This document shows, in pieces, positions 1 through 64,000 of a stretch of 64,000 nucleotides of DNA. The translations under genes and the position numbers were made by a program. How positions within the stretch are numbered: the stretch's first letter is position 1; each line of letters starts with the position of its first letter. The stretch is from a virus. The notes under the pieces were generated by a model. The model did no database searches. It was not told the DNA's origin and saw only the letters and a program-made list of their open reading frames with translations. The stretch lies in IMG/VR virus record IMGVR_UViG_3300042691_014285, positions 1-64,000 of that record, one strand, 5' to 3'.

Positions 1-1407
1 CTTAAGCTCTTGCTGAATATCAAATGATTGCCAACGGTCAAATGAAACCATTCCAATATTAAAACCTTGCCTTCTAAGGTTTTGAATCCATTGCTTAACC
101 TGAGAAAGATCAACTGGTCCTTCTGCTTTTGGTTCCCACCATGCTACTGCATCTACTACAACTATTGGTGCTATTTGTTCGTAATCTTTAATTACCTGAA
201 TATTTACCCACTTGTCTACGTGAGCAATTGCAACTGCACACTTGTCATGCTTTTGTGCAAGGTCAGCGTGAACGTAATAAATTTTATCTGGATCTGGTTT
301 AAAGTTTTCTGAAAACCTTCTAAAGCTGTCTACAGGATTAGTTAGTGTCATGCACTTAATAAGTTTATCTTTTTGTTTAAAGAAAGCATCTGATGCATAT
401 GTTGGCGTACACAAGAAACGCATCATTGCATCTCCAAGGTCTGTTAGAAATGCAATTTTAAAGTCATCAATCTTTCTTGTAGGATTGACATCCCACGTTG
501 GGCGCTTTAGTGCAAGCACCTTTGGAATCTTGTAAGACAAGATGTGATCTTCTTCCCATGCTATTTCAAAAGAATTGTCTGGATGATCTTCTGGTAAATC
601 TTCATTAATAATAAACTTATGTGTCTTGTCTACTATTTCTTTTTCAGCAATTACAGCATCATAACGCTGAGAAATAAAGTCTCCTGGATATCTGGGGAAC
701 GAAAGAAGAACTACCTTACCAAGGTCAGGGAAACGAGAATCTACGGTACCACGAAAAGCTTTATAGATATTATCAGCAGTCTTACCCTGCTCATTCCCTG
801 TGGCTACTTCAGATGCAAAACCAGAAATTTCATCAAGTACTGCCATAAAGAGGTTTAAACCTTCGTGTGATTCTCTTTCTGAGTGACCAGAGTAAACTGT
901 AATTGATTTATCAAACTCAATTGAGTCTGCTTTTGGGTAATACTTTCCTGCAAACCAAGGTGATCTTTCAATCTTTGATTTAAAACCTTTAAAGAAAACA
1001 TTCTTTGCTTGTTGAGCGTTAATCGCAACGTTGATAATATCAATAGCATCTCCAGCAGGCTTTCCATAATACATAGCAGGCTCTTTGAGGCATAGCATTT
1101 TATATACTACATATGCACAGGCTACTGTTGATACAAAGTCTTTTCCAGATCCCTTGCCAAGTTGCAAAATAATTTCATTCTTGGTATATTTTTTAAAGTA
1201 TGCTTCACCATCTTCACCACGAATGTCTACTACATCTTCTTTACGATAAATCTGGCTCATTGCCTCAACGATGTCATATTGAATATCAGACAGCGGTGGT
1301 TGCCCAAGATAGTCTGGAGACTCAACAAATGTCTTTGCATCAACAGGCTTCTCAATAAAATGATTTTCTTTTAGAACCTCAAAGAAATCATTGAACGTCG
1401 TGGACAA
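1..1407 (-). CDS. terL: Terminase large subunit (3' end outside window)
   Basis: ATPase-nuclease motor that packages phage DNA through the portal. I read 469 codons from a TTG start to the window edge, so the C-terminus is missing. Residues 84-91 (GKGSGKDF) fit a Walker A loop; VLDE ending at D192-E193 fits Walker B plus the catalytic Glu; HADLAQ with D382 fits the first acidic residue of the RNase H-like nuclease. TTG is the chosen start because an in-frame TGA lies three codons upstream and GAGGGAGAAG sits 9 nt before it as ribosome binding site. It overlaps the putative small subunit gene by 20 bp, as expected for a terS-terL pair. Confidence 0.9.
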   Translation of the reverse strand, partial: MSTTFNDFFEVLKENHFIEKPVDAKTFVESPDYLGQPPLSDIQYDIVEAMSQIYRKEDVVDIRGEDGEAYFKKYTKNEIILQLGKGSGKDFVSTVACAYVVYKMLCLKEPAMYYGKPAGDAIDIINVAINAQQAKNVFFKGFKSKIERSPWFAGKYYPKADSIEFDKSITVYSGHSERESHEGLNLFMAVLDEISGFASEVATGNEQGKTADNIYKAFRGTVDSRFPDLGKVVLLSFPRYPGDFISQRYDAVIAEKEIVDKTHKFIINEDLPEDHPDNSFEIAWEEDHILSYKIPKVLALKRPTWDVNPTRKIDDFKIAFLTDLGDAMMRFLCTPTYASDAFFKQKDKLIKCMTLTNPVDSFRRFSENFKPDPDKIYYVHADLAQKHDKCAVAIAHVDKWVNIQVIKDYEQIAPIVVVDAVAWWEPKAEGPVDLSQVKQWIQNLRRQGFNIGMVSFDRWQSFDIQQELK

Positions 1408-1924
1408 CTGTAATCACTTCTCCCTCTTTTGCAATAACCGAAAGTCTTTGCATAATAATATCTCTAATCTCTGGATGCTCTGATGCAATCTCTCTCAATA
1501 TTCCAACCAAAACTTCTTGACGGCGTTCAATTTCAACCATCTCTTCTGCAAGCTCTTTATTTTCAAGCAGTCCAGCTTTTTGTAGCATATCAATGCGCTT
1601 AGATTCAATATCCATTACAAGTTTAATTGCACCAGTTTTTGCACTAAGATTATTTGTCATTGATGCTTCATCAATAACCTCATATGACTTAAGTATAAGC
1701 TTGCTGTAGTGTGCATCTGCTCCAGCAAGTGCATCCTTAGCACGAGCACGAATTGCTGTATTGTTAGATGTTTTTTCTTTCCATTCGTCAATATATGCAA
1801 CTACTCGTGTTCTTGGAATTGCTAACTCTTTAGATATGGTTGTTGGATCACTACCTTTTAGGTATTCCCCAACAACATCATTCATTATATCAAGATGCTT
1901 AATTAACTCTTCCTCAGTTGACAT
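1388..1924 (-). CDS. terS: Putative terminase small subunit
   Basis: 178 residues, mostly predicted helix. Residues about 27-50 look like a helix-turn-helix of the kind terminase small subunits use to recognise packaging sites; the rest is helical and could oligomerise. The call rests mainly on position directly upstream of and overlapping the large subunit, plus size and the HTH. It could instead be another DNA-binding protein. It overlaps the upstream DUF3310 gene by 11 bp, so the genes are probably co-translated. Confidence 0.6.
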   Translation of the reverse strand: MSTEEELIKHLDIMNDVVGEYLKGSDPTTISKELAIPRTRVVAYIDEWKEKTSNNTAIRARAKDALAGADAHYSKLILKSYEVIDEASMTNNLSAKTGAIKLVMDIESKRIDMLQKAGLLENKELAEEMVEIERRQEVLVGILREIASEHPEIRDIIMQRLSVIAKEGEVITVVHDVQ

Positions 1925-2156
1925 ACTTTCCCTCTAACCTATTAATTTCATCTTTAATATAAAAGATTGCTTTTTCAAGATCTTGAATAGTCTTTGACTC
2001 ATCTTTTATGCCTGCTCTCCACAAATACTTAAAAGCATTGCCAATATTAAAATTACGATGACGAGTAATTTCTAAACATTCTACTCCAGAAGGGTCTGTT
2101 GTATAGTGTGAAGGATGATTTACTTGATCTACTGTAATATTTAGATTATCACTCAT
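1914..2156 (-). CDS. DUF3310 family protein
   Basis: 80 residues. The motif VNHPSHYT near the N-terminus, then GVECLEITRHRNFNIGNAFK and YLWRAG, followed by a helix of the DLEKAIFYI type, is the recognised pattern of DUF3310, a family common in phages and without established function (it is often annotated as nucleotide kinase-like). The ATG at 2156 is preferred over a longer upstream reading because GAGGAA sits 7-8 nt upstream and the ATGAGTGA overlap with the preceding gene matches the pattern used across this operon. Confidence 0.8.
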   Translation of the reverse strand: MSDNLNITVDQVNHPSHYTTDPSGVECLEITRHRNFNIGNAFKYLWRAGIKDESKTIQDLEKAIFYIKDEINRLEGKYVN

Positions 2157-2283
2157 AGTTTTTTTCCTCATCATCTTCCCAGTCAAATGCTTCTGGCATA
2201 CCCCTTAAAGATGTAGCAACAAAAGTTATTCCAACAGCTCCTGCAACTGCTAATCCAATTAAAAGTTTTTGCATTCTATTCAT
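2149..2283 (-). CDS. Small single-span membrane protein
   Basis: 44-residue ORF. Residues about 6-24 are a hydrophobic helix rich in Leu, Ala, Gly, Val and Ile after a short basic N-terminus; the C-terminal third is strongly acidic (WEDDEEKNYE). This fits a one-span inner membrane protein with an acidic tail. The start overlaps the preceding stop (CGATGA) and the end overlaps the DUF3310 start by 8 bp, which argues that it is translated. Function is unknown; a holin-like or superinfection-related role is only a possibility. Confidence 0.65.
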   Translation of the reverse strand: MNRMQKLLIGLAVAGAVGITFVATSLRGMPEAFDWEDDEEKNYE

Positions 2284-2438
2284 CGTCTGCTCTTTCTTAG
2301 TCCAAATTTTGCAAGGTAAACATATATTGTTTCAATACTGGCACCAGACTCTTTAGCAATTTCTTCTGGTGTTTTTTTATCAACAAGATATCGTTTCCTA
2401 AGCCAAACTTCATTTGTATATAGTTTACCAGCCATCAT
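2280..2438 (-). CDS. Small helix-turn-helix protein
   Basis: 52 residues. The segment TPEEIAKESGASIETIYVYL (residues 24-43) has the spacing of a helix-turn-helix, and the C-terminus is basic (RKSRR). The start ATG overlaps the upstream stop as ATGA, and the end overlaps the next gene as ATGA. It could be a small regulator of the replication/terminase operon. I know no family name for it. Confidence 0.65.
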   Translation of the reverse strand: MMAGKLYTNEVWLRKRYLVDKKTPEEIAKESGASIETIYVYLAKFGLRKSRR

Positions 2439-2617
2439 AGGTCCTTGTCAATCTTAATGACTGGCTCAAGCCTATCCCAGTGACCCTTTGGGCTTCCCTT
2501 ATATATTTGACCCGTTTCTCTATCAATTAGCAACCATTTAGTTGGAGCAAGTGTCCGCACAGTTAAAATAACATCTGCATCTTCCTCTTTAAATGTAAAT
2601 GCTTCTCTTTCACTCAT
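2435..2617 (-). CDS. Small hypothetical protein
   Basis: 60 residues from the ATG at 2617, which overlaps the end of the RuvC-like gene as ATGAGTGA (8 bp). A longer reading to 2707 would add a hydrophobic N-terminus but would overlap the RuvC-like gene by about 100 bp, including its acidic C-terminal active-site motif. I therefore prefer the short form. The protein looks like a small alpha/beta domain (ILTVRTL, TKWLLIDRETGQIYKG). Function is not recognised. Confidence 0.6.
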   Translation of the reverse strand: MSEREAFTFKEEDADVILTVRTLAPTKWLLIDRETGQIYKGSPKGHWDRLEPVIKIDKDL

Positions 2618-3179
2618 TATTGCCAACCGCCTTATCCCAATTATTGATAGACCAATGACCAATACCGCAAGCATCAGCCACGTCGTTGTCTGTAATGCTT
2701 CTATCATAGTTTATATTAATAAACTTAATAGTTCTTTCTTTTCTTAGGTTTCTTTCATAAGACTTATACCAGGAAACTGATTTGCCTGGGTTTTGAGATC
2801 TTATAAAAAGCTGTTCATCTTTAGATATTTTTTTGTTTCCAATATAGTTCTGCCATGTTATTGGAGAAACTCTTCCTATTTGTTTTGTCCCTGATTGTCC
2901 AGCTGCTCCAAGTATTGCTCCCTGAACTAATGCAAGATCTGCTGCAGTTTTAGGGCTATTCATAAACACGGTATGCTCAATAACTATTGCTTCAAAGCCA
3001 CCATGTATATCAATAAATGCCTTAACTTTTTTACCAGCATCCATAACTTTTTCATACGTATTTTTTCCTTCAAAAGTAATTTTTCCAACACTAATTATGC
3101 TTTTTGTAAAAGTATCAAACATTGCAAAAGCAAGGCTGTTTGTGCTAGCATCAATTGCACATATTTTTTTTGGTGTCAT
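2610..3179 (-). CDS. RuvC-like Holliday junction resolvase
   Basis: About 189 residues with an RNase H-like resolvase fold. CAIDAST near the N-terminus supplies D10, IVIEH near residue 68 supplies the glutamate, and ITDNDVADA near residues 163-171 supplies the C-terminal acidic pair, in the order expected for RuvC. It probably resolves branched DNA before packaging or during recombination. The ATG at 3179 is preceded by GGGGA; an alternative ATG at 3206 adds nine residues and overlaps the upstream gene. Neighbours are a zinc protein and recombination nucleases, which fits the role. Confidence 0.8.
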   Translation of the reverse strand: MTPKKICAIDASTNSLAFAMFDTFTKSIISVGKITFEGKNTYEKVMDAGKKVKAFIDIHGGFEAIVIEHTVFMNSPKTAADLALVQGAILGAAGQSGTKQIGRVSPITWQNYIGNKKISKDEQLFIRSQNPGKSVSWYKSYERNLRKERTIKFININYDRSITDNDVADACGIGHWSINNWDKAVGNNE

Positions 3180-3192
3180 CTCTAATCCCCAT

Positions 3193-3483
3193 TTATTCTT
3201 GACCATACTCAAAAAATCCTTTTATCTGTTTTAACATTTTGTCTACTGCTTTTTTACTAACATTACAATTTGAACAAAAACCAGAATCATTATAGATAGA
3301 AAGGGAGGTGTCGCATCCGCCTAAACATCTGCGATCCTTTCCCTTTCTTTTTTGTCTACGAGTAATCTGATATCTTTCATGAATTTTTTCTTTTGTAGCA
3401 AGGTCACGACATTCAAGGCTGCAGTAAATCTGATAACTGACCTTTGGATCAAACCTATTGTCACATCTACTACAAAGTTTCAC
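3193..3483 (-). CDS. Small cysteine-rich (zinc-binding) protein
   Basis: 96 residues with several Cys pairs: CSRC near residue 4, CSLEC near 21, CLGGC near 53 and CSNC near 70. These probably coordinate one or two zinc ions. The middle is very basic (RRQKRKGKDRR), so nucleic-acid binding is likely. GTG start at 3483, inside the end of the Cas4-like gene (14 bp overlap). HNH-type endonucleases have similar Cys pairs, but I see no HNH active-site motif. Function unknown. Confidence 0.65.
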   Translation of the reverse strand: MKLCSRCDNRFDPKVSYQIYCSLECRDLATKEKIHERYQITRRQKRKGKDRRCLGGCDTSLSIYNDSGFCSNCNVSKKAVDKMLKQIKGFFEYGQE

Positions 3484-4255
3484 TCAATTCCTCCAGAGAG
3501 GCTATCTTAACTACGCCTGCTCCTGCTTCGTCACATGCTTTTCTAATTGGACAGTTTTTGCAAACCTTTGAGTTTGCTCTGTAGTTCTTTGTTGGAAGTT
3601 CTTTAACTTCCCAAGACTTACGAACAACTCTCATCCATTCAAAAGCTTCATCAATCCACTTTCGGTAATGATCATTTACCTCAACTGGAATTACAAGAAG
3701 TTCGTGGTTGTTTTTATTTTCATAAATAAGAACACCCTTTGCTTTTTTAAGAATCTTCATGTAAATCAGTATCTGTACAACGTGACCCATCTTAGGCTTA
3801 CCTGTACGTTTACGATACTCAAACACTTCGTTATTGGTTGTCTTTACTTCAACAACAACCTCTTCGCCTTTCCAATTAATAAAGTTATCTACGTAACCAA
3901 AAATTGGAGGATCATCATTAAAAATCTTAAACTCTGAATCAATTGAAATACCAGAGTTTTTAAAAGCTTCCTCAATTCTTCCATGCGCCAGAGTTCCGTT
4001 GCTCATATTTGCAACAGCATATGGATCAGAGTTATCTTCAAAAATAGCACCCTCAAATGCAAGGTACCAGTATCTTGGACATTCTCCATGTCCGTATGCA
4101 ATAGTAGAAGGACCAAAAGTCTTCTTCTGTGTATGCTTAGGCTCACGCCCTACAAGATACCCTGCTTCAATAGCTTTTACAAGCTCTCTGGCATCAATAG
4201 CTGCTGGGGTCTCAACTTCTTTAATCATTATTTGCTTTAGTAAATTTTTTGTCAT
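3470..4255 (-). CDS. Cas4/RecB-like PD-(D/E)XK exonuclease with Fe-S cysteines
   Basis: 261 residues from the ATG at 4255, which has AAAGGA six nt upstream; a longer frame overlaps the upstream gene and is rejected. The RecB/Cas4 nuclease motifs occur in order: H91 in LAHGR, D123 in GYVDN, E136-V-K138 in VVEVKTT and Q161-x3-Y165. C59 together with C232, C235 and C241 makes the one-plus-three cysteine pattern that holds a 4Fe-4S cluster in Cas4 and AddB. The likely activity is 5'-3' DNA end resection in phage recombination. There is no Cas1/Cas2 or repeat array nearby, so a CRISPR role is not supported. Confidence 0.88.
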   Translation of the reverse strand: MTKNLLKQIMIKEVETPAAIDARELVKAIEAGYLVGREPKHTQKKTFGPSTIAYGHGECPRYWYLAFEGAIFEDNSDPYAVANMSNGTLAHGRIEEAFKNSGISIDSEFKIFNDDPPIFGYVDNFINWKGEEVVVEVKTTNNEVFEYRKRTGKPKMGHVVQILIYMKILKKAKGVLIYENKNNHELLVIPVEVNDHYRKWIDEAFEWMRVVRKSWEVKELPTKNYRANSKVCKNCPIRKACDEAGAGVVKIASLEELSETL

Positions 4256-4275
4256 TTCATTCCTTTGTTTATATA

Positions 4276-4284
4276 AGTATACCA
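4276..4284 (-). promoter_or_regulatory. Extended -10 promoter motif
   Basis: Minus strand reads TGGTATACT just after the stop of the upstream gene and about 20 nt before the ATG of the Cas4-like nuclease; the gap also holds its ribosome binding site. No clear -35 is visible. Confidence 0.5.
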
Positions 4285-4286
4285 GG

Positions 4287-4595
4287 TTAGCGCATAATGT
4301 ATTTGAGTGCTGATACCAAGTTGTTGATTGATTCTGCTGCCGTGTAATAAATGTTCTTCTTTGCCCTGTCATTTTTGTCAACATTTGCCATCCAGGTTGC
4401 CTTGAATGCCATCTTTGCTGCAATTGCCTGAAGTCTAACAATCTCTATAGTTGCCACATTAAGAGGAATATCAGGCTTAATAATGATCTTAGCAATAAAT
4501 GTCAAGGCTGCCGTCAACTCCTCATCTTTCATATAGTCTGCTATTTCAGATAATCCATCTACCATTTCTATCGTTGTTTGTTGTTGTTCACTCAT
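4287..4595 (-). CDS. Hypothetical helical protein
   Basis: 102 residues, almost all predicted helix, with no Cys and no catalytic motif I recognise. Its ATG overlaps the stop of the preceding nuclease gene by 8 bp (ATGAGTGA), so it is co-translated with the recombination genes and may act with them. Function unknown. Confidence 0.65.
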   Translation of the reverse strand: MSEQQQTTIEMVDGLSEIADYMKDEELTAALTFIAKIIIKPDIPLNVATIEIVRLQAIAAKMAFKATWMANVDKNDRAKKNIYYTAAESINNLVSALKYIMR

Positions 4596-4878
4596 ATTCT
4601 TCTCCTGTCATCTGCTCTATTATTTCAAACTCAGTTATCATCAATCGTACCTTTGAATTTCCATCACCAAGTACTACGAGTATTGCTGGATCGTTGCCAT
4701 TTCTTATAGCATCTGTAACAGCCTTAGCCCAAACATCTTTATTTAAAGTAAAAGATTTAGAGCATTCTTTAAAATCTACAGTAAAGTTTTTCCAAGTAGC
4801 ATCACCCTTGTGTGTGTTGCGACCAGAGTTCTTGTGCTGCTTGGCACCGATTCTTTTACTTTCCGATCTTTCGCTCAA
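4588..4878 (-). CDS. Putative small PD-(D/E)XK nuclease / resolvase-like
   Basis: 96 residues. The pattern SGR..HKGD followed by FTVDFKEC and KSFTL, then NDPAILVVLGDG, resembles small phage restriction-like nucleases often labelled Holliday junction resolvase: GD supplies one acid, D-F-K forms the (D/E)xK pair, and the later hydrophobic strand completes the fold. TTG start with AAGGA six nt upstream; it overlaps the upstream zinc-protein gene by 23 bp. Position next to recA and the Cas4-like gene fits recombination. Assignment is by motif only. Confidence 0.6.
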   Translation of the reverse strand: MSERSESKRIGAKQHKNSGRNTHKGDATWKNFTVDFKECSKSFTLNKDVWAKAVTDAIRNGNDPAILVVLGDGNSKVRLMITEFEIIEQMTGEEYE

Positions 4879-5038
4879 AGTCTTTCCTTGTCATTATAAG
4901 TGGAACCTTAGATAAATGTTTTTGACTACAAAGCCATGTAAGGTCTGCACTATCTAACCAAAGCCTTAAAGATGTAACTTCTTCGCTACATTTTTTACAT
5001 GGAAACTTTCCAGGAAATACTTTAAATTTTTCAGACAT
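4856..5038 (-). CDS. Small zinc-ribbon-like protein
   Basis: 60 residues with CKKC at 14-17 and a later C37 and H41, giving a possible CxxC...CxxxH zinc site. ATG overlaps the recA stop as ATGTCTGA (8 bp). It could be a nucleic-acid-binding accessory of the recombination cluster. No family recognised. Confidence 0.6.
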   Translation of the reverse strand: MSEKFKVFPGKFPCKKCSEEVTSLRLWLDSADLTWLCSQKHLSKVPLIMTRKDFERKIGK

Positions 5039-6044
5039 TTAGAATTTTATTCTTTATTGTCTCTTGAAGATCTAGGTCTTCTCTTACCCTGTTTACAAAA
5101 CCATCACGACCCTGTACTTTTGAACCGTCTGGCAATACATACCAAGCTCCAGTGCGTTCTACTATGCCCATCATTTCAGCCGTATCAACAAGATCACCAA
5201 TGCTATCAATACCAACATTATCTCCCCTGAAATAAAAGTCATACTCGCCAGACTGAAAGCCAGGAGAAGTCTTAGAAAATTGGAGTTCCCAGCGAATCTT
5301 GCGACCAACTTTTTCTTCAATGAGTTTATCTCCAACATGAATCTTGCCTTTAATTGCTTGATTGTCGGATTCCGATGAAAATAATTTAATAACAGTAGAA
5401 GAATAGAACTTAGTAGCTTGACCACCAGTAGGCTGCTGGCTAGTATACATAGCACTAATGTTGTTACGAGACTGACTAATAAGAACAAGCATTGTAGGCT
5501 TAACCTTATTGTTAGCATAGTTAAGCATTTTCCAAGCGTTGCTAAAGTCTCTAGACTCTGCACCAATTTGTTTGGTATTTTCAAGTTGTTTAAGTTCATC
5601 TGAGTCCTTTTCAAAATAGATTGCTGGTAATAAAGAAGTTATAGAATCAATAACAATAATATCAACTCCTGCATTCATAAGATTAGTTCCAACATCAACC
5701 ATCTCATTAATTGTACGACATTGAGAAACAATAAGCTTTGAAGAGTCTACGCCAAGTCCTTCTGCCCACTTTTTGTCATATGACATTTCAGCATCAATCC
5801 ATGCACAGATCTTTCCTTCCTTCTGTGCTAGACCTATCATCTGAAGGCATAGAGAGGACTTTGCAGAGGACTTAGAGCCCCATACCAGTACTTGGCGACC
5901 ATAAGGTAGACCACCGTTTAGAGCACGGTTTAAACCAAAACTAGGTGTCTCTGCATACTGTGTTGCTGGGATAGTATCTCCAGCCATTACTGTCTTTCTA
6001 AGCTTTGGACTAAGCTGAGCCAATACTTCTTCTACTGTTAGCAT
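5031..6044 (-). CDS. recA: RecA-like recombinase
   Basis: 337 residues, close to bacterial RecA in length. GSKSSAKSS (residues 56-64) is the Walker A loop and VDIIVIDS near residue 130 is Walker B; the downstream Gln- and Arg-rich segments and the SQSR motif fit the DNA-binding loop region. It would catalyse ATP-dependent strand exchange for phage recombination or repair. ATG overlaps the MazG stop (TAATG). The Cas4-like nuclease and RuvC-like resolvase downstream complete a plausible resection, pairing and resolution set. Confidence 0.92.
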   Translation of the reverse strand: MLTVEEVLAQLSPKLRKTVMAGDTIPATQYAETPSFGLNRALNGGLPYGRQVLVWGSKSSAKSSLCLQMIGLAQKEGKICAWIDAEMSYDKKWAEGLGVDSSKLIVSQCRTINEMVDVGTNLMNAGVDIIVIDSITSLLPAIYFEKDSDELKQLENTKQIGAESRDFSNAWKMLNYANNKVKPTMLVLISQSRNNISAMYTSQQPTGGQATKFYSSTVIKLFSSESDNQAIKGKIHVGDKLIEEKVGRKIRWELQFSKTSPGFQSGEYDFYFRGDNVGIDSIGDLVDTAEMMGIVERTGAWYVLPDGSKVQGRDGFVNRVREDLDLQETIKNKILNV

Positions 6045-6373
6045 TAGAATCGTACCCCATGCTTCTTTGGTCTATCTTGATTTTTTTCCATCTTTTGTTT
6101 GACTGCAGAGTCTAATGATTTAGTTACATACCCTGCTTTTAGCATACCTGCATAAAGATCCAGAGTGCGGATAATAATATCTGCAAACTCATCCGACAGC
6201 TGGCTTGGCTCCATGTCTTTTCTTAGTGCTTCCATTGCTTCAACAACTTCAGACACAATCATCATCATTTGTTTTGTCACAAAGATTTCATCTGCTGGTC
6301 TATCCCAAAATCCTTTTTCTACTGCATTTGCATGTATCTTCTCTGCTAAAACATCAAACACTTTCCACCTCAT
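6044..6373 (-). CDS. MazG-like nucleotide pyrophosphohydrolase
   Basis: 109 residues, all helical. The metal-binding pattern EVVEAMEAL near residue 42 and DEFADIIIRTLD near residue 61 is the ExxE...ExxD signature of MazG-type NTP pyrophosphatases, which clear abnormal nucleotides or alter nucleotide pools. It overlaps the DnaE end by 20 bp. A GTG at 6361, preceded by GAGGTGG and giving the 8-bp overlap common here, is an alternative start. Confidence 0.8.
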   Translation of the reverse strand: MRWKVFDVLAEKIHANAVEKGFWDRPADEIFVTKQMMMIVSEVVEAMEALRKDMEPSQLSDEFADIIIRTLDLYAGMLKAGYVTKSLDSAVKQKMEKNQDRPKKHGVRF

Positions 6374-9300
6374 TCATTGTAACTGTTCCATCCTTTGTTT
6401 TTCCAAAATCAAATTTATATACATTTCCTTCTTCAATCTTCATGTAAGCTTTTGCAAACTGCATTGGAAATACAACAATAGAGTGCATCTCTCTTCCAGC
6501 ATCTGCAACTACCAGTGAGGCCATCTTCTTCCCAGCCTTGGTTACTCTTGGCTTAAAAGAAACAACAAAGTGCTCTCCTTCTTTGTAAGGCAACATTTTA
6601 TAATTTAAGAACTTTACTAAGGAACTCTTAGATCCTTTTATTTCGTCAGCAGGTACTGCAGACACAATCCTATTGTCACTTGCAAGAATAAGATAAGTAC
6701 GACCACTCTCAATATTGGTATTCTCGTCATCAAATACACCGACGCTGCCAGTTTTGTCCAAAATTTCAACTCGTGACCATCCCGTTCCTCGCTTAATTGA
6801 TTTTACCATACCCAACAATACAAAAGATCCAGTCTCTTCATACTCTTCAACATCATCAATATATGCATAATAGTGTTGAGGTATAGATGTATTGAACTCA
6901 GGTAGGTTTAAATACTCGTAAAGGTTTTCTTTAACTTCCGCTGGGTTTGCTGGATTATCTGGAAATGTAAGTGCACCAATGCATCTCATTGCCTGCAAAG
7001 CACGACTGTTTACTCCGTTTCCTTTTGTAAAGGTAAACTCTTCAAGCTCTTTATATGAACCAAAAGGTCGTGCTGCAAGATATCTCTCTGCAATTTTATC
7101 AGATATGAACTTGATAGCTGTGAGTCCAAACCTAATACCCTTACCCTCAATTTTAAAATCAATATCCGAATCGTTAATGTGAGGTAGCTTAATGCTAATC
7201 CCCATTCTCTTTGCTTCAATAAGGTACTCAGTTCTTCCATCTTTATCCTTTTCATTTTTAAGTAGTGCAAACATAAACTCTAATGGATAATGATACTTTA
7301 ACCATGCTGTCCAATAAGATAGTGTTGAGTATGCCACTGCGTGAGACTTGTTAAATGAGTACCCTGCGTGGGCCTCAAAGTCATGCCACAGATCTAGTGC
7401 ATCATTTGGCGAAAGATATTGCGAAGCACCTTTAACAAACTGATCTTTGAAGACATCAAATTCTTTAGCATCTTTTTTCTTTCCAATGATTTTTCTAACT
7501 TTATCTGCTTCCGACATGGACATACCGCCAAGCTGTACGCATGCTTGCATAACTTGTTCCTGGTAAAGAATACAACCATATGTTTCCTCCGTAAATGCTT
7601 TCATAACTTGATGCTTATAATCAATATTTTCTCTTCCATGCTTTCGTGCAATATAAGACTTACCAATTGTATTCATAGCACCAGGACGAACAAGTGCATT
7701 TGATGCAGCAAGTTCTGATAGGTTTTTAACACGCATCTTAATTAAAAGGTTTGTGTATGGTGCTGCTTCACACTGAAACACACCCTTAGTGTATCCATCA
7801 GATAACATGTTATAAACGTTTGCATCATCCATATCAATCTTTAGTAGATCAATCTTAGTACCTTCACGCTCTTTAATAATGTCAATGCAGTCCTTAAGAA
7901 CACTCAAAGTCTTTAGTCCAAGTGCATCAATCTTAATCAAACCAATGTTTTCTGCTTCGCCCATGTCTACTGCCACTACTGGAATGCGTTCATCTTGTCC
8001 AGTTACTGAACGTGTTTCCAGCGGTGCATATCTAAAAATTGGGTCTTTACTTGTTACAACTCCTGCTGCGTGAATTCCAGTACCACGGATTCTTCCACGA
8101 AGCTGATCTCCGTAACGCTCTACTTCTGGATACTTTTCTCTGAACCACAAAGTATTCTTAGAGTTACAGTAATCATCCCATGTATCAACAACCTTTAAAA
8201 CCTTATTGACATCAGGCAACGGTATGTTTAAACATCTTGCAACATCTCGCACAACACCCTTATCCTTGAACTGCAAGAATGTAGCAATAGATGCAACGTG
8301 ACGGTACTGACGAACTAAATAATCCTTTACTTCATCACGACGAGTATCTTGAATATCTGAGTCAATATCAGGGAAGTCATTACGGTCTGGGTTAATAAAA
8401 CGGAAGAACAGCAACCCATGCTTTATGGGATCAATATCTGTGATACCAAGTGCATAGCACAGTAGGGAACCAGCAGCAGATCCACGACCTGGGCCCACCA
8501 TAATGCCTTCACTCTTTGCCCAGTTAAGCATGTTGCGGACAACTAAAAAGTATGGTCCAAAGTTTTTCTCACCAATTATTTTTAGTTCTTCATCAAGTCT
8601 TTCAAGATACTCTTCATTCTTTTCAAGTTTACGTTCTTTTAATCCTTCAATAGCTAGATTCTTAAGCTCTTCCATAGGCTTCTTGTACTGAACTGGAAGC
8701 AAGTCTAGATGCTCTTTAATATCATAGCCTTCAACCTTATCAGAAATTTCATTTGTTGATACAAACATATCTTCACGATCAATGCCTTGCTTAAGCATTG
8801 CCTCTTTCATCTCTTTATATGAAAGAAGATGAATGTCAAACTTATTAAAACTCATTATGCGATCTGCGCCATAAAGATAATCAAGGCGATCCATAAAAGA
8901 TGCATGCTTTTTTGACTTATCATAGCTTACATCTTTTTGTAACTTGGCATGAGTATTTAGAAGAAGCATTAGCTCCTGTACTTCTTTTTGACTTGTGTCA
9001 GAGTGATGACAGTCTGGTGTTACAACAATTTTTACCTTTGCTACATCAGCAAGTTCAATAATCCCCTTGTTAACTTCAGGAGGGTTGTGTGGCATGACTT
9101 CAATATAGTAATCATCACCAAATTCTTTTTTAAACCACTGTATATGTTTCTTTGCTGTTGCAAGTTCACCCAACTCAACAGCCTTTGCAATCCATCCACT
9201 AAGACATGCGGATGTTACAATAATTCCTTCTTTGTATTTTGCAAGTGTTTCAAAATCAAACCTTGGCTTACTAAAGAAACCATCTGTCCAAGCAATCTCA

Positions 9301-9629
9301 TTAATCTTATTAAGGTTTTCTAAACCTAGTTGGTTCTTGGCGAGAAGAACTATATGATGAAAATTTTGGTCAAGAGGATCTGGACGATCTGCCTTTCCTC
9401 TCTTGTCCGCCATACTCGTAGTCATATAGCCTTCTACACCAAGTATTGGCTTAATTCCATTTGCTTTTGCAATACGGTGCAGTTCCCTATGCCCAGATAA
9501 AGTACCGTGGTCAGTAATGGCAATTGCTGTCATTCCTAACTCAACTGCACGGTTCACGTATTCTTCTGGAGTAGCAACACCATCCATTAAGGAGTAGTGT
9601 GTATGGACATGTAAGCCAACGTAATTCAT
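6354..9629 (-). CDS. dnaE: DNA polymerase III alpha subunit (family C)
   Basis: 1091 residues, the replicative polymerase. The N-terminus has a PHP domain (H7, H9 in HVHTHYS and AITDHGTLSGH). The palm carries GPGRGSAAGS followed by PDIDSD at 420-425 (D421 and D423 catalytic) and IKIDALGL with D568 as the third carboxylate. A helix-hairpin-helix region and a C-terminal OB fold follow. Length and order match bacterial DnaE. It carries its own PHP domain, which may proofread or may be structural. It lies in an operon with primase, DnaB helicase and an SSB-like protein, so the phage supplies most of its own replisome. Confidence 0.95.
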   Translation of the reverse strand: MNYVGLHVHTHYSLMDGVATPEEYVNRAVELGMTAIAITDHGTLSGHRELHRIAKANGIKPILGVEGYMTTSMADKRGKADRPDPLDQNFHHIVLLAKNQLGLENLNKINEIAWTDGFFSKPRFDFETLAKYKEGIIVTSACLSGWIAKAVELGELATAKKHIQWFKKEFGDDYYIEVMPHNPPEVNKGIIELADVAKVKIVVTPDCHHSDTSQKEVQELMLLLNTHAKLQKDVSYDKSKKHASFMDRLDYLYGADRIMSFNKFDIHLLSYKEMKEAMLKQGIDREDMFVSTNEISDKVEGYDIKEHLDLLPVQYKKPMEELKNLAIEGLKERKLEKNEEYLERLDEELKIIGEKNFGPYFLVVRNMLNWAKSEGIMVGPGRGSAAGSLLCYALGITDIDPIKHGLLFFRFINPDRNDFPDIDSDIQDTRRDEVKDYLVRQYRHVASIATFLQFKDKGVVRDVARCLNIPLPDVNKVLKVVDTWDDYCNSKNTLWFREKYPEVERYGDQLRGRIRGTGIHAAGVVTSKDPIFRYAPLETRSVTGQDERIPVVAVDMGEAENIGLIKIDALGLKTLSVLKDCIDIIKEREGTKIDLLKIDMDDANVYNMLSDGYTKGVFQCEAAPYTNLLIKMRVKNLSELAASNALVRPGAMNTIGKSYIARKHGRENIDYKHQVMKAFTEETYGCILYQEQVMQACVQLGGMSMSEADKVRKIIGKKKDAKEFDVFKDQFVKGASQYLSPNDALDLWHDFEAHAGYSFNKSHAVAYSTLSYWTAWLKYHYPLEFMFALLKNEKDKDGRTEYLIEAKRMGISIKLPHINDSDIDFKIEGKGIRFGLTAIKFISDKIAERYLAARPFGSYKELEEFTFTKGNGVNSRALQAMRCIGALTFPDNPANPAEVKENLYEYLNLPEFNTSIPQHYYAYIDDVEEYEETGSFVLLGMVKSIKRGTGWSRVEILDKTGSVGVFDDENTNIESGRTYLILASDNRIVSAVPADEIKGSKSSLVKFLNYKMLPYKEGEHFVVSFKPRVTKAGKKMASLVVADAGREMHSIVVFPMQFAKAYMKIEEGNVYKFDFGKTKDGTVTMNEVESV

Positions 9630-9632
9630 CTA

Positions 9633-10289
9633 TTACCAGTCAATATTTGCTGATGATGAAGATGAAGGAGTATCAAAGCCTAAATAAAAGGCTTCTTGTT
9701 CTGCGTATGGAACCTTGTTTAGTGCCTTCTCCAATGGATAAGGTTCAATTCCTGCCCAATCAAATGGTGCAGCATCTGGAGAACTTGGAATAAGTGTATA
9801 GCTTGTTTCAGTACCTTGACCGTTACGCTTTACTTTCCAAGTAAGGTTTGAGATGCTACCTGTTTCAAGTGCATACTCACGAATAGTATTAAATGCAGAT
9901 TGCTTGCTAACACCCATGTTCCAAATTGCAACATATGGTGCATCAATGCCATCATCTACAAGAACGTTGCAATAAAAACGAAGACGTGCACGCCAGCCAG
10001 CCTTCATATCCTTGCGGTGCATCTCTTCTGCCCAGTCACGACCTTCTGATTCCATAGTGTCTACAGCCTTACGCTTGTAGTCCTTTGGATTTGTGTGTTC
10101 TGACACAACTAGTGCAAGTCCACGTGCTTCATTATAATTTGCTGAATCTTCATCAAGCTCTTCAATAAAACGAATCTTTACTGCTTGACCGTCTGCGATC
10201 TTAAACCAACGTACCTTTGCACCTGTGCCTTCAAACTTTGGCTTGTCTACTAATGCGTTAATGTTTTTTAATCCTTTTACAATTGCCAT
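9633..10289 (-). CDS. Probable single-stranded DNA-binding protein
   Basis: 218 residues. Features fit phage gp32-like SSB proteins: a KVRWFKIADGQAVKIRFIEE strand block, EHTNPKDY, an aromatic/basic core, and a Ser-rich C-terminal tail ending in Asn-Ile-Asp-Trp like the acidic tips that bind replisome partners. The CxxC..C zinc site often seen in the EGR...EMHR region is absent here (residues are WAEEMHR). Strong ribosome site AAAGGAG lies upstream. Location between primase and polymerase supports the role. Confidence 0.7.
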   Translation of the reverse strand: MAIVKGLKNINALVDKPKFEGTGAKVRWFKIADGQAVKIRFIEELDEDSANYNEARGLALVVSEHTNPKDYKRKAVDTMESEGRDWAEEMHRKDMKAGWRARLRFYCNVLVDDGIDAPYVAIWNMGVSKQSAFNTIREYALETGSISNLTWKVKRNGQGTETSYTLIPSSPDAAPFDWAGIEPYPLEKALNKVPYAEQEAFYLGFDTPSSSSSANIDW

Positions 10290-10319
10290 TTTGTCATGCT
10301 CCTTTTTTTGTTATTGTTT

Positions 10320-11246
10320 TTATTTTAGCATAGATATGATTGAATTGTCAAACTGAAACTCCAGTTTTTTAATCTGATCATCATCCATGTCTCCTATGTC
10401 TTTGTATTTTTTGTCTAAGCTAATTACTGTTACAAGAGATCCTAACTTTTCAATTAGTTTATCTTTCATAATAGCGCCAGCTTCATCGTTGTCTGCAATA
10501 AGTACAACATTGTTGAAGTACTTTTCTAATAGTCTGATCTGAGATACAGACACATTAGCACCCAGCGTTGCAACTGCTGGAAAACCTACTTGATCTAAAC
10601 GGATTGCATCAAATGATGATTCCACTACATATACTATACTAGAACTCTTGACTCTGTGCAAGTTAAATAAAACCTTGCTTTTTGGAAGCCCTGGAGTATT
10701 CTTAAATTCTTTGCCTTCAATTGTTCTTGCAACAAAACCAATACACATAGAGTCAGGTGAGTGAACTGGAATAGTTACAGATCCTTGCTTTTCTGAATAG
10801 CCAAGATCAAACTTAATTACAGAATCTTTTGTTAGTCTGCGACCATTAAAATAATTCATTGCTAGTGGAGAGTCAAGTGCTTGCTTATTTAATCTTTTAA
10901 TAAGCAATTCATCATACTGAACAAAATCAGGTGGTGCGTAGAGTGCTTTTCCAACAATACTTTGAATATCAGACTTCTGTTCTTTGCCTTTAATGTATCT
11001 AACAGTTTCAAAGTATGATCTATTTGAAGTAAACATTATTAGCTCAACAAGATTCTTTGTTACCTGACATCCAAAACAAAAGAATAGTCCACTATCCTTT
11101 GCTACTTCTCCAGCAGGCGTTCTACTGTTGTTATGAAATGGGCAGTAGACAATAAAGTCATTGCCAAACTCAGCTTCAATATCTAATCCTGCGCCATTGA
11201 GAACACGACGAATCTGTTCTTCTGTATAAATCTCTTTACTTGCCAT
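10320..11246 (-). CDS. DNA primase (CHC2 zinc finger and Toprim)
   Basis: 308 residues from the ATG at 11246. C35-P-F-H38 and C57-F-G-C60 form the CHC2-type zinc finger. Further on, VVESSFDAIRLDQVG and the DNDEAG motif form the Toprim domain with its Glu and Asp pair. It makes RNA primers at the fork. The frame could extend upstream by 12 codons into the helicase gene, but the ATG with AAGGA/GAAG upstream is the better start (11-bp overlap). No helicase domain is fused; the separate DnaB gene provides that. Confidence 0.9.
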   Translation of the reverse strand: MASKEIYTEEQIRRVLNGAGLDIEAEFGNDFIVYCPFHNNSRTPAGEVAKDSGLFFCFGCQVTKNLVELIMFTSNRSYFETVRYIKGKEQKSDIQSIVGKALYAPPDFVQYDELLIKRLNKQALDSPLAMNYFNGRRLTKDSVIKFDLGYSEKQGSVTIPVHSPDSMCIGFVARTIEGKEFKNTPGLPKSKVLFNLHRVKSSSIVYVVESSFDAIRLDQVGFPAVATLGANVSVSQIRLLEKYFNNVVLIADNDEAGAIMKDKLIEKLGSLVTVISLDKKYKDIGDMDDDQIKKLEFQFDNSIISMLK

Positions 11247-12459
11247 CTTCAAAATCCTTGTAACGATAGTAGCCCTTATCAAAGTCGCACTGTACTAAGA
11301 AGTCTCCCATAAAACCATTACGGTTCTTTCTAAAAGCACACTCAATAATATCGCTATTGGATGCACGGCCAAGTGCCATAACCCAGTCAGCATCATATGC
11401 AATCTGTCTTGACCAAGCAGTTTGTGCAAGTGTAGGAACACTGGACATATCCTTTACATCATCAGGTGTGGCAGATGATATAGCAATGATAGGTACTTCT
11501 TCACTAATAGCCATAAGCTTTAGTTCACGAGAAAGGTTTTTCATCTTTACCGTTTCGTTATCAGCTTTTTGATTTGGACTCATAAGTTGAAGATAATCAA
11601 CCACAACAAAGTCTGGCTTGTACTGATCTAGTTTTCCACGGATTACAGAAGGAGTTACCTCACCGCCAGAGTCGTTAGAGATAATATGAAATGGTGGACG
11701 ACCATCAATCTTGTCTATATGCCACTTCTTCATCATCTCTAATTCAACTTCACCGTTAGATAATTTGCGATGAGACCAAAGACCTTCGCCCATAATAGTA
11801 AAGACACGGTTACGAACCTCTGTCTCACTCATCTCAAGAGAGATAATAAGGGGTGTCTTACCCTGTTTCCAGGCCTGTACAGCAAAGTACAGAGCCATCC
11901 ATGACTTTCCTATACCTGGGTATGCTAAAAAGACTCCTAGCTGGCCTGGCATAATTCCAGATGGTAAGTAGTTATCAAATCCTGGAAGCCCTGTCTTAAT
12001 GCCACGCTTTCCTAATGCATTTTGTTCTTTAACATTTTCAAAGTATGCAATGGCAGAATCAATATCTGTTGCATCAATATCACGAATAGATGATGTATTT
12101 TTCTTTAGTGTAGATGTCTTAGTAATTAGTTCTTCAAGTGCTAAAACTCCTTGACCAGACTGAACCTCAGTTGCAGCAGATCGTAGTATATCTTTAAGGG
12201 TGTCATTTAAATACTCAGTCTGTAATTCTTCAAGGTGGTGTTTTGTTGCACCAATATCTTTGATTATTTCAAAATCTCTAAATCGCTCTAACACCAAAGA
12301 TGAGGGTGGGACTGTTCCATTATTCTCTGCATATAAACGGATAAAATTCCATACGTCGTTATGAGTTCTAAGGAGTGTCTCTACATTTGCTTGTAATAAT
12401 ACATGGAGTTGCTTGTCTTGTAATACCGCTGAAATTACTTTAGCCTCTGTGTTATTCAC
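11236..12459 (-). CDS. dnaB: Replicative DNA helicase, DnaB family
   Basis: 407 residues. N-terminal helical domain to about residue 125, linker, then a RecA-type motor: PGIGKS at 181-186 is Walker A, and PDFVVVDYLQLM near residue 285 is Walker B with the DnaB YLQLM signature; the following RELKLMAISEEVPIIAIS segment is also typical. GTG start at 12459 with AAAGGAG seven nt upstream, overlapping the upstream gene by 8 bp. It would unwind the fork and recruit the adjacent primase. Confidence 0.92.
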   Translation of the reverse strand: MNNTEAKVISAVLQDKQLHVLLQANVETLLRTHNDVWNFIRLYAENNGTVPPSSLVLERFRDFEIIKDIGATKHHLEELQTEYLNDTLKDILRSAATEVQSGQGVLALEELITKTSTLKKNTSSIRDIDATDIDSAIAYFENVKEQNALGKRGIKTGLPGFDNYLPSGIMPGQLGVFLAYPGIGKSWMALYFAVQAWKQGKTPLIISLEMSETEVRNRVFTIMGEGLWSHRKLSNGEVELEMMKKWHIDKIDGRPPFHIISNDSGGEVTPSVIRGKLDQYKPDFVVVDYLQLMSPNQKADNETVKMKNLSRELKLMAISEEVPIIAISSATPDDVKDMSSVPTLAQTAWSRQIAYDADWVMALGRASNSDIIECAFRKNRNGFMGDFLVQCDFDKGYYRYKDFEDGK

Positions 12460-12760
12460 TTAGCCACTCCTTTGCTTTTTCCCTGCGCTGTTTTCTGTCT
12501 TTTATATCTTGTTCTACATCTAGTTTACCATTAAGAATCTTTTCTGCGTTGTAAGCAAAATAGTTCCAGCTTGTTTCTTGTGCAACAGAAAAATAATAAT
12601 CTAGCAACTCATAGCATTGTGACATGCCATATGATTCAACTAGTCCGTCTGCTGCCCACTGTTCAACATTTAAATTTAAAGATGGCTTTTGCTCATATTT
12701 TGCTGTATGCAATTTTGAGTATCTACTAAGCAAAGCCATTCGGTCTTTGCGTTCTGCCAT
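12452..12760 (-). CDS. Hypothetical protein upstream of DnaB
   Basis: 102 residues, helical, with an aromatic motif (CYELLDYYFSVAQ then WNYFAYNAEKIL) and a basic C-terminus. It overlaps dnaB by 8 bp. Proteins at this position are sometimes helicase loaders or replication initiators, but I see no AAA+ or known loader motif, so that role is only inferred from position. Confidence 0.65.
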   Translation of the reverse strand: MAERKDRMALLSRYSKLHTAKYEQKPSLNLNVEQWAADGLVESYGMSQCYELLDYYFSVAQETSWNYFAYNAEKILNGKLDVEQDIKDRKQRREKAKEWLSE

Positions 12761-12966
12761 TACTCTGAGATTTCAGATTTTGCTTCTTGAATTTTGTCAG
12801 TCAGCTTATCTTCTACAAACTTATATACACGCTCAAAAGCCTGATCAATAGTTTCACCATTTTTCCGTGATTCTACAATTCCTAAATCAAGTCTCAATGA
12901 TTGAAAATTTCCTAAGTTAAGCGTGTATCCAAGTGTTACAGATACCTTTGTTGATTCGTTTTCCAT
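12760..12966 (-). CDS. Hypothetical protein, conserved beta-rich type
   Basis: 68 residues from the ATG at 12966. A beta-rich start (KVSVTLGYTLNLGNFQSLRL) is followed by an acidic, helical tail. Small proteins of this look are often found near phage replication genes, without known function. A longer reading to 13023 would overlap the upstream HTH gene and is not favoured. TAATG coupling to the next gene. Confidence 0.6.
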   Translation of the reverse strand: MENESTKVSVTLGYTLNLGNFQSLRLDLGIVESRKNGETIDQAFERVYKFVEDKLTDKIQEAKSEISE

Positions 12967-12985
12967 TACCCCACCCATTTCTAAA

Positions 12986-13528
12986 TTATATAGACTCATT
13001 CCACACTGGAATAAATCGTCCATCTTCTGTTCTCGTATATGTAAGTATACCGTCCCCCATACGCCTTGTCAACTCTTGGCTTGTAGGAGTCATGTTGTTT
13101 GTTATTAATTTGTCTTTTCTTGGTTGTCCGATATGTATACTTGCAAGTATAGCACGTATCTCTCTGACATGTGATTCAGAGTAATAGGATCTAATTTTAA
13201 ATCCTCTTTCTCCATCAAGCTTTGCACCTATTGGTGGAGGTATAACTCCTCGTTTAATTAAACTTGGAATATATTTTCTATGCCTATTGATAAGTTTAGC
13301 AGTTTCTGATACACTGTATGCACGCTCACGATTTTTTTTAAAGTCAGAAAGTAGGCATGTCTCTAAACGATCTTTAGTTATATTATAAAACGTAACCATT
13401 CCAGTAGAACGTGAGCTATGATAAACCTTTACAAGGTCGCCATTAATAAACCATACTTTTACTTTACCTTTAATTACAGGTTCGTTATTGTATGCTTGGC
13501 TCTGGATTTTTCCTTTTGAAGTATCCAT
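12986..13528 (-). CDS. DNA-binding protein with MerR-like helix-turn-helix
   Basis: 180 residues. Residues about 70-125 (AYSVSETAKLI, then KYIPSLIKRGVIPPP and YYSESHVREIRAIL) have the helix-turn-helix-wing layout of MerR/excisionase-type DNA binders. The N-terminus is a beta-rich domain. AGAGGG ribosome site precedes the ATG at 13528. It may regulate early transcription or serve at a replication origin; I cannot tell which. It overlaps the upstream zinc-ribbon gene by 55 bp. Confidence 0.65.
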   Translation of the reverse strand: MDTSKGKIQSQAYNNEPVIKGKVKVWFINGDLVKVYHSSRSTGMVTFYNITKDRLETCLLSDFKKNRERAYSVSETAKLINRHRKYIPSLIKRGVIPPPIGAKLDGERGFKIRSYYSESHVREIRAILASIHIGQPRKDKLITNNMTPTSQELTRRMGDGILTYTRTEDGRFIPVWNESI

Positions 13529-13665
13529 CGTCCCTCTTTAGTTGCTGAAGGTGGATGATAGAATTTTCTATCACCACATGTAATACAAGATGTTTCTAAA
13601 TGTTCAGCAGTTGTATACTGCCTATCCACAAAGATACGCCCATCGCATCTTTTACAATTTAACAT
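13474..13665 (-). CDS. Small four-cysteine zinc-ribbon protein
   Basis: 63 residues with CKRC at 4-7 and CITC at 27-30, a standard C4 zinc ribbon, then a basic tail. AAGGATATA lies before the ATG. Probably nucleic-acid binding or a protein-contact module. Its 3' end overlaps the next gene by 55 bp in another frame, unusually long for this genome. Confidence 0.6.
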   Translation of the reverse strand: MLNCKRCDGRIFVDRQYTTAEHLETSCITCGDRKFYHPPSATKEGRWILQKEKSRAKHTITNL

Positions 13666-13678
13666 TATATCCTTATGG

Positions 13679-13864
13679 TTAGTTGGCTATTTTTTCTTCA
13701 AGACTGTTTGAATAATTTTCTACTGCTGCTTTCTTTTCTTCTTGTTCCTGAGAATACTGAGTTATCTCTGCTCTTAGAACAGCAATTTGTGTTTCATAGT
13801 TAGACACTAATTCACCAATACGTTGCTGTAATGCCATAATGATAAGTTCTGCTTTGTTTTCCAT
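13679..13864 (-). CDS. Small coiled-coil protein
   Basis: 61 residues, predicted to be one long coiled coil rich in Glu, Gln, Lys and Ala, with no other feature. AAAGGGG ribosome site before the ATG. It sits in a run of three small helical proteins between the tail genes and the replication genes. Function unknown. Confidence 0.6.
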   Translation of the reverse strand: MENKAELIIMALQQRIGELVSNYETQIAVLRAEITQYSQEQEEKKAAVENYSNSLEEKIAN

Positions 13865-13882
13865 TTTACACCCCTTTGTTTT

Positions 13883-14095
13883 TTATGATAAAGAATCTAA
13901 TTCGTCTTGCAGTATTTGTTTTTGAGCAACAATATCTGATATTTGATTAGTTAAATTTTGCACATTACTTTGATTAGGTTCTGAAAGTGCTTGCTCTTGT
14001 GCTAAACTCAGAATAGCATTGTACTCTGAATATGCGATATTTTTTAAATGCTGTAAAACAATTACAGATTTTTCCTCATTGGTAAGATCTGACAT
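13883..14095 (-). CDS. Small helical protein, paralogue of the next gene upstream
   Basis: 70 residues, helical and acidic. It matches the 71-residue neighbour at 14103-14318 along its whole length: both begin LTNEEK, then QHLKN, YS..N, SL..E.A..EP and a C-terminal QI..I.AKQ heptad region ending in SL. The two are therefore tandem duplicates. They look like two-helix or coiled-coil proteins. Function unknown. Confidence 0.65.
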   Translation of the reverse strand: MSDLTNEEKSVIVLQHLKNIAYSEYNAILSLAQEQALSEPNQSNVQNLTNQISDIVAQKQILQDELDSLS

Positions 14096-14102
14096 ATTTA
14101 TA

Positions 14103-14318
14103 TTATCCTAAAGATGATATCTTTGATAACAGTGCTTCTTGTTTTGCATTAATGCTATCTATTTGCCCTTGGATCTCATCAATTAAAATTTGCTGTGGTT
14201 CAGCTGCTGCTGACTCCTCAACTAAAGAAATCTCAGAATTAAACTTAGAGTATTCCAGATTTTTAAGGTGTTGATTGATTATATCAATCTTTTCTTCATT
14301 GGTTAGCGTGTATACCAT
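14103..14318 (-). CDS. Small helical protein, first of a tandem pair
   Basis: 71 residues, helical; see the paralogue at 13883-14095. ATG at 14318 with AAGGAG upstream. It is the first gene after a promoter-like region at 14330-14354 and so may head the replication operon. The conserved LTNEEK...QHLKN start suggests a shared binding role, but I recognise no family. Confidence 0.65.
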   Translation of the reverse strand: MVYTLTNEEKIDIINQHLKNLEYSKFNSEISLVEESAAAEPQQILIDEIQGQIDSINAKQEALLSKISSLG

Positions 14319-14345
14319 TGCTGCTCCTTATTATAGTATATATTA

Positions 14346-14354
14346 AGTATATCA
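14346..14354 (-). promoter_or_regulatory. Extended -10 promoter motif for the early/replication operon
   Basis: Minus strand reads TGATATACT, about 27 nt before the ATG at 14318, in the 62-bp gap that separates the tail fibre gene from the small-protein and replication genes. Overlapping TATA-type hexamers lie at 14330-14340. The leader contains AAGGAG. Gap size and position suggest the start of a separate operon. Confidence 0.5.
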
Positions 14355-14380
14355 TATAAACAATTTAGCATGTTTATATT

Positions 14381-17300
14381 TTATTCTGCTCCTGGAATAG
14401 TAAAGTATGGGAAGTAAGGCCCAGCAAAATAAGGTGGGAAGAATGGTCCAAAAGTAGGTGGGAAGAATGGTGGGAAGAATGGTGGGAAGAATGGTCCAAA
14501 AGTAGGTGGGAAGAATGGTGGGAAGAATGGTGCAGCCACACCCGTAGCTTGATTAACAACAGCCTGTGTTCCTGAAACGGTATTTTGATTTAATCCAACT
14601 ACACTGATAGTATATTGAGCATTAGAAACTAAACCAGTCAAAGCTCCAGAAGTGGTTGTTGTGGTAAATTTTGGGTATCCCGTAATTGAGACTGCACTAC
14701 TAGTCCTAAAAATATCAACATAAAATTGTGTAGCATTTGTTGATGACCAACTTGCTGTAAAACCATTTGAAGTAACATTTGTAATAGTAATAGCTGCTGG
14801 GCCTGATAATGTACAAAAAGACGTTGAAGAAGATACAGTATCACTAGCACTTGATATTACAGAAAGAGATGGTGAATAAATTGTATTTGCAGTCAAACCA
14901 GTTATTGATCTAGTAACCGCACTTGTTCCTGTATAAGGTGTAGATGGTGCTCCTGGAATTGATATAGAATAAGTTGATTGGTTTGTAGATCCCCACGAAA
15001 GTGTAGCAGAGGTAGCAGCAACTGCAGAAGATGAAAGTGCTGTAGATATTGTTGGAATAACCATTGATATTGATGATGCAGATCCAGTTCCTGTTGAGTT
15101 CTTTGCTCTAACAAAAAAGTTGTTACTTCCAGATAAACCAGTTACGCTATATGTTCTTACATTTCCAATATCTGTATATCCAAGATTATTAATTTGAACT
15201 TCATAAGAAGTAACTGTGCCAGCAGGTGCGTCCCATGTAAATGTTTTTGATCCACCATTACCAGCAGATTTTGCTAAATTTGGTGGGGGCCCTGGAACTG
15301 CTGCTGATGTAGTAAATGATGACCCAGTAGTTGTTGCAGTATCTCCATTAGGTCCAGTTATTGTAAGAGTTGGGTTATAGGTTGTGCTTGGTGTTAATGC
15401 ATTATTAACAGCATAAGTTGTTGCTGTAGTTCCAGTAAATGGACTTCCTGTAGCTCCTGGTATTGATAAAGAAAATGTAGATTGATTACTAGTATTATTT
15501 GTCCAGTTAAATGCTGCACTGACTGATGTTACTGGATTTGCTGCTGGGAAAGAAGAAATAACTGGTGGAGTGAACTGTCCAGTGCTTGCTGATGAGCCTG
15601 CTCCTGAACCATTATAAGCTCTTACCTGAAAAGTGTTTGCTCCATTAACAACTGTTAAAGCAACTGAGGTTGTTAAACCAATATCAATAAATCCAAGGTT
15701 ATTAAGTTGATATTCATAACCAGTTGGTGTTGATCCTCCAGATGGTGCAGACCAAGTAAATGTTTTTGCTAGACCATTTCCAGTTGTTCTTTGAAGATTT
15801 GTTGGGGTTCCTGGTACTGGCGCTGCTGTAGTAAATGTTTGAGATGCTGATACAGTATCTCCAGTGCTAGATGCTACAGTCATTGTTGCCGTATAAGTTG
15901 TACTTCCAACAAACGCATTATTTATTGCATAAAATGTTCCAGAATCATTTCCAGTAAATGGTGTACCAGTAGCTCCTGGTATTGATAAAGAATAGCTTGA
16001 CTGATAATTAGATGTCCAATTAAATAAAGCTGATGTTGATGTTACTGGGCTTGGTGCTGGAAAAGTAAGAGTTGGTATAGTAAATTGTCCAGTGCTTACA
16101 GACGTTCCTGGTCCTGCTGCAGATCTTGCTCTTACTAAAAATGTTAAATTTTGCCCAGCTATATTTGTAAAAGATACAGACCTTGTTAGTCCTGTGCTTA
16201 CCCAGCCTGCCCCACTTAAGTTATATTCATATGATGTAGGAGTTGTTCCAGATGATGGTGCGTCCCATGTAAATGTTTTATTTGTTCCATTGCCCAAAGT
16301 TCTTTGAAGATTGGTTGGTGGGCCTGGTACTGGAGCAAGAGTAGTGAATGCAGTTCCTGTAACAGTGTGGGTATCTCCAGTACTAGAAGTAATTGTTAGT
16401 GTGGGAGTATATGTTGTGCTTCCAACCAAATCTGTTGGTGGGGTAGTTGTTAGAGATTCCGTTGTTCCTGTATATGGAGAAGTTGCTCCTGCGGGAGATA
16501 AAGATAGAGACCATGTTGCTTGATCATTAGATGCCCAATCAATTTCTGCTGCAGTAGAATTTCGTGTAAGCATAAATGGCGATGTTGTAACTCTTGGCAC
16601 AGTAAATGATGGAGTTAATACAGCTGAGCTTTCAGCAGTTGGACCAACAGACTTTACTGAAAAAACATTTTGTGATCCATAGACTGTTGTTATTGAAACA
16701 CTAGTTAGCAAGTTATTGCTTATCCATCCTGAATCACCAAATGGACTAGTATATCTATACTCATACCGTGTAATTGTTCCACCACCTACTGGATCTACCC
16801 AGCTAAATGTCTTTGATGTGCCATTTCCTAACGTTCTTTGTAGGTTTGTAGGTGGATTTGGAGGTGTCTGTAGTGGACCCCTAACAGCAAATTGCTTAAT
16901 TCCGTAATCCACTCCTATACTATAATCTGTTCCACTATTTTTTTGTGTGTCAACAGCATAGTAGTATGTATTTTCTGGAAGAGTAGATGGTGTAACTACA
17001 GAAGATGTTACGGTATATATTCCTGATGATAATGTTGGAGTTGAAGTGGTTACTCCAGAAGTTACCTCTGTTCCATATGTTGCTATATTTGAAGTATTGT
17101 ATGTTCCAGATGTTGCTGTATACCACTTTACAGAGCTTCTTGTTGAGTCTGGAAGGTATTCTTGTGCACCATTCCAAGATGATGTGTAGTATAGTGTTGT
17201 AGGAAGACTAGTAACTACTCCTATTATAGATGGTGTAGTTCCAGATTTAGGCTCTGGCTCATTTCTTATTACTGGAATTCTATATCCGACACCTGTTTCT

Positions 17301-17788
17301 GTGTTGTCGGAGCTATCTTCTCCATTTGCATTGCTTGATGTTACAGCAGTAACTGTTAATAATAGATACTTACCGTCAAAGTTTGCTTGATCACACACAA
17401 CAGATGCGTATGAACCAGACATAGTTCTTTCAGATACTAAAGTTGTGTATGGACCAGTATCTAAGATCCCTGAAGTAGACCCCTCAACTTTATATCTATA
17501 AGAAGATATTGTTTCTCCATTGCCAACCCAAACACCCCTTTGTGCATAAACTGTTTCACCAAATATAATTGGATAAACAAGAGGTGAATTACCTGCAGTG
17601 TCTGATGAAAAAAATGGAGCTGTTGTTGTGTATGGTCCAGACTTTGGCCAGAATTGAACCCAGCCAGAAACCTTTTTAATAAATCCCTTTTTTACCTGTG
17701 CCCAGGTACCACTAGTACCCCCTGGTTTTTTTACATCAAATCTTTTTACTTTGGTCCACCCAGATGGCTTCTTTGCATAAAATGGCAT
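14381..17788 (-). CDS. Large tail fibre-like protein: Fn3 repeats and Phe/Pro-rich C-terminus
   Basis: 1135 residues. The basic, Trp-rich N-terminus probably docks to the tail tip. About four long repeat units follow, each pairing a fibronectin-III-like domain (starting with PTNLQRT.GNG..KTF.W) with a second beta domain (SLSIPGATG..FTG..., then TYT.T.T). The last 50 residues are Phe/Pro-rich (FFPP and TFG units) and end PYFPYFTIPGAE. The same ending occurs in the protein at 62751-63716. Fn3 domains on phage fibres often touch the cell surface, so this is a candidate adhesin. It overlaps the upstream tail gene by 1 bp. Confidence 0.8.
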   Translation of the reverse strand: MPFYAKKPSGWTKVKRFDVKKPGGTSGTWAQVKKGFIKKVSGWVQFWPKSGPYTTTAPFFSSDTAGNSPLVYPIIFGETVYAQRGVWVGNGETISSYRYKVEGSTSGILDTGPYTTLVSERTMSGSYASVVCDQANFDGKYLLLTVTAVTSSNANGEDSSDNTETGVGYRIPVIRNEPEPKSGTTPSIIGVVTSLPTTLYYTSSWNGAQEYLPDSTRSSVKWYTATSGTYNTSNIATYGTEVTSGVTTSTPTLSSGIYTVTSSVVTPSTLPENTYYYAVDTQKNSGTDYSIGVDYGIKQFAVRGPLQTPPNPPTNLQRTLGNGTSKTFSWVDPVGGGTITRYEYRYTSPFGDSGWISNNLLTSVSITTVYGSQNVFSVKSVGPTAESSAVLTPSFTVPRVTTSPFMLTRNSTAAEIDWASNDQATWSLSLSPAGATSPYTGTTESLTTTPPTDLVGSTTYTPTLTITSSTGDTHTVTGTAFTTLAPVPGPPTNLQRTLGNGTNKTFTWDAPSSGTTPTSYEYNLSGAGWVSTGLTRSVSFTNIAGQNLTFLVRARSAAGPGTSVSTGQFTIPTLTFPAPSPVTSTSALFNWTSNYQSSYSLSIPGATGTPFTGNDSGTFYAINNAFVGSTTYTATMTVASSTGDTVSASQTFTTAAPVPGTPTNLQRTTGNGLAKTFTWSAPSGGSTPTGYEYQLNNLGFIDIGLTTSVALTVVNGANTFQVRAYNGSGAGSSASTGQFTPPVISSFPAANPVTSVSAAFNWTNNTSNQSTFSLSIPGATGSPFTGTTATTYAVNNALTPSTTYNPTLTITGPNGDTATTTGSSFTTSAAVPGPPPNLAKSAGNGGSKTFTWDAPAGTVTSYEVQINNLGYTDIGNVRTYSVTGLSGSNNFFVRAKNSTGTGSASSISMVIPTISTALSSSAVAATSATLSWGSTNQSTYSISIPGAPSTPYTGTSAVTRSITGLTANTIYSPSLSVISSASDTVSSSTSFCTLSGPAAITITNVTSNGFTASWSSTNATQFYVDIFRTSSAVSITGYPKFTTTTTSGALTGLVSNAQYTISVVGLNQNTVSGTQAVVNQATGVAAPFFPPFFPPTFGPFFPPFFPPFFPPTFGPFFPPYFAGPYFPYFTIPGAE
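14384..14533 (-). repeat. Phe/Pro-coding tandem repeat (12-bp unit)
   Basis: The end of the fibre gene is built from a 12-bp unit, TGGTGGGAAGAA on the plus strand, coding FFPP, broken by a repeated TFGP element (plus GGTCCAAAAGTA). The tract can slip or recombine in steps that keep the reading frame. A related tract lies at 62754-63101. Confidence 0.85.
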
Positions 17789-20700
17789 TAGAACATCACC
17801 GCAAGATCTCCTTGCACACCCATAGTATCTGAAGGTCCGCTAGTAAGGGTCACATTAACCTTGGTTAAATCTAAGTAGTAAACTGCCATTCCAAGCTGTG
17901 CTTCACCGCTTACAGGATCTTCAATAATCATTCTTTGTCTTGGTGGATAACCAAGTGGGCTAACCCCTCTGTAATAAGGGTTGCTTCTGTAATCAGCCAT
18001 GTCAAAAGCTAATGCTCTTGGAATACCAGTAATTGAAACCTTGGTATCATTAATTACTATTTTTGATGCTCCACCATACGCACTTACTTCACTTGTTGTG
18101 TTAGATGTTTTTCCAGATGCTAGAGTGATTGATGTTGAGTCAAATGTTTGGTAAATAGAATCTGTTGACTGTAGTCTAATACCAGATGAATTAAAACGCT
18201 GCCAAATAGCTGCTGTTGATTGTATTAAAATTCCATCTGTGTTAAGTGTTTGACTAACAGTGCCAATAGCCTGCAGTTTAATATAGTTATTATTAAATTC
18301 TTGATAAGTGTCAGCATCTATTCTAATTAAAATTCCCTGAGAATTAAATACCGCACCTATATCAGTAGTTGCTTTTATAAGTACTTGGTTTTCATCTGCT
18401 GTGCCATCTGTTCCTGTAATGTTAATAAAAGTATTTGAGTCAGCACTTAATTTAATCTTCTTATTTGTAAAAGATGCCCATGCCCCATATGCTGTAGTTG
18501 GTGAGTATGGTGCTCCAGACTCTTTTGATGTATAAAATAACATTGATGCTGTACCGCTTGGAATTGCAGGATTAAGTTTATTTCCAGTTCGTGTTAAGTC
18601 TCCACGATCTAAAAGTAAACCAAGGTCTGGGCTAACAGAAAGCTGAATACCAGTATCTGTTGCAGTAACAAAAGGCTTGCTTGAACCAGTAGTGAAGTAA
18701 TCCCATGCTCCAACAAATATACCAGTTCCAGTTGTTACATTTCCCCAATAATCTTTATAGCTTGATCCTGCAGAAATGTATGGTCCATTTACTGGTCCAG
18801 ATGGGTTGATTCCTAATGCAAGATCACCAACTGTCCAAGGAGGAGTTGCACTTGGGCTAGTTAAGTATATGTTATTATTTCTTGGAACAAGGTATGCTGT
18901 TGGACCAGACGCTCCTGTTTTTAATGATATATATCCATGATCTCCATCCAGAGTCATGGCTCCTAGTGGTCCAGTACTAGAAACTGTTCCTTTGATTACT
19001 GCTTGATTTGCATAAAGCTTTCCACCAATAGTTACTCTAAATGGATTAGTATCAGAGTTTGGATCAGTAGTACCAGCCCAAAAAACTGAATGGTTAAGAT
19101 CATTTCCTGGACTATTAATACCCGCTAAGCTTGATGAGATAGCAGAGTTTGATACAGCAATATAACCATTAGATGAATCAAGAATAATGTTACCCTTGCC
19201 AACAATAGAAGTTTTTTGAATCTTGCTGGAGTCAACTTGCCATCCACCAATATTTGCACTCTTTGTAGTAAATAAACCAGTCTCCGCATTAATTGTTGTT
19301 ATATCTCTAGTTGTTGAAGAGTTAAACGCTAGCCCATCTTTATTTAATACAAACCCAGTTCCAGTAATTAATATAACTGATCCAACTGAATCAGTAAGCG
19401 CTGCATTGGTTGTATTTGTTACAGTAAATGTAGTTGGTGTCTGTGCTGTTACTCTAAACTTACCGTTGTATCCTTGAGGAAGTAAGCCAGAGATTAGGAC
19501 GTCATCTCCTACAACGTATCCGTGGTTTGCTGTTGTTGTATAAATTGCTGTTGATGCTGTATATGTAACTGCAGATATTGAAAATACTGTTGGTGGTGTA
19601 ATAAATGATTGAAGTGATCCTCCACCAGCAATTGTTACATTACCGCTGAATGTTCCTTTTCTTGCAGATATGTTTCCATCAATTAAAAAATCACTGCCAT
19701 CCCAAGACAAATAGTTAGATGTGCTGCCACCTACTTTTAACCTTGCACTGTTTGTTGCATTGATATACCAATAGTTGCTATCATCAAAGTATAAGCCTTT
19801 ATTTGTGTTTACCCCTCCTACACCAACACCAAATTGAAATGGACCTGCTGTGATGTAGTTTGATACAGAAGGTGTTCCACTTACTGTAACATCGGGACCA
19901 ACAACATAATTTGTAGATGTATTGTTGTATTGGTCATAAGTTGCAACTGCTATTTTATATGTTGATCCTACTGCAAGGCCACCAAGTCTATATTTAAGTG
20001 CAGTGCCTGGAGAATCTGCATAAGAAAAGGTTGTACCACCATCATTACTAAATCTAATTCTATATCCACGTATATCTCCTGTGGTAACTGCTCCCCACTG
20101 TATATCTGCATAAGCATTAAATCCTAAGAATCCGCTTGTATCAATACCGCCAGATACTGTAACTGATCCTGCTGCAACATCAGGTGGTCCTTCATTATCT
20201 GCAACTACAGGACTTAGTGGTGTAACAACTTTTGGATCACAAAATAAAGTATAAATTCCACCCTCTGATGCAAACCTTGCCATTGCCCAACGCTTGTTAG
20301 AATTTTGAGTTAAAACATTTGCTGGGTTTAAGCTACTAAAATATACTCTGCTATAGTTTGTTGGAGTAATTCCATCTTCTGCAAATATAACAGCAGGAGC
20401 AGTTGTTTCTGTACTTTCTATTTCCCAAACATCTAATGCATCAAATGGACCCTCTGTTGGTGTTGTATAAGCAACACTATACCCATTGCTTATTCCAGTT
20501 AGTGTTATTACTGGTACTGGCAAGTTTAATACATATGCCCCAACACTTAGAGCACAAATTGTTTGACTAATATTATTTAGTGGATCTGCAACTAAAACAC
20601 AAACAGACGTTATTTTTGTTCTAAACAAACCAAAAGTTAGCTTATTTAGTGCTTTTGTAAAAATAGCTGTTTGTGAAGTTGATGTTTTATTTGGAAGAAA

Positions 20701-21153
20701 AGAATTCATTGGGGTTCTTCTTGTAACACCATCTGCAGTTACTTCTAAAATAAACTGTGATATTGTTACGTTATATTCATTAGCACCATCCCAGTCAAAA
20801 CTTACAACAAGGTTGTCTCCAGACCAAGCAGCAGTTACATTTGCTGGATTTGTTGGAACAATAATAAAAGGACCAGATCCTCCAGGGTAAGTTTGAGGCT
20901 CTTTGTTATCTCCAGGCCAAGTTATATTTGCTGGGAAGTATGGAGGAATTACATTCTTATCAGTTGCTGCTGCGCCTGCAAAATCACCACCAAAAAAAAT
21001 TGCCTTTCCTTCTGCACCAATAATTTCAATTTCTGATCCAATGCGAGATTGAGTTTGTTTTAAATTTTCCCAAGATACTCTTGGGTCATCAACATCAATG
21101 GATACTGTTGGATTTTTTGCAACAGATTTATTATTTTTGTATTTTGAGGTCAA
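17788..21153 (-). CDS. Minor tail protein (fibre/tip, Fn3-containing)
   Basis: 1121 residues, beta-rich. An Fn3-like domain near residues 330-430 (WGAVTTGDIRGYRIRFSNDG) is followed by fibre segments such as SNYLSWDGSDFLIDGNISA, which resemble the C-terminal part of lambda J-type host-specificity proteins. The repeated short unit near the C-terminus (ILIQSTAAIWQRFNSSGI and relatives) suggests a beta-helix or trimeric shaft. TTG start at 21153; no better start is near. It is probably a central tip fibre. Virion role is inferred from position and composition. Confidence 0.7.
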   Translation of the reverse strand: MTSKYKNNKSVAKNPTVSIDVDDPRVSWENLKQTQSRIGSEIEIIGAEGKAIFFGGDFAGAAATDKNVIPPYFPANITWPGDNKEPQTYPGGSGPFIIVPTNPANVTAAWSGDNLVVSFDWDGANEYNVTISQFILEVTADGVTRRTPMNSFLPNKTSTSQTAIFTKALNKLTFGLFRTKITSVCVLVADPLNNISQTICALSVGAYVLNLPVPVITLTGISNGYSVAYTTPTEGPFDALDVWEIESTETTAPAVIFAEDGITPTNYSRVYFSSLNPANVLTQNSNKRWAMARFASEGGIYTLFCDPKVVTPLSPVVADNEGPPDVAAGSVTVSGGIDTSGFLGFNAYADIQWGAVTTGDIRGYRIRFSNDGGTTFSYADSPGTALKYRLGGLAVGSTYKIAVATYDQYNNTSTNYVVGPDVTVSGTPSVSNYITAGPFQFGVGVGGVNTNKGLYFDDSNYWYINATNSARLKVGGSTSNYLSWDGSDFLIDGNISARKGTFSGNVTIAGGGSLQSFITPPTVFSISAVTYTASTAIYTTTANHGYVVGDDVLISGLLPQGYNGKFRVTAQTPTTFTVTNTTNAALTDSVGSVILITGTGFVLNKDGLAFNSSTTRDITTINAETGLFTTKSANIGGWQVDSSKIQKTSIVGKGNIILDSSNGYIAVSNSAISSSLAGINSPGNDLNHSVFWAGTTDPNSDTNPFRVTIGGKLYANQAVIKGTVSSTGPLGAMTLDGDHGYISLKTGASGPTAYLVPRNNNIYLTSPSATPPWTVGDLALGINPSGPVNGPYISAGSSYKDYWGNVTTGTGIFVGAWDYFTTGSSKPFVTATDTGIQLSVSPDLGLLLDRGDLTRTGNKLNPAIPSGTASMLFYTSKESGAPYSPTTAYGAWASFTNKKIKLSADSNTFINITGTDGTADENQVLIKATTDIGAVFNSQGILIRIDADTYQEFNNNYIKLQAIGTVSQTLNTDGILIQSTAAIWQRFNSSGIRLQSTDSIYQTFDSTSITLASGKTSNTTSEVSAYGGASKIVINDTKVSITGIPRALAFDMADYRSNPYYRGVSPLGYPPRQRMIIEDPVSGEAQLGMAVYYLDLTKVNVTLTSGPSDTMGVQGDLAVMF

Positions 21154-21165
21154 AATGACACCAGA

Positions 21166-21708
21166 TTATCTTGGGCCTAATGCTGACCAATTAAGAAAAA
21201 AACTATTGTTTGCTGGTATTACAAGTGGACGCTTTGTTGAGGTTGCTTCATCTGGAGTAGCTATAGCTCTGTTAATTCTAAAACTAAAATTATTTGGAGT
21301 AATATTAAACAAGCTAAACATTACATCATGGTTTTTATCTCCAAGTGATGCGATGCTTGAATGACCAAACTGTATTGAAGCTGTCATTATTGGCCTTGCA
21401 TTAAAAACCGTGCTTCCATCCTGTTGAAAATCTATTGTTTTATAAACTACTTGACCGTAAGAATCTGGAACAGCGCTCATTTCACTCATAAGGACTTTGG
21501 TTCTTCCGTATAATATTTTTTGTGTTCCTGGATTAAAAGTGTTTACAAAGTCAGCCTCGCCGTTATAGTCAATTTGTGAAGCTGTACCACTACCAACATT
21601 ATTGGTAAGTGAAAGAATGCTATCATCATGAGCATTAACAACATTAATGACGCTTTGCCAAGCAGCAAGGTCTATAATCTGTGGGTCTGATATTTTTACA
21701 TATGGCAT
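21166..21708 (-). CDS. Probable minor tail protein
   Basis: 180 residues, beta-rich, opening with a helical stretch (LAAWQSVINVVNAHDDSIL) that could trimerise, then an all-beta C-terminal domain. AGGAG precedes the ATG at 21708, and a TGGTATAAT motif lies 22 nt further upstream. Position between two large tail proteins suggests a virion component. No family recognised. Confidence 0.6.
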   Translation of the reverse strand: MPYVKISDPQIIDLAAWQSVINVVNAHDDSILSLTNNVGSGTASQIDYNGEADFVNTFNPGTQKILYGRTKVLMSEMSAVPDSYGQVVYKTIDFQQDGSTVFNARPIMTASIQFGHSSIASLGDKNHDVMFSLFNITPNNFSFRINRAIATPDEATSTKRPLVIPANNSFFLNWSALGPR

Positions 21709-21729
21709 TTGTTATCTCCTATTCTATTA

Positions 21730-21738
21730 ATTATACCA
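21730..21738 (-). promoter_or_regulatory. Extended -10 promoter motif
   Basis: Minus strand TGGTATAAT, in the 43-bp gap between the 1403-residue tail protein and the gene at 21166-21708. It leaves a short leader containing AGGAG. Confidence 0.5.
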
Positions 21739-21751
21739 CGCTGAGTGGCCT

Positions 21752-24700
21752 CTATTGCTTGATCCTGCTCAAGGTTAAGCTTGTGCTTAAGCCATTTTCA
21801 AAGCTATGGGATATCGCAGTTACTACGTGCTTTTGATTTAGCATACCGTTTAAATTATAAGAAAGGGTGACTGTATCTCCAATTTGAACTAATGGATTTC
21901 CAAAGATTTCTAACGTTGTAGTAATGGCAAATCCATCCAGAGATGATTCAACAAGCTTTAGCATTTTTTGACCTGCAAACTTTGACTGTACCCATTCTGA
22001 ATCAAGTTGAGCAACATCGTTTTGATTTGCTTCATCAATTAAAGCCTCAAGGATATCTGGCTCAGAAGAAGCAATGATCTCGTTAGTCCAAAGCTTTAGA
22101 TTTATCTTAGCCTTAACAACTTCATTTGGTTCGTTAGTTAACAGAACCATGTGAAGTGAGTTATTAGCCAAAGCCATTCTTGCTCTAAATCCTGTATTTA
22201 ACGGTGTTGAGTATGCAACTGATTCTTGTGTAACGATCTTTTTTAAAGCAAATGCTTGCTGCTCTTTACTGGTTCCTGGATGGTAAACTACTGCATATTG
22301 GATAGGAAGAAAATCAACTGATACGGCTGCTGGAGTTGAATATTGAACATCGTAAAATGTTATTCCTGAGACTTCTGGAGTAGTCTGCATTATATAGCTT
22401 AAAGAGTTTAAAGACAATGGTTGATTTTGAACAATACCATTTAAAAATTCTGTTTCTTGATAAAAATATCCTGCATTTCTTGACATCAATGGCTTTTCTG
22501 TTGCATGTATTTCTCTTAAGTTAGCAACAACAGAACCAGAACTAGTTAGTCCAGGGTAAGAAACATCTGGTATTGCTCTTGGAACAGATGATGCATAGAA
22601 TCCAAAACTTTTTGATTCTCCATACATGTTGGGAACAGTTACCTTTTGTCTAACTCTTGATCTTTTATTTATTTCAGGAGCTTTCCAATCCGCTACACTG
22701 GTTGATGTATCAGGTATTTGCCAAGATGTAATCTCTATATTATTTAAGAAAATAGTTAGAGCTGTATTTGGATCTTCAATAGTTCCATTTTCTCCATCTG
22801 AGCCATCTGTTTTATTAAGAACAACCCTTAGATTAAAAATTGGATCAAAAACATAGCCGTATTTTGGAGCGGGTGCAATAGCATTTGGGTAGTTCTTAAA
22901 TATTCTTGGTAGCTTGTTTAATGCATTGTTACACTGAGAAGTCACATCAGAATAACTATACAAGGTTGTTGAATCGTAAATAGCCATTATGTATGTGTAG
23001 CGTGGTGGATCGTATGGTATGCCAAGATTTGGATTAGTAGCACTAAACTTAATCATTTCAACAAATAGTGGCTGTAACGATCCAGTACTGCTTTGATTAA
23101 TATAAAGGCCAGCTGCTGCTTGATCCTGATCTGGTATATCAAACTTTACTGAATATGTTTTATAAGATCTAGATGTTTCACTAGATGGGCACACAGCAAT
23201 CTTAGTGTTGCTACTACCTTGACTTATTATTCCAAGTTTTGTAACATTTGGAAGGTTTATGTTATCAGCGTTGTCGTGGTTATTTGTTATTGTAGTATTA
23301 CCAGTAGATGTAGAAAAAGCAAAAGAGCTACTGATTGTTTTTTCTGTTAGACCTTTACTAGATAAGGATGTTATTCGTGAATGACTTGTAGGCAATGTTC
23401 CATACATTCCACGTTGAACGTTAGTAATGTTTCCTGTAGGAGTTATTAGTATGTCATCGTTTTGTTCTTGTCTTACTCCTTCAACCAATGATTGGCTATC
23501 ATTAACTACAAGTTCTACTGTATTTGTTTTAATGAAATCAGTAATTTCTGATGATAGCTCCAGGCTATTTTTAATAGAAACAGTTTTAGATTGTGTTTCA
23601 TCTGAAAGAGAAGATATCTCGTACTCTTTATACTGAAAAGACATAATCTCGCCCTCTACTGCTACATATCCATTAGTATCCATATTAAAAGTGTGGAATA
23701 TATCCAGTAAATCATTTTTATTAATAGTTAAAACATTAGAATCAGAAGACATGCTTTCTTTTAAATAATTAAATCCAAGTGAATCAGCAGACTGCTGCTC
23801 CCATACAACGTCATTGGATGTTGTATAGATAAACGAAGGCGAATCTTTTATTTTAAGATTTTTTACATTTTGTAATGATGGTGATTGTTTAACTCTTGGT
23901 GTTTGGTATCTTAAAGATATTTTTCCTGGTTTTTGTGCATTTGATATTGATACCCCCTTTTGCTGTATGTCTGCTTCTGATATAGTAAGTCCTTCAGATG
24001 TGTTAGACAAGATGTCAAAGAGACTCAAGAATCTCATTATTCCATACTCATCAATATATGCACCAATTTGATATGCAACAAAGATATCATTAAGAGCATC
24101 AATAATTGTTTTATCTCTTGAGTTAACATAGTAATAAGATATATCAAGTGGTTGTGACTTGTTGTTGCATATTCTATATAATGAGTCATAGTCATAGTCA
24201 GTAAATCCTGCAAGATCAAGAATATCGGTTATTATTTCAAATACCGTTTTTAAATTTGCAACGTAGTCTGGAGAAGGCTTTGACTGCAAATACTTAGATA
24301 CATCATATGCTTGGACTGTTACATCTTGAATATCATTTTCTTTCCAAGAATCTGAGTAGAATACTCCTGCTGGTATGTAAACATTTGAATGAGCTGTAGC
24401 AGATGCTCCAAGAACTGCGCTGCTGCGTAAATGAAAATTAACATAAAACTTAATGTTATTTCTTAGCATATTAGAAAGAATAGTTAGCGAGTTATCACTT
24501 TGGTTTGAAAAGATAGGAACAATAGATCCATTCTTAGTTGCTGGTATTCCAGAAAAAGTTATATTAACATCATTTGAGTTCATTGAAGATATAGGCAACA
24601 CAGTGTTTGATCCATCTAAAGATTTTTCTAAATCTAATCCAGTTACAAAGTCTGACAAATCAACTTCAAGTCTAGGAGATACTTCTATCAAATGCATTCT

Positions 24701-25963
24701 CTTTAAGTCTGCAGATGCGGAAGCACTTCTAGAAAGTTCAGTAAATGGAGTATTAACTGATGCACTAACTTGAGTAATTCTAATTTTATTAACTGTTGTT
24801 TTTTTAATTAAAGATCCGTCTGCTTCAAACTTTGGCATATCAGCTTGTGACCAAGGTGTGTTTGTCCATACAGTTCCATTCCAGTACAAAACAATAACAC
24901 CAGTATTATAGGAGTCGCTATTTGATAATGGTGATAAGTTTGATACCTGTGATGTCACTGGTGGTGTTGCAGAGTTTGTTATAGTAGCAGTAACTAGTGA
25001 TTCATTTATATAAAGGTTAAAAGTTGGAATAGTCATTAAAGTATTAAATTTAATTACTATCTTATTTGTCATTAACCCCTTTTCATAAATAGCCGTAATG
25101 CTTGGACTATATGTAGGGTCAGTTGTTACAGGGTCAGATACAAAGTATCTGTATGGGTTAATGTCTGTAGGCAATGCACTCTTTAATACTGGCAATTTGT
25201 TATCTACTAAAAAGAAACTAGGGTTTTGAATAATTGAGGTAATTGGCATATATTTATTTCCAATTTTACTACTATCAAACTTAGATGGTAGTTGTGAAAC
25301 AATTTTTCTATGTCCTGGTGCAAATGAACAACTAGCATTACCTGAAGGAACGTAAGACTCACCTGGTCTAAAATATGAGAAAACACTATCTGTTGGAAAC
25401 AAAGATGCATTCTTATAGTCAAAGATGGTTGTTTGATAAACTTCTGGTAAAGTAAAAGATACTAAAGGATTTGTATTTTCTTCAGAAAAACTGCTTGCTA
25501 CAATTTTATAATCAAATGAATTAAATGTTTCTTTTGACCCTACATATGTTACTACTTTTGTCCACGTTAATGATGTGGCTTCAGCTTGTTGAGAACCAGA
25601 CTGTGAACCAGATCCTTTTGCGTATGCGCTAATCATTACTGGTATTGGGCTATTGGTCTTTACGTATGTGATTACTTTATAGGCTGCTCCAGATAGTCCA
25701 GATACTGAGTATTGTGCTGATCCAGTTCCGCCAGACATTTGAAAGCTTTTTGTTGTAAAGTTTTCTTTGGGCACTATTGCATCTACATATGTAGCAGAAG
25801 CTGATATTGTTTGCTTTGTTCCAGTACCCGCTACGGTAATGTAAGGTGAATTAAATAAATTATGATTCCACTCAGCAGAAACCACTGGAATAAGATCAAT
25901 AGATTCCGAGTTTTTAAATATATCAGAACTCTGAGTTTGTGTTAATGCTCCCACATTTAGCAT
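21752..25963 (-). CDS. Tail tip/baseplate hub-like minor tail protein
   Basis: 1403 residues. The central part (about 540-660) contains a segment (FEIITDILDLAGF, YYVNSRDKTIIDALNDI, YIDEYGIMRF) that resembles the hub domain of gp27/late-control-D-type proteins, and the C-terminal part (QIGDTVTLSYNLNGMLNQK, then VVTAISHSFENGLSTSLTL) matches the closing beta-barrel of such hubs. The N-terminal third is beta-sandwich rich. It sits just downstream of the tape measure and a distal-tail-like protein, the normal place for the hub. It overlaps its upstream neighbour by 1 bp. Confidence 0.7.
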   Translation of the reverse strand: MLNVGALTQTQSSDIFKNSESIDLIPVVSAEWNHNLFNSPYITVAGTGTKQTISASATYVDAIVPKENFTTKSFQMSGGTGSAQYSVSGLSGAAYKVITYVKTNSPIPVMISAYAKGSGSQSGSQQAEATSLTWTKVVTYVGSKETFNSFDYKIVASSFSEENTNPLVSFTLPEVYQTTIFDYKNASLFPTDSVFSYFRPGESYVPSGNASCSFAPGHRKIVSQLPSKFDSSKIGNKYMPITSIIQNPSFFLVDNKLPVLKSALPTDINPYRYFVSDPVTTDPTYSPSITAIYEKGLMTNKIVIKFNTLMTIPTFNLYINESLVTATITNSATPPVTSQVSNLSPLSNSDSYNTGVIVLYWNGTVWTNTPWSQADMPKFEADGSLIKKTTVNKIRITQVSASVNTPFTELSRSASASADLKRMHLIEVSPRLEVDLSDFVTGLDLEKSLDGSNTVLPISSMNSNDVNITFSGIPATKNGSIVPIFSNQSDNSLTILSNMLRNNIKFYVNFHLRSSAVLGASATAHSNVYIPAGVFYSDSWKENDIQDVTVQAYDVSKYLQSKPSPDYVANLKTVFEIITDILDLAGFTDYDYDSLYRICNNKSQPLDISYYYVNSRDKTIIDALNDIFVAYQIGAYIDEYGIMRFLSLFDILSNTSEGLTISEADIQQKGVSISNAQKPGKISLRYQTPRVKQSPSLQNVKNLKIKDSPSFIYTTSNDVVWEQQSADSLGFNYLKESMSSDSNVLTINKNDLLDIFHTFNMDTNGYVAVEGEIMSFQYKEYEISSLSDETQSKTVSIKNSLELSSEITDFIKTNTVELVVNDSQSLVEGVRQEQNDDILITPTGNITNVQRGMYGTLPTSHSRITSLSSKGLTEKTISSSFAFSTSTGNTTITNNHDNADNINLPNVTKLGIISQGSSNTKIAVCPSSETSRSYKTYSVKFDIPDQDQAAAGLYINQSSTGSLQPLFVEMIKFSATNPNLGIPYDPPRYTYIMAIYDSTTLYSYSDVTSQCNNALNKLPRIFKNYPNAIAPAPKYGYVFDPIFNLRVVLNKTDGSDGENGTIEDPNTALTIFLNNIEITSWQIPDTSTSVADWKAPEINKRSRVRQKVTVPNMYGESKSFGFYASSVPRAIPDVSYPGLTSSGSVVANLREIHATEKPLMSRNAGYFYQETEFLNGIVQNQPLSLNSLSYIMQTTPEVSGITFYDVQYSTPAAVSVDFLPIQYAVVYHPGTSKEQQAFALKKIVTQESVAYSTPLNTGFRARMALANNSLHMVLLTNEPNEVVKAKINLKLWTNEIIASSEPDILEALIDEANQNDVAQLDSEWVQSKFAGQKMLKLVESSLDGFAITTTLEIFGNPLVQIGDTVTLSYNLNGMLNQKHVVTAISHSFENGLSTSLTLSRIKQ

Positions 25964-26436
25964 TATATCTCCGTAAACTCAATGCTCATATCAACATAGT
26001 CTGAAACCTTTGTTCTATTAATAATTGTTTTAGAAAAATCAGTTATAAACACATGATATGTTTTAGACCTGTTCTGTGCTGTAACAAATATTCCTAATGG
26101 CTGTGATCCAAAGCCTGAGTCTACATTAAGTCCTGAAGATACAATCTTTAAGTAAATAGGCAGTCCTGCGTTAGACTTATAAAATGACTCAAGCCAAGCA
26201 GCGCTATAAAAACCATCAACACACTCAGAATGCTTTGATGGAACATATTTCCAAGAACAAGAAATATTATTTTTTTGAGCAACAACATATTTTCTCATTT
26301 TGCCATTGGCCATGCGGGATTGTGTTTCAATTAACTCTGTAGAAATATCAATGGCATCTCTATTATGATCTGTTATCTTATACCAAGTGTTACCATCAAT
26401 AGAGATCTGTATTCCTGCATCAATTAAATATGCCAT
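25963..26436 (-). CDS. Distal tail-like protein (by position)
   Basis: 157 residues, beta-rich (GIQISIDGNTWYKIT, SVSDYVDMSIEFTEI-type closing strand). It follows the tape measure and overlaps both neighbours by 1 bp, where siphoviruses place the distal tail protein joining tube to tip. Sequence alone does not prove the family. Confidence 0.55.
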   Translation of the reverse strand: MAYLIDAGIQISIDGNTWYKITDHNRDAIDISTELIETQSRMANGKMRKYVVAQKNNISCSWKYVPSKHSECVDGFYSAAWLESFYKSNAGLPIYLKIVSSGLNVDSGFGSQPLGIFVTAQNRSKTYHVFITDFSKTIINRTKVSDYVDMSIEFTEI

Positions 26437-29400
26437 TATCTGCCCACCAAATTCGTTTTATTGTTTTTGCTTTGTATTCTTTCTAATTGTATCATAACCT
26501 CTTGTGCTATTTGCTTAGGGTCTTTATCTGCACCGTTAATTGTAATGTTATTTGTAACAGGTCCAGAAGATGAGAAGTTCTTGTTTTCTTGTGCAGTAAG
26601 TACACGCTCACCCTTGTGAAGCTGTGCAATTTGATCTTCAGGAATGTATGGTGAACCAACTTCGTAAGATGGAAGTTTGTATTTAGCAAGACCGCCATTA
26701 GCAAAACGAGAACCTTTGGCAATTTGAATTTTTCTTTCTATGGCTTTTATTTCTTCTTTAGTAAGATCTGTTTTATATTGGTAATAACCCATTTCTTTTC
26801 TAATTGACTCTATATCTGGATTGCTGACAGTGCCTCCCATGAAACCGTACATATTCATTATGTTGAATGGATTTAATGAATGGCTGCCCTGCACATCGCC
26901 TAGGTGCCTGTCTAACCATGATGATTTACCACTTGGATTGCACATGTCGCAGTTTGCTGACTCACCTAGGTGCCCTTGAAAAGAGTGAATAATCTCATGC
27001 ATCGCTACGTCTTTTCCGCCAGCGGTGCTAAAAGGATTTAATCCCATCCAAGTGTCGCTCATTTTTGCTCTAGGCATGGTAATTGTGCCAGAATTCATTG
27101 CCCACCAGTTAGCAGGACCACCGCCTCGCTCTTCTCTTAGAGCATCTCCATCAAGAAATTGTATTGGAATAACTTTAGGGCCTGTATACTTGCTATATGC
27201 AGCTTTTGCAAGTATTTTTTCTCTATTTTCTGGCTTGATAACTCTAAACGGGACTCCTGTTAATCTTGTCAACTCATTTGCAGCCATATAGATAGAGGAT
27301 AGATTTCTTTTTCTATCTTCTTTTCCTTCAGAAGTGTAATCTTTTACATCCAGATAAACTGGCCTTAGTTTACCATAACCGCTGTCTCTTTGAGCCTTGT
27401 AGTATGGTGTACGAATGGAAGCAGGTGAGGTGCCATCATCAGGAGATACGGATTCAGGGACATAAGTGTCAAATCCAGCTCCTGTTTCTCTGGATTGAAA
27501 TCTTTGAACAACATTTTTTAGTACTGAAAATGCAGACAGTGGCGGGATCTTACCGCTAACTAATGTTTTTAATTGATTTAATGCAAACTTTGGAAGAGAT
27601 TCTGGTTTTTGGTTATCAGTAAACTTAGGAAGATATGGGTTCCAGTAATCCCAGTCTCTGGCCCACTCTGGCACTTGCTCACCTGTTCTCATTGCCATAT
27701 CATGTGGGGCTGTGTTTGATGGACCTGAAGTTGGAAACAGTTTCATTCCCATATCGTGTGGGGCTGATCTAGATGGAATTATTCCTCTCATCATATCGTA
27801 AGCATGCTGAGGTAAATTTGTTTTGTGCTTGTGTCCTACTGGACCAACACCGCCAGGGCTTCCTTTACCAAATTTTTGAATTAGTCCACCCTTAGCGTAT
27901 CCATCAAGTTGATCTTTAAATGATAGGTCTGAAAATCCTACAGCATGCCCAGACTGTCTTTTTCGTAATTCCAACTCTTTAGCTTTTTTAGCAAGTGCTG
28001 CTGCAGATGGTGTTTTTACTGGTGCTGGAACAACGCTTGCTGCCATTGGTTGAAATGGCGACCAATCTACTCCTGGTGCTGCTCCCGCTCTTAGTCTACC
28101 TATCAGATTTGCATAAGATTGTATTTCATCTGGATCAGTGAGATTAAATGATGCTATGGCTTCTTCTACCAATGGAATTTGTCTGTTAATTTCTTTTATA
28201 ATTGCATCATGGTATTCTGCTGGTGTCATTGATTGTGCAATTGGTGCTGTTGTTTCAGCAAACCATCTTTTTGCCCCGCCCTTTACACCTAGTAAATTAA
28301 TAGCAGCCTGCTCTTGCATTGATGGCATTGAGGTGGAAAGCTTTCTCATTCCAGAAGCTACATCGTATACTCCTGAAGTTCCTGAGTCAACAAGATTTTT
28401 TCCAGACAGGTTTGCTTTTTGTAAATCTTTATCTCCACGCCACAAAGATGCAACCAGTTGTGTTATATATTCACCCTGTGTAAATTCTCCAGATGGGTTT
28501 GCAAATTCTGGATTATAAGCAGACTTTAATGCTAGCAGTGTTCTTTTTGCTTTTGCATCTGAAGGATCCATTATTTTTATTAAATCTTGAATTGGTGTAG
28601 TTAGTCCAACTTTTCTTGAAATTACATTAGATCTAATTTCAGATAAACCAGATAAAGAATCTGTTACTGGCTTGACAAATTCTTTTGTTCCATCTGCACC
28701 CTCATATAGACCACCAATTCCTCTAACTGGAAAACTTTTACCAACTGTTGCTTCTAGTTGTTTTCCTAATTGTGTGATTGGAAGATCTTTAAAGATACCG
28801 TTTTTAATAGAGGCATCTATTGCTTTCATTGTTTGTTCAGATGCTCGTGCTTCTTCTAGTGCTTTTATTCCTCGTGGCATACCAAGGAATAAACCTCTAC
28901 TAGCACCCATTCCCATAAAGTTAAGTGGCAGCATGGATGCTCCTAGAGCGTCTCCACCTTTACCTTGTCCAGTAATAAGTCTTAATAGTTGTGCTGTTCC
29001 AAACATTTCAGCAGCTGGTGTATTTTTAGAATTAAATCCAGATACATATCTTTGGAACCAATTTTGTTTTTTACCATACTTTGGTCTTGATGCTAATCCG
29101 CCTTCTGCAAATCTACCCTTCATTTCAATAATCTTAGCTCGCATGGCAGTCTTAGATAAATCGCCAAGAATTTGACTTTCTACTTCACTTGCAGAACCCA
29201 TGCCAGCATCTACATACTTATACTTATCGTGTCTGCTATAACCAATAGTTCCATCACTACCTAGCCATGAGTATGCAGGTCCGTCAGAAACTTTTATTGG
29301 CTTAGTAAGTTTAGCAGCAGTCTTTGCTGCCCCACCCCTTCTAGCCATTTCATATGCATACTTAGCATAGGCAGTAGTACCTTTAGGAGGTGCTTGAATT

Positions 29401-32400
29401 AGCGTATTTGTAAGAGCGTCATGAGGGTGTGGATGTACGTAGCCACCGTCATGATAACCAATCATGTTTCCGCCACCGCCACCTAGTAGCCCGCCAAAAG
29501 CTGCAGATGCCCCAGAGCCAATTAATGGGGGAGTAATCTTATCAATACCCATTCCAGGACCACTAGACTTTCTTAGTTGCTCTGCTAGCTGATGCCAGTA
29601 ATCAGAGAACTGACCTACCTTTCCACTAAATGGAAGTCCTGGTATCTCTACTCCGCCCCATGGATCTTTGCCAGCATTATTAAATATAGGCTTTCCATTT
29701 TTATCAAAGCCAATCGGAGAGCCCTGATATAGTCTTTCTAATTCTCCCCAGTATCTTCCATATGGACTTCCAGTAGGCTGGTTATTAGAGTCATAGCTTC
29801 TTGCTGGCTTTTTCCACCAAGGATGGACTGCTCCGCCCTTTGCAAACTTTCCAGCATTCAATGCATCCATTACTCCTGTGCCATACTTCTTTACAGAAGA
29901 AGCTTTGACAACATACTCTCCATCTGAAAGCATTGCTGGAATAGAGTCAGATGTTGCAGTTCCTGGACCCTTTACTTTTCCACCAGGCTTGAAGTGCTTT
30001 ATGTATCCACCTTCTGCTAATTTTTGTGGCTTACCCATTCTAATAAAGTCACCATTTTTTACAACTTTCCACTTATATGTAAGTCCATCTGCACCAATTG
30101 TACTAACAACAATAAAGTCTGTAGCTTTCTTTAAACGATCAAGATCTGTTTGGATTTGACTTCTAACGTATTTTTCAAATTCATCTCTAGTTTTTCCTGT
30201 TACTTGTGATGTATCCCACCACTGTTTGCTATCATTCCATGCTACTTTTGGATCAAGGTCTGCAGCTGTGACAGGAATAGCTGCATCTGCAGTTGTTGCA
30301 CCCGCAGGCCATATCTTTGGTTTATTTTGTTCAACCCAAGCTTTTCTGCTTGCTGCACTTACATCTACTGGAACCGCAGTAGAAGAGTTTGTGCCTGATT
30401 GTGTTGTATCAAATGTTATAGAACCAATAGCTGCAACAATGCTTGCTGCGTTAGCAGCTGCATCTGCAGATGCATCATTAATAGCAGATACAACATCGTC
30501 AGACATTGCTTGAATTGCATCTATTTGGGCTTGCAGTGCATCAGATTTTGCTTGTAGGTCTGATATTGTTTTTTCTTTATTAAATTCTACTGTATTGTTT
30601 TGTTTTTCTTGTAAAAGGCTTGCAGCTTCAATATACTTTCCTCTAATTTTAGCTTCAAGAATTTGCTGATCAAGGTCTTGTTGTTTTTGTGTATACTCAG
30701 ATTGTTTTTTTAACTCATCTGTTATTGCTTGTTCTTTCTTTATTTCATCATCAATAATTTTCTTTTTTGCTTTAAGAAGTTTAATTTGTTCTTTTGTAGA
30801 TTTTACTTGAGCATCAGCTAACTCTTTGTATTTTTTTGTTACGCTTCCTGAATTTGTTTTTTCCCATATTTTTGGATCATTTAAAAAATCAAGGGCTGCC
30901 TTAGCTAAATCTTTTCCTTGTGTTGCTGGATTAATTTTTGCTTCAAACCCTTTTCCTACTGCAGCCATAATTAATCCTGTTTGCTCTAACGTTATTCCGT
31001 TTACTCTCTTTAGTGCTTGAATTGCTTGAGCTGCCTGCAAGTTTCCTACTTGAATGTATGCATAATATAGTGCACCCAAACCTTCTGCTGCAGAAAGACC
31101 AGATTGTGCAACACCATCTAAAATAACATCTAGTTGCTGTAAAGATGATGCATTTGCTGCTGCAGCCATTACTTGCGTTAATGCTGTTCCTAATGTTAGA
31201 GAGCTTCCTGATGCATCTTTTAGTGTTTGCACAACTGCTTCAGTTTGACTTTTTAAATTCATAAAATTAGATCCAACCATAGCAACCTTACCACTAGATG
31301 CTAAGATTAAATCAAAAGTTTTTTGTGCTTGATCTGGTTTAATTTGACCCAGAGCAACTTGTGTTGTAACAAAAGCTTGGGCAATTTTATTAATTTTTTC
31401 TGGAGATGATTCTTCTGTTAAACCAGTTATAAGATCTCTTAAAGGATTTCCTTCTGGCAGCTGGCTAACCATTTCATTAAATCTAGCAAGCTCATCTGTT
31501 GTATATCCAAATGCTTTGCCAATATTTTCTAAGCTACCGCCTACAATTCCAAGAGATACACCAAAGTTACTTATAGAAGTATCTACATTAACTATTTCAT
31601 TACCAAAATATGCAGCTATATCAGCACTAGATTTGAATGCTGCTTCTGTCATTGCTTTTTGAATTCTTTGTTTTTCAATTAATTCACTTATTGCAGATGA
31701 TACAAGACCTATTGCTGCACCAGCTGCAGCTCCCCAAGGACCAAATAGCATACCCATGCTTGCACCAGTCATTGTTGACTGTATTAGATTTTTACCAGCA
31801 AAATCAGGCGCTGCACTAAGAGCCATATTAGCACCCATAAGTCCTACGCTGCCTTGAACGCCACCGAACTTAGCTCCAACTTTTTTAATGTTTGCGTATT
31901 TTGCTTTTCTTGCACGCTGATTTTTTAGTTTCTTTTTTTCCTTCTCAGACATACCGACCATTGGAAGAAGGGTTGTTCCTGATGGCATGCTTGGTCCTAT
32001 TGGAGCAGGGCCCTGTTCTCTTGTTGCAATGCGACGAGCCTTACCACTTTGAGTTGATTTTTCTTTTGTTTTATTTATTGCTTCTTCTTTTGCTGTTTGA
32101 TATGCAATACCATCTTCTTTACCGTGGGTAGCAGCCAATCGGTGGGGGCTTCCTCTGTCTAGGCTTGCCTCATAAGGATCTTTTGTTGATGCCTTAACTC
32201 CCTTTGTATACTCTGTGCCATCTTTAGATCCACGTTTAAATAAAGATTTAATTCTACCTCTGTCGTCATAGTAGTCGTCTCTAACTGATGCATCTACAAC
32301 AGCACTTTGATTTCTTTTAACTCTTTTACCTGAAAGCCCCATAAATGATTTTCCTGAACCAAACACTGCAGCATCCGATGGAACTTGTTGCCCTGGTTTA

Positions 32401-35393
32401 TAAGGAGTGCCGAATTGAACTTGGCCCTTTGCCATATCTCTTGGAACTGCATTAAGCTGTGTTCTATTAAATACATTAGTCTTTGTATTTTTTTCGTCAT
32501 AGCCAGCAACTGCGCCCATTTCTTTTAGCAATGTTGCTTTGTATGCTGCCTCTTTTATTTTTCTTTTTTCTAAATCTGTTTTTGCTTCTTTTACAAGTTG
32601 TAGTGTTGCTTTTTCTGCTTCTGCAATTTTTTGTTTTGCCAAGGTAGATGCCTCTTCTGCAGACAAACCTTTTTGCATTAATGTATACTCTAATGCTTGA
32701 GTAGATTTCATTTTTGTAAAATCTGCTTTTTTAGCTTCAACTTCTTGTTGAGACAGACCAACTAAGCTTTTTTCTAAATCTAGTTGTTCTTGAACTAATA
32801 TTTTTGCTTGTTCTTTTTGCGCCCTAGTATTATCTGTTTCATTTTTAGATGGTTTATCAATATAGGCTTGAGCTTTTTTACTTGCTTCTTGCGCTTGTTC
32901 AAATGTTATTGGTTCTCCTGCAATGCCAGCGGAATTTAACATAAAGTTTCTATCAGCAGATGTTTTAGTTGTTGTTCCAGCAAATTCACCAGTTCCGATT
33001 GCTGTTACATCTTCAATATTATTTTCTAATAAGCTACTAGACAGACTTCTAAGAGATGTTTCAATAGTTCTACTTACTGTTACCATTCCATCGGCTGTTG
33101 TGGACAATCTTTGAATACTAACACCAACATCTGGCAAAACTGACAAAACTCTTTGCATTGTTGGGTCTGACAGTGTTGTAGTTAATTGTGCTGGAGTAAA
33201 TCCCTCTATGTGGCTTGCTACTGTTTTGGCACCTGGCTTTCCAACAGAATACCCAGGAATATTGTCTGCAATCATTCCATTAATGAGTCCACCATACTTC
33301 TTGCTCATCTTTGTTGGAATTACTGTTTCTCCAGGCATGAGTAGTGATAGCTCTGTGTCTTTATTTCCTGTACCGCCAACTACTGCAGGCTTTCCATTTG
33401 CTCTCTTTGTAACTGGTGCTCTTTTAAATGGAACCTTGGTTGGCATTAATTGTGCCTGTGCTGCAACTGCTCTGTAATATGCTCTTGTTAGTGCATCAAC
33501 TGCTGAAGCTTCTACAGTAAAGGTTTGTGCAAGATTTTTGTGCACTTGATCAAGAGATGCTGCAACCGCTGCTGCATTTCTTTGCTCAAGAGTCATATAC
33601 TTAACTTCAGTACCTAGCGTTGCACTAGACTTACCAGCTTTATTAAAAATACTTTTTAGGAATGTAAAGCCTTTAATTATATTTGCTAAACCGTTTGCAA
33701 GCAAACCAAATGTCATTAATAATACTGGACCAAGGCCTGCAACTATTGCTGTTAATGTAACAATAACCTTTTTTGTTCCATCTCCAAGATTATTAAACTT
33801 ATCTAAAATTTTTGTAACAAACTCAGCAATTGGTGTTACTGCTTTTAAAAACTCTTCTCCTACTGGAACTAATGATAGCTTAAGATTTTCAATAGATGCT
33901 TTAAATTTGTTCATTGCAGACTCTGAAGTCATTCCTAATTCTTTTTCTGACAATGCTGCAAGTTCTTGAATTGATGATCCAGCTAGGTCAAGTACACGTG
34001 ATGCCTGAGTTCCTTCTTTTGTTACGTTTGCAAATAAAGTAGATAGACGAGCAAACTGAAACTTACCAAACATTTGTTCAATTGCTTGTGCTCTATTTAG
34101 TGGATCAAGTTGATTTAATGCTGTTGCAAAGTCAATAACTGTTTTCTTTAAGTCACCCTTATTGTCTACAACAATCTTTTTTATATTAATACCAAGACTG
34201 TTAAGCATTGCTGCTGCTTTTCCAGTTGGGTTAATCATAGAAGCAAGACCAGACTTGAGTGCGTTAGCACCTTCTGATGCGTTTATTCCACCTTCCTTCA
34301 TTGCAGTCATAAAGAATGCTAAATCCTTAACATCTCCGCCAAGCTGTTGAATAACTGGTGCTGCCTTTGGAATTGCAGTTGACATGTCATCAAGTGATAA
34401 AACAGTTTGGTTTTCTACTGCGTTAAGAAAGTCAATATTCGTTGCTAAATCTTGAGATGACATTGAGAATGCATTTTGCAATGCAATGGTAGTTTCAAGT
34501 GCCTTTTGGCTTTCAACTTGTCCTAAAACAGAAAGCTTGGTTGCTGCTGCTGTTTGTCTTTGAAGGTCAACTCCTTTAAAACCTGCTGCTGCAGCTTCTG
34601 CTGCTAAACCTACTGTATCTTTTACTGCGATGCCATACTTTGTAAACTCTTTTCCAAGAGCCTTTATTTCTTCTAATGCTGCAGTACTTTCTGTCGTTGA
34701 TGTAAATAGATCACCATATACCTTTTTAAAACGTATTGCCTGAGTTTCCATATCCATAAATGTTTTAGCAGCTGCTGCTCCAACAGCCATTAATGGAATT
34801 GTAAAACCAACCATAAGCTGACGGCCAGCCCATTGTGTATTTTTACCAAAGTTTAAAAGATTAGTTGATCCTTGCTTTAACAGCTGATTAAGAATTGCCT
34901 GCTTTTCAGCAGCAATCATTGTCTTTGTTGCAAGATCATTCATATCAAGAGATAGAGGTCTTACGGCAATTGCCTTCATTGCACCGCTAGCATCACGGCC
35001 CATCTTAATATATTGTGTTTGAAGGTCTTTTACATTTTCTCTTGCTACTTTGTTTATTGTATCAAACTCAGTTTTAAATAGTTTTCCAAAAGTTTTTGAT
35101 GCCCCACCAGCATATCTAAAATATTCTTTCATGGAGAACTTGTTTTTTTCTAAAGAGCTTGTAAAAGATTCTGTGGTTGTTTTGATTGTTCTCATTTGGG
35201 CAGAGAACTGGCCTGTAGCATTAATTGAGTTAATTAAGTTTTGCTGCATTTGGGCAGTGACTGCATTTGCTGCAGCACCGCCTTTTGCCATTGAGGTATG
35301 AAAGGCTGATATCTGTCTTTGTAAGTTTTTGATACTGGCTAGTGCTTCAGTAGTATCAATACTTACTTTAATATTAGACTGAACATCAGCCAT
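26436..35393 (-). CDS. Tape measure protein with embedded enzyme-like domains
   Basis: 2985 residues, setting tail length. The N-terminal 600 residues match TP901-type tape measures (AAEAAAAGFKGVDLQ, MKEGGINASEGANALKSGL, LSLVPVGEEFLK) with hydrophobic helices near 190-215 and 550-590. Three GExV-type linkers appear near residues 686 (PGETVIPTK), 1830 (SDGEYVVKASSVKKYG) and 2931 (KGERVLTAQEN). A coiled-coil part lies near 1500-1640. Two globular inserts are described separately: a kinase-fold-like domain (about 2200-2470) and a metzincin-like protease (about 2690-2880). If all of it were extended helix, at about 0.15 nm per residue, the tail would be near 450 nm; the globular parts lower that. 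GAGGTG precedes the ATG. Confidence 0.93.
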   Translation of the reverse strand: MADVQSNIKVSIDTTEALASIKNLQRQISAFHTSMAKGGAAANAVTAQMQQNLINSINATGQFSAQMRTIKTTTESFTSSLEKNKFSMKEYFRYAGGASKTFGKLFKTEFDTINKVARENVKDLQTQYIKMGRDASGAMKAIAVRPLSLDMNDLATKTMIAAEKQAILNQLLKQGSTNLLNFGKNTQWAGRQLMVGFTIPLMAVGAAAAKTFMDMETQAIRFKKVYGDLFTSTTESTAALEEIKALGKEFTKYGIAVKDTVGLAAEAAAAGFKGVDLQRQTAAATKLSVLGQVESQKALETTIALQNAFSMSSQDLATNIDFLNAVENQTVLSLDDMSTAIPKAAPVIQQLGGDVKDLAFFMTAMKEGGINASEGANALKSGLASMINPTGKAAAMLNSLGINIKKIVVDNKGDLKKTVIDFATALNQLDPLNRAQAIEQMFGKFQFARLSTLFANVTKEGTQASRVLDLAGSSIQELAALSEKELGMTSESAMNKFKASIENLKLSLVPVGEEFLKAVTPIAEFVTKILDKFNNLGDGTKKVIVTLTAIVAGLGPVLLMTFGLLANGLANIIKGFTFLKSIFNKAGKSSATLGTEVKYMTLEQRNAAAVAASLDQVHKNLAQTFTVEASAVDALTRAYYRAVAAQAQLMPTKVPFKRAPVTKRANGKPAVVGGTGNKDTELSLLMPGETVIPTKMSKKYGGLINGMIADNIPGYSVGKPGAKTVASHIEGFTPAQLTTTLSDPTMQRVLSVLPDVGVSIQRLSTTADGMVTVSRTIETSLRSLSSSLLENNIEDVTAIGTGEFAGTTTKTSADRNFMLNSAGIAGEPITFEQAQEASKKAQAYIDKPSKNETDNTRAQKEQAKILVQEQLDLEKSLVGLSQQEVEAKKADFTKMKSTQALEYTLMQKGLSAEEASTLAKQKIAEAEKATLQLVKEAKTDLEKRKIKEAAYKATLLKEMGAVAGYDEKNTKTNVFNRTQLNAVPRDMAKGQVQFGTPYKPGQQVPSDAAVFGSGKSFMGLSGKRVKRNQSAVVDASVRDDYYDDRGRIKSLFKRGSKDGTEYTKGVKASTKDPYEASLDRGSPHRLAATHGKEDGIAYQTAKEEAINKTKEKSTQSGKARRIATREQGPAPIGPSMPSGTTLLPMVGMSEKEKKKLKNQRARKAKYANIKKVGAKFGGVQGSVGLMGANMALSAAPDFAGKNLIQSTMTGASMGMLFGPWGAAAGAAIGLVSSAISELIEKQRIQKAMTEAAFKSSADIAAYFGNEIVNVDTSISNFGVSLGIVGGSLENIGKAFGYTTDELARFNEMVSQLPEGNPLRDLITGLTEESSPEKINKIAQAFVTTQVALGQIKPDQAQKTFDLILASSGKVAMVGSNFMNLKSQTEAVVQTLKDASGSSLTLGTALTQVMAAAANASSLQQLDVILDGVAQSGLSAAEGLGALYYAYIQVGNLQAAQAIQALKRVNGITLEQTGLIMAAVGKGFEAKINPATQGKDLAKAALDFLNDPKIWEKTNSGSVTKKYKELADAQVKSTKEQIKLLKAKKKIIDDEIKKEQAITDELKKQSEYTQKQQDLDQQILEAKIRGKYIEAASLLQEKQNNTVEFNKEKTISDLQAKSDALQAQIDAIQAMSDDVVSAINDASADAAANAASIVAAIGSITFDTTQSGTNSSTAVPVDVSAASRKAWVEQNKPKIWPAGATTADAAIPVTAADLDPKVAWNDSKQWWDTSQVTGKTRDEFEKYVRSQIQTDLDRLKKATDFIVVSTIGADGLTYKWKVVKNGDFIRMGKPQKLAEGGYIKHFKPGGKVKGPGTATSDSIPAMLSDGEYVVKASSVKKYGTGVMDALNAGKFAKGGAVHPWWKKPARSYDSNNQPTGSPYGRYWGELERLYQGSPIGFDKNGKPIFNNAGKDPWGGVEIPGLPFSGKVGQFSDYWHQLAEQLRKSSGPGMGIDKITPPLIGSGASAAFGGLLGGGGGNMIGYHDGGYVHPHPHDALTNTLIQAPPKGTTAYAKYAYEMARRGGAAKTAAKLTKPIKVSDGPAYSWLGSDGTIGYSRHDKYKYVDAGMGSASEVESQILGDLSKTAMRAKIIEMKGRFAEGGLASRPKYGKKQNWFQRYVSGFNSKNTPAAEMFGTAQLLRLITGQGKGGDALGASMLPLNFMGMGASRGLFLGMPRGIKALEEARASEQTMKAIDASIKNGIFKDLPITQLGKQLEATVGKSFPVRGIGGLYEGADGTKEFVKPVTDSLSGLSEIRSNVISRKVGLTTPIQDLIKIMDPSDAKAKRTLLALKSAYNPEFANPSGEFTQGEYITQLVASLWRGDKDLQKANLSGKNLVDSGTSGVYDVASGMRKLSTSMPSMQEQAAINLLGVKGGAKRWFAETTAPIAQSMTPAEYHDAIIKEINRQIPLVEEAIASFNLTDPDEIQSYANLIGRLRAGAAPGVDWSPFQPMAASVVPAPVKTPSAAALAKKAKELELRKRQSGHAVGFSDLSFKDQLDGYAKGGLIQKFGKGSPGGVGPVGHKHKTNLPQHAYDMMRGIIPSRSAPHDMGMKLFPTSGPSNTAPHDMAMRTGEQVPEWARDWDYWNPYLPKFTDNQKPESLPKFALNQLKTLVSGKIPPLSAFSVLKNVVQRFQSRETGAGFDTYVPESVSPDDGTSPASIRTPYYKAQRDSGYGKLRPVYLDVKDYTSEGKEDRKRNLSSIYMAANELTRLTGVPFRVIKPENREKILAKAAYSKYTGPKVIPIQFLDGDALREERGGGPANWWAMNSGTITMPRAKMSDTWMGLNPFSTAGGKDVAMHEIIHSFQGHLGESANCDMCNPSGKSSWLDRHLGDVQGSHSLNPFNIMNMYGFMGGTVSNPDIESIRKEMGYYQYKTDLTKEEIKAIERKIQIAKGSRFANGGLAKYKLPSYEVGSPYIPEDQIAQLHKGERVLTAQENKNFSSSGPVTNNITINGADKDPKQIAQEVMIQLERIQSKNNKTNLVGR
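26756..27326 (-). other. Metzincin-like zinc protease domain inside the tape measure
   Basis: Tape measure residues about 2690-2880. HEIIHSFQGH begins at H2799 (zinc ligands H2799 and H2803, base E2800, possible third ligand H2808). A strand-rich lead-in comes before it (VIPIQFLDGDAL, AMNSGTITMPRA), and NIMNMYGF follows about 45 residues later like a Met-turn. The third His is one residue closer than in the classic HExxHxxGxxH. The domain could cut host cell-wall peptide or the tape measure itself at DNA injection; that role is inferred. Confidence 0.65.
27986..28795 (-). other. Kinase-fold-like domain inside the tape measure
   Basis: Tape measure residues about 2200-2470. Key positions fall in kinase order: a Gly-rich start GGLYEGADG, K2241 in EFVKPV, E2252 in SEIRSN, then D2323-L-Q-K-A-N2328, which copies the DLKxxN catalytic loop, and D2344 in VYDVASG at the DFG place. 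The layout resembles the HipA-like/polyvalent-protein kinase domains seen in some phage proteins. Activity is not shown by sequence alone; it could be a degenerate fold. Confidence 0.5.
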
Positions 35394-35419
35394 TCAATAC
35401 ACCTCTTTATTTAGTTATA

Positions 35420-35743
35420 TTATTCTTCAGTATTAAAAATTGATGCTGCTTCAGAAAGTTTAATTCCTGATGCTGTTTCAACAATCTCATATACTGTAGG
35501 CAAGTCAATATTATCCTCAAGCGCAGCAATGTCAGTTGCTAGCTCTGGCTTATATTGTTCCATTGCGATTAGTACACACTCCATTAGTAGATTGATTGAT
35601 TTATCATTATCTTCTACTACTGCTGCAATACCCTCAAACTTTTTCATAAACTTTCGTAAAAGTGAAATCTTAAGCGGTCTTAAGGTTATCTCTGTACCAT
35701 CAATTAATTTGACTTTATGCGCTTCATGCACAGTTGTTGCCAT
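35420..35743 (-). CDS. Second tail assembly chaperone (short paralogue)
   Basis: 107 residues. It matches the first 110 residues of the next gene upstream (35772-36488): both begin MAT, share DGTEI, PLKI..LR.FM, LLEC, IAM.QY.P and LEDNIDLPTV.EI. It therefore looks like a gpG-type tail chaperone duplicated without the C-terminal part. It lies directly upstream of the tape measure, with GGGAGG before its ATG and a TGGTATAAT motif overlapping the end of its paralogue. Confidence 0.7.
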   Translation of the reverse strand: MATTVHEAHKVKLIDGTEITLRPLKISLLRKFMKKFEGIAAVVEDNDKSINLLMECVLIAMEQYKPELATDIAALEDNIDLPTVYEIVETASGIKLSEAASIFNTEE

Positions 35744-35770
35744 ATTGATCCCTCCCTTGGGTTTAGATTA

Positions 35771-35779
35771 ATTATACCA
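35771..35779 (-). promoter_or_regulatory. Extended -10 promoter motif
   Basis: Minus strand TGGTATAAT; it overlaps the last two codons and stop (ATG GTA TAA) of the longer chaperone gene. The leader to the ATG at 35743 holds GGGAGG. Because it falls in coding sequence it could be fortuitous, but it fits the genome-wide pattern. Confidence 0.4.
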
Positions 35780-36488
35780 TGAGAGAGGGGTCTCTTGCGT
35801 CTTCATAATCAAGACCCATGCCAATTCCAAATCCTACTCTTTGAGCATTTTGTCCTTGCAGTGCTAATATGTCATTACTATCATTTGTTGCTCCACCGCT
35901 AAATACTCTAGCCTTTAAATCTTCCCATTCTTTTTGACCTTTTTCAGGTTCAGATCCGCCTTCTAAATCAATACCTTGAATTGATGCAAAGAATTTCTTT
36001 TCTTGATAGTCTAATTCTCTTTTACTTGCTATTATTGATAATAGTTCAGACAATGATATTGATGATTCTAGCTCACTGTAATCTTTCCATATACCCAGCA
36101 AAAATACCTCTGATTCAAGTTTTGCTAAATCAAAGTCTTCCCATGTTGGACCAGCCTCACTACTTTGGGCCTGAGTCTTTATGCTTTCTTCTGAATCTTC
36201 ACCTATTTTTATATTTGCAGCAACCTCTAAAATTTCATGTACTGTTGGTAAATCTATGTTATCTTCAAGATCTTCTAGGTTTTTAGATATTTGAGGATAG
36301 TATTGTTTCATTGCAATTCTTGCACACTCTAATAAAACCATCATTGATTCATCGTCATTTTGTGCATACTTTATTTTATTAAATACATCCATAAACTCTC
36401 TAAGATACTTAATCTTAAGAGGCATTATTTCTATTTCTGTACCGTCAAATAAATAGATGTTTTTTGTTTTATATATTGATGTTGCCAT
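35772..36488 (-). CDS. Tail assembly chaperone, G and T parts in one frame
   Basis: 238 residues. Residues 1-110 are the gpG-like part, shared with the short paralogue. Residues about 125-238 (TWEDFDLAKLESEVFLLGIW, SLSELLSIIASKRELDY, GLDYEDARDPSL) look like the T-type extension that many siphoviruses make by a programmed -1 frameshift. Here both parts are in one open frame, so no frameshift is needed. Place between tail tube and tape measure is standard. No clear ribosome site precedes the ATG; see the promoter note at 36498. Confidence 0.75.
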   Translation of the reverse strand: MATSIYKTKNIYLFDGTEIEIMPLKIKYLREFMDVFNKIKYAQNDDESMMVLLECARIAMKQYYPQISKNLEDLEDNIDLPTVHEILEVAANIKIGEDSEESIKTQAQSSEAGPTWEDFDLAKLESEVFLLGIWKDYSELESSISLSELLSIIASKRELDYQEKKFFASIQGIDLEGGSEPEKGQKEWEDLKARVFSGGATNDSNDILALQGQNAQRVGFGIGMGLDYEDARDPSLMV

Positions 36489-36497
36489 AGTCTACTA

Positions 36498-36506
36498 AGT
36501 CTACCA
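36498..36506 (-). promoter_or_regulatory. Possible weak extended -10 for chaperone/tape measure genes
   Basis: Minus strand TGGTAGACT, nine nt before the ATG at 36488 and immediately after the terminator that follows the tail tube gene. No Shine-Dalgarno is visible, which would suit a leaderless start. The hexamer TAGACT is a poor -10, so this is tentative. Confidence 0.3.
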
Positions 36507-36543
36507 CAAAAACAACAAAGCCCACCTCGTTATGAGATGGGCT
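36503..36543 (-). terminator. Rho-independent terminator after the tail tube gene
   Basis: Minus strand: AGCCCATCTC, loop ATAAC, GAGGTGGGCT (10-bp stem with one wobble), then TTTGTTGTTTTTG. It lies 23 bp past the tail tube stop and would limit read-through into the chaperone and tape measure genes. Confidence 0.85.
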
Positions 36544-36565
36544 GAGCTGTATTATTAAGTTTTTA

Positions 36566-37207
36566 TTATGCTGGTGCAAATGTACGGTCAACGATCTTAC
36601 CGTATGATCCAGAACTATCTTCTGGTAGTAGACGGAATGATACTTCAAACATTGAAGCCTCATCACGCTTTGCTGCTACTGTTACATTCTCAATTGAGAG
36701 TGCACGGTATGCTGTGTATACACGTTCTGTTACTGCAGCTGTTGCAGGGTTTCCAGTTCCTGGACCCACGGCAACGATACCACGCTCTAGTGCAACATCG
36801 CCAATGTCTCCTGCTGACATGTCTAAGACCTGTCCTGCAGATGTTGACTTTGTTCCTGATAGCTTTGATTCTGGTGATGCAAGTGCTAGTAGAAGATTTT
36901 CTAGAGTAGCTTCAGCAAAAGCAGTTGCAAGGCTAACCTGCATACCCTGCTTGTATAGCTTAGCAACGTCAAGAACCTGATCTACTTGAACTTCACCAAA
37001 ATCTGGCTGGAACTGTAGTTCAAGACCATTCATAGTGTAACCTACGTTTGTGTAGTCTACAGCATTTAGTGTTGATGTAAGTGTAGTCTTAAAAGACTCT
37101 GTTCCAACAAACGGCTTTAGTGTTGATGGAGTTAGTGTTGTATCTGCAATAAAAAGTGCTGCTGCGCCAACGATGATGTTGTTGGACGTTCCACGACTAT
37201 ATGGCAT
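36566..37207 (-). CDS. Major tail tube protein
   Basis: 213 residues, beta-rich. Features such as NNIIVGAAALFIA at the N-terminus, the DVALERGIVAVGPG strand, and the SMFEVSFRLLPED closing region fit siphovirus tail tube subunits. It has its own strong promoter pair (37243-37280), AAAGGAAAAGAGG before the ATG and a strong terminator after it. A high-output single-gene unit is expected for the most abundant tail protein. Confidence 0.8.
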   Translation of the reverse strand: MPYSRGTSNNIIVGAAALFIADTTLTPSTLKPFVGTESFKTTLTSTLNAVDYTNVGYTMNGLELQFQPDFGEVQVDQVLDVAKLYKQGMQVSLATAFAEATLENLLLALASPESKLSGTKSTSAGQVLDMSAGDIGDVALERGIVAVGPGTGNPATAAVTERVYTAYRALSIENVTVAAKRDEASMFEVSFRLLPEDSSGSYGKIVDRTFAPA

Positions 37208-37242
37208 ATTCTTACCTCTTTTCCTTTAAAGATAGATATTAA

Positions 37243-37272
37243 ATTATACGGCGTTCTGTTTCCTCAAGTCAA
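37243..37272 (-). promoter_or_regulatory. Sigma-70-like promoter for the tail tube gene
   Basis: Minus strand TTGACT (37267-37272), 18-bp spacer, TATAAT (37243-37248). It lies about 36 nt upstream of the tail tube ATG. This is one of the few promoters in the window with a readable -35. Confidence 0.65.
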
Positions 37273-37280
37273 TTATAACA
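37272..37280 (-). promoter_or_regulatory. Second, overlapping extended -10 for the tail tube gene
   Basis: Minus strand TGTTATAAT. It overlaps the -35 of the promoter at 37243-37272, so the tail tube gene may have two start sites that compete or act in turn. Confidence 0.45.
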
Positions 37281-37285
37281 GCGTT

Positions 37286-37915
37286 TTAAATGACTAATTT
37301 AGTAGCCAAGGTCTCTGGCTGCCAGGAGTGGGCTGTCAAATCAGGCATCTGGTGATAGTCAAAGTCAATAATGATCTTATTGCCACCATATGTACGGGCT
37401 GTACCAAAGTCTATAATATCTCTGGTCTCCTCAAGCTGGTATACCTTGAAATTATGGAAGTAGAACTGGTTATCTAAAACCTCTGTAGGGCTTACCCTAA
37501 TCTGACGGTTACTACACCAGTTGTTGATTTCTTCTGCTGTTTCATCAAAACGATCCATAAGCCTTAAAACTGACTCTTGAATCATTACCATTTTTTCTAC
37601 TGGATTTTCTCCTGTAGCATAAAAATAATACAGCAACTGTTCGCACTTAATATGAGGAAAACCTTTTTTATTCATCTTGATTAGTCTATCCCATGTAGCA
37701 GCAACGCCTTGAGTGCTGCGACCAAAGAACTCTGTTAGATCATCTATTGTTGATGGTGTTGATGGAAAAAATGGAAGTGAAGCACCAAAGCTTTCATCTT
37801 CACCAAGCTGTGCTTTTAAAACCTCTGTAATTTTTTCTTGAAGGTATTTGTTTATCCACAAGACTGGAGTATTAATTACACCAGTCGTTCCTAGCCAAAT
37901 TTCTCCATACGTCAT
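37286..37915 (-). CDS. Head-tail connector/tail terminator-like protein (by position)
   Basis: 209 residues, mixed alpha/beta (EIWLGTTGVINTPVLWINKY; FYFHNFKVYQLEETRDIIDF). It is the last gene of the head-tail connector block, directly upstream of the tail tube gene, where tail terminator/completion proteins are usually found. I do not recognise the family from sequence alone. ATG overlaps the upstream gene by 1 bp. Confidence 0.5.
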   Translation of the reverse strand: MTYGEIWLGTTGVINTPVLWINKYLQEKITEVLKAQLGEDESFGASLPFFPSTPSTIDDLTEFFGRSTQGVAATWDRLIKMNKKGFPHIKCEQLLYYFYATGENPVEKMVMIQESVLRLMDRFDETAEEINNWCSNRQIRVSPTEVLDNQFYFHNFKVYQLEETRDIIDFGTARTYGGNKIIIDFDYHQMPDLTAHSWQPETLATKLVI

Positions 37916-38586
37916 TATTTAATCCCCGCATTCGCTATCCATCTATATCCTACCTGAACACCCTTTGATCTACCAGAAAGCTTTCCTGATCTTAGATTTC
38001 TTGAGTATACAACTGGGTTAGATAGGTATGCTTGTACACCACTTATCCTTAAGAATGCTTGTGTAAAGTATCTATTAAAAAATGTATCAACTATATTTTG
38101 AAAAGATCCTTCAACCTGATTTCCACCAGGATTTACTACTACAACCTTGCCTTTAGTGAAGACTGTATCTCCGCCATCTTCAAAAACCAAGACGCTTGCC
38201 TTCTTTGGTTTAATGGTTACTGGAGTTCCTTCTTCCATTATTTTAGCCTTATTATAAAAAGGTACTGACGAGCCATCTTTAATTGATGTTGATTGCTTCA
38301 TGGTTGACACAAACGAAAGGCCAAGGTTGCTTATTGTGTAGTTTATATCGTATAGACGTGCATCAGGACTTCCCACTTTATACCATTCATATATATGGTG
38401 TAGTGCTTTTGGATTTACCCTGGCATTTGAGTCTATATATTCTTTCAATATTTCAGATGTTAGTTTACCCATGTTATTTAAAAACTTTGTTTTTCCTGCT
38501 TGTGCGCCCTCTAAAAATCCAACAGAGTAGTCAATTATATTTTTCATTTCTTTTTTAAACATCTTATCATTCATTATAACTCTCAT
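37915..38586 (-). CDS. HK97 gp10-like head-tail joining protein
   Basis: 223 residues: an N-terminal helical half, then strands with YKVGSPDARLYDINY and SVLVFEDGGDTVFTKGKVVV, and a C-terminal helix. This layout and gene order fit HK97-gp10-type tail completion/connector proteins. The start overlaps the upstream stop (TAATGA); a second ATG four codons later is possible. Confidence 0.55.
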   Translation of the reverse strand: MRVIMNDKMFKKEMKNIIDYSVGFLEGAQAGKTKFLNNMGKLTSEILKEYIDSNARVNPKALHHIYEWYKVGSPDARLYDINYTISNLGLSFVSTMKQSTSIKDGSSVPFYNKAKIMEEGTPVTIKPKKASVLVFEDGGDTVFTKGKVVVVNPGGNQVEGSFQNIVDTFFNRYFTQAFLRISGVQAYLSNPVVYSRNLRSGKLSGRSKGVQVGYRWIANAGIK

Positions 38587-39032
38587 TATAAATCACTTGC
38601 CTGATTCTCTGATCGTCTTAATACTACCTTATGATATTCAACTGTACCAAATGGACCAACAATAGCTTCTGTTGTAGCAATTTCATAGATAGTGGATTTG
38701 CCATCTCTTGGTCCAGATGTCTCTATATAGATGGAATCTTCTTGGGTTGTTCTTATATTTGTAATAAGCACATTTGTTACTGCATTTCTTGAGTTACCCT
38801 TGCCAAACCTTAAGTCTGACCTTACTCTCCCAATTAAAATATTTTCTTTGGTAATGTTTACATTAGGCTTAACTTCTTCTTTGCCAACTATGCCAACTGG
38901 ACCAAAATTACAAGCTACAGATCTATCAAGAATCCATTGCTTTTTTAAGTTTCCGTAAACACCTTGCTCAACAACTGGATAGTAAACATCTGCAAGTAAT
39001 GGATATATAAAGTCTGTTGATTCGCATAGCAT
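38586..39032 (-). CDS. Head-closure (stopper)-like protein
   Basis: 148 residues, beta-barrel-like (YGNLKKQWILDRSVACNF; NVLITNIRTTQEDSIYIET; GTVEYHKVVLRR). Size, fold impression and place between adaptor and gp10-like genes fit SPP1 gp16-type stoppers that close the filled head. Overlaps its neighbours by 1 bp on each side. Confidence 0.5.
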   Translation of the reverse strand: MLCESTDFIYPLLADVYYPVVEQGVYGNLKKQWILDRSVACNFGPVGIVGKEEVKPNVNITKENILIGRVRSDLRFGKGNSRNAVTNVLITNIRTTQEDSIYIETSGPRDGKSTIYEIATTEAIVGPFGTVEYHKVVLRRSENQASDL

Positions 39033-39937
39033 TAAATGATGCCAATCTTGGTAATACTCTTTTTATATTTTTCAAGAATTTTATCAACTATCATGTTTCC
39101 AGTACCGTTAAAACTCATCTTATCAAATTGAATTTTGAACTGGTCTGTATTATATGATGTTACATATCGTTTGTAATAATCTAGCTTTCCACACTTAAGG
39201 TCATCAATGAGTACTGTTGTTGCATACTCAATGTCTGCTGGTACTGCTTTATACCCTATATCTAAAACAAGCACATAATCAAATCCTTCTGGAAAGTCTG
39301 CACCAGCATAGCCATAAAATGCTAGATTTCCAGGAGATACTGGAAGTCTTACTGGCCTTGACTCAAACCTATTATATTGATCAGACTCAACTCTTTGAAC
39401 AGATGAGTTGTCTAGTGTAACTACATATTGATATTCTCCTACTGTTGTATCGCTAACGTCATAAACAAGCTCATTGTTTTCATAAACCTTTAAAACCTTG
39501 TTAACGTTTTCCCATATTGGAAAAAGATCTGTTCCGAGACCTACTGTTTGAACAATGTGTTTTTCGTTATAAAATCCATCAACCACGTGTGAATCAATAA
39601 TTGATCTTGCAACCAGCTCAAGCATCTTATATTCTGCAATTTCTGATGCAGTGGTTCCAAGTTTTGATGGATCTGTATATGGCCTAACAATGTCTAAGTT
39701 GCTATCTACAACAAGAACACCTGCCGTGGTCTTAATTTTAAATGAAAACTTTCTATCATACTCTAACTTGCTTTGCGGTATTGTGTAGGTTATTTTTTTG
39801 TTTATATTAGATGTAGCTGTTACTGTTTCTACAGAATGATCAACTAAGTCCTCAATATAAATAACGTAGCTTGTAGTTGCTAATGGGACATCCCATGTAG
39901 TCACAATTGGGTAAGGTGGTAGTCTTAGAATTTCCAT
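39032..39937 (-). CDS. Head-tail connector protein with N-terminal Fn3-like domain
   Basis: 301 residues. Residues 1-85 look like a small Fn3/Ig-type beta domain (PIVTTWDVPLATTSYVIYIE). The rest is mixed, with a C-terminal helical part (ATTVLIDDLKCGKLDYY, IVDKILEKYKKSI). By position it could be the connector/adaptor protein. The beta domain may decorate the neck. Family not recognised. Confidence 0.5.
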   Translation of the reverse strand: MEILRLPPYPIVTTWDVPLATTSYVIYIEDLVDHSVETVTATSNINKKITYTIPQSKLEYDRKFSFKIKTTAGVLVVDSNLDIVRPYTDPSKLGTTASEIAEYKMLELVARSIIDSHVVDGFYNEKHIVQTVGLGTDLFPIWENVNKVLKVYENNELVYDVSDTTVGEYQYVVTLDNSSVQRVESDQYNRFESRPVRLPVSPGNLAFYGYAGADFPEGFDYVLVLDIGYKAVPADIEYATTVLIDDLKCGKLDYYKRYVTSYNTDQFKIQFDKMSFNGTGNMIVDKILEKYKKSITKIGII

Positions 39938-39939
39938 TA

Positions 39940-40272
39940 TTAGCTGTATGCTCCCTTTAGTTCTTCTGGGCTAGCTTCACGAACAGATCTATTAGAAATC
40001 CATTTGTCAGCATGCTCTTTAGTAACTATGTTATATCCAATTTTTAATTCTCCAACACCAACCCAGTTAAGATTTCTTTCAGAGTAAACTGCAACCTTTT
40101 CTTCGGGCTTGTGTTTAAATACTGGCTCTGTTGTTTCTTTAGGTATAAAGTTTAAAATAATTTCTAATATGTCTACTTTTTTACTTACACCAAAAATATC
40201 AATATTGTTTTGCTTTGCATAAGACTTTAGCTCAAAGACAGTTTTGTTGCTTAATTCTTCAACTACAGACAT
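39940..40272 (-). CDS. Small head/neck-region protein with SAP-like N-terminus
   Basis: 110 residues. The start (ELSNKTVFELKSYAKQNNID, then SKKVDILEIIL) resembles SAP/Rho-N type helix-extended-loop-helix motifs. The C-terminus (GYNIVTKEHADKW...VREASPEEL) matches the C-terminus of the next gene upstream. GGAGG sits just before the ATG at 40272. Possible capsid accessory protein; role unknown. Confidence 0.6.
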   Translation of the reverse strand: MSVVEELSNKTVFELKSYAKQNNIDIFGVSKKVDILEIILNFIPKETTEPVFKHKPEEKVAVYSERNLNWVGVGELKIGYNIVTKEHADKWISNRSVREASPEELKGAYS

Positions 40273-40309
40273 CTGTCCTCCTTTGACCTATGCAACAACA
40301 AGTAAGTTT

Positions 40310-40618
40310 TTACTTGTTAAAGTATGTTTCAATCTCTTCTACGCTTGCTTCACGAACCTTGGTATGGCGAAGGAGCTCTTCTGCATCCTTTTTACTTACT
40401 CTTGAATAACCCTTTGAAGCAGAAGCTCCAGATTCTGTAACAATGTCTTTAAGGGCATAAAGTACAACTGAGTCTGACGAATTAGGTGTTTGCTGGCTTG
40501 GCTTTGGAGCTTCTGGGGCAGGTGCCTTTTGCTCAACTGGTGCTGGCACAACAGTAGGTGTTTCTTTAATTAGTGCGTCAACTGCTGGCACATTTTCTAC
40601 TTTATTAAAATTGTCCAT
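40310..40618 (-). CDS. Pro/Ala-rich small protein downstream of the capsid gene
   Basis: 102 residues from the ATG at 40618, with GGAGG six nt upstream. The first half is a flexible Pro/Ala/Glu linker. The second half (YSRVSKKDAEELL...VREASVEEI) shares its pattern with the C-terminus of the neighbouring 110-residue protein. It could be a head decoration or head-tail accessory protein. It has its own promoter-like motif (40659-40667) after the capsid hairpin. Confidence 0.6.
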   Translation of the reverse strand: MDNFNKVENVPAVDALIKETPTVVPAPVEQKAPAPEAPKPSQQTPNSSDSVVLYALKDIVTESGASASKGYSRVSKKDAEELLRHTKVREASVEEIETYFNK

Positions 40619-40658
40619 TTTTTCCTCCAATATTAAATGAATTTAATCATTTTACTAA

Positions 40659-40667
40659 ATTATACCA
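40659..40667 (-). promoter_or_regulatory. Extended -10 promoter motif after the capsid gene
   Basis: Minus strand TGGTATAAT, just downstream of the hairpin following the capsid gene and 40 nt upstream of the ATG at 40618. It would restart transcription of the connector genes after the terminator. Confidence 0.55.
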
Positions 40668-40677
40668 CAATATGACT

Positions 40678-40707
40678 GAGGGAGACAGTTGTTACGCTGT
40701 CTCCCTC
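40678..40707 (-). terminator. Hairpin after the major capsid gene
   Basis: Perfect 11-bp inverted repeat GAGGGAGACAG / CTGTCTCCCTC with an 8-nt loop, starting about 20 bp past the capsid stop. The run of T that follows on the minus strand is weak (AGTCATATTGTGG), so it may be an attenuator or an mRNA-stabilising hairpin as well as a terminator. Confidence 0.65.
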
Positions 40708-40727
40708 GTCAAGTTAATCAGTGATGA

Positions 40728-41858
40728 TTATGCGTCTGCTGCTGCATCTGCGTAAGCAACTGCATCAAGCTCTTCCCATTGAAGACCGAAACGAACGAAT
40801 ACTGTGTATTCAATTGTATCCTTCTTTGGCTGGTAAGTACGGTTTACAGTGATATCACGCTGGAATCCCCATACACGGTTTGAAGGGAATGTAAGATCTA
40901 CATAGCCTGCTGGGTAGTATGGAACTTCCTGAACGTCAACACCAAGAACACGTGTTGTACGTGCTCCACCAAATGTCTGAGCTGTACCATCAAGGTATGC
41001 CTGACGATTTGCTGGTGTACCTGCTGGGCGGTTAGCAAATGCTTCTGCTACTGCGTCTGCAAGTGTACCGTTGTTCTTGATGATTCCTTGGAATGCATCT
41101 GTACCTGCGTAGAACTTTAGGTTAGACTTGATTGCACGATACTTACGTGGCATTGCAAGAATAATATTCTGCATTACTTCTGTTGTCCATGCGTTGTTTG
41201 CAACTGTTACGACTGACTCATTTGCGCCTGAGCCTGCTGCCTTAACCTTTGAAACGAAGCCTTCCATGATGTTCAGGAATGCGTCTCCGCCAGTTCCTGT
41301 ACCATTGATTGCAAGATCTTCAATGTCGTTAGCAAAAGCATTTGTCATCAAGCGAACTAGATGATCTTCCAATGCTCCGCCTTCAATATTATCTTCAAGT
41401 GCTTCTGTTGAAACTTCCCAGTCAAGACGAATCTTCTTGGTTGTAAGTTCAACCTTAGAGAATGTTGCACCTGCATTTGAGAATGTAGGTTGTGCCTGTG
41501 CTGCTGCACGGATGACACGCTCTCCAACGTTAACCTTTTCAAGTTCCATTGTGTTTGCACGCATTGTGACTCTACGTCCATCTTGAGCTAGTACAGTTGC
41601 ATCCCATACATAATCAATAAAGCGACGAGCCTGCTCTGGAAGCAGAATACCGCCTGGCGTACCAGATGGATTTACTGCGTTTGGTCCAGAAGTAAGTCCA
41701 AAGTTTGCAGTTGCAATGTTACCCATTACATCTGTTGGAGAAAGATTTCCAAGTGGTCCCTGTGCTACTGCACCGCCGATGCCGCCTGAAACTGCAACGC
41801 CGTCACCTGTTGGATGATTAAAAGACTTTTGAATATCTGTGTTATTTTGTTCTGACAT
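40728..41858 (-). CDS. Major capsid protein, HK97 fold
   Basis: 376 residues from the ATG at 41858, which has GGAGG eight nt upstream; a GTG three codons earlier is too close to that site. After a flexible N-terminus (1-60), PGGILLPEQARRFIDYVWD, the E-loop region with Trp/Glu strands (KIRLDWEVSTEALEDN), the spine helix DHLVRLMTNAFANDIEDLAI and the P-domain/A-domain (FYAGTDAFQGI, GVDVQEVPYYP) follow HK97 order. The upstream protease/scaffold gene and downstream hairpin fit. No delta domain is seen between it and the protease gene. Confidence 0.9.
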   Translation of the reverse strand: MSEQNNTDIQKSFNHPTGDGVAVSGGIGGAVAQGPLGNLSPTDVMGNIATANFGLTSGPNAVNPSGTPGGILLPEQARRFIDYVWDATVLAQDGRRVTMRANTMELEKVNVGERVIRAAAQAQPTFSNAGATFSKVELTTKKIRLDWEVSTEALEDNIEGGALEDHLVRLMTNAFANDIEDLAINGTGTGGDAFLNIMEGFVSKVKAAGSGANESVVTVANNAWTTEVMQNIILAMPRKYRAIKSNLKFYAGTDAFQGIIKNNGTLADAVAEAFANRPAGTPANRQAYLDGTAQTFGGARTTRVLGVDVQEVPYYPAGYVDLTFPSNRVWGFQRDITVNRTYQPKKDTIEYTVFVRFGLQWEELDAVAYADAAADA

Positions 41859-41884
41859 ATTGTTCACCTCCTAGTGATTTTGTT

Positions 41885-43192
41885 TTAGTTAAATAGGTCG
41901 GAATTTTTGAGGAAACGTCCGCCCCATAGGGATTTCTGAATCACTTTAGGTGATTCCTGTACAATCTCGCCGAGATCGCCAGACTTGCGGAAAGCGGTAT
42001 CTGCAACTACGGCATCTACGGTCTTTCCAAACTCGTTAAAGTTTCCCTTAACTTCCTTAACTTCATTTGTTACGGATTCAAGAGACTTTGTGATTGCATC
42101 AACATTGGCTTGCATAGCCTTTACTGTTGCTGCTAGATCGCTCAAGGCATTAGTTACAGAGTTTTGAATTTCAGAAACTGCCTTAGCAACTTCTGCTGTT
42201 GCTGATGCAACCTCAACAATTGCTTCGTCATTCTTCTCTGTTACTTCTTCAATAGAAGGAGCACTACCCTCTTCAACAACTGCATCTGACTTTTCGGCTA
42301 CAGTATCTTCTGTAACCTCTAGTGACTTTGCAACTGCCTCAGCAGGAGCCTCTGGAGCAACCTCAACTTCATTAACTACTTCTGCTGTTGGTGCTTCTAG
42401 CACATCAACAGACGATGTTGTTTCTTCTGTCATAGGATTATCCTCCTTTGCTATCTTAATTGTTCTAATGCCTTTTGCACTATCAACTAAGAACTTTATC
42501 ATTGTGGTTTTTTCTGAATCACTTTTTTCAACAAATCCTATATTTTTCATTTCTTCACCAGACACTGGGCTTAGCTCAGTTTCATTTTCAGATATTGTAA
42601 CGATGCCAGACTCTGAGTCCCAGAATACATTTTCAACAATTAAATCTGCTGAAGATCCAGTAATTGTATTTACACCGTCAACTTTTTCAACTGACATAAT
42701 GTTTGCGAATTGATTAGCAGGGGAATCAACAAGACTCAACTCTATTAAATCATATTCTTTAATAATTCTAATTGGCTTATCTGATTTTTCATCATAGCCA
42801 TCATCCCACTTATTCATTCGTCCCCCAATAGAAAAACCAGTATAGGTTCCATCTAGAACTTTTTCCCAGGCATCTTGTGCGCCCTTTGAAATGTAAGCAG
42901 AAACAAATACGCCCTTATAAAACTTCTTTGTTTCTGGATCAAAGTATTTTTCTTCTTTAAATGAAATCATTTTACCAACAGCTGATGGTTGGTGCATTTC
43001 ACGAATGTTTCCACGGAACTTAGCAAAAGCATCCATTGAGGCTTCAGTAGTTACAATGTCATCTTGCTTATCTAAGTTATCTAAAGATGCAAAACCAGAG
43101 ACAATTCTACGGCCTTCATCAACTTTTGTGAGAGGCATAGATAGGCGAACGTTGTCGCCATTGGTCGTCCAATGTGCTTTATTTATATTCAT
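41885..43192 (-). CDS. Prohead protease fused to a scaffold-like domain
   Basis: 435 residues. Residues 20-165 look like an XkdF/HK97-type prohead serine protease: RIVSGFASLDNLDKQDDIV, H67 in REMHQP, S121 in GFSIGGR and ELSLVDSPAN. Residues about 255-410 are a highly acidic, Ala/Val/Glu-rich coiled coil (VEVAPEAPAEAVAKS; SVTNALSDLAATVKAMQANV) typical of internal scaffolds. The fusion gives protease and scaffold in one chain; the protease would degrade the scaffold after capsid assembly. The ATG is only nine nt past a TGGTATAAT motif. Confidence 0.85.
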   Translation of the reverse strand: MNINKAHWTTNGDNVRLSMPLTKVDEGRRIVSGFASLDNLDKQDDIVTTEASMDAFAKFRGNIREMHQPSAVGKMISFKEEKYFDPETKKFYKGVFVSAYISKGAQDAWEKVLDGTYTGFSIGGRMNKWDDGYDEKSDKPIRIIKEYDLIELSLVDSPANQFANIMSVEKVDGVNTITGSSADLIVENVFWDSESGIVTISENETELSPVSGEEMKNIGFVEKSDSEKTTMIKFLVDSAKGIRTIKIAKEDNPMTEETTSSVDVLEAPTAEVVNEVEVAPEAPAEAVAKSLEVTEDTVAEKSDAVVEEGSAPSIEEVTEKNDEAIVEVASATAEVAKAVSEIQNSVTNALSDLAATVKAMQANVDAITKSLESVTNEVKEVKGNFNEFGKTVDAVVADTAFRKSGDLGEIVQESPKVIQKSLWGGRFLKNSDLFN

Positions 43193-43201
43193 GACGATTC
43201 T

Positions 43202-43210
43202 ATTATACCA
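43202..43210 (-). promoter_or_regulatory. Extended -10 promoter close to the protease start
   Basis: Minus strand TGGTATAAT; nine nt separate TATAAT from the ATG at 43192, so the mRNA leader would be at most a few nt. No Shine-Dalgarno is visible, which agrees with leaderless translation. Confidence 0.6.
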
Positions 43211-43232
43211 AACCTTTTAAAACATTTCTCAA

Positions 43233-44864
43233 CTATTGAGACGCTCTACCCTCACCCTTTGGATTACGTCCAGTTGTAGTTGCTGGTCCATCAGATTGGC
43301 TATTTGTTCGTTCTGTATTTCTTTCTCTGTTACCTGCAAGGTTAGAGTTTGAATCTGCTGCTTGTCTTGGTGACATTACAAAAGGTGTATCTCCATCTGG
43401 ATGTTGAGGCAAACCAATTGCTTCACGTGCCTCGTTAGGCATCATTACTTGAGTTTTAACATAACGCTCAAGAATTTGTGATTGAGTTATTTCGTCCGTA
43501 AGTGTAAGCTCATTAAACTTTAACTCCAGAATATCTGTCTTTTCCTTAATGATTTTGCTAATTACCTTGTTTAAATGGCCTTGGGCTGGGCGTGAAACCT
43601 GTTCCTTAAATGTACGATCTTGTGCTATTGATGCTGCAATGGCTGCTGAATCAGTACCGCCAAGCTTTGAAATTGGTACTTGATGGGCAACAAGAATATC
43701 ATCACGGTTTTGCTTGCGATACTCTTTAAAGGAACCATCCTGTATACCGTTTTCAATTGGCTCCATCTTAAACTCAACCTTGTTTTGGTCTGTATCTCCA
43801 GGAAGTGGGATGTAAAGAGTTCTATGTGATTGTGCCTTTAATCCTGTTTGTAGGAATCGGAACATCTTGTCTTCTGCTTCGTTAGAAAGCTTTGCTCCTT
43901 TGAGAGTTACAACATAGCGTGGAACAGCCTTGTTCTCAAAATAATCAATGTTATATTGAGATGCAAGTTGATCTCCAAGCAATGATGGAATTGCTGCAAC
44001 AATATCAGGGATACCATAATATGTATTTAAGGGTGAGTATTCCTTTATGTGAATAATTTCATTTGGTCGTGGATCTGATGTTACTGGGTTTGCATTAGTT
44101 GCACCAAAATTTCTAAAGTAAACAACTTTTTGACCAATGATCTGCATAAAGCCATCACGTAGGCGACGTATGCGAATTGTTGTTGATGGGATATGTCCTA
44201 CGTAACCAATATCTCCGTTTACTGTACGACCAACCTCAATGAAACCATTTCCAGTTGATTCAAGGTCTGTGTATACCTTTTCCATTGTTTTTGTAAATGA
44301 ATCATCATCATTAAGGCCTTCAAGCCAATCACGCATTTCAAACTTCATTCTTTCAATACGCTTGCGTGCTTTATCTATAGCACTTTGTTCTTTGCCTTCA
44401 AAGCTCAACATGGTGCGACCTGTTACTTCAAAAGAATATCCAAGTCCAACAATGTTAGCAACCTTGGCATCAATGGCAGCATGATTAGCAAAAGAAGTAT
44501 CATAAAAATTTGCAAGTTCATATAGATTAAATGGAGGAGTAATTACATCAAATAGGCCATATCCATTTCGGTATACTGTTCCAGGATTAATTGCTTTTGA
44601 TGCAGCATCAACACCCGTTGGAGTAGAATTAGCAGAATCTGCATAGGCTTCTGTATTTATATCTACGCCTGTTGATCCATATGCATACTCTGCTTTGCCA
44701 ATACTTCTCGTTGTTCTACGACGAAAGTTTTGATCAAGTCCAGAAAATTCTTTTATTGTATCCCAAGACTTATTAAATGGATCTTGCTCTTTAAAAACAT
44801 TTTCCCGTTCTTCTTGAGTATTTAAACTTGCAGAAATATATGTGTAATCAATATCCTCACTCAT
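43233..44864 (-). CDS. Portal protein
   Basis: 543 residues from the ATG at 44864, which overlaps the upstream stop as ATGAGTGA. The central region (PFNLYELANFYDTSFANHAA, then GNGFIEVGRTVNGDIGYVGH and HIKEYSPLNTYYGIPDIVAA) is typical of phage portal proteins, and the C-terminal third is helical and Asn/Arg-rich at the end. It forms the dodecameric ring for DNA entry. Protease and capsid genes follow in standard order. Confidence 0.9.
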   Translation of the reverse strand: MSEDIDYTYISASLNTQEERENVFKEQDPFNKSWDTIKEFSGLDQNFRRRTTRSIGKAEYAYGSTGVDINTEAYADSANSTPTGVDAASKAINPGTVYRNGYGLFDVITPPFNLYELANFYDTSFANHAAIDAKVANIVGLGYSFEVTGRTMLSFEGKEQSAIDKARKRIERMKFEMRDWLEGLNDDDSFTKTMEKVYTDLESTGNGFIEVGRTVNGDIGYVGHIPSTTIRIRRLRDGFMQIIGQKVVYFRNFGATNANPVTSDPRPNEIIHIKEYSPLNTYYGIPDIVAAIPSLLGDQLASQYNIDYFENKAVPRYVVTLKGAKLSNEAEDKMFRFLQTGLKAQSHRTLYIPLPGDTDQNKVEFKMEPIENGIQDGSFKEYRKQNRDDILVAHQVPISKLGGTDSAAIAASIAQDRTFKEQVSRPAQGHLNKVISKIIKEKTDILELKFNELTLTDEITQSQILERYVKTQVMMPNEAREAIGLPQHPDGDTPFVMSPRQAADSNSNLAGNRERNTERTNSQSDGPATTTGRNPKGEGRASQ

Positions 44865-45264
44865 CAAAGGCCTCTCTTCCAGCAACGTTTAATGTATCCT
44901 GTGCTGCTTTCCATGCCCCAAGGTCATTCATTGAAGGAATCAACCCACTAGACATTCTGTCAAGCTGCTCTGAATGTTGTTCATCAGAAATACGTGTTAG
45001 TCCAGGAACAAAGATCGCTTCACCGTCTCCTGGATCACCATAATGTTTTGCTGCACTTTTAAGTTCCGCAATTTTAGTAAAGTCATTACGCATTGATTCA
45101 ATGTTTAATACATTGCCACTACCGTCAGTAAACCACTTTCCAGTAGACTTTTTATATACATAAAGTCCCCAATCGTAATTCTTTTCAATGACCTTTTTAC
45201 GGACATTTCCTACAATAGGCAAACCAGTCTTTTGATTAATTAGTGGATTATTTACATTACTCAT
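44857..45264 (-). CDS. Hypothetical protein upstream of portal
   Basis: 135 residues from the second ATG (45264); a first ATG two codons earlier is possible. The chain has a Gly/Asp-rich middle (HYGDPGDGEAIFVPGL) and a helical C-terminus. TATACT ends seven nt before the 45264 ATG, so a leaderless mRNA could start exactly there. It opens the structural operon. Function unknown; a capsid-assembly role is suggested only by position. Confidence 0.6.
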   Translation of the reverse strand: MSNVNNPLINQKTGLPIVGNVRKKVIEKNYDWGLYVYKKSTGKWFTDGSGNVLNIESMRNDFTKIAELKSAAKHYGDPGDGEAIFVPGLTRISDEQHSEQLDRMSSGLIPSMNDLGAWKAAQDTLNVAGREAFDE

Positions 45265-45271
45265 AACCATA

Positions 45272-45280
45272 AGTATACCA
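45272..45280 (-). promoter_or_regulatory. Leaderless-type promoter of the head gene operon
   Basis: Minus strand TGGTATACT; seven nt separate TATACT from the ATG at 45264, the expected distance from -10 to transcription start. No Shine-Dalgarno precedes that ATG. Confidence 0.6.
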
Positions 45281-45311
45281 TAACACTGTTAAAGTGAACA
45301 GGCCCTTACCA

Positions 45312-47345
45312 TTAATAGAGTTTAATCTCACAAGCATCTGTTGAGCAATACTGCTCTCCTTCAGCCTCAAGATTTTCTATTCCATCATAAATAGCAGACC
45401 AGTCAATCTTACCAATTGTGCCTACATATGCGTTGTATTCTTCTCTTGAGATTTCGCTATATGGTTGCTGTGGATAAACCTTATCTCCCATTGGCAAGAA
45501 GGATACAGCCTTTAACTGGCCTTCGTACATATTTAATGCTGGAGCAACAAACTTCTTTTCAGTCTCTTTGTTAAATGAAAGTGTTACAGAAACACCATTA
45601 TCTGACCAATACTTCTGGGCTGTTGCTGCTAGACCAATCTTCTCAAATAGGCTAACATGTTTTTCAGAACGCTTGTGTCCTGAAGCAACTGGGAAATATA
45701 CTACTGAGGTATTTGCTGATACTAAGTCTGGTTCAATCTTATACCCTGCAGCTTTAAAAAGATGAAGCATTGGATCAGTATTTCCAAAACGTATAGCACG
45801 AAGATAAAACTCTCCTCCAGGTCCCCAGTGAACTCCAGGAGTTGCACCAGAAAGTAGTGACACTGATCCTGATGGCTTGACCGTTGTTACACGAACTGAT
45901 TCACGAACACATAGCCACTCTGAATATTGATGATCATAATGACGAATCTTTTTGTATCCTTCATCCATCCATTCACGAGTTGTTGGAAGTCCATATGTGT
46001 CTGCAAATGATGCAATACCTGTCAATGAGGTTCCAATGCGACGATTACGTTGCATAATACCGTTTGTTTGTGGCCAGTGTGTTGGAAGAAGCGTTACAGT
46101 CTTTCCATAAAGGTACGCAAATTTCAACGTCTTGAGGAAGTCCTCCTTGGATTCATGACGATTTAAGTGCACTTCTACAAGTGTACAAAGTTCGTATGAT
46201 TCCAATGGCTGCTCCGCACAAGGGTTGAAGCCCATAATGCGACTGTCCTTATAATCAGGAGCATCCGCAAGACGGCCATAATCACGGGCAACATCAAGCC
46301 AGATAAAACCTGGCTCTCCATTGTCTGCAATTAAATCTACATAGTCTTCATATTTTGTTCCAACTGTTGCTGAAATAGAGTTGTTTGACATCCATGCCCA
46401 ACCTGGCTTTTCTGGATCATATGAGTTACGTTCTGGAAATACTTCTGGATTCTTAAGATTAATAAATCCATTATCTTCTGCAGTACCAAGTGCAAGAGTA
46501 GCAGAACGACGAACATTTCCTGATACCACACAGGTACCAATAAGATTAATAATATCAACAATAGCACGGCTATCTAAGAACTCTCCTGCTCTAGAGCCAA
46601 TTACATTGCGAATACGTGTATGGAGATCAATGAGTGGTGCTGGACCGCTTGCAACGCCTCCAAAGCCCTTAATAGGGGCACCTAGTGGACGGATAAGGTC
46701 ATAGTTAAAAAGCTGAATTGATTGATTTTGGCGTAAAAATGAGTTAATCAAGATACGAACTGATTCAACCCAGCCTTCACGAGTATCAGGAATATCATAT
46801 GTTGATTCTGGCTCTGTTGGTGCGTAGATTGCCATTTTCTTATCTTGGCCAAGAGTATCAAAGCCAACTCCAATACCTAGCATTAATGCATCCATTACCC
46901 AAGCAAATAATGCACCAGGATCATTGCGGTCAAGGTCTCTAGTTGAAACCATTGCACAATTTTGGAGGGATGAAGAGTTGCGCTTTTCCATAGTCATTGG
47001 TGTACCAAATGCCCAAAGACCACGACCTGGAGGAGTCCACTTTAATTCAAACATTCTTTGAAAGGCTTCCTGTGCAGACTTCTGTGCTTTATTATCATTC
47101 CATGGTAGACGATTATCTTTAGCATGATTCTTTTGAACTGAATACATACCCTCAATTACACGGCGACAAACCTCATGCCAGCGTTCTTTTGTTCCATCTT
47201 CTTTAACACGAGAATATGTACGAATAAATGTTATCTCTCCCAATGAATTGGACCCTGCATCTGAAAATCCAAATGGAGCTGGAGTAAACTGATATTTATT
47301 TACAAACTCTTCTGATAAACGAAACGAAAATACACTTTCTGACAT
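45312..47345 (-). CDS. Ribonucleoside-triphosphate reductase, adenosylcobalamin-dependent (class II)
   Basis: 677 residues, monomeric class II type. It reduces ribonucleotides to deoxyribonucleotides with a B12-generated thiyl radical. Cysteine spacing follows the Lactobacillus leichmannii enzyme: C130 (LQNCAM) and C387 (ELCTLVEV) as the active-site pair, C376 in NPCAEQ as thiyl radical site with E378, and C667/C672 (CSTDAC) as the C-terminal reducing pair. TVKPSGS is also present. AAAGG precedes the ATG. It boosts dNTP supply and needs host or environmental cobalamin. The gene sits between fibre genes and the head operon, not with the other replication genes. Confidence 0.93.
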   Translation of the reverse strand: MSESVFSFRLSEEFVNKYQFTPAPFGFSDAGSNSLGEITFIRTYSRVKEDGTKERWHEVCRRVIEGMYSVQKNHAKDNRLPWNDNKAQKSAQEAFQRMFELKWTPPGRGLWAFGTPMTMEKRNSSSLQNCAMVSTRDLDRNDPGALFAWVMDALMLGIGVGFDTLGQDKKMAIYAPTEPESTYDIPDTREGWVESVRILINSFLRQNQSIQLFNYDLIRPLGAPIKGFGGVASGPAPLIDLHTRIRNVIGSRAGEFLDSRAIVDIINLIGTCVVSGNVRRSATLALGTAEDNGFINLKNPEVFPERNSYDPEKPGWAWMSNNSISATVGTKYEDYVDLIADNGEPGFIWLDVARDYGRLADAPDYKDSRIMGFNPCAEQPLESYELCTLVEVHLNRHESKEDFLKTLKFAYLYGKTVTLLPTHWPQTNGIMQRNRRIGTSLTGIASFADTYGLPTTREWMDEGYKKIRHYDHQYSEWLCVRESVRVTTVKPSGSVSLLSGATPGVHWGPGGEFYLRAIRFGNTDPMLHLFKAAGYKIEPDLVSANTSVVYFPVASGHKRSEKHVSLFEKIGLAATAQKYWSDNGVSVTLSFNKETEKKFVAPALNMYEGQLKAVSFLPMGDKVYPQQPYSEISREEYNAYVGTIGKIDWSAIYDGIENLEAEGEQYCSTDACEIKLY

Positions 47346-47406
47346 TTTTATATACCTTTCAAAGTAAAATTAACGGAGTGCTTTATGTTCTCTAAAGCAG
47401 TACTTA

Positions 47407-47415
47407 AGTATAACA
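47407..47415 (-). promoter_or_regulatory. Extended -10 promoter motif for the reductase gene
   Basis: Minus strand TGTTATACT, about 60 nt upstream of the reductase ATG and directly after the terminator of the fibre gene. No B12-riboswitch-like fold was recognised by eye in the short leader. Confidence 0.5.
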
Positions 47416-47418
47416 CAC

Positions 47419-47452
47419 TTTAAAAAGAAAAACACGCTCATAAAGAGCGTGT
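47419..47452 (-). terminator. Strong rho-independent terminator after the fibre gene
   Basis: Minus strand ACACGCTC, loop TTTAT, GAGCGTGT (perfect 8-bp stem), followed by TTTTCTTTTT. A second 7-bp hairpin (ATAGAGT/ACTCTAT) lies just upstream at 47464-47481. Together they separate the fibre genes from the reductase gene. Confidence 0.9.
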
Positions 47453-47494
47453 AAATCTTTAGTATAGAGTTAGTACTCTATTATTTAATAAGTA

Positions 47495-50440
47495 CTATGC
47501 TTTTATATCTCCAGATAGTAACCATGCATCTGTTGCTACCTTTGTAAGTGTAGCAGATGAGTAGAGTGCTCTTAGAGTATTTCCTGGTGCTGCATAGATT
47601 GTTACTCCAGCTGCTGCTACAAAGTTTGCTCCACCTGCTCCAGATGATTGCCAGAAACTAATTGATGTTCCTACTGGAAAAGCAGTTGTTGCCATAGTTG
47701 GAACCGTTACTGCATATGCTCCTGAAATTTGAATTAACTGATCTCTCAGAGCAAGCCCACCTGTTGATAAGTTGTAGGCTGCTCCAATTGTAGTTGTTGT
47801 AGTTGTTAGTGATGGTACACCAGCTTTTGTCTGAGTACCGTCTGTAAACGCTACACCTGAAGCAGAGGCTGTAATTAAACCTGATGCTGTAACTGCTGCT
47901 GCATTTACAGTGCCTGTGAATGTTGGTGATGCTAGAGGTGCTTTATTTCCAAGTGCAGTTGTAATGGTTGCTGCGTAGTTTGCATCATCACCAAGTGCTG
48001 CTGCGAGTTCATCAAGAGTGTTAAGTGCTGCTGGTGCACCAGTTGTTAAAATAGCAAGTTCTTGCTGAACGAAACTTGTTGTAGCAACTTGTGTTGTATT
48101 AGTTCCAGTTGCTGCAAGTGGTGCAGTTGGTGTTCCAGTAAGAGCTGGAGATGCTAATGGTGCCTTAAGTCCTAGGTCTGTAGTAAGACCTGAAATTTTA
48201 GACTGAGCAATTCCTGCTGCTGAAGCAATATCTCCATCAACAATTGTTCCATCTGCAATCATTCCTGATGTAACAGTTCCTGCTGGAAGAGTTACAGTGC
48301 CTGTAAATGTAGGTGATGCAAGTGGAGCCTTAAGAGCAAGTGCTGTTGATGTAGCATCTGAAATTGGCTTAAGTGCATCTGATGTATTGTCTGCGTTACC
48401 AAGGCCAACCATAGACTTGGTTACACCAGAAACGGTGCCAGTAAATGTTGGTGAGGCAATTGGGGCTTTAAGATCAAGTGCTGCTTGTGTAGCGCTTGAT
48501 ATTGGTTTTAGAGAATCTGTTGTGTTGTCAACGTTAGCAAGACCTACCATTGTCTTAGTTATACCAGCAACGGTGCCAGTAAATGTTGGAGATTCAAGTG
48601 TAGCGTAACCTGAAATTAGTGCTCCTGTAGGTATTGTAACTGTTCCTGTAAATGTTGGTGAGGCAATTGGGGCACGTAGACCAAGAGCAGTTTGTGTTGC
48701 TGTTGAAACTGGCTTTGCAGTATCTGCTGTGTTATCAACGTTTCCAAGACCTACGTGTGCTTTTGTAACACCAGAAACTGTTCCTGTAAATGTTGGTGAA
48801 GCTAGTGGAGCATATGTAGATGCTGCTGTAGAAGATGCAAGCTTAAGATCAAGCTGTGTTTGTGTAGCAGTTGAGATTGGTTTGTTTGCGTCTGTTGTGT
48901 TATCAACATTTCCAAGGCCAACGTGTGCTTTTGTAACACCAGCAACTGTTCCTGTGAATGTTGGAGAAGAAAGTGGAGCGTATGTTGTGCTAGCAGCTAC
49001 TGCTCCAAGCTTTGAAGCAAGTTGTGTTTGAATATTTTCAGTTAATCCATCAAGGTATCCAATTTCAGTATTAGATACTGAACCAACAGTTAATGATGTT
49101 GCTTCAAGTGCACCAACTGCAAGGTCATCAAGTGATCCTTGTCCAAAATTAACAGTAGTTGTTGGTGCATCAGCAACTCCCTTAAACAGTTTCCATTTTG
49201 CATCAGATGAGTCCTTTACAAAACCTTGATGTTTAGCTGTTCCATCGTTGTATGAGCCTACAAAACCAATATCTACAAGGTTGGCAGCATTACCACTACC
49301 AAGATAAATTACTGGGTCTTCAACTGTAAGATTTGTTGTGTTTACAGTTGCACTTGTTCCAGAAACTGTTAAGTTACCGTCAACAATTAAATCATTGCTA
49401 ACTGTAAGGTTGACTGCAGTTGCTGTACCAGTTAATGCTGGGCTAGCAAGAGGTGCCTTAAGATCAAGTGCTGTTTGTGTAGCGGTTGAAACTGGCTTTG
49501 CTGCATCTGAAGTATTATTTACATCTGCAAGTCCAACATGTGCCTTTGTTACACCGCTTACAGTTCCAGTAAATGTTGGGGATGCGATAGGTGCTTTAAG
49601 GTCAAGCGCTGCTTGTGTGGCTGTTGAGATTTGCTTATTTGCGTCTGATGTATCGTCTACGCTTGTAAGGCCAACCATTGCTTTTGTAATACCAGATACA
49701 GTTCCTGTAAATGTTGGGGAAGCAATTGTGGCTCTAAGATTAATTTGATTTTGAACATTAGCTGAAAGTCCATTAAGGTATCCAATTTCAGTATCGTCAA
49801 CGTTTGCAACTTTTGCCTGGAATGCTGTTGCATCAACGGCAAGTGAAATTGTGTTTCCAGGATCACTGTATGTCTTTAAAAGACCATTTCCAGCAACTAT
49901 AGCAGTGTCAATAGCATCCTGTGAAAGTTCTGCAATGTCTGCTGAGTTTGCCTTTAAATTCAGTGCAGTCTGTGTAGCTGTAGAAACAGGCTTATCAGCA
50001 TCTGATGTATTGTCAACATTTCCAAGACCAACATCTCCCTTTACCAATCCTGCTGGAGATGTAATAGTTTTATTTGTTAAAGTTTGTGTTCCTGTTGTTG
50101 TAACTAAAAGTGAAGTATCTGCAATACCGTGGATGGCTGTTGTATCTGCTTGGTGGTTTGAAAGGTTTGTGGCAACTGTTGTAAAGAAAGCTGGATCATC
50201 GCCAATTGCTGCTGCAAGCTCATCAAGAGAGTTGAGTAGTCCTGGCGCACCTGCAATTGTTGTAGCAAGGTCAACGAAGTATGCTAGGTTTACCCAGTGG
50301 TTTACTCCATCACCAATCTTAAATTTATTTGTGTCTGACTCATAACCAATTTCACCTATTGCTAGAATTGGCCCATTTCCACTATTTGTAGAGATCCACT
50401 GCGCTGCAGTGCCTCTACGTTGTTGCATTCTTGTTGCCAT
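47495..50440 (-). CDS. Repeat-rich tail fibre protein
   Basis: 981 residues. The N-terminus (RRGTAAQW, IGEIGYESDTNKFKIGDG) matches the adapter found at the start of many phage fibre and tropism proteins. Seven copies of a unit of about 45-60 residues follow, with core VGLGNVDNTSDA.KP and TATQTALDLKAP, joined by SPTFTGTV linkers; together they would make a long trimeric shaft. The C-terminal 90 residues are a different beta domain that may be the tip. GGAGGAG precedes the ATG. Likely receptor-binding or side fibre. Confidence 0.8.
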   Translation of the reverse strand: MATRMQQRRGTAAQWISTNSGNGPILAIGEIGYESDTNKFKIGDGVNHWVNLAYFVDLATTIAGAPGLLNSLDELAAAIGDDPAFFTTVATNLSNHQADTTAIHGIADTSLLVTTTGTQTLTNKTITSPAGLVKGDVGLGNVDNTSDADKPVSTATQTALNLKANSADIAELSQDAIDTAIVAGNGLLKTYSDPGNTISLAVDATAFQAKVANVDDTEIGYLNGLSANVQNQINLRATIASPTFTGTVSGITKAMVGLTSVDDTSDANKQISTATQAALDLKAPIASPTFTGTVSGVTKAHVGLADVNNTSDAAKPVSTATQTALDLKAPLASPALTGTATAVNLTVSNDLIVDGNLTVSGTSATVNTTNLTVEDPVIYLGSGNAANLVDIGFVGSYNDGTAKHQGFVKDSSDAKWKLFKGVADAPTTTVNFGQGSLDDLAVGALEATSLTVGSVSNTEIGYLDGLTENIQTQLASKLGAVAASTTYAPLSSPTFTGTVAGVTKAHVGLGNVDNTTDANKPISTATQTQLDLKLASSTAASTYAPLASPTFTGTVSGVTKAHVGLGNVDNTADTAKPVSTATQTALGLRAPIASPTFTGTVTIPTGALISGYATLESPTFTGTVAGITKTMVGLANVDNTTDSLKPISSATQAALDLKAPIASPTFTGTVSGVTKSMVGLGNADNTSDALKPISDATSTALALKAPLASPTFTGTVTLPAGTVTSGMIADGTIVDGDIASAAGIAQSKISGLTTDLGLKAPLASPALTGTPTAPLAATGTNTTQVATTSFVQQELAILTTGAPAALNTLDELAAALGDDANYAATITTALGNKAPLASPTFTGTVNAAAVTASGLITASASGVAFTDGTQTKAGVPSLTTTTTTIGAAYNLSTGGLALRDQLIQISGAYAVTVPTMATTAFPVGTSISFWQSSGAGGANFVAAAGVTIYAAPGNTLRALYSSATLTKVATDAWLLSGDIKA

Positions 50441-50470
50441 TTACTTGCTCCTCCAGGTATCAGTAGTAAT

Positions 50471-50479
50471 ATTATAACA
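50471..50479 (-). promoter_or_regulatory. Extended -10 promoter motif for the fibre gene
   Basis: Minus strand TGTTATAAT in the 43-bp gap upstream of the 981-residue fibre gene; the leader of about 24 nt contains GGAGGAG. Confidence 0.55.
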
Positions 50480-50483
50480 GATT

Positions 50484-50936
50484 TTAATTGAAGTTATCAA
50501 TTGAACTTCCGCCATCCCACGTTTCTGTGAATACAGTAGTATTGTATGCACCAGTTTCTATTAGTGCCCCCACTGTGTCATATGATCCACCCTCAATAAA
50601 TATACTTGCAAGCATACCATTTCCATCAATAGATGTATCGTGAATATGCTCCTGCAATAATTCTGCATCTGCCATATTTGCTAAAGCAGCCCACTGATTA
50701 TTATAATAAACATGTACTCTGTTATAAACAGTATCGTAGTACAACTGTCCATTTGTTGGACTTGCAGGAGCTGTTGATGATACAGCCATACCTCCTGTTA
50801 ATGAATCTACGTACTCCTTAGTTGCTGCATGTGTTGCAATAGTAGGAGTTCCTACTGTTACCGCACCGCCGAAAGTTCCACCAAGGCCAACGATTATGCC
50901 ATTCTTGACTTTAAAATCTTTGTTAACCGTTGACAC
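50484..50936 (-). CDS. Short tail fibre-like protein
   Basis: 150 residues, GTG start with AAAGGAG upstream. The first 16 residues (STVNKDFKVKNGIIV) are nearly identical to those of the neighbouring 655-residue fibre, so both probably use the same docking peptide. ATKEYVDSL and APASPTNGQLYYDTVYNRVH are common phage-fibre elements. Probably a short virion fibre or an assembly partner. Confidence 0.65.
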   Translation of the reverse strand: MSTVNKDFKVKNGIIVGLGGTFGGAVTVGTPTIATHAATKEYVDSLTGGMAVSSTAPASPTNGQLYYDTVYNRVHVYYNNQWAALANMADAELLQEHIHDTSIDGNGMLASIFIEGGSYDTVGALIETGAYNTTVFTETWDGGSSIDNFN

Positions 50937-50956
50937 TTGGTTTCTCCTTTGTTAGA

Positions 50957-52924
50957 TTACTTTAGTAGTGTTCCAACAACAGTGACTGTTGAGGAGTTGT
51001 TAGCAGTAGTTACTAGAAGTTGTACATTTGATCCGCTGACGCCTGCTGATATAGTCATCGCTGAACCATTTGTTCCAATTGTTCCATACTCTGTTATTGC
51101 AATATTGTCAGCTGTATCAAGTGTTAATAAAACCTTTGATATTTCTGTATGGACTCCATAAGCGGTCTTAACCAAGAACTCTGCTGAACGATAGTCTGCC
51201 TTAGCAAAAGCGTATGCTACATTTGAAGCACTTGCTGTTGGTACAGAAATTGTTGCAGCTACCTGAGTTGCAAGAGAGTTGATATCAACTTCTGTAAAGT
51301 TTGGAACAACTGCTTCAAGAGCAGTTACTGCACGAGCATTTGTGAAGTACTTATTTGTACCTTCTGCAAGGTCAGTTGTTGTAGAATCTGCTACACCGTT
51401 TTCTGCGGTAATAACAAGACCTGTACCTGAACCAGTGATTGTAATGTTAGTCTTTGTAGCACTAGTCAAAAGATCTGCTGCTGAAGACTTGGCACGAGCA
51501 TCTGTGAAGTATAGGCTTCCTGATTCTGCTACATCAGAAGTAACAAGTGCATCTGCGTGAGCAATTGCAGCTGCTTGTGCAGCGTTAGCCTTTGAAGTAG
51601 CGTCAGCTGCTGCTGTAGAAACTGATGCAGCATCTCCAGAAACTCTTAGTGCTGCTTCTGCAGCAACCTTTGAAGTAGCATCTGCAGCTGCAGTTGATAC
51701 TGAGGCTGCATCTCCAGAAACTCTTAGTGCTGCTTCTGCTGCTACCTTAGATGTTGCATCTGAGGCTGCGGTGCTGACTGATGCAGCATCACCTGATACT
51801 CTAAGTGCTGCTTCTGAAGCAACCTTTGCTGTTGCATCGGCTGATGCTGTTGCCTCTGCTGCTGTCTGGGCTGCGTCTGCTTCTGCCTTAGCAAATGCTG
51901 TTGTAGCAATCTGAGTTGTATCAGTATTTGCTGCTGCAGTCGGTGCTGTTGGTACACCAGTAAGCGCTGGTGAAGCAAGTGGGGCTTTTGTTCCCAAAGC
52001 TGTTGTAATAGTTGTTGTGTAATTAGCGTCATCATTAATTGCTGCTGCTAATTCATTTAATGTATTAAGAAGTGCTGGTGCACCATCAACAAGATTATCT
52101 ACTGCGGTTCCAATTGCTGTGTTGCGGTTTGTAACTTCTGTTGCAATTGCTGCTGAGATTGCTGATGCACTTGCTGACGCTGCTGCGTCAATTGCTTCCG
52201 TCTTGGCAGTTGCTACGTTTGCAGTAGTTGCAAGAAGAGCCGTGTTTGCAATTCCATGAACGTTTGTTGTGTCTGATTCGTGTGAAGAAAGTGCTGCTGC
52301 AGCTGTTGCCTCTGCTGCTGCTTGAGCGGCGTTGGCCTTAGATGTTGCATCTGCTGATGCAGTTGCTACTGAGGCTGAGTCGCCTGATACTCTAAGTGCT
52401 GCTTCTGCAGCGACTTTAGATGTAGCGTCTGATGCTGCTGTTGCTTCTGCTGCAGTTTTAGCTGCTGCTGCTGCACCGTATGCGTCATAAGTATTTGCTG
52501 TTACAGATACTGCACCTGTTGAATCATTATATGAAAGACCAGTTCCAACATTGTTTCCAATGGCATCTTGTGCTCTTTCATCTGTGAAGTAAAGGTTTGT
52601 TCCTTCTGCAAGATCTGCAGTGTCATGGTTTGAAAGGCTTGAAACTGTTCCAGTTACGTCACCTGTTACGTTGCCTGTTAAATTACCAGTTACGTTACCT
52701 GTTAAGGCTGCTGTAACTGTTCCTGCTGCAAAGTTACCATTAGCATCACGCTTTACAACTGTGTTTGCAGTGTTAGCAGATGTTGATGTACCGCCAATAA
52801 GACCAACTATGTAGTCTTGATCTGCTTGCTTCTTTGTAAGAATGTCAAAATTGTTGACTGTAGCTGTTGTACCTTCAACAATGAGCCCATTCTTTACCTT
52901 AAAGTCTTTATTTACTGTTGCCAT
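50957..52924 (-). CDS. Repeat-rich tail fibre protein with Ala-rich shaft
   Basis: 655 residues. It begins ATVNKDFKVKNGLIVEG, shared with the short fibre next to it. Then TGNVTGNLTGNVTG repeats, an Ala-rich shaft of AAEALRVSGDAASVSTAA units, fibre motifs such as DLAEGTNLYFTDERA (three variants), and a closing beta domain containing EYGTI, shared with the 148-residue neighbour. AAGGAG precedes the ATG. The repeats make the DNA low in complexity and prone to recombination. Confidence 0.75.
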   Translation of the reverse strand: MATVNKDFKVKNGLIVEGTTATVNNFDILTKKQADQDYIVGLIGGTSTSANTANTVVKRDANGNFAAGTVTAALTGNVTGNLTGNVTGDVTGTVSSLSNHDTADLAEGTNLYFTDERAQDAIGNNVGTGLSYNDSTGAVSVTANTYDAYGAAAAAKTAAEATAASDATSKVAAEAALRVSGDSASVATASADATSKANAAQAAAEATAAAALSSHESDTTNVHGIANTALLATTANVATAKTEAIDAAASASASAISAAIATEVTNRNTAIGTAVDNLVDGAPALLNTLNELAAAINDDANYTTTITTALGTKAPLASPALTGVPTAPTAAANTDTTQIATTAFAKAEADAAQTAAEATASADATAKVASEAALRVSGDAASVSTAASDATSKVAAEAALRVSGDAASVSTAAADATSKVAAEAALRVSGDAASVSTAAADATSKANAAQAAAIAHADALVTSDVAESGSLYFTDARAKSSAADLLTSATKTNITITGSGTGLVITAENGVADSTTTDLAEGTNKYFTNARAVTALEAVVPNFTEVDINSLATQVAATISVPTASASNVAYAFAKADYRSAEFLVKTAYGVHTEISKVLLTLDTADNIAITEYGTIGTNGSAMTISAGVSGSNVQLLVTTANNSSTVTVVGTLLK

Positions 52925-52942
52925 TTCTTATCTCCTTGTTGG

Positions 52943-53389
52943 TTAAGCCTTTAAACCCATACGAGCAAATCGTACGGTTATAGGCGTAATACCCACCACT
53001 GGCGTTACAGAAATATTTACTGTATCCGCCACCCTAGAGACGCTAATGGTGCCAATGTTCCCATCGTTGTCTATTGTTCCATATTCGCTGACGTTTACAT
53101 TTGTACCGTCAACAAGTATTGTTAATTCTGTTGCATAAAATTTATTATCTCCAGCAGATGTCTTCTTTATAGAGATTAAGTATTTAACCATTCTCCAGAC
53201 TGTACCGTCAAAGTTGTCAATTACTGTTGCATTCTGAATGTCTGAAATAGTATTTTCATTGTTACCAGAAGTACCTAGGTCTGTTGCCTGTGCTGCTGTT
53301 GAATCAATTAGGTTTTCGTAGTCCGTTTGTGATGGACGATCACCTGTTTGAAATGTGGTTTTTACTGTGCTAAGCGGTAGTCTGGACAT
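52943..53389 (-). CDS. Small virion protein sharing the fibre C-terminal domain
   Basis: 148 residues. The C-terminal half (ELTILVDGTNVNVSEYGTI, GTISVSRVADTVNISVTPVV) matches the end of the 655-residue fibre next door in order and spacing, so the same beta domain is used twice. The N-terminal half is helical and polar. TATAAT ends six nt before the ATG, so a leaderless mRNA is likely. Probably a neck- or fibre-associated protein. Confidence 0.65.
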   Translation of the reverse strand: MSRLPLSTVKTTFQTGDRPSQTDYENLIDSTAAQATDLGTSGNNENTISDIQNATVIDNFDGTVWRMVKYLISIKKTSAGDNKFYATELTILVDGTNVNVSEYGTIDNDGNIGTISVSRVADTVNISVTPVVGITPITVRFARMGLKA

Positions 53390-53395
53390 ATGCCC

Positions 53396-53404
53396 ATTAT
53401 ATCA
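53396..53404 (-). promoter_or_regulatory. Leaderless-type promoter
   Basis: Minus strand TGATATAAT with TATAAT ending six nt before the ATG at 53389. There is no Shine-Dalgarno. Confidence 0.6.
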
Positions 53405-53412
53405 TATTTATA

Positions 53413-53637
53413 TCAAAGTATATAGTTACTAAAGCCAATAATTTGCAACGGGATTGGTACAACAGTAGATAAACCACTAGCCTCAATCCGTATTGCTGTT
53501 AATCTAATTCTAAAGGGTAAAACAGAGTTAATTGTAACATTTTTACTTGGTGCCCTGACAGATGCTTTTATTGAAAGATCTTGTTCAATTCTTTTTGTAA
53601 ATACTGGCTGCTTGTCATAAATCTTAACATTAGCCAT
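53413..53637 (-). CDS. Small beta-rich hypothetical protein
   Basis: 74 residues, beta-rich, basic in the middle (SIKASVRAPSKNVTINSVLP). It overlaps its upstream neighbour as TAATG. It sits among fibre proteins and may be a small adapter. No family recognised. Confidence 0.55.
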   Translation of the reverse strand: MANVKIYDKQPVFTKRIEQDLSIKASVRAPSKNVTINSVLPFRIRLTAIRIEASGLSTVVPIPLQIIGFSNYIL

Positions 53638-54050
53638 TATGCAGTCACATCTTCAAGGACAATAAGTTTGCCTTGAGCTACCGTCCAAACTATTGCATCT
53701 TGCGGTAAAGAAACCTCAATATCAAAAATATCATTTGTTCGTAGTGTTGCAGTTTGTGCTGGTGATAATGAAACAGTAAACTCACCATCTAGATCATCTG
53801 CATCTTGAATTGGAACTAAGGTTAAAAGAAGTGTTGCTGTGTCTGTTATTTCTCCAGGAACAACTGGTGTTGTAGTAGGACGCTTGATCTGCATAGAAAT
53901 ATTCCAGTCAGGAATTTCCAATGGTACTTTTGCATCATCTGTTAAATAAACCTTAAATGCTGCACTATCTCCCTTGACAAAAGTCCAATTAACGAATGGT
54001 GGAGCTTCTCCAATATCGTATGTAGACGCTTGTCCTCTATATGTAGCCAT
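53637..54050 (-). CDS. BppU-like tail/baseplate accessory protein
   Basis: 137 residues from the ATG at 54050. The pattern NWTFVKGDSAAFKVYLTDD, PDWNISMQIKRP and GEFTVSLSPAQT resembles the N-terminal domain of BppU-type receptor-binding accessory proteins. A longer frame to 54167 would read through the promoter and is rejected. TATAAT ends six nt upstream of this ATG, giving a leaderless start. Confidence 0.6.
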   Translation of the reverse strand: MATYRGQASTYDIGEAPPFVNWTFVKGDSAAFKVYLTDDAKVPLEIPDWNISMQIKRPTTTPVVPGEITDTATLLLTLVPIQDADDLDGEFTVSLSPAQTATLRTNDIFDIEVSLPQDAIVWTVAQGKLIVLEDVTA

Positions 54051-54056
54051 TTTTAT

Positions 54057-54065
54057 ATTATACCA
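54057..54065 (-). promoter_or_regulatory. Leaderless-type promoter for the fibre accessory operon
   Basis: Minus strand TGGTATAAT; exactly six nt (ATAAAA) separate TATAAT from the ATG at 54050. It faces away from the lysin promoter at 54122-54151. Confidence 0.65.
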
Positions 54066-54121
54066 CGATGAAAATAAGAAATTAAGAGATTTAAAATAAT
54101 TTAAATAAATATCACAAAAAC

Positions 54122-54151
54122 TTGCTTTTTGGGGAATTTGGATGCTATACT
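54122..54151 (+). promoter_or_regulatory. Plus-strand promoter of the lysin gene
   Basis: TTGCTT (54122-54127), 18-bp spacer, then TGC-TATACT (extended -10, 54143-54151). It is the only clear plus-strand promoter in the window and drives the single plus-strand gene. Confidence 0.65.
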
Positions 54152-54158
54152 TAGAGAG

Positions 54159-54176
54159 TGCTACCAACTGGTAGCA
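54159..54176 (+). promoter_or_regulatory. Inverted repeat in the lysin leader
   Basis: TGCTACC-AACT-GGTAGCA, a 7-bp perfect stem about eight nt after the -10. The outer GATGCTA at 54141 can also pair with TAGCATC, which gives two possible structures. It could be an operator for timing of lysis, or an RNA hairpin. Confidence 0.5.
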
Positions 54177-54202
54177 TCTTTAGTCTCTAGGAGGTTATTA
54201 TT

Positions 54203-54775
54203 ATGAGAAGAGATAAGAAGGTTTGGATTGGAATCCTTGCACTACTTGGGTTGGTTGCTCCTTTGAGTAATTCAGCCAATGCTTTAAATACCGAAAATAA
54301 TCTAAGTAAAACAGAAGTTCTTGCTATGCCAACCGCCAAAGCGGTTTTTTTGCTTTCTAAGCCTAAAAGTCTGGTAGCAGTAAAAAAAGACTTAAACGTT
54401 CTGCACAAGTATCAAGATGCCATTAGTCTGACAGATCGTCAACTAAAGGAACTTCTTCATGCCGTTGGTTTCCGTGGAGAGGGCCTTGTAAAAGCTTGGG
54501 CGGTAGCTAAGAAAGAATCTAATGGTCGTCCAATGGCTTTTAATGGTAATGAAAAGACTGGGGACAATTCTTATGGTATATTCCAGATAAATATGATTGG
54601 AATGCTAAAGGATGGTCGCAAAGAAAAGTTTGGCATTAACTTTAACAGTGAATTGTTAAACCCTGTTATTAATGCACAGGTTGCCTATCATATGAGTAAT
54701 GGTGGTAAAGATTGGTCTGCTTGGCATGGAATAACGCCAAAGACTAAGGTTTGGATGAAGAAGTTTCCTATTTAA
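54203..54775 (+). CDS. Secreted lytic transglycosylase-like lysin
   Basis: 190 residues. Residues 1-28 form a signal peptide (basic start, hydrophobic core WIGILALLGLV, cleavage-like SANA). The C-terminal half has the lysozyme/transglycosylase pattern: catalytic E105 in AKKESNGRP, then DNSYGIFQINM (122-131) and a Trp-rich end. It would cleave peptidoglycan after Sec export. AGGAGG lies eight nt before the ATG. No holin gene is next to it; export through a signal peptide makes a holin less necessary. It converges with the oxygenase gene, and the two stop codons overlap. Confidence 0.85.
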   Translation: MRRDKKVWIGILALLGLVAPLSNSANALNTENNLSKTEVLAMPTAKAVFLLSKPKSLVAVKKDLNVLHKYQDAISLTDRQLKELLHAVGFRGEGLVKAWAVAKKESNGRPMAFNGNEKTGDNSYGIFQINMIGMLKDGRKEKFGINFNSELLNPVINAQVAYHMSNGGKDWSAWHGITPKTKVWMKKFPI

Positions 54776-55347
54776 AAAGGAAGATCTTTATTTAACGTTA
54801 CTGGGTATTCGTCATTACCCCTCATAAAGATAGTTGAAAAATATCTTGTAGTATCATTTAGGACTGGTAATGAGCCATGCAGTATTTCTCCTCCGTGAAT
54901 AAGGGCAGATCCTGCTTTTGGTTTAATTGTTATTCCTAATTCTGGATAGTCAATCTCTCCACCAAGATAGTCATTATTATAGTAAATTACGATGCCGTAT
55001 CCAAGATAATACCCTTGTGGGGTTGTGTCATTATCACGATGCTGACCAATTGCTTCTTCCTCTTTAAATCTAGATATTTTTATTTCTTTTTCACAGTAAT
55101 AATATGATGGGAATATGTAATCAACTTTATCAAAAATAGCAGTCTTGCAAAATTCATTATTTTCACCAAGGAATAAGCTTTTGCCATACCAAAAATCATT
55201 CTCATCACCAATATAGTTTTTGTCATGCCATTGATCTTCAGTTGCTTGATTAATAATAGCCAAAATTGACTCTAGCTCTAAAGAATCTAAAAAGTTTTCA
55301 ATTTCATAAACATCTTCAGCAAGTTTGTTAATTTTAAAATTATACAT
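54772..55347 (-). CDS. 2-oxoglutarate/Fe(II) oxygenase (array member 8)
   Basis: 191 residues from the ATG at 55347. Metal ligands H103-x-D105 (GQHRDND) and H157 (ILHGS), with R168 for 2-oxoglutarate. The strand NNDYLGGEIDYP is the signature shared by all eight members. Prolyl-4-hydroxylase-like double-stranded beta-helix. It lies last in the operon, with stop codons overlapping those of the lysin on the other strand. A TTG four codons upstream is an alternative start. Substrate unknown. Confidence 0.85.
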   Translation of the reverse strand: MYNFKINKLAEDVYEIENFLDSLELESILAIINQATEDQWHDKNYIGDENDFWYGKSLFLGENNEFCKTAIFDKVDYIFPSYYYCEKEIKISRFKEEEAIGQHRDNDTTPQGYYLGYGIVIYYNNDYLGGEIDYPELGITIKPKAGSALIHGGEILHGSLPVLNDTTRYFSTIFMRGNDEYPVTLNKDLPF

Positions 55348-55351
55348 AGGG

Positions 55352-56020
55352 CTAACCAAATTTACTACTATTAATATGATTTAGCTCAATATGATTAATG
55401 TTAACATGGCTTGGTAGATCAGATACCCAGCGAATGCACTCTGCCATATCCTCAGCGGTAATAGCACTATCACGTCTTTCTTCTTGTGTATCAATTGTGC
55501 CTGGACAAATTTCAGTTATTTTAATACCATATTGAGGAAATTCTAGCCTCATTGTATCTACCAATGCCATCTGACCTCTTTTAGCATTAATGTAATTGCC
55601 TCCAGAACGGTACGGAACCTTACCACCCAATGAGCTAACAAAAATAATGGTTGGGTTAGTGGACTTTTCCATTGCTGGTACAAATAACTGAGAAATATAC
55701 ATTGGCCCTGTTACATTAATATCATATGCAATTCTAAAGTTTGCTGGTGTTTCATTAATAATCATTGTTGGACTAGATCCACCACCTGCATTATTAACTA
55801 GCAAGTCTAAAGTGATGTCTTTATATTTTTCAGCAAATAGTTTTATTTGGTCAGAGTCTGTAACATCTATCTGATAAATTTCAACATTGTCTGAAACAAG
55901 GTCTAACATTTTAGAGATATTTCTTGATGCTGCGATTACCTTGTATCCACTTTTTTCAAGAAGCTTTACGGTTGCTCTTCCAACACCCTTGCTTGCTCCA
56001 GTAACTATTGCTGTTTTCAA
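55352..56020 (-). CDS. Short-chain dehydrogenase/reductase
   Basis: 222 residues, a classical SDR. TGASKGVG (7-14) binds NAD(P), NNAG is at 76-79, and the catalytic set is S130, Y143 and K147 (YxxxK). Start is a TTG directly after the upstream TAA. It reduces or oxidises an alcohol or ketone; the substrate is unknown. It lies inside the oxygenase array, so it may act on the product of those enzymes, for example oxidising a new hydroxyl. SDR genes are unusual in phages. Confidence 0.88.
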   Translation of the reverse strand: MKTAIVTGASKGVGRATVKLLEKSGYKVIAASRNISKMLDLVSDNVEIYQIDVTDSDQIKLFAEKYKDITLDLLVNNAGGGSSPTMIINETPANFRIAYDINVTGPMYISQLFVPAMEKSTNPTIIFVSSLGGKVPYRSGGNYINAKRGQMALVDTMRLEFPQYGIKITEICPGTIDTQEERRDSAITAEDMAECIRWVSDLPSHVNINHIELNHINSSKFG

Positions 56021-56752
56021 TTACATGCTCTGACTAGAATTAAGGCTCATGTGGTTATGAATCCAGTGACCAGGAACCATAAACTTATACCCAGACTTAA
56101 CTACGTGTGCTGTGTGAAAGTATGGAGCGTATGCTGGAAATATAACAACGCTATTTGCTTTAGGTTTTAAACCAAAATCAATAGATTTATCAGCAACTGC
56201 AACATCATAGTCTAAGTCTACTGCTGGAGCACCTCTTACCCATCCATCAGAACTTGTCCATCCTCCATCATAATCTTTTAGCTGGAAAGAGATTTCTCCA
56301 CCCTCACAGTCATCATTGAGGTACATGACTAAAGAATATCTTAGGGTTTGGTCTCCATCTAATTGATCAAAGTGTGCCCCCATGCCCATTCCAGTATTAT
56401 ATTTTTTTATATTAAAGGTTGGAAAAAGCCTTGGCTCATCAAAATCCCCCAAAGAAGATGCGTAGTCTTTGCAAACATTGTACATCGTAGTCATAATAGC
56501 GTCATATATATATTTACTTTTTTCTGCTACTTCTCCACTAAGGTTGTTTATTGCGTTTACGTCAAATGTTTTTGTTTCTCCATAAATAAAAGTTTTGTCG
56601 TTAGAAGATGTCCAAGGGTTCCAAACATTTACACCTAACTCACTGTATTGCTCAAGAGTATCTAGATCTTTCCAAACCTTTTTAAAGGTATCAAAATCTT
56701 CTATTGCATCAGTATAGTAATAAGTTTTTGGATCTAGTTTTTCTACGTTCAC
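56021..56752 (-). CDS. 2-oxoglutarate/Fe(II) oxygenase (array member 7)
   Basis: 243 residues. H127-x-D129 (GAHFDQ), H213 (YFHTAH) and K223 at the 2-oxoglutarate position, ten residues after the last His as in the other members. Signature NDDCEGGEISF. An insert of about 30 residues precedes the distal His, longer than in its paralogues. N-terminal helical part to about residue 100. Substrate unknown. Confidence 0.85.
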   Translation of the reverse strand: MNVEKLDPKTYYYTDAIEDFDTFKKVWKDLDTLEQYSELGVNVWNPWTSSNDKTFIYGETKTFDVNAINNLSGEVAEKSKYIYDAIMTTMYNVCKDYASSLGDFDEPRLFPTFNIKKYNTGMGMGAHFDQLDGDQTLRYSLVMYLNDDCEGGEISFQLKDYDGGWTSSDGWVRGAPAVDLDYDVAVADKSIDFGLKPKANSVVIFPAYAPYFHTAHVVKSGYKFMVPGHWIHNHMSLNSSQSM

Positions 56753-56761
56753 CTGTTCTCC

Positions 56762-57421
56762 TTAGTATTTGTTGTTTTCATAGTGGTTTTTTTCTTTAAT
56801 AAATCCTACTATAACATATCTTATTGGTCCTTCTCCAACATGCTTTACTCCATGCTCGTGCTTATTGTCCCCTGGAAAAAACAACAAGTCTTTTGGCTTT
56901 GGTCTTAATGATATTCCAAGATTTGGAAAGAACAGCTCTCCTTCTACATAGTCATCATTTATATATATAATTGTTGCATATTTTATTGATGGGTCTGTAT
57001 GCTGATCTGTATGAGATTTTAGTTCAACTCCTTTTTGCATTCTTTGAATTGTTGCTAATCCACTTAACATTAATAAAGGATCTGAATCATCAACCATTGT
57101 TGATAATCTTTTATAAAAAACTTGCTGCTCTTTATGATGCTTTATGTTTAAATTTTTATCTGCCCAGTTTTGTGTGATTTCAAATTTTCCTTCAGCAACA
57201 AGGTTGTCTACATCATCTCTTCCAAACTTTTCCATACAAAATCTAGCAAGATTTGTTGTATATTCTATTTCCCAGTCTGCTTGTGATGCATTATCTATGC
57301 ATTTTAAAACAAAGTCTAGATCTTCATTTGTAAAAAAATCTTTAATCCAAAGAATTTCATCTGTAACTTCTTCAAATACAAAATTATTTTCTTTAAGTTT
57401 TTCTTTAAACTTTTCAAGCAT
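56762..57421 (-). CDS. 2-oxoglutarate/Fe(II) oxygenase (array member 6)
   Basis: 219 residues from the ATG at 57421, with GAGG six nt upstream and an 8-bp overlap with the preceding gene. H137-x-D139 (SHTDQH), H190 (HEHGVKH) and R201 for 2-oxoglutarate. Signature NDDYVEGELFFP followed by SLRPKPKDLLFFPGD, the usual final strands of prolyl-hydroxylase-like enzymes. Confidence 0.87.
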   Translation of the reverse strand: MLEKFKEKLKENNFVFEEVTDEILWIKDFFTNEDLDFVLKCIDNASQADWEIEYTTNLARFCMEKFGRDDVDNLVAEGKFEITQNWADKNLNIKHHKEQQVFYKRLSTMVDDSDPLLMLSGLATIQRMQKGVELKSHTDQHTDPSIKYATIIYINDDYVEGELFFPNLGISLRPKPKDLLFFPGDNKHEHGVKHVGEGPIRYVIVGFIKEKNHYENNKY

Positions 57422-58169
57422 TTGGCACCTCATTAGAGTTATACTTATTTCCGTCCTTGTCTAGCTTCCAGCCTTGCTTAAGCAATTCTTGCCATTCTGC
57501 TCTTTCAATTTCTTGTTTTGCTCTAGTTTCTTTCATTTCTGCAGCCCAGGCATCTCTTAATTCTTGTGGGTATGCATCTTCTTCTCTGTCGTCCCAAAAA
57601 GAACCAATTGTATATCTAACTCCCTTAGTAATAAGGCTTACCTCGTGCATGTTATTAAATCCACCATCAAAAGCAGCAAGCATTCCAACTTTAGGTTGTA
57701 GACTTATCTCTTGATCTGGGAACTGTAACATTCCACCATCAAAGTCATCGTTCAAATATAAGAATGCTGCATATCTACTTCTTGTAAATGCACCAGAGTG
57801 TCCGTGTTCGTCTGTGTTGTCAGAGTGTTTTCTTGCATACGCTCCTGGCTCCCACTTTTGTGTGTGATAACCAATTTGAGAAATTATTTTTGGATCAAGG
57901 TCGTGAACGCTTGCAACTGCATCAATAATTCCTTGTTTTATTTGTGAAAATATGTCACTTGGCAATCCTTCATTCTTTACATGCTCGTCGTCATCTTGTG
58001 GTAAAACAGAAGAGTATGATTCATAAAAAGATATAGGCATCCAGGTAATCAATTCAAGTTCTGCATGCTTGTCTAAAACTTTTACAAGTTTAGCAGCAGT
58101 TTCTGAATCAATAAAGTTTTCATAAACAACAATGTCTTTTGTTATTCTAGTTTTATTGGTTAAGTTCAT
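57414..58169 (-). CDS. 2-oxoglutarate/Fe(II) oxygenase (array member 5), with C-terminal helix
   Basis: 251 residues. H115-x-D117 (KHSDNT), H175 (NMHEVS) and R185. Signature NDDFDGGMLQFP, then SLQPKVGMLAAFDGG. Unlike the other members it has an extra C-terminal helical tail of about 50 residues (WAAEMKETRAKQEIERAEW), which may bind a partner. ATGA overlap with the upstream gene. Closest in layout to PKHD-type hydroxylases. Confidence 0.87.
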   Translation of the reverse strand: MNLTNKTRITKDIVVYENFIDSETAAKLVKVLDKHAELELITWMPISFYESYSSVLPQDDDEHVKNEGLPSDIFSQIKQGIIDAVASVHDLDPKIISQIGYHTQKWEPGAYARKHSDNTDEHGHSGAFTRSRYAAFLYLNDDFDGGMLQFPDQEISLQPKVGMLAAFDGGFNNMHEVSLITKGVRYTIGSFWDDREEDAYPQELRDAWAAEMKETRAKQEIERAEWQELLKQGWKLDKDGNKYNSNEVPNA

Positions 58170-59038
58170 TTTATTCTCACAGCTCCCTCTATCTCATTTC
58201 TTTGTGGGTTGTCTATTCTAAACTGCTCGTTCAGCTTTGGTTGCATGCTAGACCAAACATCTTTTCCAAATTCTTTTTCTTTCTCATACCATTCATCTGT
58301 TCCTTTTTGATATTTTTGCCAATACATTCTTGCTAAAAATTTGTTTTTGTTATAAGACGGCATAACCCCATGTAAGTATGGTTTGTCATCCTCTGTTAAG
58401 TAATCTGGGTGTCCTGATGGAAAAACTAAAAGATCTCCAGCTTCTGGCTTGTACTTAACAAGTTTGTCTCCCATAGCAAAGTCAATTTCTCCACCTTCAT
58501 AGTCATCATTAAAATAAATTGTACATGTTATTATAAACTTATATCCTGGAGCAGATCCTTGCTCTCTCATATAGTCTGAATGATATCTCATTCCATGTTG
58601 TTCTTCTTCGTTGCTGATATGATACTTTCCTATTGTTCCACCTGTCCATCTCCAGGTTGGAATAAGATCGCCTGATTCGTCTATGGACAATGACTCTAAA
58701 TCTACATCAATGTTATATTTTTTAATATAGTCTTCTGTAACTAAATGAAAGTTTTTCATCATTTCTATACCAAATTGTTTTTGGTTTTCTTCAATTTCTG
58801 TTTTTGTTTCAATGCTTTCTAAACCTCCATCTTTATAATCCATAGAAAAAGAAGGTGTCATTGGATTTAAATATTCTCCAAAAATAGACCACTTTGTCCA
58901 AGGATTAAAAAGTCTATCTTCTGACTCTATTAAAGAATCTGTTAAAACCTTATAAGATTTTGAAATATCTTTAAACATGTTTTTATAAACAAGAATATGT
59001 GGATATATCTCTACAGATTCAAGAGCTGGAGTAGTCAT
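58166..59038 (-). CDS. 2-oxoglutarate/Fe(II) oxygenase (array member 4)
   Basis: 290 residues, the longest member. H153-x-D155 (YHSDYM), H223 (YLHGVM) and K233 at the 2-oxoglutarate position. Signature NDDYEGGEIDFA, then YKPEAGDLLVFPSGH. A longer N-terminal helical domain (1-130) and acidic loops may set substrate choice. Start ATG directly follows the upstream stop (TAAATG). Confidence 0.86.
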   Translation of the reverse strand: MTTPALESVEIYPHILVYKNMFKDISKSYKVLTDSLIESEDRLFNPWTKWSIFGEYLNPMTPSFSMDYKDGGLESIETKTEIEENQKQFGIEMMKNFHLVTEDYIKKYNIDVDLESLSIDESGDLIPTWRWTGGTIGKYHISNEEEQHGMRYHSDYMREQGSAPGYKFIITCTIYFNDDYEGGEIDFAMGDKLVKYKPEAGDLLVFPSGHPDYLTEDDKPYLHGVMPSYNKNKFLARMYWQKYQKGTDEWYEKEKEFGKDVWSSMQPKLNEQFRIDNPQRNEIEGAVRIK

Positions 59039-59713
59039 TTATGGTTTCCTGTCTCCAGTGTGCTCTGTAATTTCCCAGAAAAATGGGCATGTAAATCTTA
59101 ATCCACTCTTTATCTCAGTCACTCCGTGAATATAGTTTTTGTCTCCTGGGAAGAAGTAAGCTGCACCTTTTTTTGGTTTAAACTGTACACCTTGTAGTGG
59201 GAAATACAGTTCTCCTCCCTCATAGTCTTCATTTAAATAGAACAAACTAGATAAATCATAATTAGGAAAATCGTTTGGAAGTCCAGCGTCTGGGCCATCG
59301 TGAAGTTCTTTGTCTGCGTGAGGTTTTTGAAATTGTCCTGGAAGCCACTTTACTATAGTGGTACCTGTAGGGATAACCTTTACTTTGTAAAACTCTTCTA
59401 CTATTGGTTGTAGTCTTTGAAATAGTCCAGCAATGACTGGGGAAATGTTTGGATCGTTTTTATCTAGGCTTGGTTGAGTTGCTACTCTATCTTTCCAATA
59501 ATCAGAATCATAAACAACCGTTCCATTTTCATTAACATGACTTTGTGTTACATCCCAAATTGTCAAAGATTTTGCAGATTTTTCTAAAAACTCTATTTCT
59601 TCTTGAGTCATAAAGTTTTCTAGCTCAACGATCATGTCTTTGCTATCACCAAACCAGCCAGATGGTGTGAGTGAAGCCTTTCTAACTACAACAGAAGCAT
59701 CCATTTTATCCAT
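59039..59713 (-). CDS. 2-oxoglutarate/Fe(II) oxygenase (array member 3)
   Basis: 224 residues. H132-x-D134 (KPHADK), H196 (YIHGVT) and R206 (GLRF). Signature NEDYEGGELYFP, then FKPKKGAAYFFPGD; the WLPGQFQKPHAD lead is typical of prolyl-4-hydroxylase-like enzymes. TATAAT ends six nt before its ATG, so this gene may also be expressed from an internal leaderless promoter. Confidence 0.88.
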   Translation of the reverse strand: MDKMDASVVVRKASLTPSGWFGDSKDMIVELENFMTQEEIEFLEKSAKSLTIWDVTQSHVNENGTVVYDSDYWKDRVATQPSLDKNDPNISPVIAGLFQRLQPIVEEFYKVKVIPTGTTIVKWLPGQFQKPHADKELHDGPDAGLPNDFPNYDLSSLFYLNEDYEGGELYFPLQGVQFKPKKGAAYFFPGDKNYIHGVTEIKSGLRFTCPFFWEITEHTGDRKP

Positions 59714-59715
59714 AA

Positions 59716-60444
59716 TTAGATTATACCATTTCCCTTGTTTGATGTATTATCAGTAACAGAAAGACGTAAAACCTTAGTTTCGTGAGAACCCGTACTTTCA
59801 CCTTTTTCATTTACTGCATCTCTATACCAGTCAGTCCATTGTCCAGACTTGTTGATTTCTTGTGCAGCTTCACCATACGACTGATGAGCCATCTGCCTTT
59901 TTCTATCTACATCTGAATAATCAATTATTTGAATTGATGTATTGTCCATTGCCGTCAAAGAAATTGGAATTATTGTAGCAATTGGGGTTCCTGCTTTTAT
60001 AGTAATTTCCTTGTTTGCAGATCTTGCTTTAATTGCTAATGGAAAACCAGTATCAAGCCAAGATGTAGATATTAAAGATGACATTGTTTCAAAATCATCA
60101 TTAAAGTAATTAACTGGATTAATTGTAAGCATGCTAACGTTTTGCTCAGATCTAAAAGTTAGGCCAGTATGTAGGCTAACTGTAGACTGCCCTCTTCCAG
60201 TATATGTAAAGTCTGAACCTTCTAGTATAGTTACATTCTCTGAACTTGTATCATTTATACCGTTCCAAATAAACTTAATGTCTTCAGTACATGAAAGACT
60301 CCAGCCAACCATATTCGCTTGTGTAACTGGAAAACATCTATAGGCATGCTTTTCTGGAGTTACATCCATCCAATCTCTTTTAATTGACATTGGAGAAAGT
60401 ATGATTTTTGAATCTGGAAATCTTTCAGCTGATATATTAAGCAT
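59716..60444 (-). CDS. DUF6065-like cupin/beta-sandwich protein (copy B)
   Basis: 242 residues, beta-rich. SIKRDWMD near residue 20, HAYRCFPVTQANMVGW near 33-48, FIWNG near 58, then HTGLTFRSEQNV and FPLAIKARSAN..ITIKAGTPIATIIPI. This fits DUF6065-type proteins of unknown function. The second copy at 61109-61885 shares the last block. It lies between two oxygenases, so it may be a partner, sensor or substrate-presenting protein. Confidence 0.65.
   Translation of the reverse strand: MLNISAERFPDSKIILSPMSIKRDWMDVTPEKHAYRCFPVTQANMVGWSLSCTEDIKFIWNGINDTSSENVTILEGSDFTYTGRGQSTVSLHTGLTFRSEQNVSMLTINPVNYFNDDFETMSSLISTSWLDTGFPLAIKARSANKEITIKAGTPIATIIPISLTAMDNTSIQIIDYSDVDRKRQMAHQSYGEAAQEINKSGQWTDWYRDAVNEKGESTGSHETKVLRLSVTDNTSNKGNGII
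59720..59728 (-). promoter_or_regulatory. Possible internal leaderless promoter in the oxygenase array
   Basis: Minus strand TGGTATAAT; six nt separate TATAAT from the ATG at 59713. It lies in the last codons of the upstream gene (AAT GGT ATA ATC TAA), so chance is possible, but the spacing matches the other leaderless cases exactly. Confidence 0.45.
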
Positions 60445-61100
60445 TAGTCTTTGTCTACCATATACATTTCGTTAGTGTGAAACTTTTTGTTATAATCAAG
60501 CATTGTTACAATAGAATACTTTGTTCCTGAAATAACTGGCATTGCACGATGAGGATACATGAAGTTTGATGGAAAAATAAATAAATCTCCTGCATCTGCC
60601 TTAATGTCTAGGTTCTGGAGTCTAAAGAAAAGTGAACCGCCTTCATAGTCATCATTTGGGTATGCAACAAGTGACACTGTGCAGTTATAAGAAAAACCAT
60701 GATCATGGTGTTCTTGAAAGTGTTGTCCTGGTCCATATTTAATAAAATTAAAAGCTTCCCAATACTTTAAATCCATTATGTTGTAGTCTTTTCTGTAATC
60801 ATCAACACATGGAGACTTAACATCATATAGATCTTGCCAAAGCTCTTGTAGTTTTATTGAGTCTGGTGTTTTGTTTTGTTCAATATCAGTTTTCTTATAC
60901 TTAAAATCTACACAGTCTCTGTAGTCTGGAATTAGCTGCTGGTATCCAACATATGCTGGTTGCCAAGTAAATTGTTCTTTTGAACCTAGTGGCTTTACAA
61001 CAGATTCAATTCTGTTTATCACATCAATATCTTTATTAATGACACCTTTATAGCATACAATACCATTACCATAGTTAACCTTTTCTGTCCAAGTTTGCAT
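60444..61100 (-). CDS. 2-oxoglutarate/Fe(II) oxygenase (array member 2)
   Basis: 218 residues. H131-x-D133 (QEHHDHG), H184 (YPHRAM) and K194 (GTKYS). Signature NDDYEGGSLFFR. It is the sister of member 1 (61869-62597): both have EAFNF.KY, a HADHG/HHDHG core, YN.TVS, PSN and ISGTKY. Each sister is followed by a DUF6065-like gene, so the pair of genes was duplicated as a unit. Confidence 0.87.
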   Translation of the reverse strand: MQTWTEKVNYGNGIVCYKGVINKDIDVINRIESVVKPLGSKEQFTWQPAYVGYQQLIPDYRDCVDFKYKKTDIEQNKTPDSIKLQELWQDLYDVKSPCVDDYRKDYNIMDLKYWEAFNFIKYGPGQHFQEHHDHGFSYNCTVSLVAYPNDDYEGGSLFFRLQNLDIKADAGDLFIFPSNFMYPHRAMPVISGTKYSIVTMLDYNKKFHTNEMYMVDKD

Positions 61101-61108
61101 TTTTCTCC

Positions 61109-61885
61109 CTATTTATATTCTCTTCTAGACCAAACTTTATTTTTATAAATACCGCCGTCTGGTTGGCGATAAAAATTTGCATTGGCTATCATTTTAGCAT
61201 ATATCTTTTCTTGATTTTGAAACTCTATCTCATGGCTCCAGTTTTCTCTTTTAAATGGTAAAATTTGGACATATGGAGTCCCTGCTGGTATTGTTCCTTC
61301 CCAGCCTTCTGCAATAAAAAATGGAAAGGTACCAAGCAGGTGAACACTGTCATTATCAACAACACCAGTTGTATTAATAAATGGAAGATCAAATCTATTC
61401 ATAGGTGTCATAAATAATGCACTATATCCTTCTGGAAGTTCAAATCCCCAATCTGGATACCAGGCAAAATGATCTTTGTAAAATCCTTTTGGGTGCTCAA
61501 ACTGTGGCATAGCAAGTCTTTTTCCACAAAAATCTTGATGTCTTTTATCTTCTATCTTAACATCTATTGATCCTGTCTCAGTTTTAAAAAAAGTAAGGTC
61601 ACAAGGAGTTCTTAATACATATCCTGTTGAAAACCCATCCATAATTGCTGGACAAGCTTTCCATGTAGGTATTTTTCCATAGTCATCTGTAGTTCCTTCT
61701 TTTGGAAAAGGACAAACTTCTTTTGGTGCTTTGTAGTATTCACCAGTTGGCATTTTTGCAAATCTGTCGGCATCTTTATACCATTGTGGTATTTCAGACT
61801 GTGTTGTTTTAGGCACTGATTTACTATCCTTGTTTAACCAAGGCCTAAAAGATCTAAAGATTACTAAATTATCTTTTAGACTCAT
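61109..61885 (-). CDS. DUF6065-like cupin/beta-sandwich protein (copy A)
   Basis: 258 residues, beta-rich, with IPQWYKDADRFA, PTWKACPAIMDGFSTGYVL, then LFMTPMNRFDLPF and FFIAEGWEGTIPAGTPYVQI. The block from TPMNR to the AGTP strand lines up with NPVNYF...AGTPIATIIPI in copy B, although overall identity looks low. The N-terminus differs. It overlaps oxygenase member 1 by 17 bp. Function unknown. Confidence 0.6.
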   Translation of the reverse strand: MSLKDNLVIFRSFRPWLNKDSKSVPKTTQSEIPQWYKDADRFAKMPTGEYYKAPKEVCPFPKEGTTDDYGKIPTWKACPAIMDGFSTGYVLRTPCDLTFFKTETGSIDVKIEDKRHQDFCGKRLAMPQFEHPKGFYKDHFAWYPDWGFELPEGYSALFMTPMNRFDLPFINTTGVVDNDSVHLLGTFPFFIAEGWEGTIPAGTPYVQILPFKRENWSHEIEFQNQEKIYAKMIANANFYRQPDGGIYKNKVWSRREYK

Positions 61886-62597
61886 GATGATGCCCTAATA
61901 AATTAATATCTGTCATAATTACAACACAATATTTTGTTCCAGATATCATTGGAAGAGATGCATGTTCATATATATAGTTTGATGGGAAAATTGCTATGTC
62001 TCCAACTTTTGGTGTTAGTGTGTATCCATCTAATCTTGGAAATTTAATTTCTCCACCTTCGTAGTCGTCATTTATATATATAACTGCAGAAACTGTAGTA
62101 TTGTATGCTGGTCCATGGTCGGCATGAATATTAAAGTGCTTACCCTGTCCCTCATACTTTACAAAATTAAAAGCTTCATAGTATATAACATTTATTCCCC
62201 AATATTTTGCATAGTCATCTATGCATAGTTTTAATTTTTGATAAATCTCTTCGTGTAAATCAATTAGTTCACCATTAAACTCATCTCGTGGACCAAGATT
62301 TTCTTGCTTATATCTAAAATCTACAGCATCTCTTGCTTTTTTTATTGGTGTAGTAGCATTGGTTACTTGTGCTTCTGACCACTTATACTTTCTACCATTA
62401 GACAAATTGGACTCAAGAATATTGATGTATCTTTTAGAGTCCTCCAAAGAAAACGTATTTCTGTATATATTTAATCCAAGTCCTGGATTTTCTATTACAA
62501 TATTTTTTTCAGATATATCTCTATTAACCCTATTTGATACAGTCTCAGATCTATCTTTAGTAAACCATGGGTTTTCATTTTCATCATAAGTGTTCAT
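61869..62597 (-). CDS. 2-oxoglutarate/Fe(II) oxygenase (array member 1)
   Basis: 242 residues. H158-x-D160 (NIHADHG), H212 (YEHASL) and K222 (GTKYC). Signature NDDYEGGEIKFP, then TLTPKVGDIAIFPSN. First gene of the array operon, read from the promoter at 62617-62645 with AAGGGG before its ATG. Sister of member 2. Substrate unknown; see the finding on the neighbouring Phe/Pro protein. Confidence 0.88.
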   Translation of the reverse strand: MNTYDENENPWFTKDRSETVSNRVNRDISEKNIVIENPGLGLNIYRNTFSLEDSKRYINILESNLSNGRKYKWSEAQVTNATTPIKKARDAVDFRYKQENLGPRDEFNGELIDLHEEIYQKLKLCIDDYAKYWGINVIYYEAFNFVKYEGQGKHFNIHADHGPAYNTTVSAVIYINDDYEGGEIKFPRLDGYTLTPKVGDIAIFPSNYIYEHASLPMISGTKYCVVIMTDINLLGHHHESKR

Positions 62598-62616
62598 CTT
62601 TATCCCCTTTTTATTT

Positions 62617-62645
62617 ATTATACACTACCTTTATCTTTTTGTAAA
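62617..62645 (-). promoter_or_regulatory. Sigma-70-like promoter of the oxygenase operon
   Basis: Minus strand TTTACA (62640-62645), 17-bp spacer, TATAAT (62617-62622), about 20 nt before the first ATG. It is the best full promoter match in the window, so the array is probably expressed as its own unit. Confidence 0.7.
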
Positions 62646-62660
62646 CAAAAACAACCCTTG

Positions 62661-62677
62661 TTGCAAGTATTTTGCAA
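62661..62677. promoter_or_regulatory. Paired TTGCAA sites upstream of the oxygenase promoter
   Basis: TTGCAA-GTATT-TTGCAA: two copies of a palindromic hexamer, 11 bp apart, so on the same face of the helix, about 16 bp upstream of the -35. This looks like a protein-binding site, perhaps for an activator. Confidence 0.35.
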
Positions 62678-62698
62678 GACATGAATGATAGCACTCAT

Positions 62699-62727
62699 AA
62701 AACACAAAAGGCCAAACAATGTTGGCC
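62699..62727 (-). terminator. Terminator between the Phe/Pro fibre gene and the oxygenase operon
   Basis: Minus strand GGCCAA, loop, TTGGCC (6 bp), followed by TTTTGTGTTTTA. It lies just past the fibre stop codon, so the fibre gene and the oxygenases are probably separate transcripts despite being neighbours. Confidence 0.65.
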
Positions 62728-62750
62728 AATTGTATTACTTCTTTTTTATT

Positions 62751-63716
62751 TTACTGTACACCTGGAAGTGTAAAGTATGGGAAGTAAGGGTTATTTGCAG
62801 GGAAGTATGGGAAGTACGGTGGGAAGAATGGGAAGTAAGGGAAGTAAGGGAAGAATGGAGGGAAGAATGGGAAGAACGGGAAGTAAGGGAAGAAAGGTGG
62901 GAAGAACGGGAAGTATGGGAAGAACGGGAAGAAAGGTGGGAAGAACGGGAAGAATGGGAAGAACGGAAAGAAAGGTGGGAAAAATGGTGGGAAGAATGGG
63001 AAGAACGGTGGGAAGAACGGTGGGAAGAACGGAGGAAAGAACGGTGGGAAGAAAGGTGGGAAAAACGGAAAGAATGGGAAAAATGGCGGAAAGAATGGAC
63101 CGAATGTAGAAACAACAGAATTAGATGGTTGTGATGCTGCAGATGTTCCATTTGCATTTACTGCGGTAACGGTATAAGTATAAGTTCCAGCAGCAATTTC
63201 TGTAATAGTAATTGGTGAAGCAGAACCAGTTGCAGTACGTCCAGATGAAGATGTTACAGTGTGGAATGGTGAAATTAAAGCTGAGTTTCCAGTATTTGGA
63301 CTTGTAAATATAACAGATACTACACCAGATGTTCCACCAGATGCAGATCCAATAGTTGGAGCGTTTGGCTTTGATGTTGGAACAACGGCTGCTGAGGCAG
63401 CAGATGCTGGTGATGATCCTATTGCATTTCTTGCAGTGACTGTAAAGGTATAATTTGCTGGAGTGCCAGTAGTTGACATTCCTGTAACAACTATTGGCGA
63501 AGATGCGCCAGTGGCTGTAAATCCACCAGCATTAGATGTGACTGTGTAATCAATGATTGGCATCTTGCCATCAAAAGCTGGTGGTGTAAATGCTACTGAT
63601 ACCTGTCCGCTACTATATGTCCGACCTGAGCCTTGAACAGTAACTGCACCAATAGTAGGAGCTTGTGGGACTGATCTTTTTGAAGATTCGGTGGTACCAT
63701 TATTAATTTGGCTCAT
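62751..63716 (-). CDS. Fn3-domain virion protein with a 116-residue Phe/Pro repeat tail
   Basis: 321 residues. Residues 15-200 are two Fn3/Ig-like domains (PQAPTIGAVTVQGSG..., KPNAPTIGSASGGTSG...). Residues 206-321 are FFP and FFPP units with Tyr variants: 45 of 116 residues are Pro and most of the rest Phe or Tyr. The chain ends PYFPYFTLPGVQ, nearly the same as the fibre at 14381-17788. There is no signal peptide. It is probably a fibre or head/tail decoration. TACAAT ends seven nt before the ATG, which suggests leaderless expression. Confidence 0.8.
   Translation of the reverse strand: MSQINNGTTESSKRSVPQAPTIGAVTVQGSGRTYSSGQVSVAFTPPAFDGKMPIIDYTVTSNAGGFTATGASSPIVVTGMSTTGTPANYTFTVTARNAIGSSPASAASAAVVPTSKPNAPTIGSASGGTSGVVSVIFTSPNTGNSALISPFHTVTSSSGRTATGSASPITITEIAAGTYTYTVTAVNANGTSAASQPSNSVVSTFGPFFPPFFPFFPFFPPFFPPFFPPFFPPFFPPFFPFFPPFFPPFFPFFPFFPFFPPFFPFFPYFPFFPPFFPYFPFFPFFPPFFPYFPYFPFFPPYFPYFPANNPYFPYFTLPGVQ
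62754..63101 (-). repeat. Phe/Pro-coding tandem repeat (9- and 12-bp units)
   Basis: 348 bp of 9-bp (FFP) and 12-bp (FFPP) units, GGGAAGAAY on the plus strand with GGT inserts. All units are multiples of three, so gain or loss of units keeps the frame. The long open frames in the other readings of this tract, rich in Glu/Trp/Arg or Ser/His, are by-products of the repeat. Confidence 0.9.
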
Positions 63717-63723
63717 AGCAGTA

Positions 63724-63732
63724 ATTGTACCA
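63724..63732 (-). promoter_or_regulatory. Leaderless-type promoter of the Phe/Pro fibre gene
   Basis: Minus strand TGGTACAAT; seven nt separate TACAAT from the ATG at 63716. A second TATAAT lies at 63737-63742. Confidence 0.5.
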
Positions 63733-63756
63733 TAAGATTATACACTTTTTGATATT

Positions 63757-64000
63757 TTATCTAACAAATATGTACATATTTTTAGCGACCATTGAGGCAT
63801 CGTTATCTGTCAGTATTTCTGGGAAAGCTCCATAATTCCTAACCATATCGTTTTCTACCACAAAAGTATGCTCTAGCGAAATATCATATGAAAATTGATA
63901 TTTTAGGTTTGCAGCAAAAGTAGTTGGGCTAATACCTGAATCTGGGATATAGGTCTTGAACCAAACTTCCGTATTATTACTAAATGTTGTTAAGACTATA
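63757..64000 (-). CDS. Unknown protein, C-terminal 81 residues
   Basis: The window edge cuts the 5' part. The visible end is beta-rich and aromatic (TEVWFKTYIPDSGISPTTFA; LEHTFVVENDMVRNYGAFPE) and finishes MYIFVR. Location upstream of a fibre gene suggests a virion protein, but no family is recognised. Confidence 0.55.
   Translation of the reverse strand, partial: IVLTTFSNNTEVWFKTYIPDSGISPTTFAANLKYQFSYDISLEHTFVVENDMVRNYGAFPEILTDNDASMVAKNMYIFVR

Follow-up and report, generated by a model that had tools for sequence, protein, structure and literature searches.

Gene content of the locus

The window analysed here comprises 64,000 nt of IMGVR_UViG_3300042691_014285, the complete record of which is 80,207 bp long. 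This uncultivated phage carries eight intact ORFs of P4H-type 2OG-Fe(II) oxygenases on the minus strand at 54772-62597, arranged in one operon that lies between tail-fibre and collagen-like tail genes. The features discussed below are as follows.

14381-17788, minus strand: second FFP protein, fn3-containing, near a minor tail gene, with 7 C-terminal FFP units; candidate substrate
47495-50440, minus strand: tail-fibre-type gene with an Mtd_N domain and tail-fibre PHROG matches, past the other end of the array
50957-52924, minus strand: tail-fibre-type gene (phrog_454, E = 1.4e-21; tail-fibre PHROGs; no Pfam match), past the other end of the array
54772-55359, minus strand: OxH (PF13640, E = 1.3e-4; phrog_61, E = 1.6e-13), optional among relatives
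55352-56020, minus strand: SDR, short-chain dehydrogenase/reductase (PF00106, E = 1.5e-39)
56021-56752, minus strand: OxG, 2OG-Fe(II) oxygenase (PF13640, E = 7.5e-9), motif present
56762-57433, minus strand: OxF, 2OG-Fe(II) oxygenase (PF13640, E = 1.6e-9), motif present
57414-58169, minus strand: OxE, 2OG-Fe(II) oxygenase (PF13640, E = 4.6e-9), motif present
58166-59038, minus strand: OxD, 2OG-Fe(II) oxygenase (PF13640, E = 1.3e-9), optional among relatives
59039-59713, minus strand: OxC, 2OG-Fe(II) oxygenase (PF13640, E = 9.2e-9), motif present
59716-60444, minus strand: DUFb, DUF6065 (PF19541, 109.9 bits against a cut-off of 26.6; phrog_7084, E = 1.9e-9)
60444-61100, minus strand: OxB, 2OG-Fe(II) oxygenase (PF13640, E = 3.3e-12)
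61109-61885, minus strand: DUFa (phrog_7084, E = 7.6e-31), predicted dUTPase-like fold
61869-62597, minus strand: OxA, 242 aa, first gene of the array (PF13640, E = 4e-11)
62617-62645, minus strand: sigma-70-like promoter TTTACA-17-TATAAT, directly 5' of OxA
62710-62727, minus strand: terminator-like hairpin, 3' of the FFP gene
62751-63716, minus strand: FFP protein, an fn3-type N-terminal region followed by 30 [FY][FY]P repeats; proposed substrate
63757-64000 (to 64467 in the 80,207-bp record), minus strand: collagen-like tail-fibre gene (PF01391, E = 2.9e-7; tail-fibre PHROGs)

The initial annotation had described eight complete, overlapping or closely spaced oxygenase genes accompanied by a dehydrogenase, and this description holds: the spacing of the eleven array genes ranges from a 20-bp overlap to a 9-bp gap, and seven of the eight oxygenases pass the gathering score of PF13640 (2OG-FeII_Oxy_3), OxH falling below it (23.3 vs 27 bits). 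Seven of the eight also match the cyanophage-type phrog_61 (E <= 4e-10); OxF, which had no match to this family at E <= 0.1, matches phrog_2297 and phrog_3531.

The FFP gene, named for its phenylalanine-phenylalanine-proline repeats, adjoins the array directly upstream of OxA. It was absent from the initial annotation, lying just outside the interval covered there. Its ORF has the highest proline content in the window (41 Pro in 100 aa) and encodes a single fn3 domain (PF00041, E = 7.2e-8). A glycine-rich ORF on the plus strand opposite the repeats (62777-63109) was judged to be antisense, the FFP frame being continuous with fn3. Silent changes exist in the codon-position table of the FFP gene; this table is conditioned on the FFP translation and is thus no evidence for coding. 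No tblastn match to the protein was found in 50,697 phage records with the low-complexity filter on, nor were FFPPFFP-type strings found in the open-access literature searched. The collagen-like gene (ORF L087:1757-2467) adjoins the FFP gene in turn and is a second candidate substrate. The hairpin 3' of the FFP gene and the promoter 5' of OxA suggest that the FFP gene and the array are transcribed separately. The promoter matches 11 of 12 consensus positions and is the best of 36 in a 10-kb region, being a consensus match only, since shuffled sequences gave 36.4 +/- 6.7 matches; terminator-like hairpins numbered 7 vs 5.2 +/- 2.3 in shuffles.

DUFa and DUFb, previously taken for cupin-like proteins, turned out to be DUF6065/phrog_7084 proteins. 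A cupin fold is without sequence support, neither protein matching a Pfam cupin at E <= 1, and is not among the DUFa fold matches listed, although such an absence is not an exclusion. At the same threshold DUFa matched no Pfam family, dUTPase and PF19541 included, and DUFb no Pfam dUTPase. The DUFa model (pLDDT 93.9) has a moderate likeness to dUTPases, whose fold is called the beta-clip. The 50 structure matches listed were all dUTPases (Z 8.6-10.1), among them 2y8c (VIA Z 10.1, 4.0 A over 130) and 3t60 (Z 9.6, 2.5 A over 116 of 258 residues); the Foldseek match to dUTPases reached E = 2.6e-3 only. The word DUF6065 was not found in the open-access literature searched. DUFa is about 24-31% identical to DUF6065/phrog_7084 proteins of haloarchaeal viruses (HF1).

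The dUTPase-like model raises the question of whether the oxygenases, together with DUFa and DUFb, act on thymine or another base in nucleotide or DNA hypermodification. OxC, OxF, and OxH do match Tet_JBP (PF12851), with scores (20.3, 14.7, and 17.5 bits, respectively) that are all far under the gathering cut-off of 34.9; this family was not listed for OxA, OxB, OxD, OxE, or OxG. Hypermodification is very unlikely, since DUFa and DUFb have no Pfam dUTPase match, the nearest folds of the modelled oxygenase are prolyl hydroxylases (see below), and the array sits with tail-type genes. Moreover, the HF1 relative of DUFa lies near virion genes and, unlike DUFa itself, is not accompanied by any annotated 2OG gene within 5 kb.

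Conservation, active sites, and fold

The array recurred in all 80 loci fetched with OxA, which shows that it is not a chance arrangement. The window has near-identical counterparts in two of these loci (L007 and L008); across relatives, order and content vary locally, with OxD and OxH being optional. The HxD motif, the distal His, and an Arg/Lys 10 or 11 residues further on (H158xD160, H212, and K222 in OxA) are present in all eight oxygenases, as the initial annotation stated, and are invariant in the family alignments, counting the window rows and, at each position, the rows with a letter there. The alignments hold 53 rows with the motif for OxA, 49 for OxB, 33 for OxD, 47 for OxF, 46 for OxG, and 16 for OxH, and 52 each for OxC (51 at the distal His and Arg) and OxE (50 at Arg). 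The median dN/dS across the oxygenase families was 0.08 to 0.39, indicating purifying selection. This answers the earlier concern that the genes might be a set of decaying pseudogenes.

In the phylogenetic tree, the eight subfamilies each form one clade, that of OxH being weakly supported (66/82) with long-branch warnings. OxB is the closest paralogue of OxA (43% identity; OxA+OxB clade, 100/98). From these sequences, it is plausible that different members of the array act on different sites.

OxA was the oxygenase modelled; the other seven were assigned by HMM and motif. Its AF2 model (pLDDT 90.6) is a double-stranded beta-helix with a predicted P4H/PHD fold (VIA Z about 21). The best structural matches are prolyl hydroxylases, several of which have structures in complex with proline substrates (PHD2:HIF, algal P4H:(Ser-Pro)5, and P. 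putida P4H:EF-Tu), and PHD2/EGLN1-type, algal, and P. putida P4Hs are the closest solved folds. VIA gave Z 21.2 for 6f0w (3.0 A over 200), 20.8 for 3gze (2.1 A over 175), and 20.4 for 4iw3 (2.8 A over 190); these three are 12-17% identical to OxA and act on cellular proteins or on Ser-Pro peptides of the plant type. The profile search, which had also been proposed initially, agreed with the model. With a profile of OxA/OxB relatives, the P4H of B. anthracis ranked first (5hv0, E = 1.1e-11), followed by other P4Hs including PBCV-1 vCPH (5c5t), which is also listed among the structural matches, and by the collagen lysyl hydroxylase LH3 (3e-6) and prolyl 3-hydroxylase 1 (8e-5). PiuC was matched as well, and its presence beside LH3 makes lysine or other targets possible. 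The B. anthracis enzyme and vCPH share domain type and fold with the array members. They are, however, single solved enzymes, whereas the arrays have up to 13 paralogues near one FFP gene, and they are collagen prolyl 4-hydroxylases, whereas collagen-like genes occur in only 20 of the 80 related loci. For this last reason, we rejected a collagen-like protein as the universal partner of the array.

Cyanophage 2OG-Fe(II) oxygenases belong to the same broad family (PHROG 61), with identities of 25-41% to OxA among the matches listed (12 of 261) and of 24-35% to OxB (40 of 118 records). A high copy number of such genes is by itself not new. The earlier statement that phages often carry one or two of them is at odds with the 24 described for cyanophage S-SCSM1 (PMC9602691) and with the 13 array-family ORFs of the 20.7-kb locus L467. 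Metabolic reprogramming, in which the enzymes burn 2-oxoglutarate or serve as auxiliary metabolic genes, has been proposed for cyanophages (PMC3037559; PMC9602691). For the phage studied here it is extremely improbable: substrate specificity accounts better than bulk use of 2-oxoglutarate for eight enzymes that have diverged and keep their subfamily identities, and no photosynthesis or nitrogen gene is found among the annotated neighbours. Among the portal relatives listed, most are Streptomyces phages, to which the cyanobacterial NtcA logic does not extend.

Linkage of FFP genes and oxygenases

An FFP ORF with 6 or more repeats lies upstream of the array in 69 of the 80 OxA loci, and the other 11 have at most 1122 bp of upstream sequence. 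All 48 loci with at least 4 kb upstream carry it, compared with 18 carrying a collagen-like ORF and 15 a tail-fibre motif. The pairing was also found in a divergent array class, where 48 of 51 loci have an FFP ORF (threshold of 4 repeats, His also allowed) and the three misses have a 3-repeat version. The OxB-first search covered 77 of 80 loci. In the portal-first test, based on those 33 records from 80 loci that reach 11 kb or more, all seven portal-related records with an array have FFP, and 1 of the 13 records tested with PF13640 matched it (G001).

The reverse scan, from FFP DNA to oxygenases, gave the same association. PF13640 was detected in 30 of 32 FFP records of at least 30 kb, with three or more copies in 27, and in 2 of 37 random records of at least 30 kb, as a single copy each (Fisher p = 7e-15). 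The FFP records come from the 80 listed of 120 stretches (the other 40 being without record length), and the random ones from 96 listed of 136, unmatched for habitat or phage type. Half of the 32 FFP records (16, six of them over 65 kb) have no match to the window's portal. In GTDB genomes, an array-family oxygenase or DUF6065-type match was found near all four long-FFP-array loci; 105 pattern matches to OxA relatives in these genomes yielded none that was confirmed. Many contigs are closely related and some appear in several scans (e.g., L113/L083, L162/L066, and L110/L208), so these counts are not independent.

Such linkage could also arise if FFP genes and arrays were fellow passengers of variable tail-fibre modules, the enzymes modifying other virion proteins, a host glycan, or a small molecule. 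The array does lie in a tail-fibre module, a loose clustering placed tail-fibre-type genes in the neighbourhood of arrays or FFP genes at 136 of 200 loci, and gene content and order shift among relatives. No oxygenase was detected in a few FFP records (G003, G038, G063, and the 14.6-kb G102), and G001, G043, and G047 each have one or two. Against this, the linkage is one-sided: across all 120 stretches (threshold of 5 repeats), an array-family oxygenase lies within 4 kb downstream of the FFP ORF in 45 of 56 cases (11 have none) and upstream in 2 of 37. Close pairs are on one strand in 66 of 75 cases and separated by <=150 bp in 34. Given also its recurrence in two array classes and in records lacking the window's portal, and the upstream counts above, in which FFP far exceeds tail-fibre motifs, we regard the passenger explanation as unlikely.

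In S-SCSM1, seven 2OG genes (240-243, 248, 249, and 251) flank tail-fibre genes, one of which has proline/arginine repeats; the other 17 are scattered across the genome, mostly not near a proline-repeat protein. In S-T4 and ACG-2014f, no proline-repeat protein was found within about 12 kb of the 2OG genes examined. We therefore did not extend the FFP-array pairing to cyanophages, where it is a lead.

A putative tail-protein hydroxylation system

Since the FFP-array pairing recurs in many viral contigs, it is probable that the enzymes modify tail proteins of the virus itself. We favor, with some confidence, a virion-protein hydroxylation system acting on proline-repeat, sometimes collagen-like, tail proteins. 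A dedicated modification system, as in the initial annotation, here one for proteins, is well supported: the array is kept together across relatives, the modelled fold is that of prolyl hydroxylases, and a tail-type repeat protein is linked to it. Enzymatic function stays putative. During infection, the eight P4H-type enzymes would use 2-oxoglutarate, O2, and Fe(II) to add hydroxyl groups to the repeats of the neighbouring FFP protein, with proline the most likely target and other side chains possible. Where the phage has them, collagen-like or second FFP tail proteins would be modified as well. The subfamilies may divide the work by residue or repeat context, and the step would be placed before or during virion assembly, the FFP protein presumably ending up in the virion. 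The hydroxyls might stiffen or solubilise a very hydrophobic stalk, or serve in adhesion or as sites for further decoration. A substrate-presenting or structural role is possible for the DUF6065 pair, and the SDR may process an oxidised product.

Phage tail hydroxylation was not found among the titles listed from the open-access literature searched, and neither was the combination of hydroxyproline, bacteriophage, virion, and 2-oxoglutarate. The co-occurrence of a short, simple FFP repeat protein with the oxygenases, seen in several scans with controls, provides a concrete substrate to test. The chances are about even that more than one phage lineage makes hydroxyproline-rich or multiply hydroxylated FFP tail stalks via a relay of several (up to 13) P4H-type enzymes and DUF6065 partners. 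If so, this relay would be a post-translational modification pathway of the virion, with a logic that we would liken to the maturation of collagen, extensin, or mussel adhesive, and FFP-stalk hydroxylation might explain the hoarding of 2OG oxygenases in many aquatic phages. The array would then provide a new hydroxylase set for peptide chemistry, and phages would have a multi-step, O2-dependent maturation of tail proteins bearing on adsorption and host range.

Composition and predicted folds of the array

The uncultivated virus record containing the window is 80,207 bp long. Eleven minus-strand genes, spaced by -20 to +9 bp, run from 62597 down to 54772 in the order OxA, DUFa, OxB, DUFb, OxC, OxD, OxE, OxF, OxG, SDR, and OxH, where OxA to OxH are 2-oxoglutarate (2OG)-Fe(II) oxygenases, DUFa is a phrog_7084 protein, DUFb a DUF6065 protein, and SDR a short-chain dehydrogenase/reductase. 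The eight oxygenases reported in the initial annotation were all confirmed as PF13640-type enzymes, seven scoring above the Pfam gathering score and OxH slightly under it, and their pairwise identities were about 23 to 43% (blastp). Of the promoter-like matches in this region, the strongest (TTTACA-17-TATAAT, 11/12) lies directly upstream of OxA, with matches of similar frequency in shuffled sequences. The portal protein shares ~46% identity with its counterparts in LilMartin and other Streptomyces phages, suggesting that the virion is of the actinophage type. At 45312-47345 (minus strand), near the portal gene, the window also encodes a ribonucleotide reductase whose insertion domain is of the B12-dependent (class II) kind, and neighbor clustering placed similar ORFs in 38 loci.

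The OxA model (pLDDT 90.6, 50-row alignment) had prolyl hydroxylases as its best solved relatives, among them 6f0w (Z = 21.2, 3.0 Å over 200 residues) and an algal prolyl 4-hydroxylase (P4H) carrying a (Ser-Pro)5 peptide (Z = 20.8, 2.1 Å over 175 residues). Foldseek ranked PHD2 first and included vCPH of PBCV-1 among its matches, while the profile search returned the Bacillus anthracis P4H at the top, followed by other P4Hs, LH3, a PKHD-type hydroxylase, and P3H1. The two interspersed proteins had been described as cupin-like, a description that none of the tests supported: DUFb passes Pfam DUF6065, and the DUFa model (pLDDT 93.9) resembles dUTPases (Z = 10.1 for one and 9.6 for another, the latter at 2.5 Å over 116 residues). 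We consider this predicted likeness moderate, because the Foldseek match was weak (E = 2.6e-3). A DUFa relative is carried by haloarchaeal viruses; in HF1 (4836-5720 of the fetched locus) it adjoins virion genes, and no annotated oxygenase was found within 5 kb of it.

Conservation of the array and the adjoining repeat protein

A search of viral contigs with OxA confirmed 460 relatives, of which 80 loci were kept. Array genes were present in all 80, mostly in the same order. OxD and OxH were optional, nine loci carried the block OxB-DUFb-DUFa, OxF had moved in three, and a single locus (L069) was counted as rearranged. In the latter (4361-7680), the array is split and includes an inverted OxB-DUFb-OxC copy; this is either genuine or the result of a chimeric contig. 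Where 9 kb or more was available downstream (43 loci), 6 to 10 oxygenases were counted. Decay into pseudogenes, raised in the initial annotation, was not seen, since the HxD motif, the distal His, and the Arg/Lys were invariant in all eight family alignments and median dN/dS was 0.08 to 0.39 across the oxygenase families; the set recurs and is intact and old. In a 63-row tree, for which the program gave a long-branch warning, every subfamily formed one clade, OxH weakly (66/82), and the pairs A+B (100/98), C+E (94/92), and D+G (98/96) were recovered.

Directly upstream of the array, on the same strand, lies a gene overlooked by the initial annotation. Its product, the FFP protein, has an fn3-type region (one domain, Pfam) followed by 30 [FY][FY]P repeats. 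A terminator-like hairpin lies between this gene and the array, with comparable matches about equally common in shuffles. The features concerned are as follows.

62751-63716, minus strand: FFP gene
63757-64467 of the record: collagen-like gene upstream of the FFP gene, with tail-fiber PHROG matches
47495-50440 and 50957-52924: tail-fiber-type genes past the far end of the array
14381-17788, minus strand: second, large, fn3-containing FFP protein with seven terminal repeats, near a minor tail gene
54203-54775, plus strand: lysozyme-like SLT_3 protein, convergent with the array end (cluster in 30 loci)

Other FFP proteins end in variable tips (L070 6915-8297, L079 8241-9239, and L034 8485-9462), several with cysteine-rich segments; that of L070 has a long extra domain at the tip, putatively Hint/intein-like. 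A glutathione-peroxidase/redoxin-like gene was found near arrays in 24 loci by neighbor clustering (including L156 6713-7369), with Pfam assignment for one member.

Linkage between oxygenases and FFP proteins

An FFP ORF with at least six repeats was present in 69 of the 80 OxA-first loci, the remaining 11 having just 293 to 1,122 bp upstream. Where the upstream sequence reached 4 kb or more (48 loci), FFP was found in every case, and collagen-like ORFs (18) and tail-fiber motifs (15) were less frequent. A divergent class of arrays, retrieved with a distant OxB as the query, was tested in the 51 loci whose upstream sequence was 2.5 kb or longer, and 48 of these had an FFP ORF (at least four repeats) within 4 kb. 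The three misses (L512 to L514) each encode a 3-repeat FFP protein with two ORFs directly after it, which in L512 are PhyH- and TauD-family oxygenases. As many as 13 array-family oxygenase ORFs were found within 20.7 kb in L467. Other 2OG families (PhyH, TauD, and 2OG-FeII_Oxy_5) occur in FFP loci (L512 8009-9569, L119 2-835, and L114 129-743); this type of neighborhood is therefore shared by distinct enzyme families.

The reverse scan, using a degenerate FFP DNA pattern against viral contigs, gave at least 120 stretches. Among the matches listed, 30 of 32 records of at least 30 kb carried PF13640, 27 of them in at least three copies. FFP DNA occurred with no phrog_61 match in G003, G038, G063, and G102 and with one in G001, G043, and G047. 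The window portal was matched in 16 of these 32 records (G050 only at E = 2e-4) and not in the other 16, six of which span 68 to 106 kb, although fragments may miss the portal. The linkage was directional: where 4 kb or more of sequence was available on the side in question, an array-family oxygenase was found downstream of 45 of 56 FFP ORFs and upstream of 2 of 37, and 66 of 75 close pairs were on one strand.

Among 33 records retrieved by the portal, seven had at least six OxA-family matches, all with FFP (9/33 in total); the others with FFP had one match (G001) or none (G003), and G030 had three matches at a contig edge and no FFP. Control records, drawn by random-word search and unmatched for habitat or phage type, carried PF13640 in 2 of 37 (one copy each) and the FFP pattern in none, and 136 random stretches included one array-family oxygenase and no FFP ORF. 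In GTDB genomes, 22 stretches matched the pattern and seven had an ORF with at least five repeats. Four have long FFP arrays (L429, L445, L434, and L444, the last two sharing one FFP sequence and one MAG), accompanied by array-family oxygenases in the first three and a DUF6065-type match in L444. Neither was found in L432, L439, and L442, whose FFP-like ORFs are probably unrelated frames or do not code for protein.

The counts are non-independent and Fisher values overstate significance, because a large share of the contigs are closely related and several turned up in more than one scan. Loose neighbor clustering put tail-fiber-type genes close to 136 of 200 loci; a shared tail island is therefore real and may account for the linkage. 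The argument rests on the reverse scan, on the directionality, and on the recurrence in two classes of array.

Relation to known systems and proposed function

The enzyme kind and its high copy number in phages are already known, since cyanophage S-SCSM1 has 24 2OG oxygenases, whose function that study did not investigate (PMC9602691), and Phold reports many phage proteins resembling human EGLN3, mostly annotated as 2OG-Fe(II) oxygenases (PMC12774648). For the cyanophage enzymes, earlier work proposed that they influence 2OG levels or the repair of DNA (PMC3037559). Cyanophage 2OG oxygenases are mostly scattered. In the isolated S-SCSM1 (L447, 205799-228827), seven 2OG oxygenases at 4882-13904 of the locus flank tail-fiber genes, one of which (SSCSM1_245) has proline/arginine repeats; another gene, SSCSM1_19 (record 23462-31273), encodes an extended Arg-Pro repeat. 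In the open-access literature searched, we found no description of several such enzymes encoded contiguously and linked to an FFP-repeat protein and DUF6065.

In collagen and plant cell-wall proteins, proline-rich repeats are substrates of P4H enzymes. The most economical reading, with catalysis inferred throughout, is that P4H-type enzymes of the array would hydroxylate the adjacent proline repeats. The second FFP protein is another candidate substrate in the same phage, and the paralogues may split sites, residues, or substrates among themselves.
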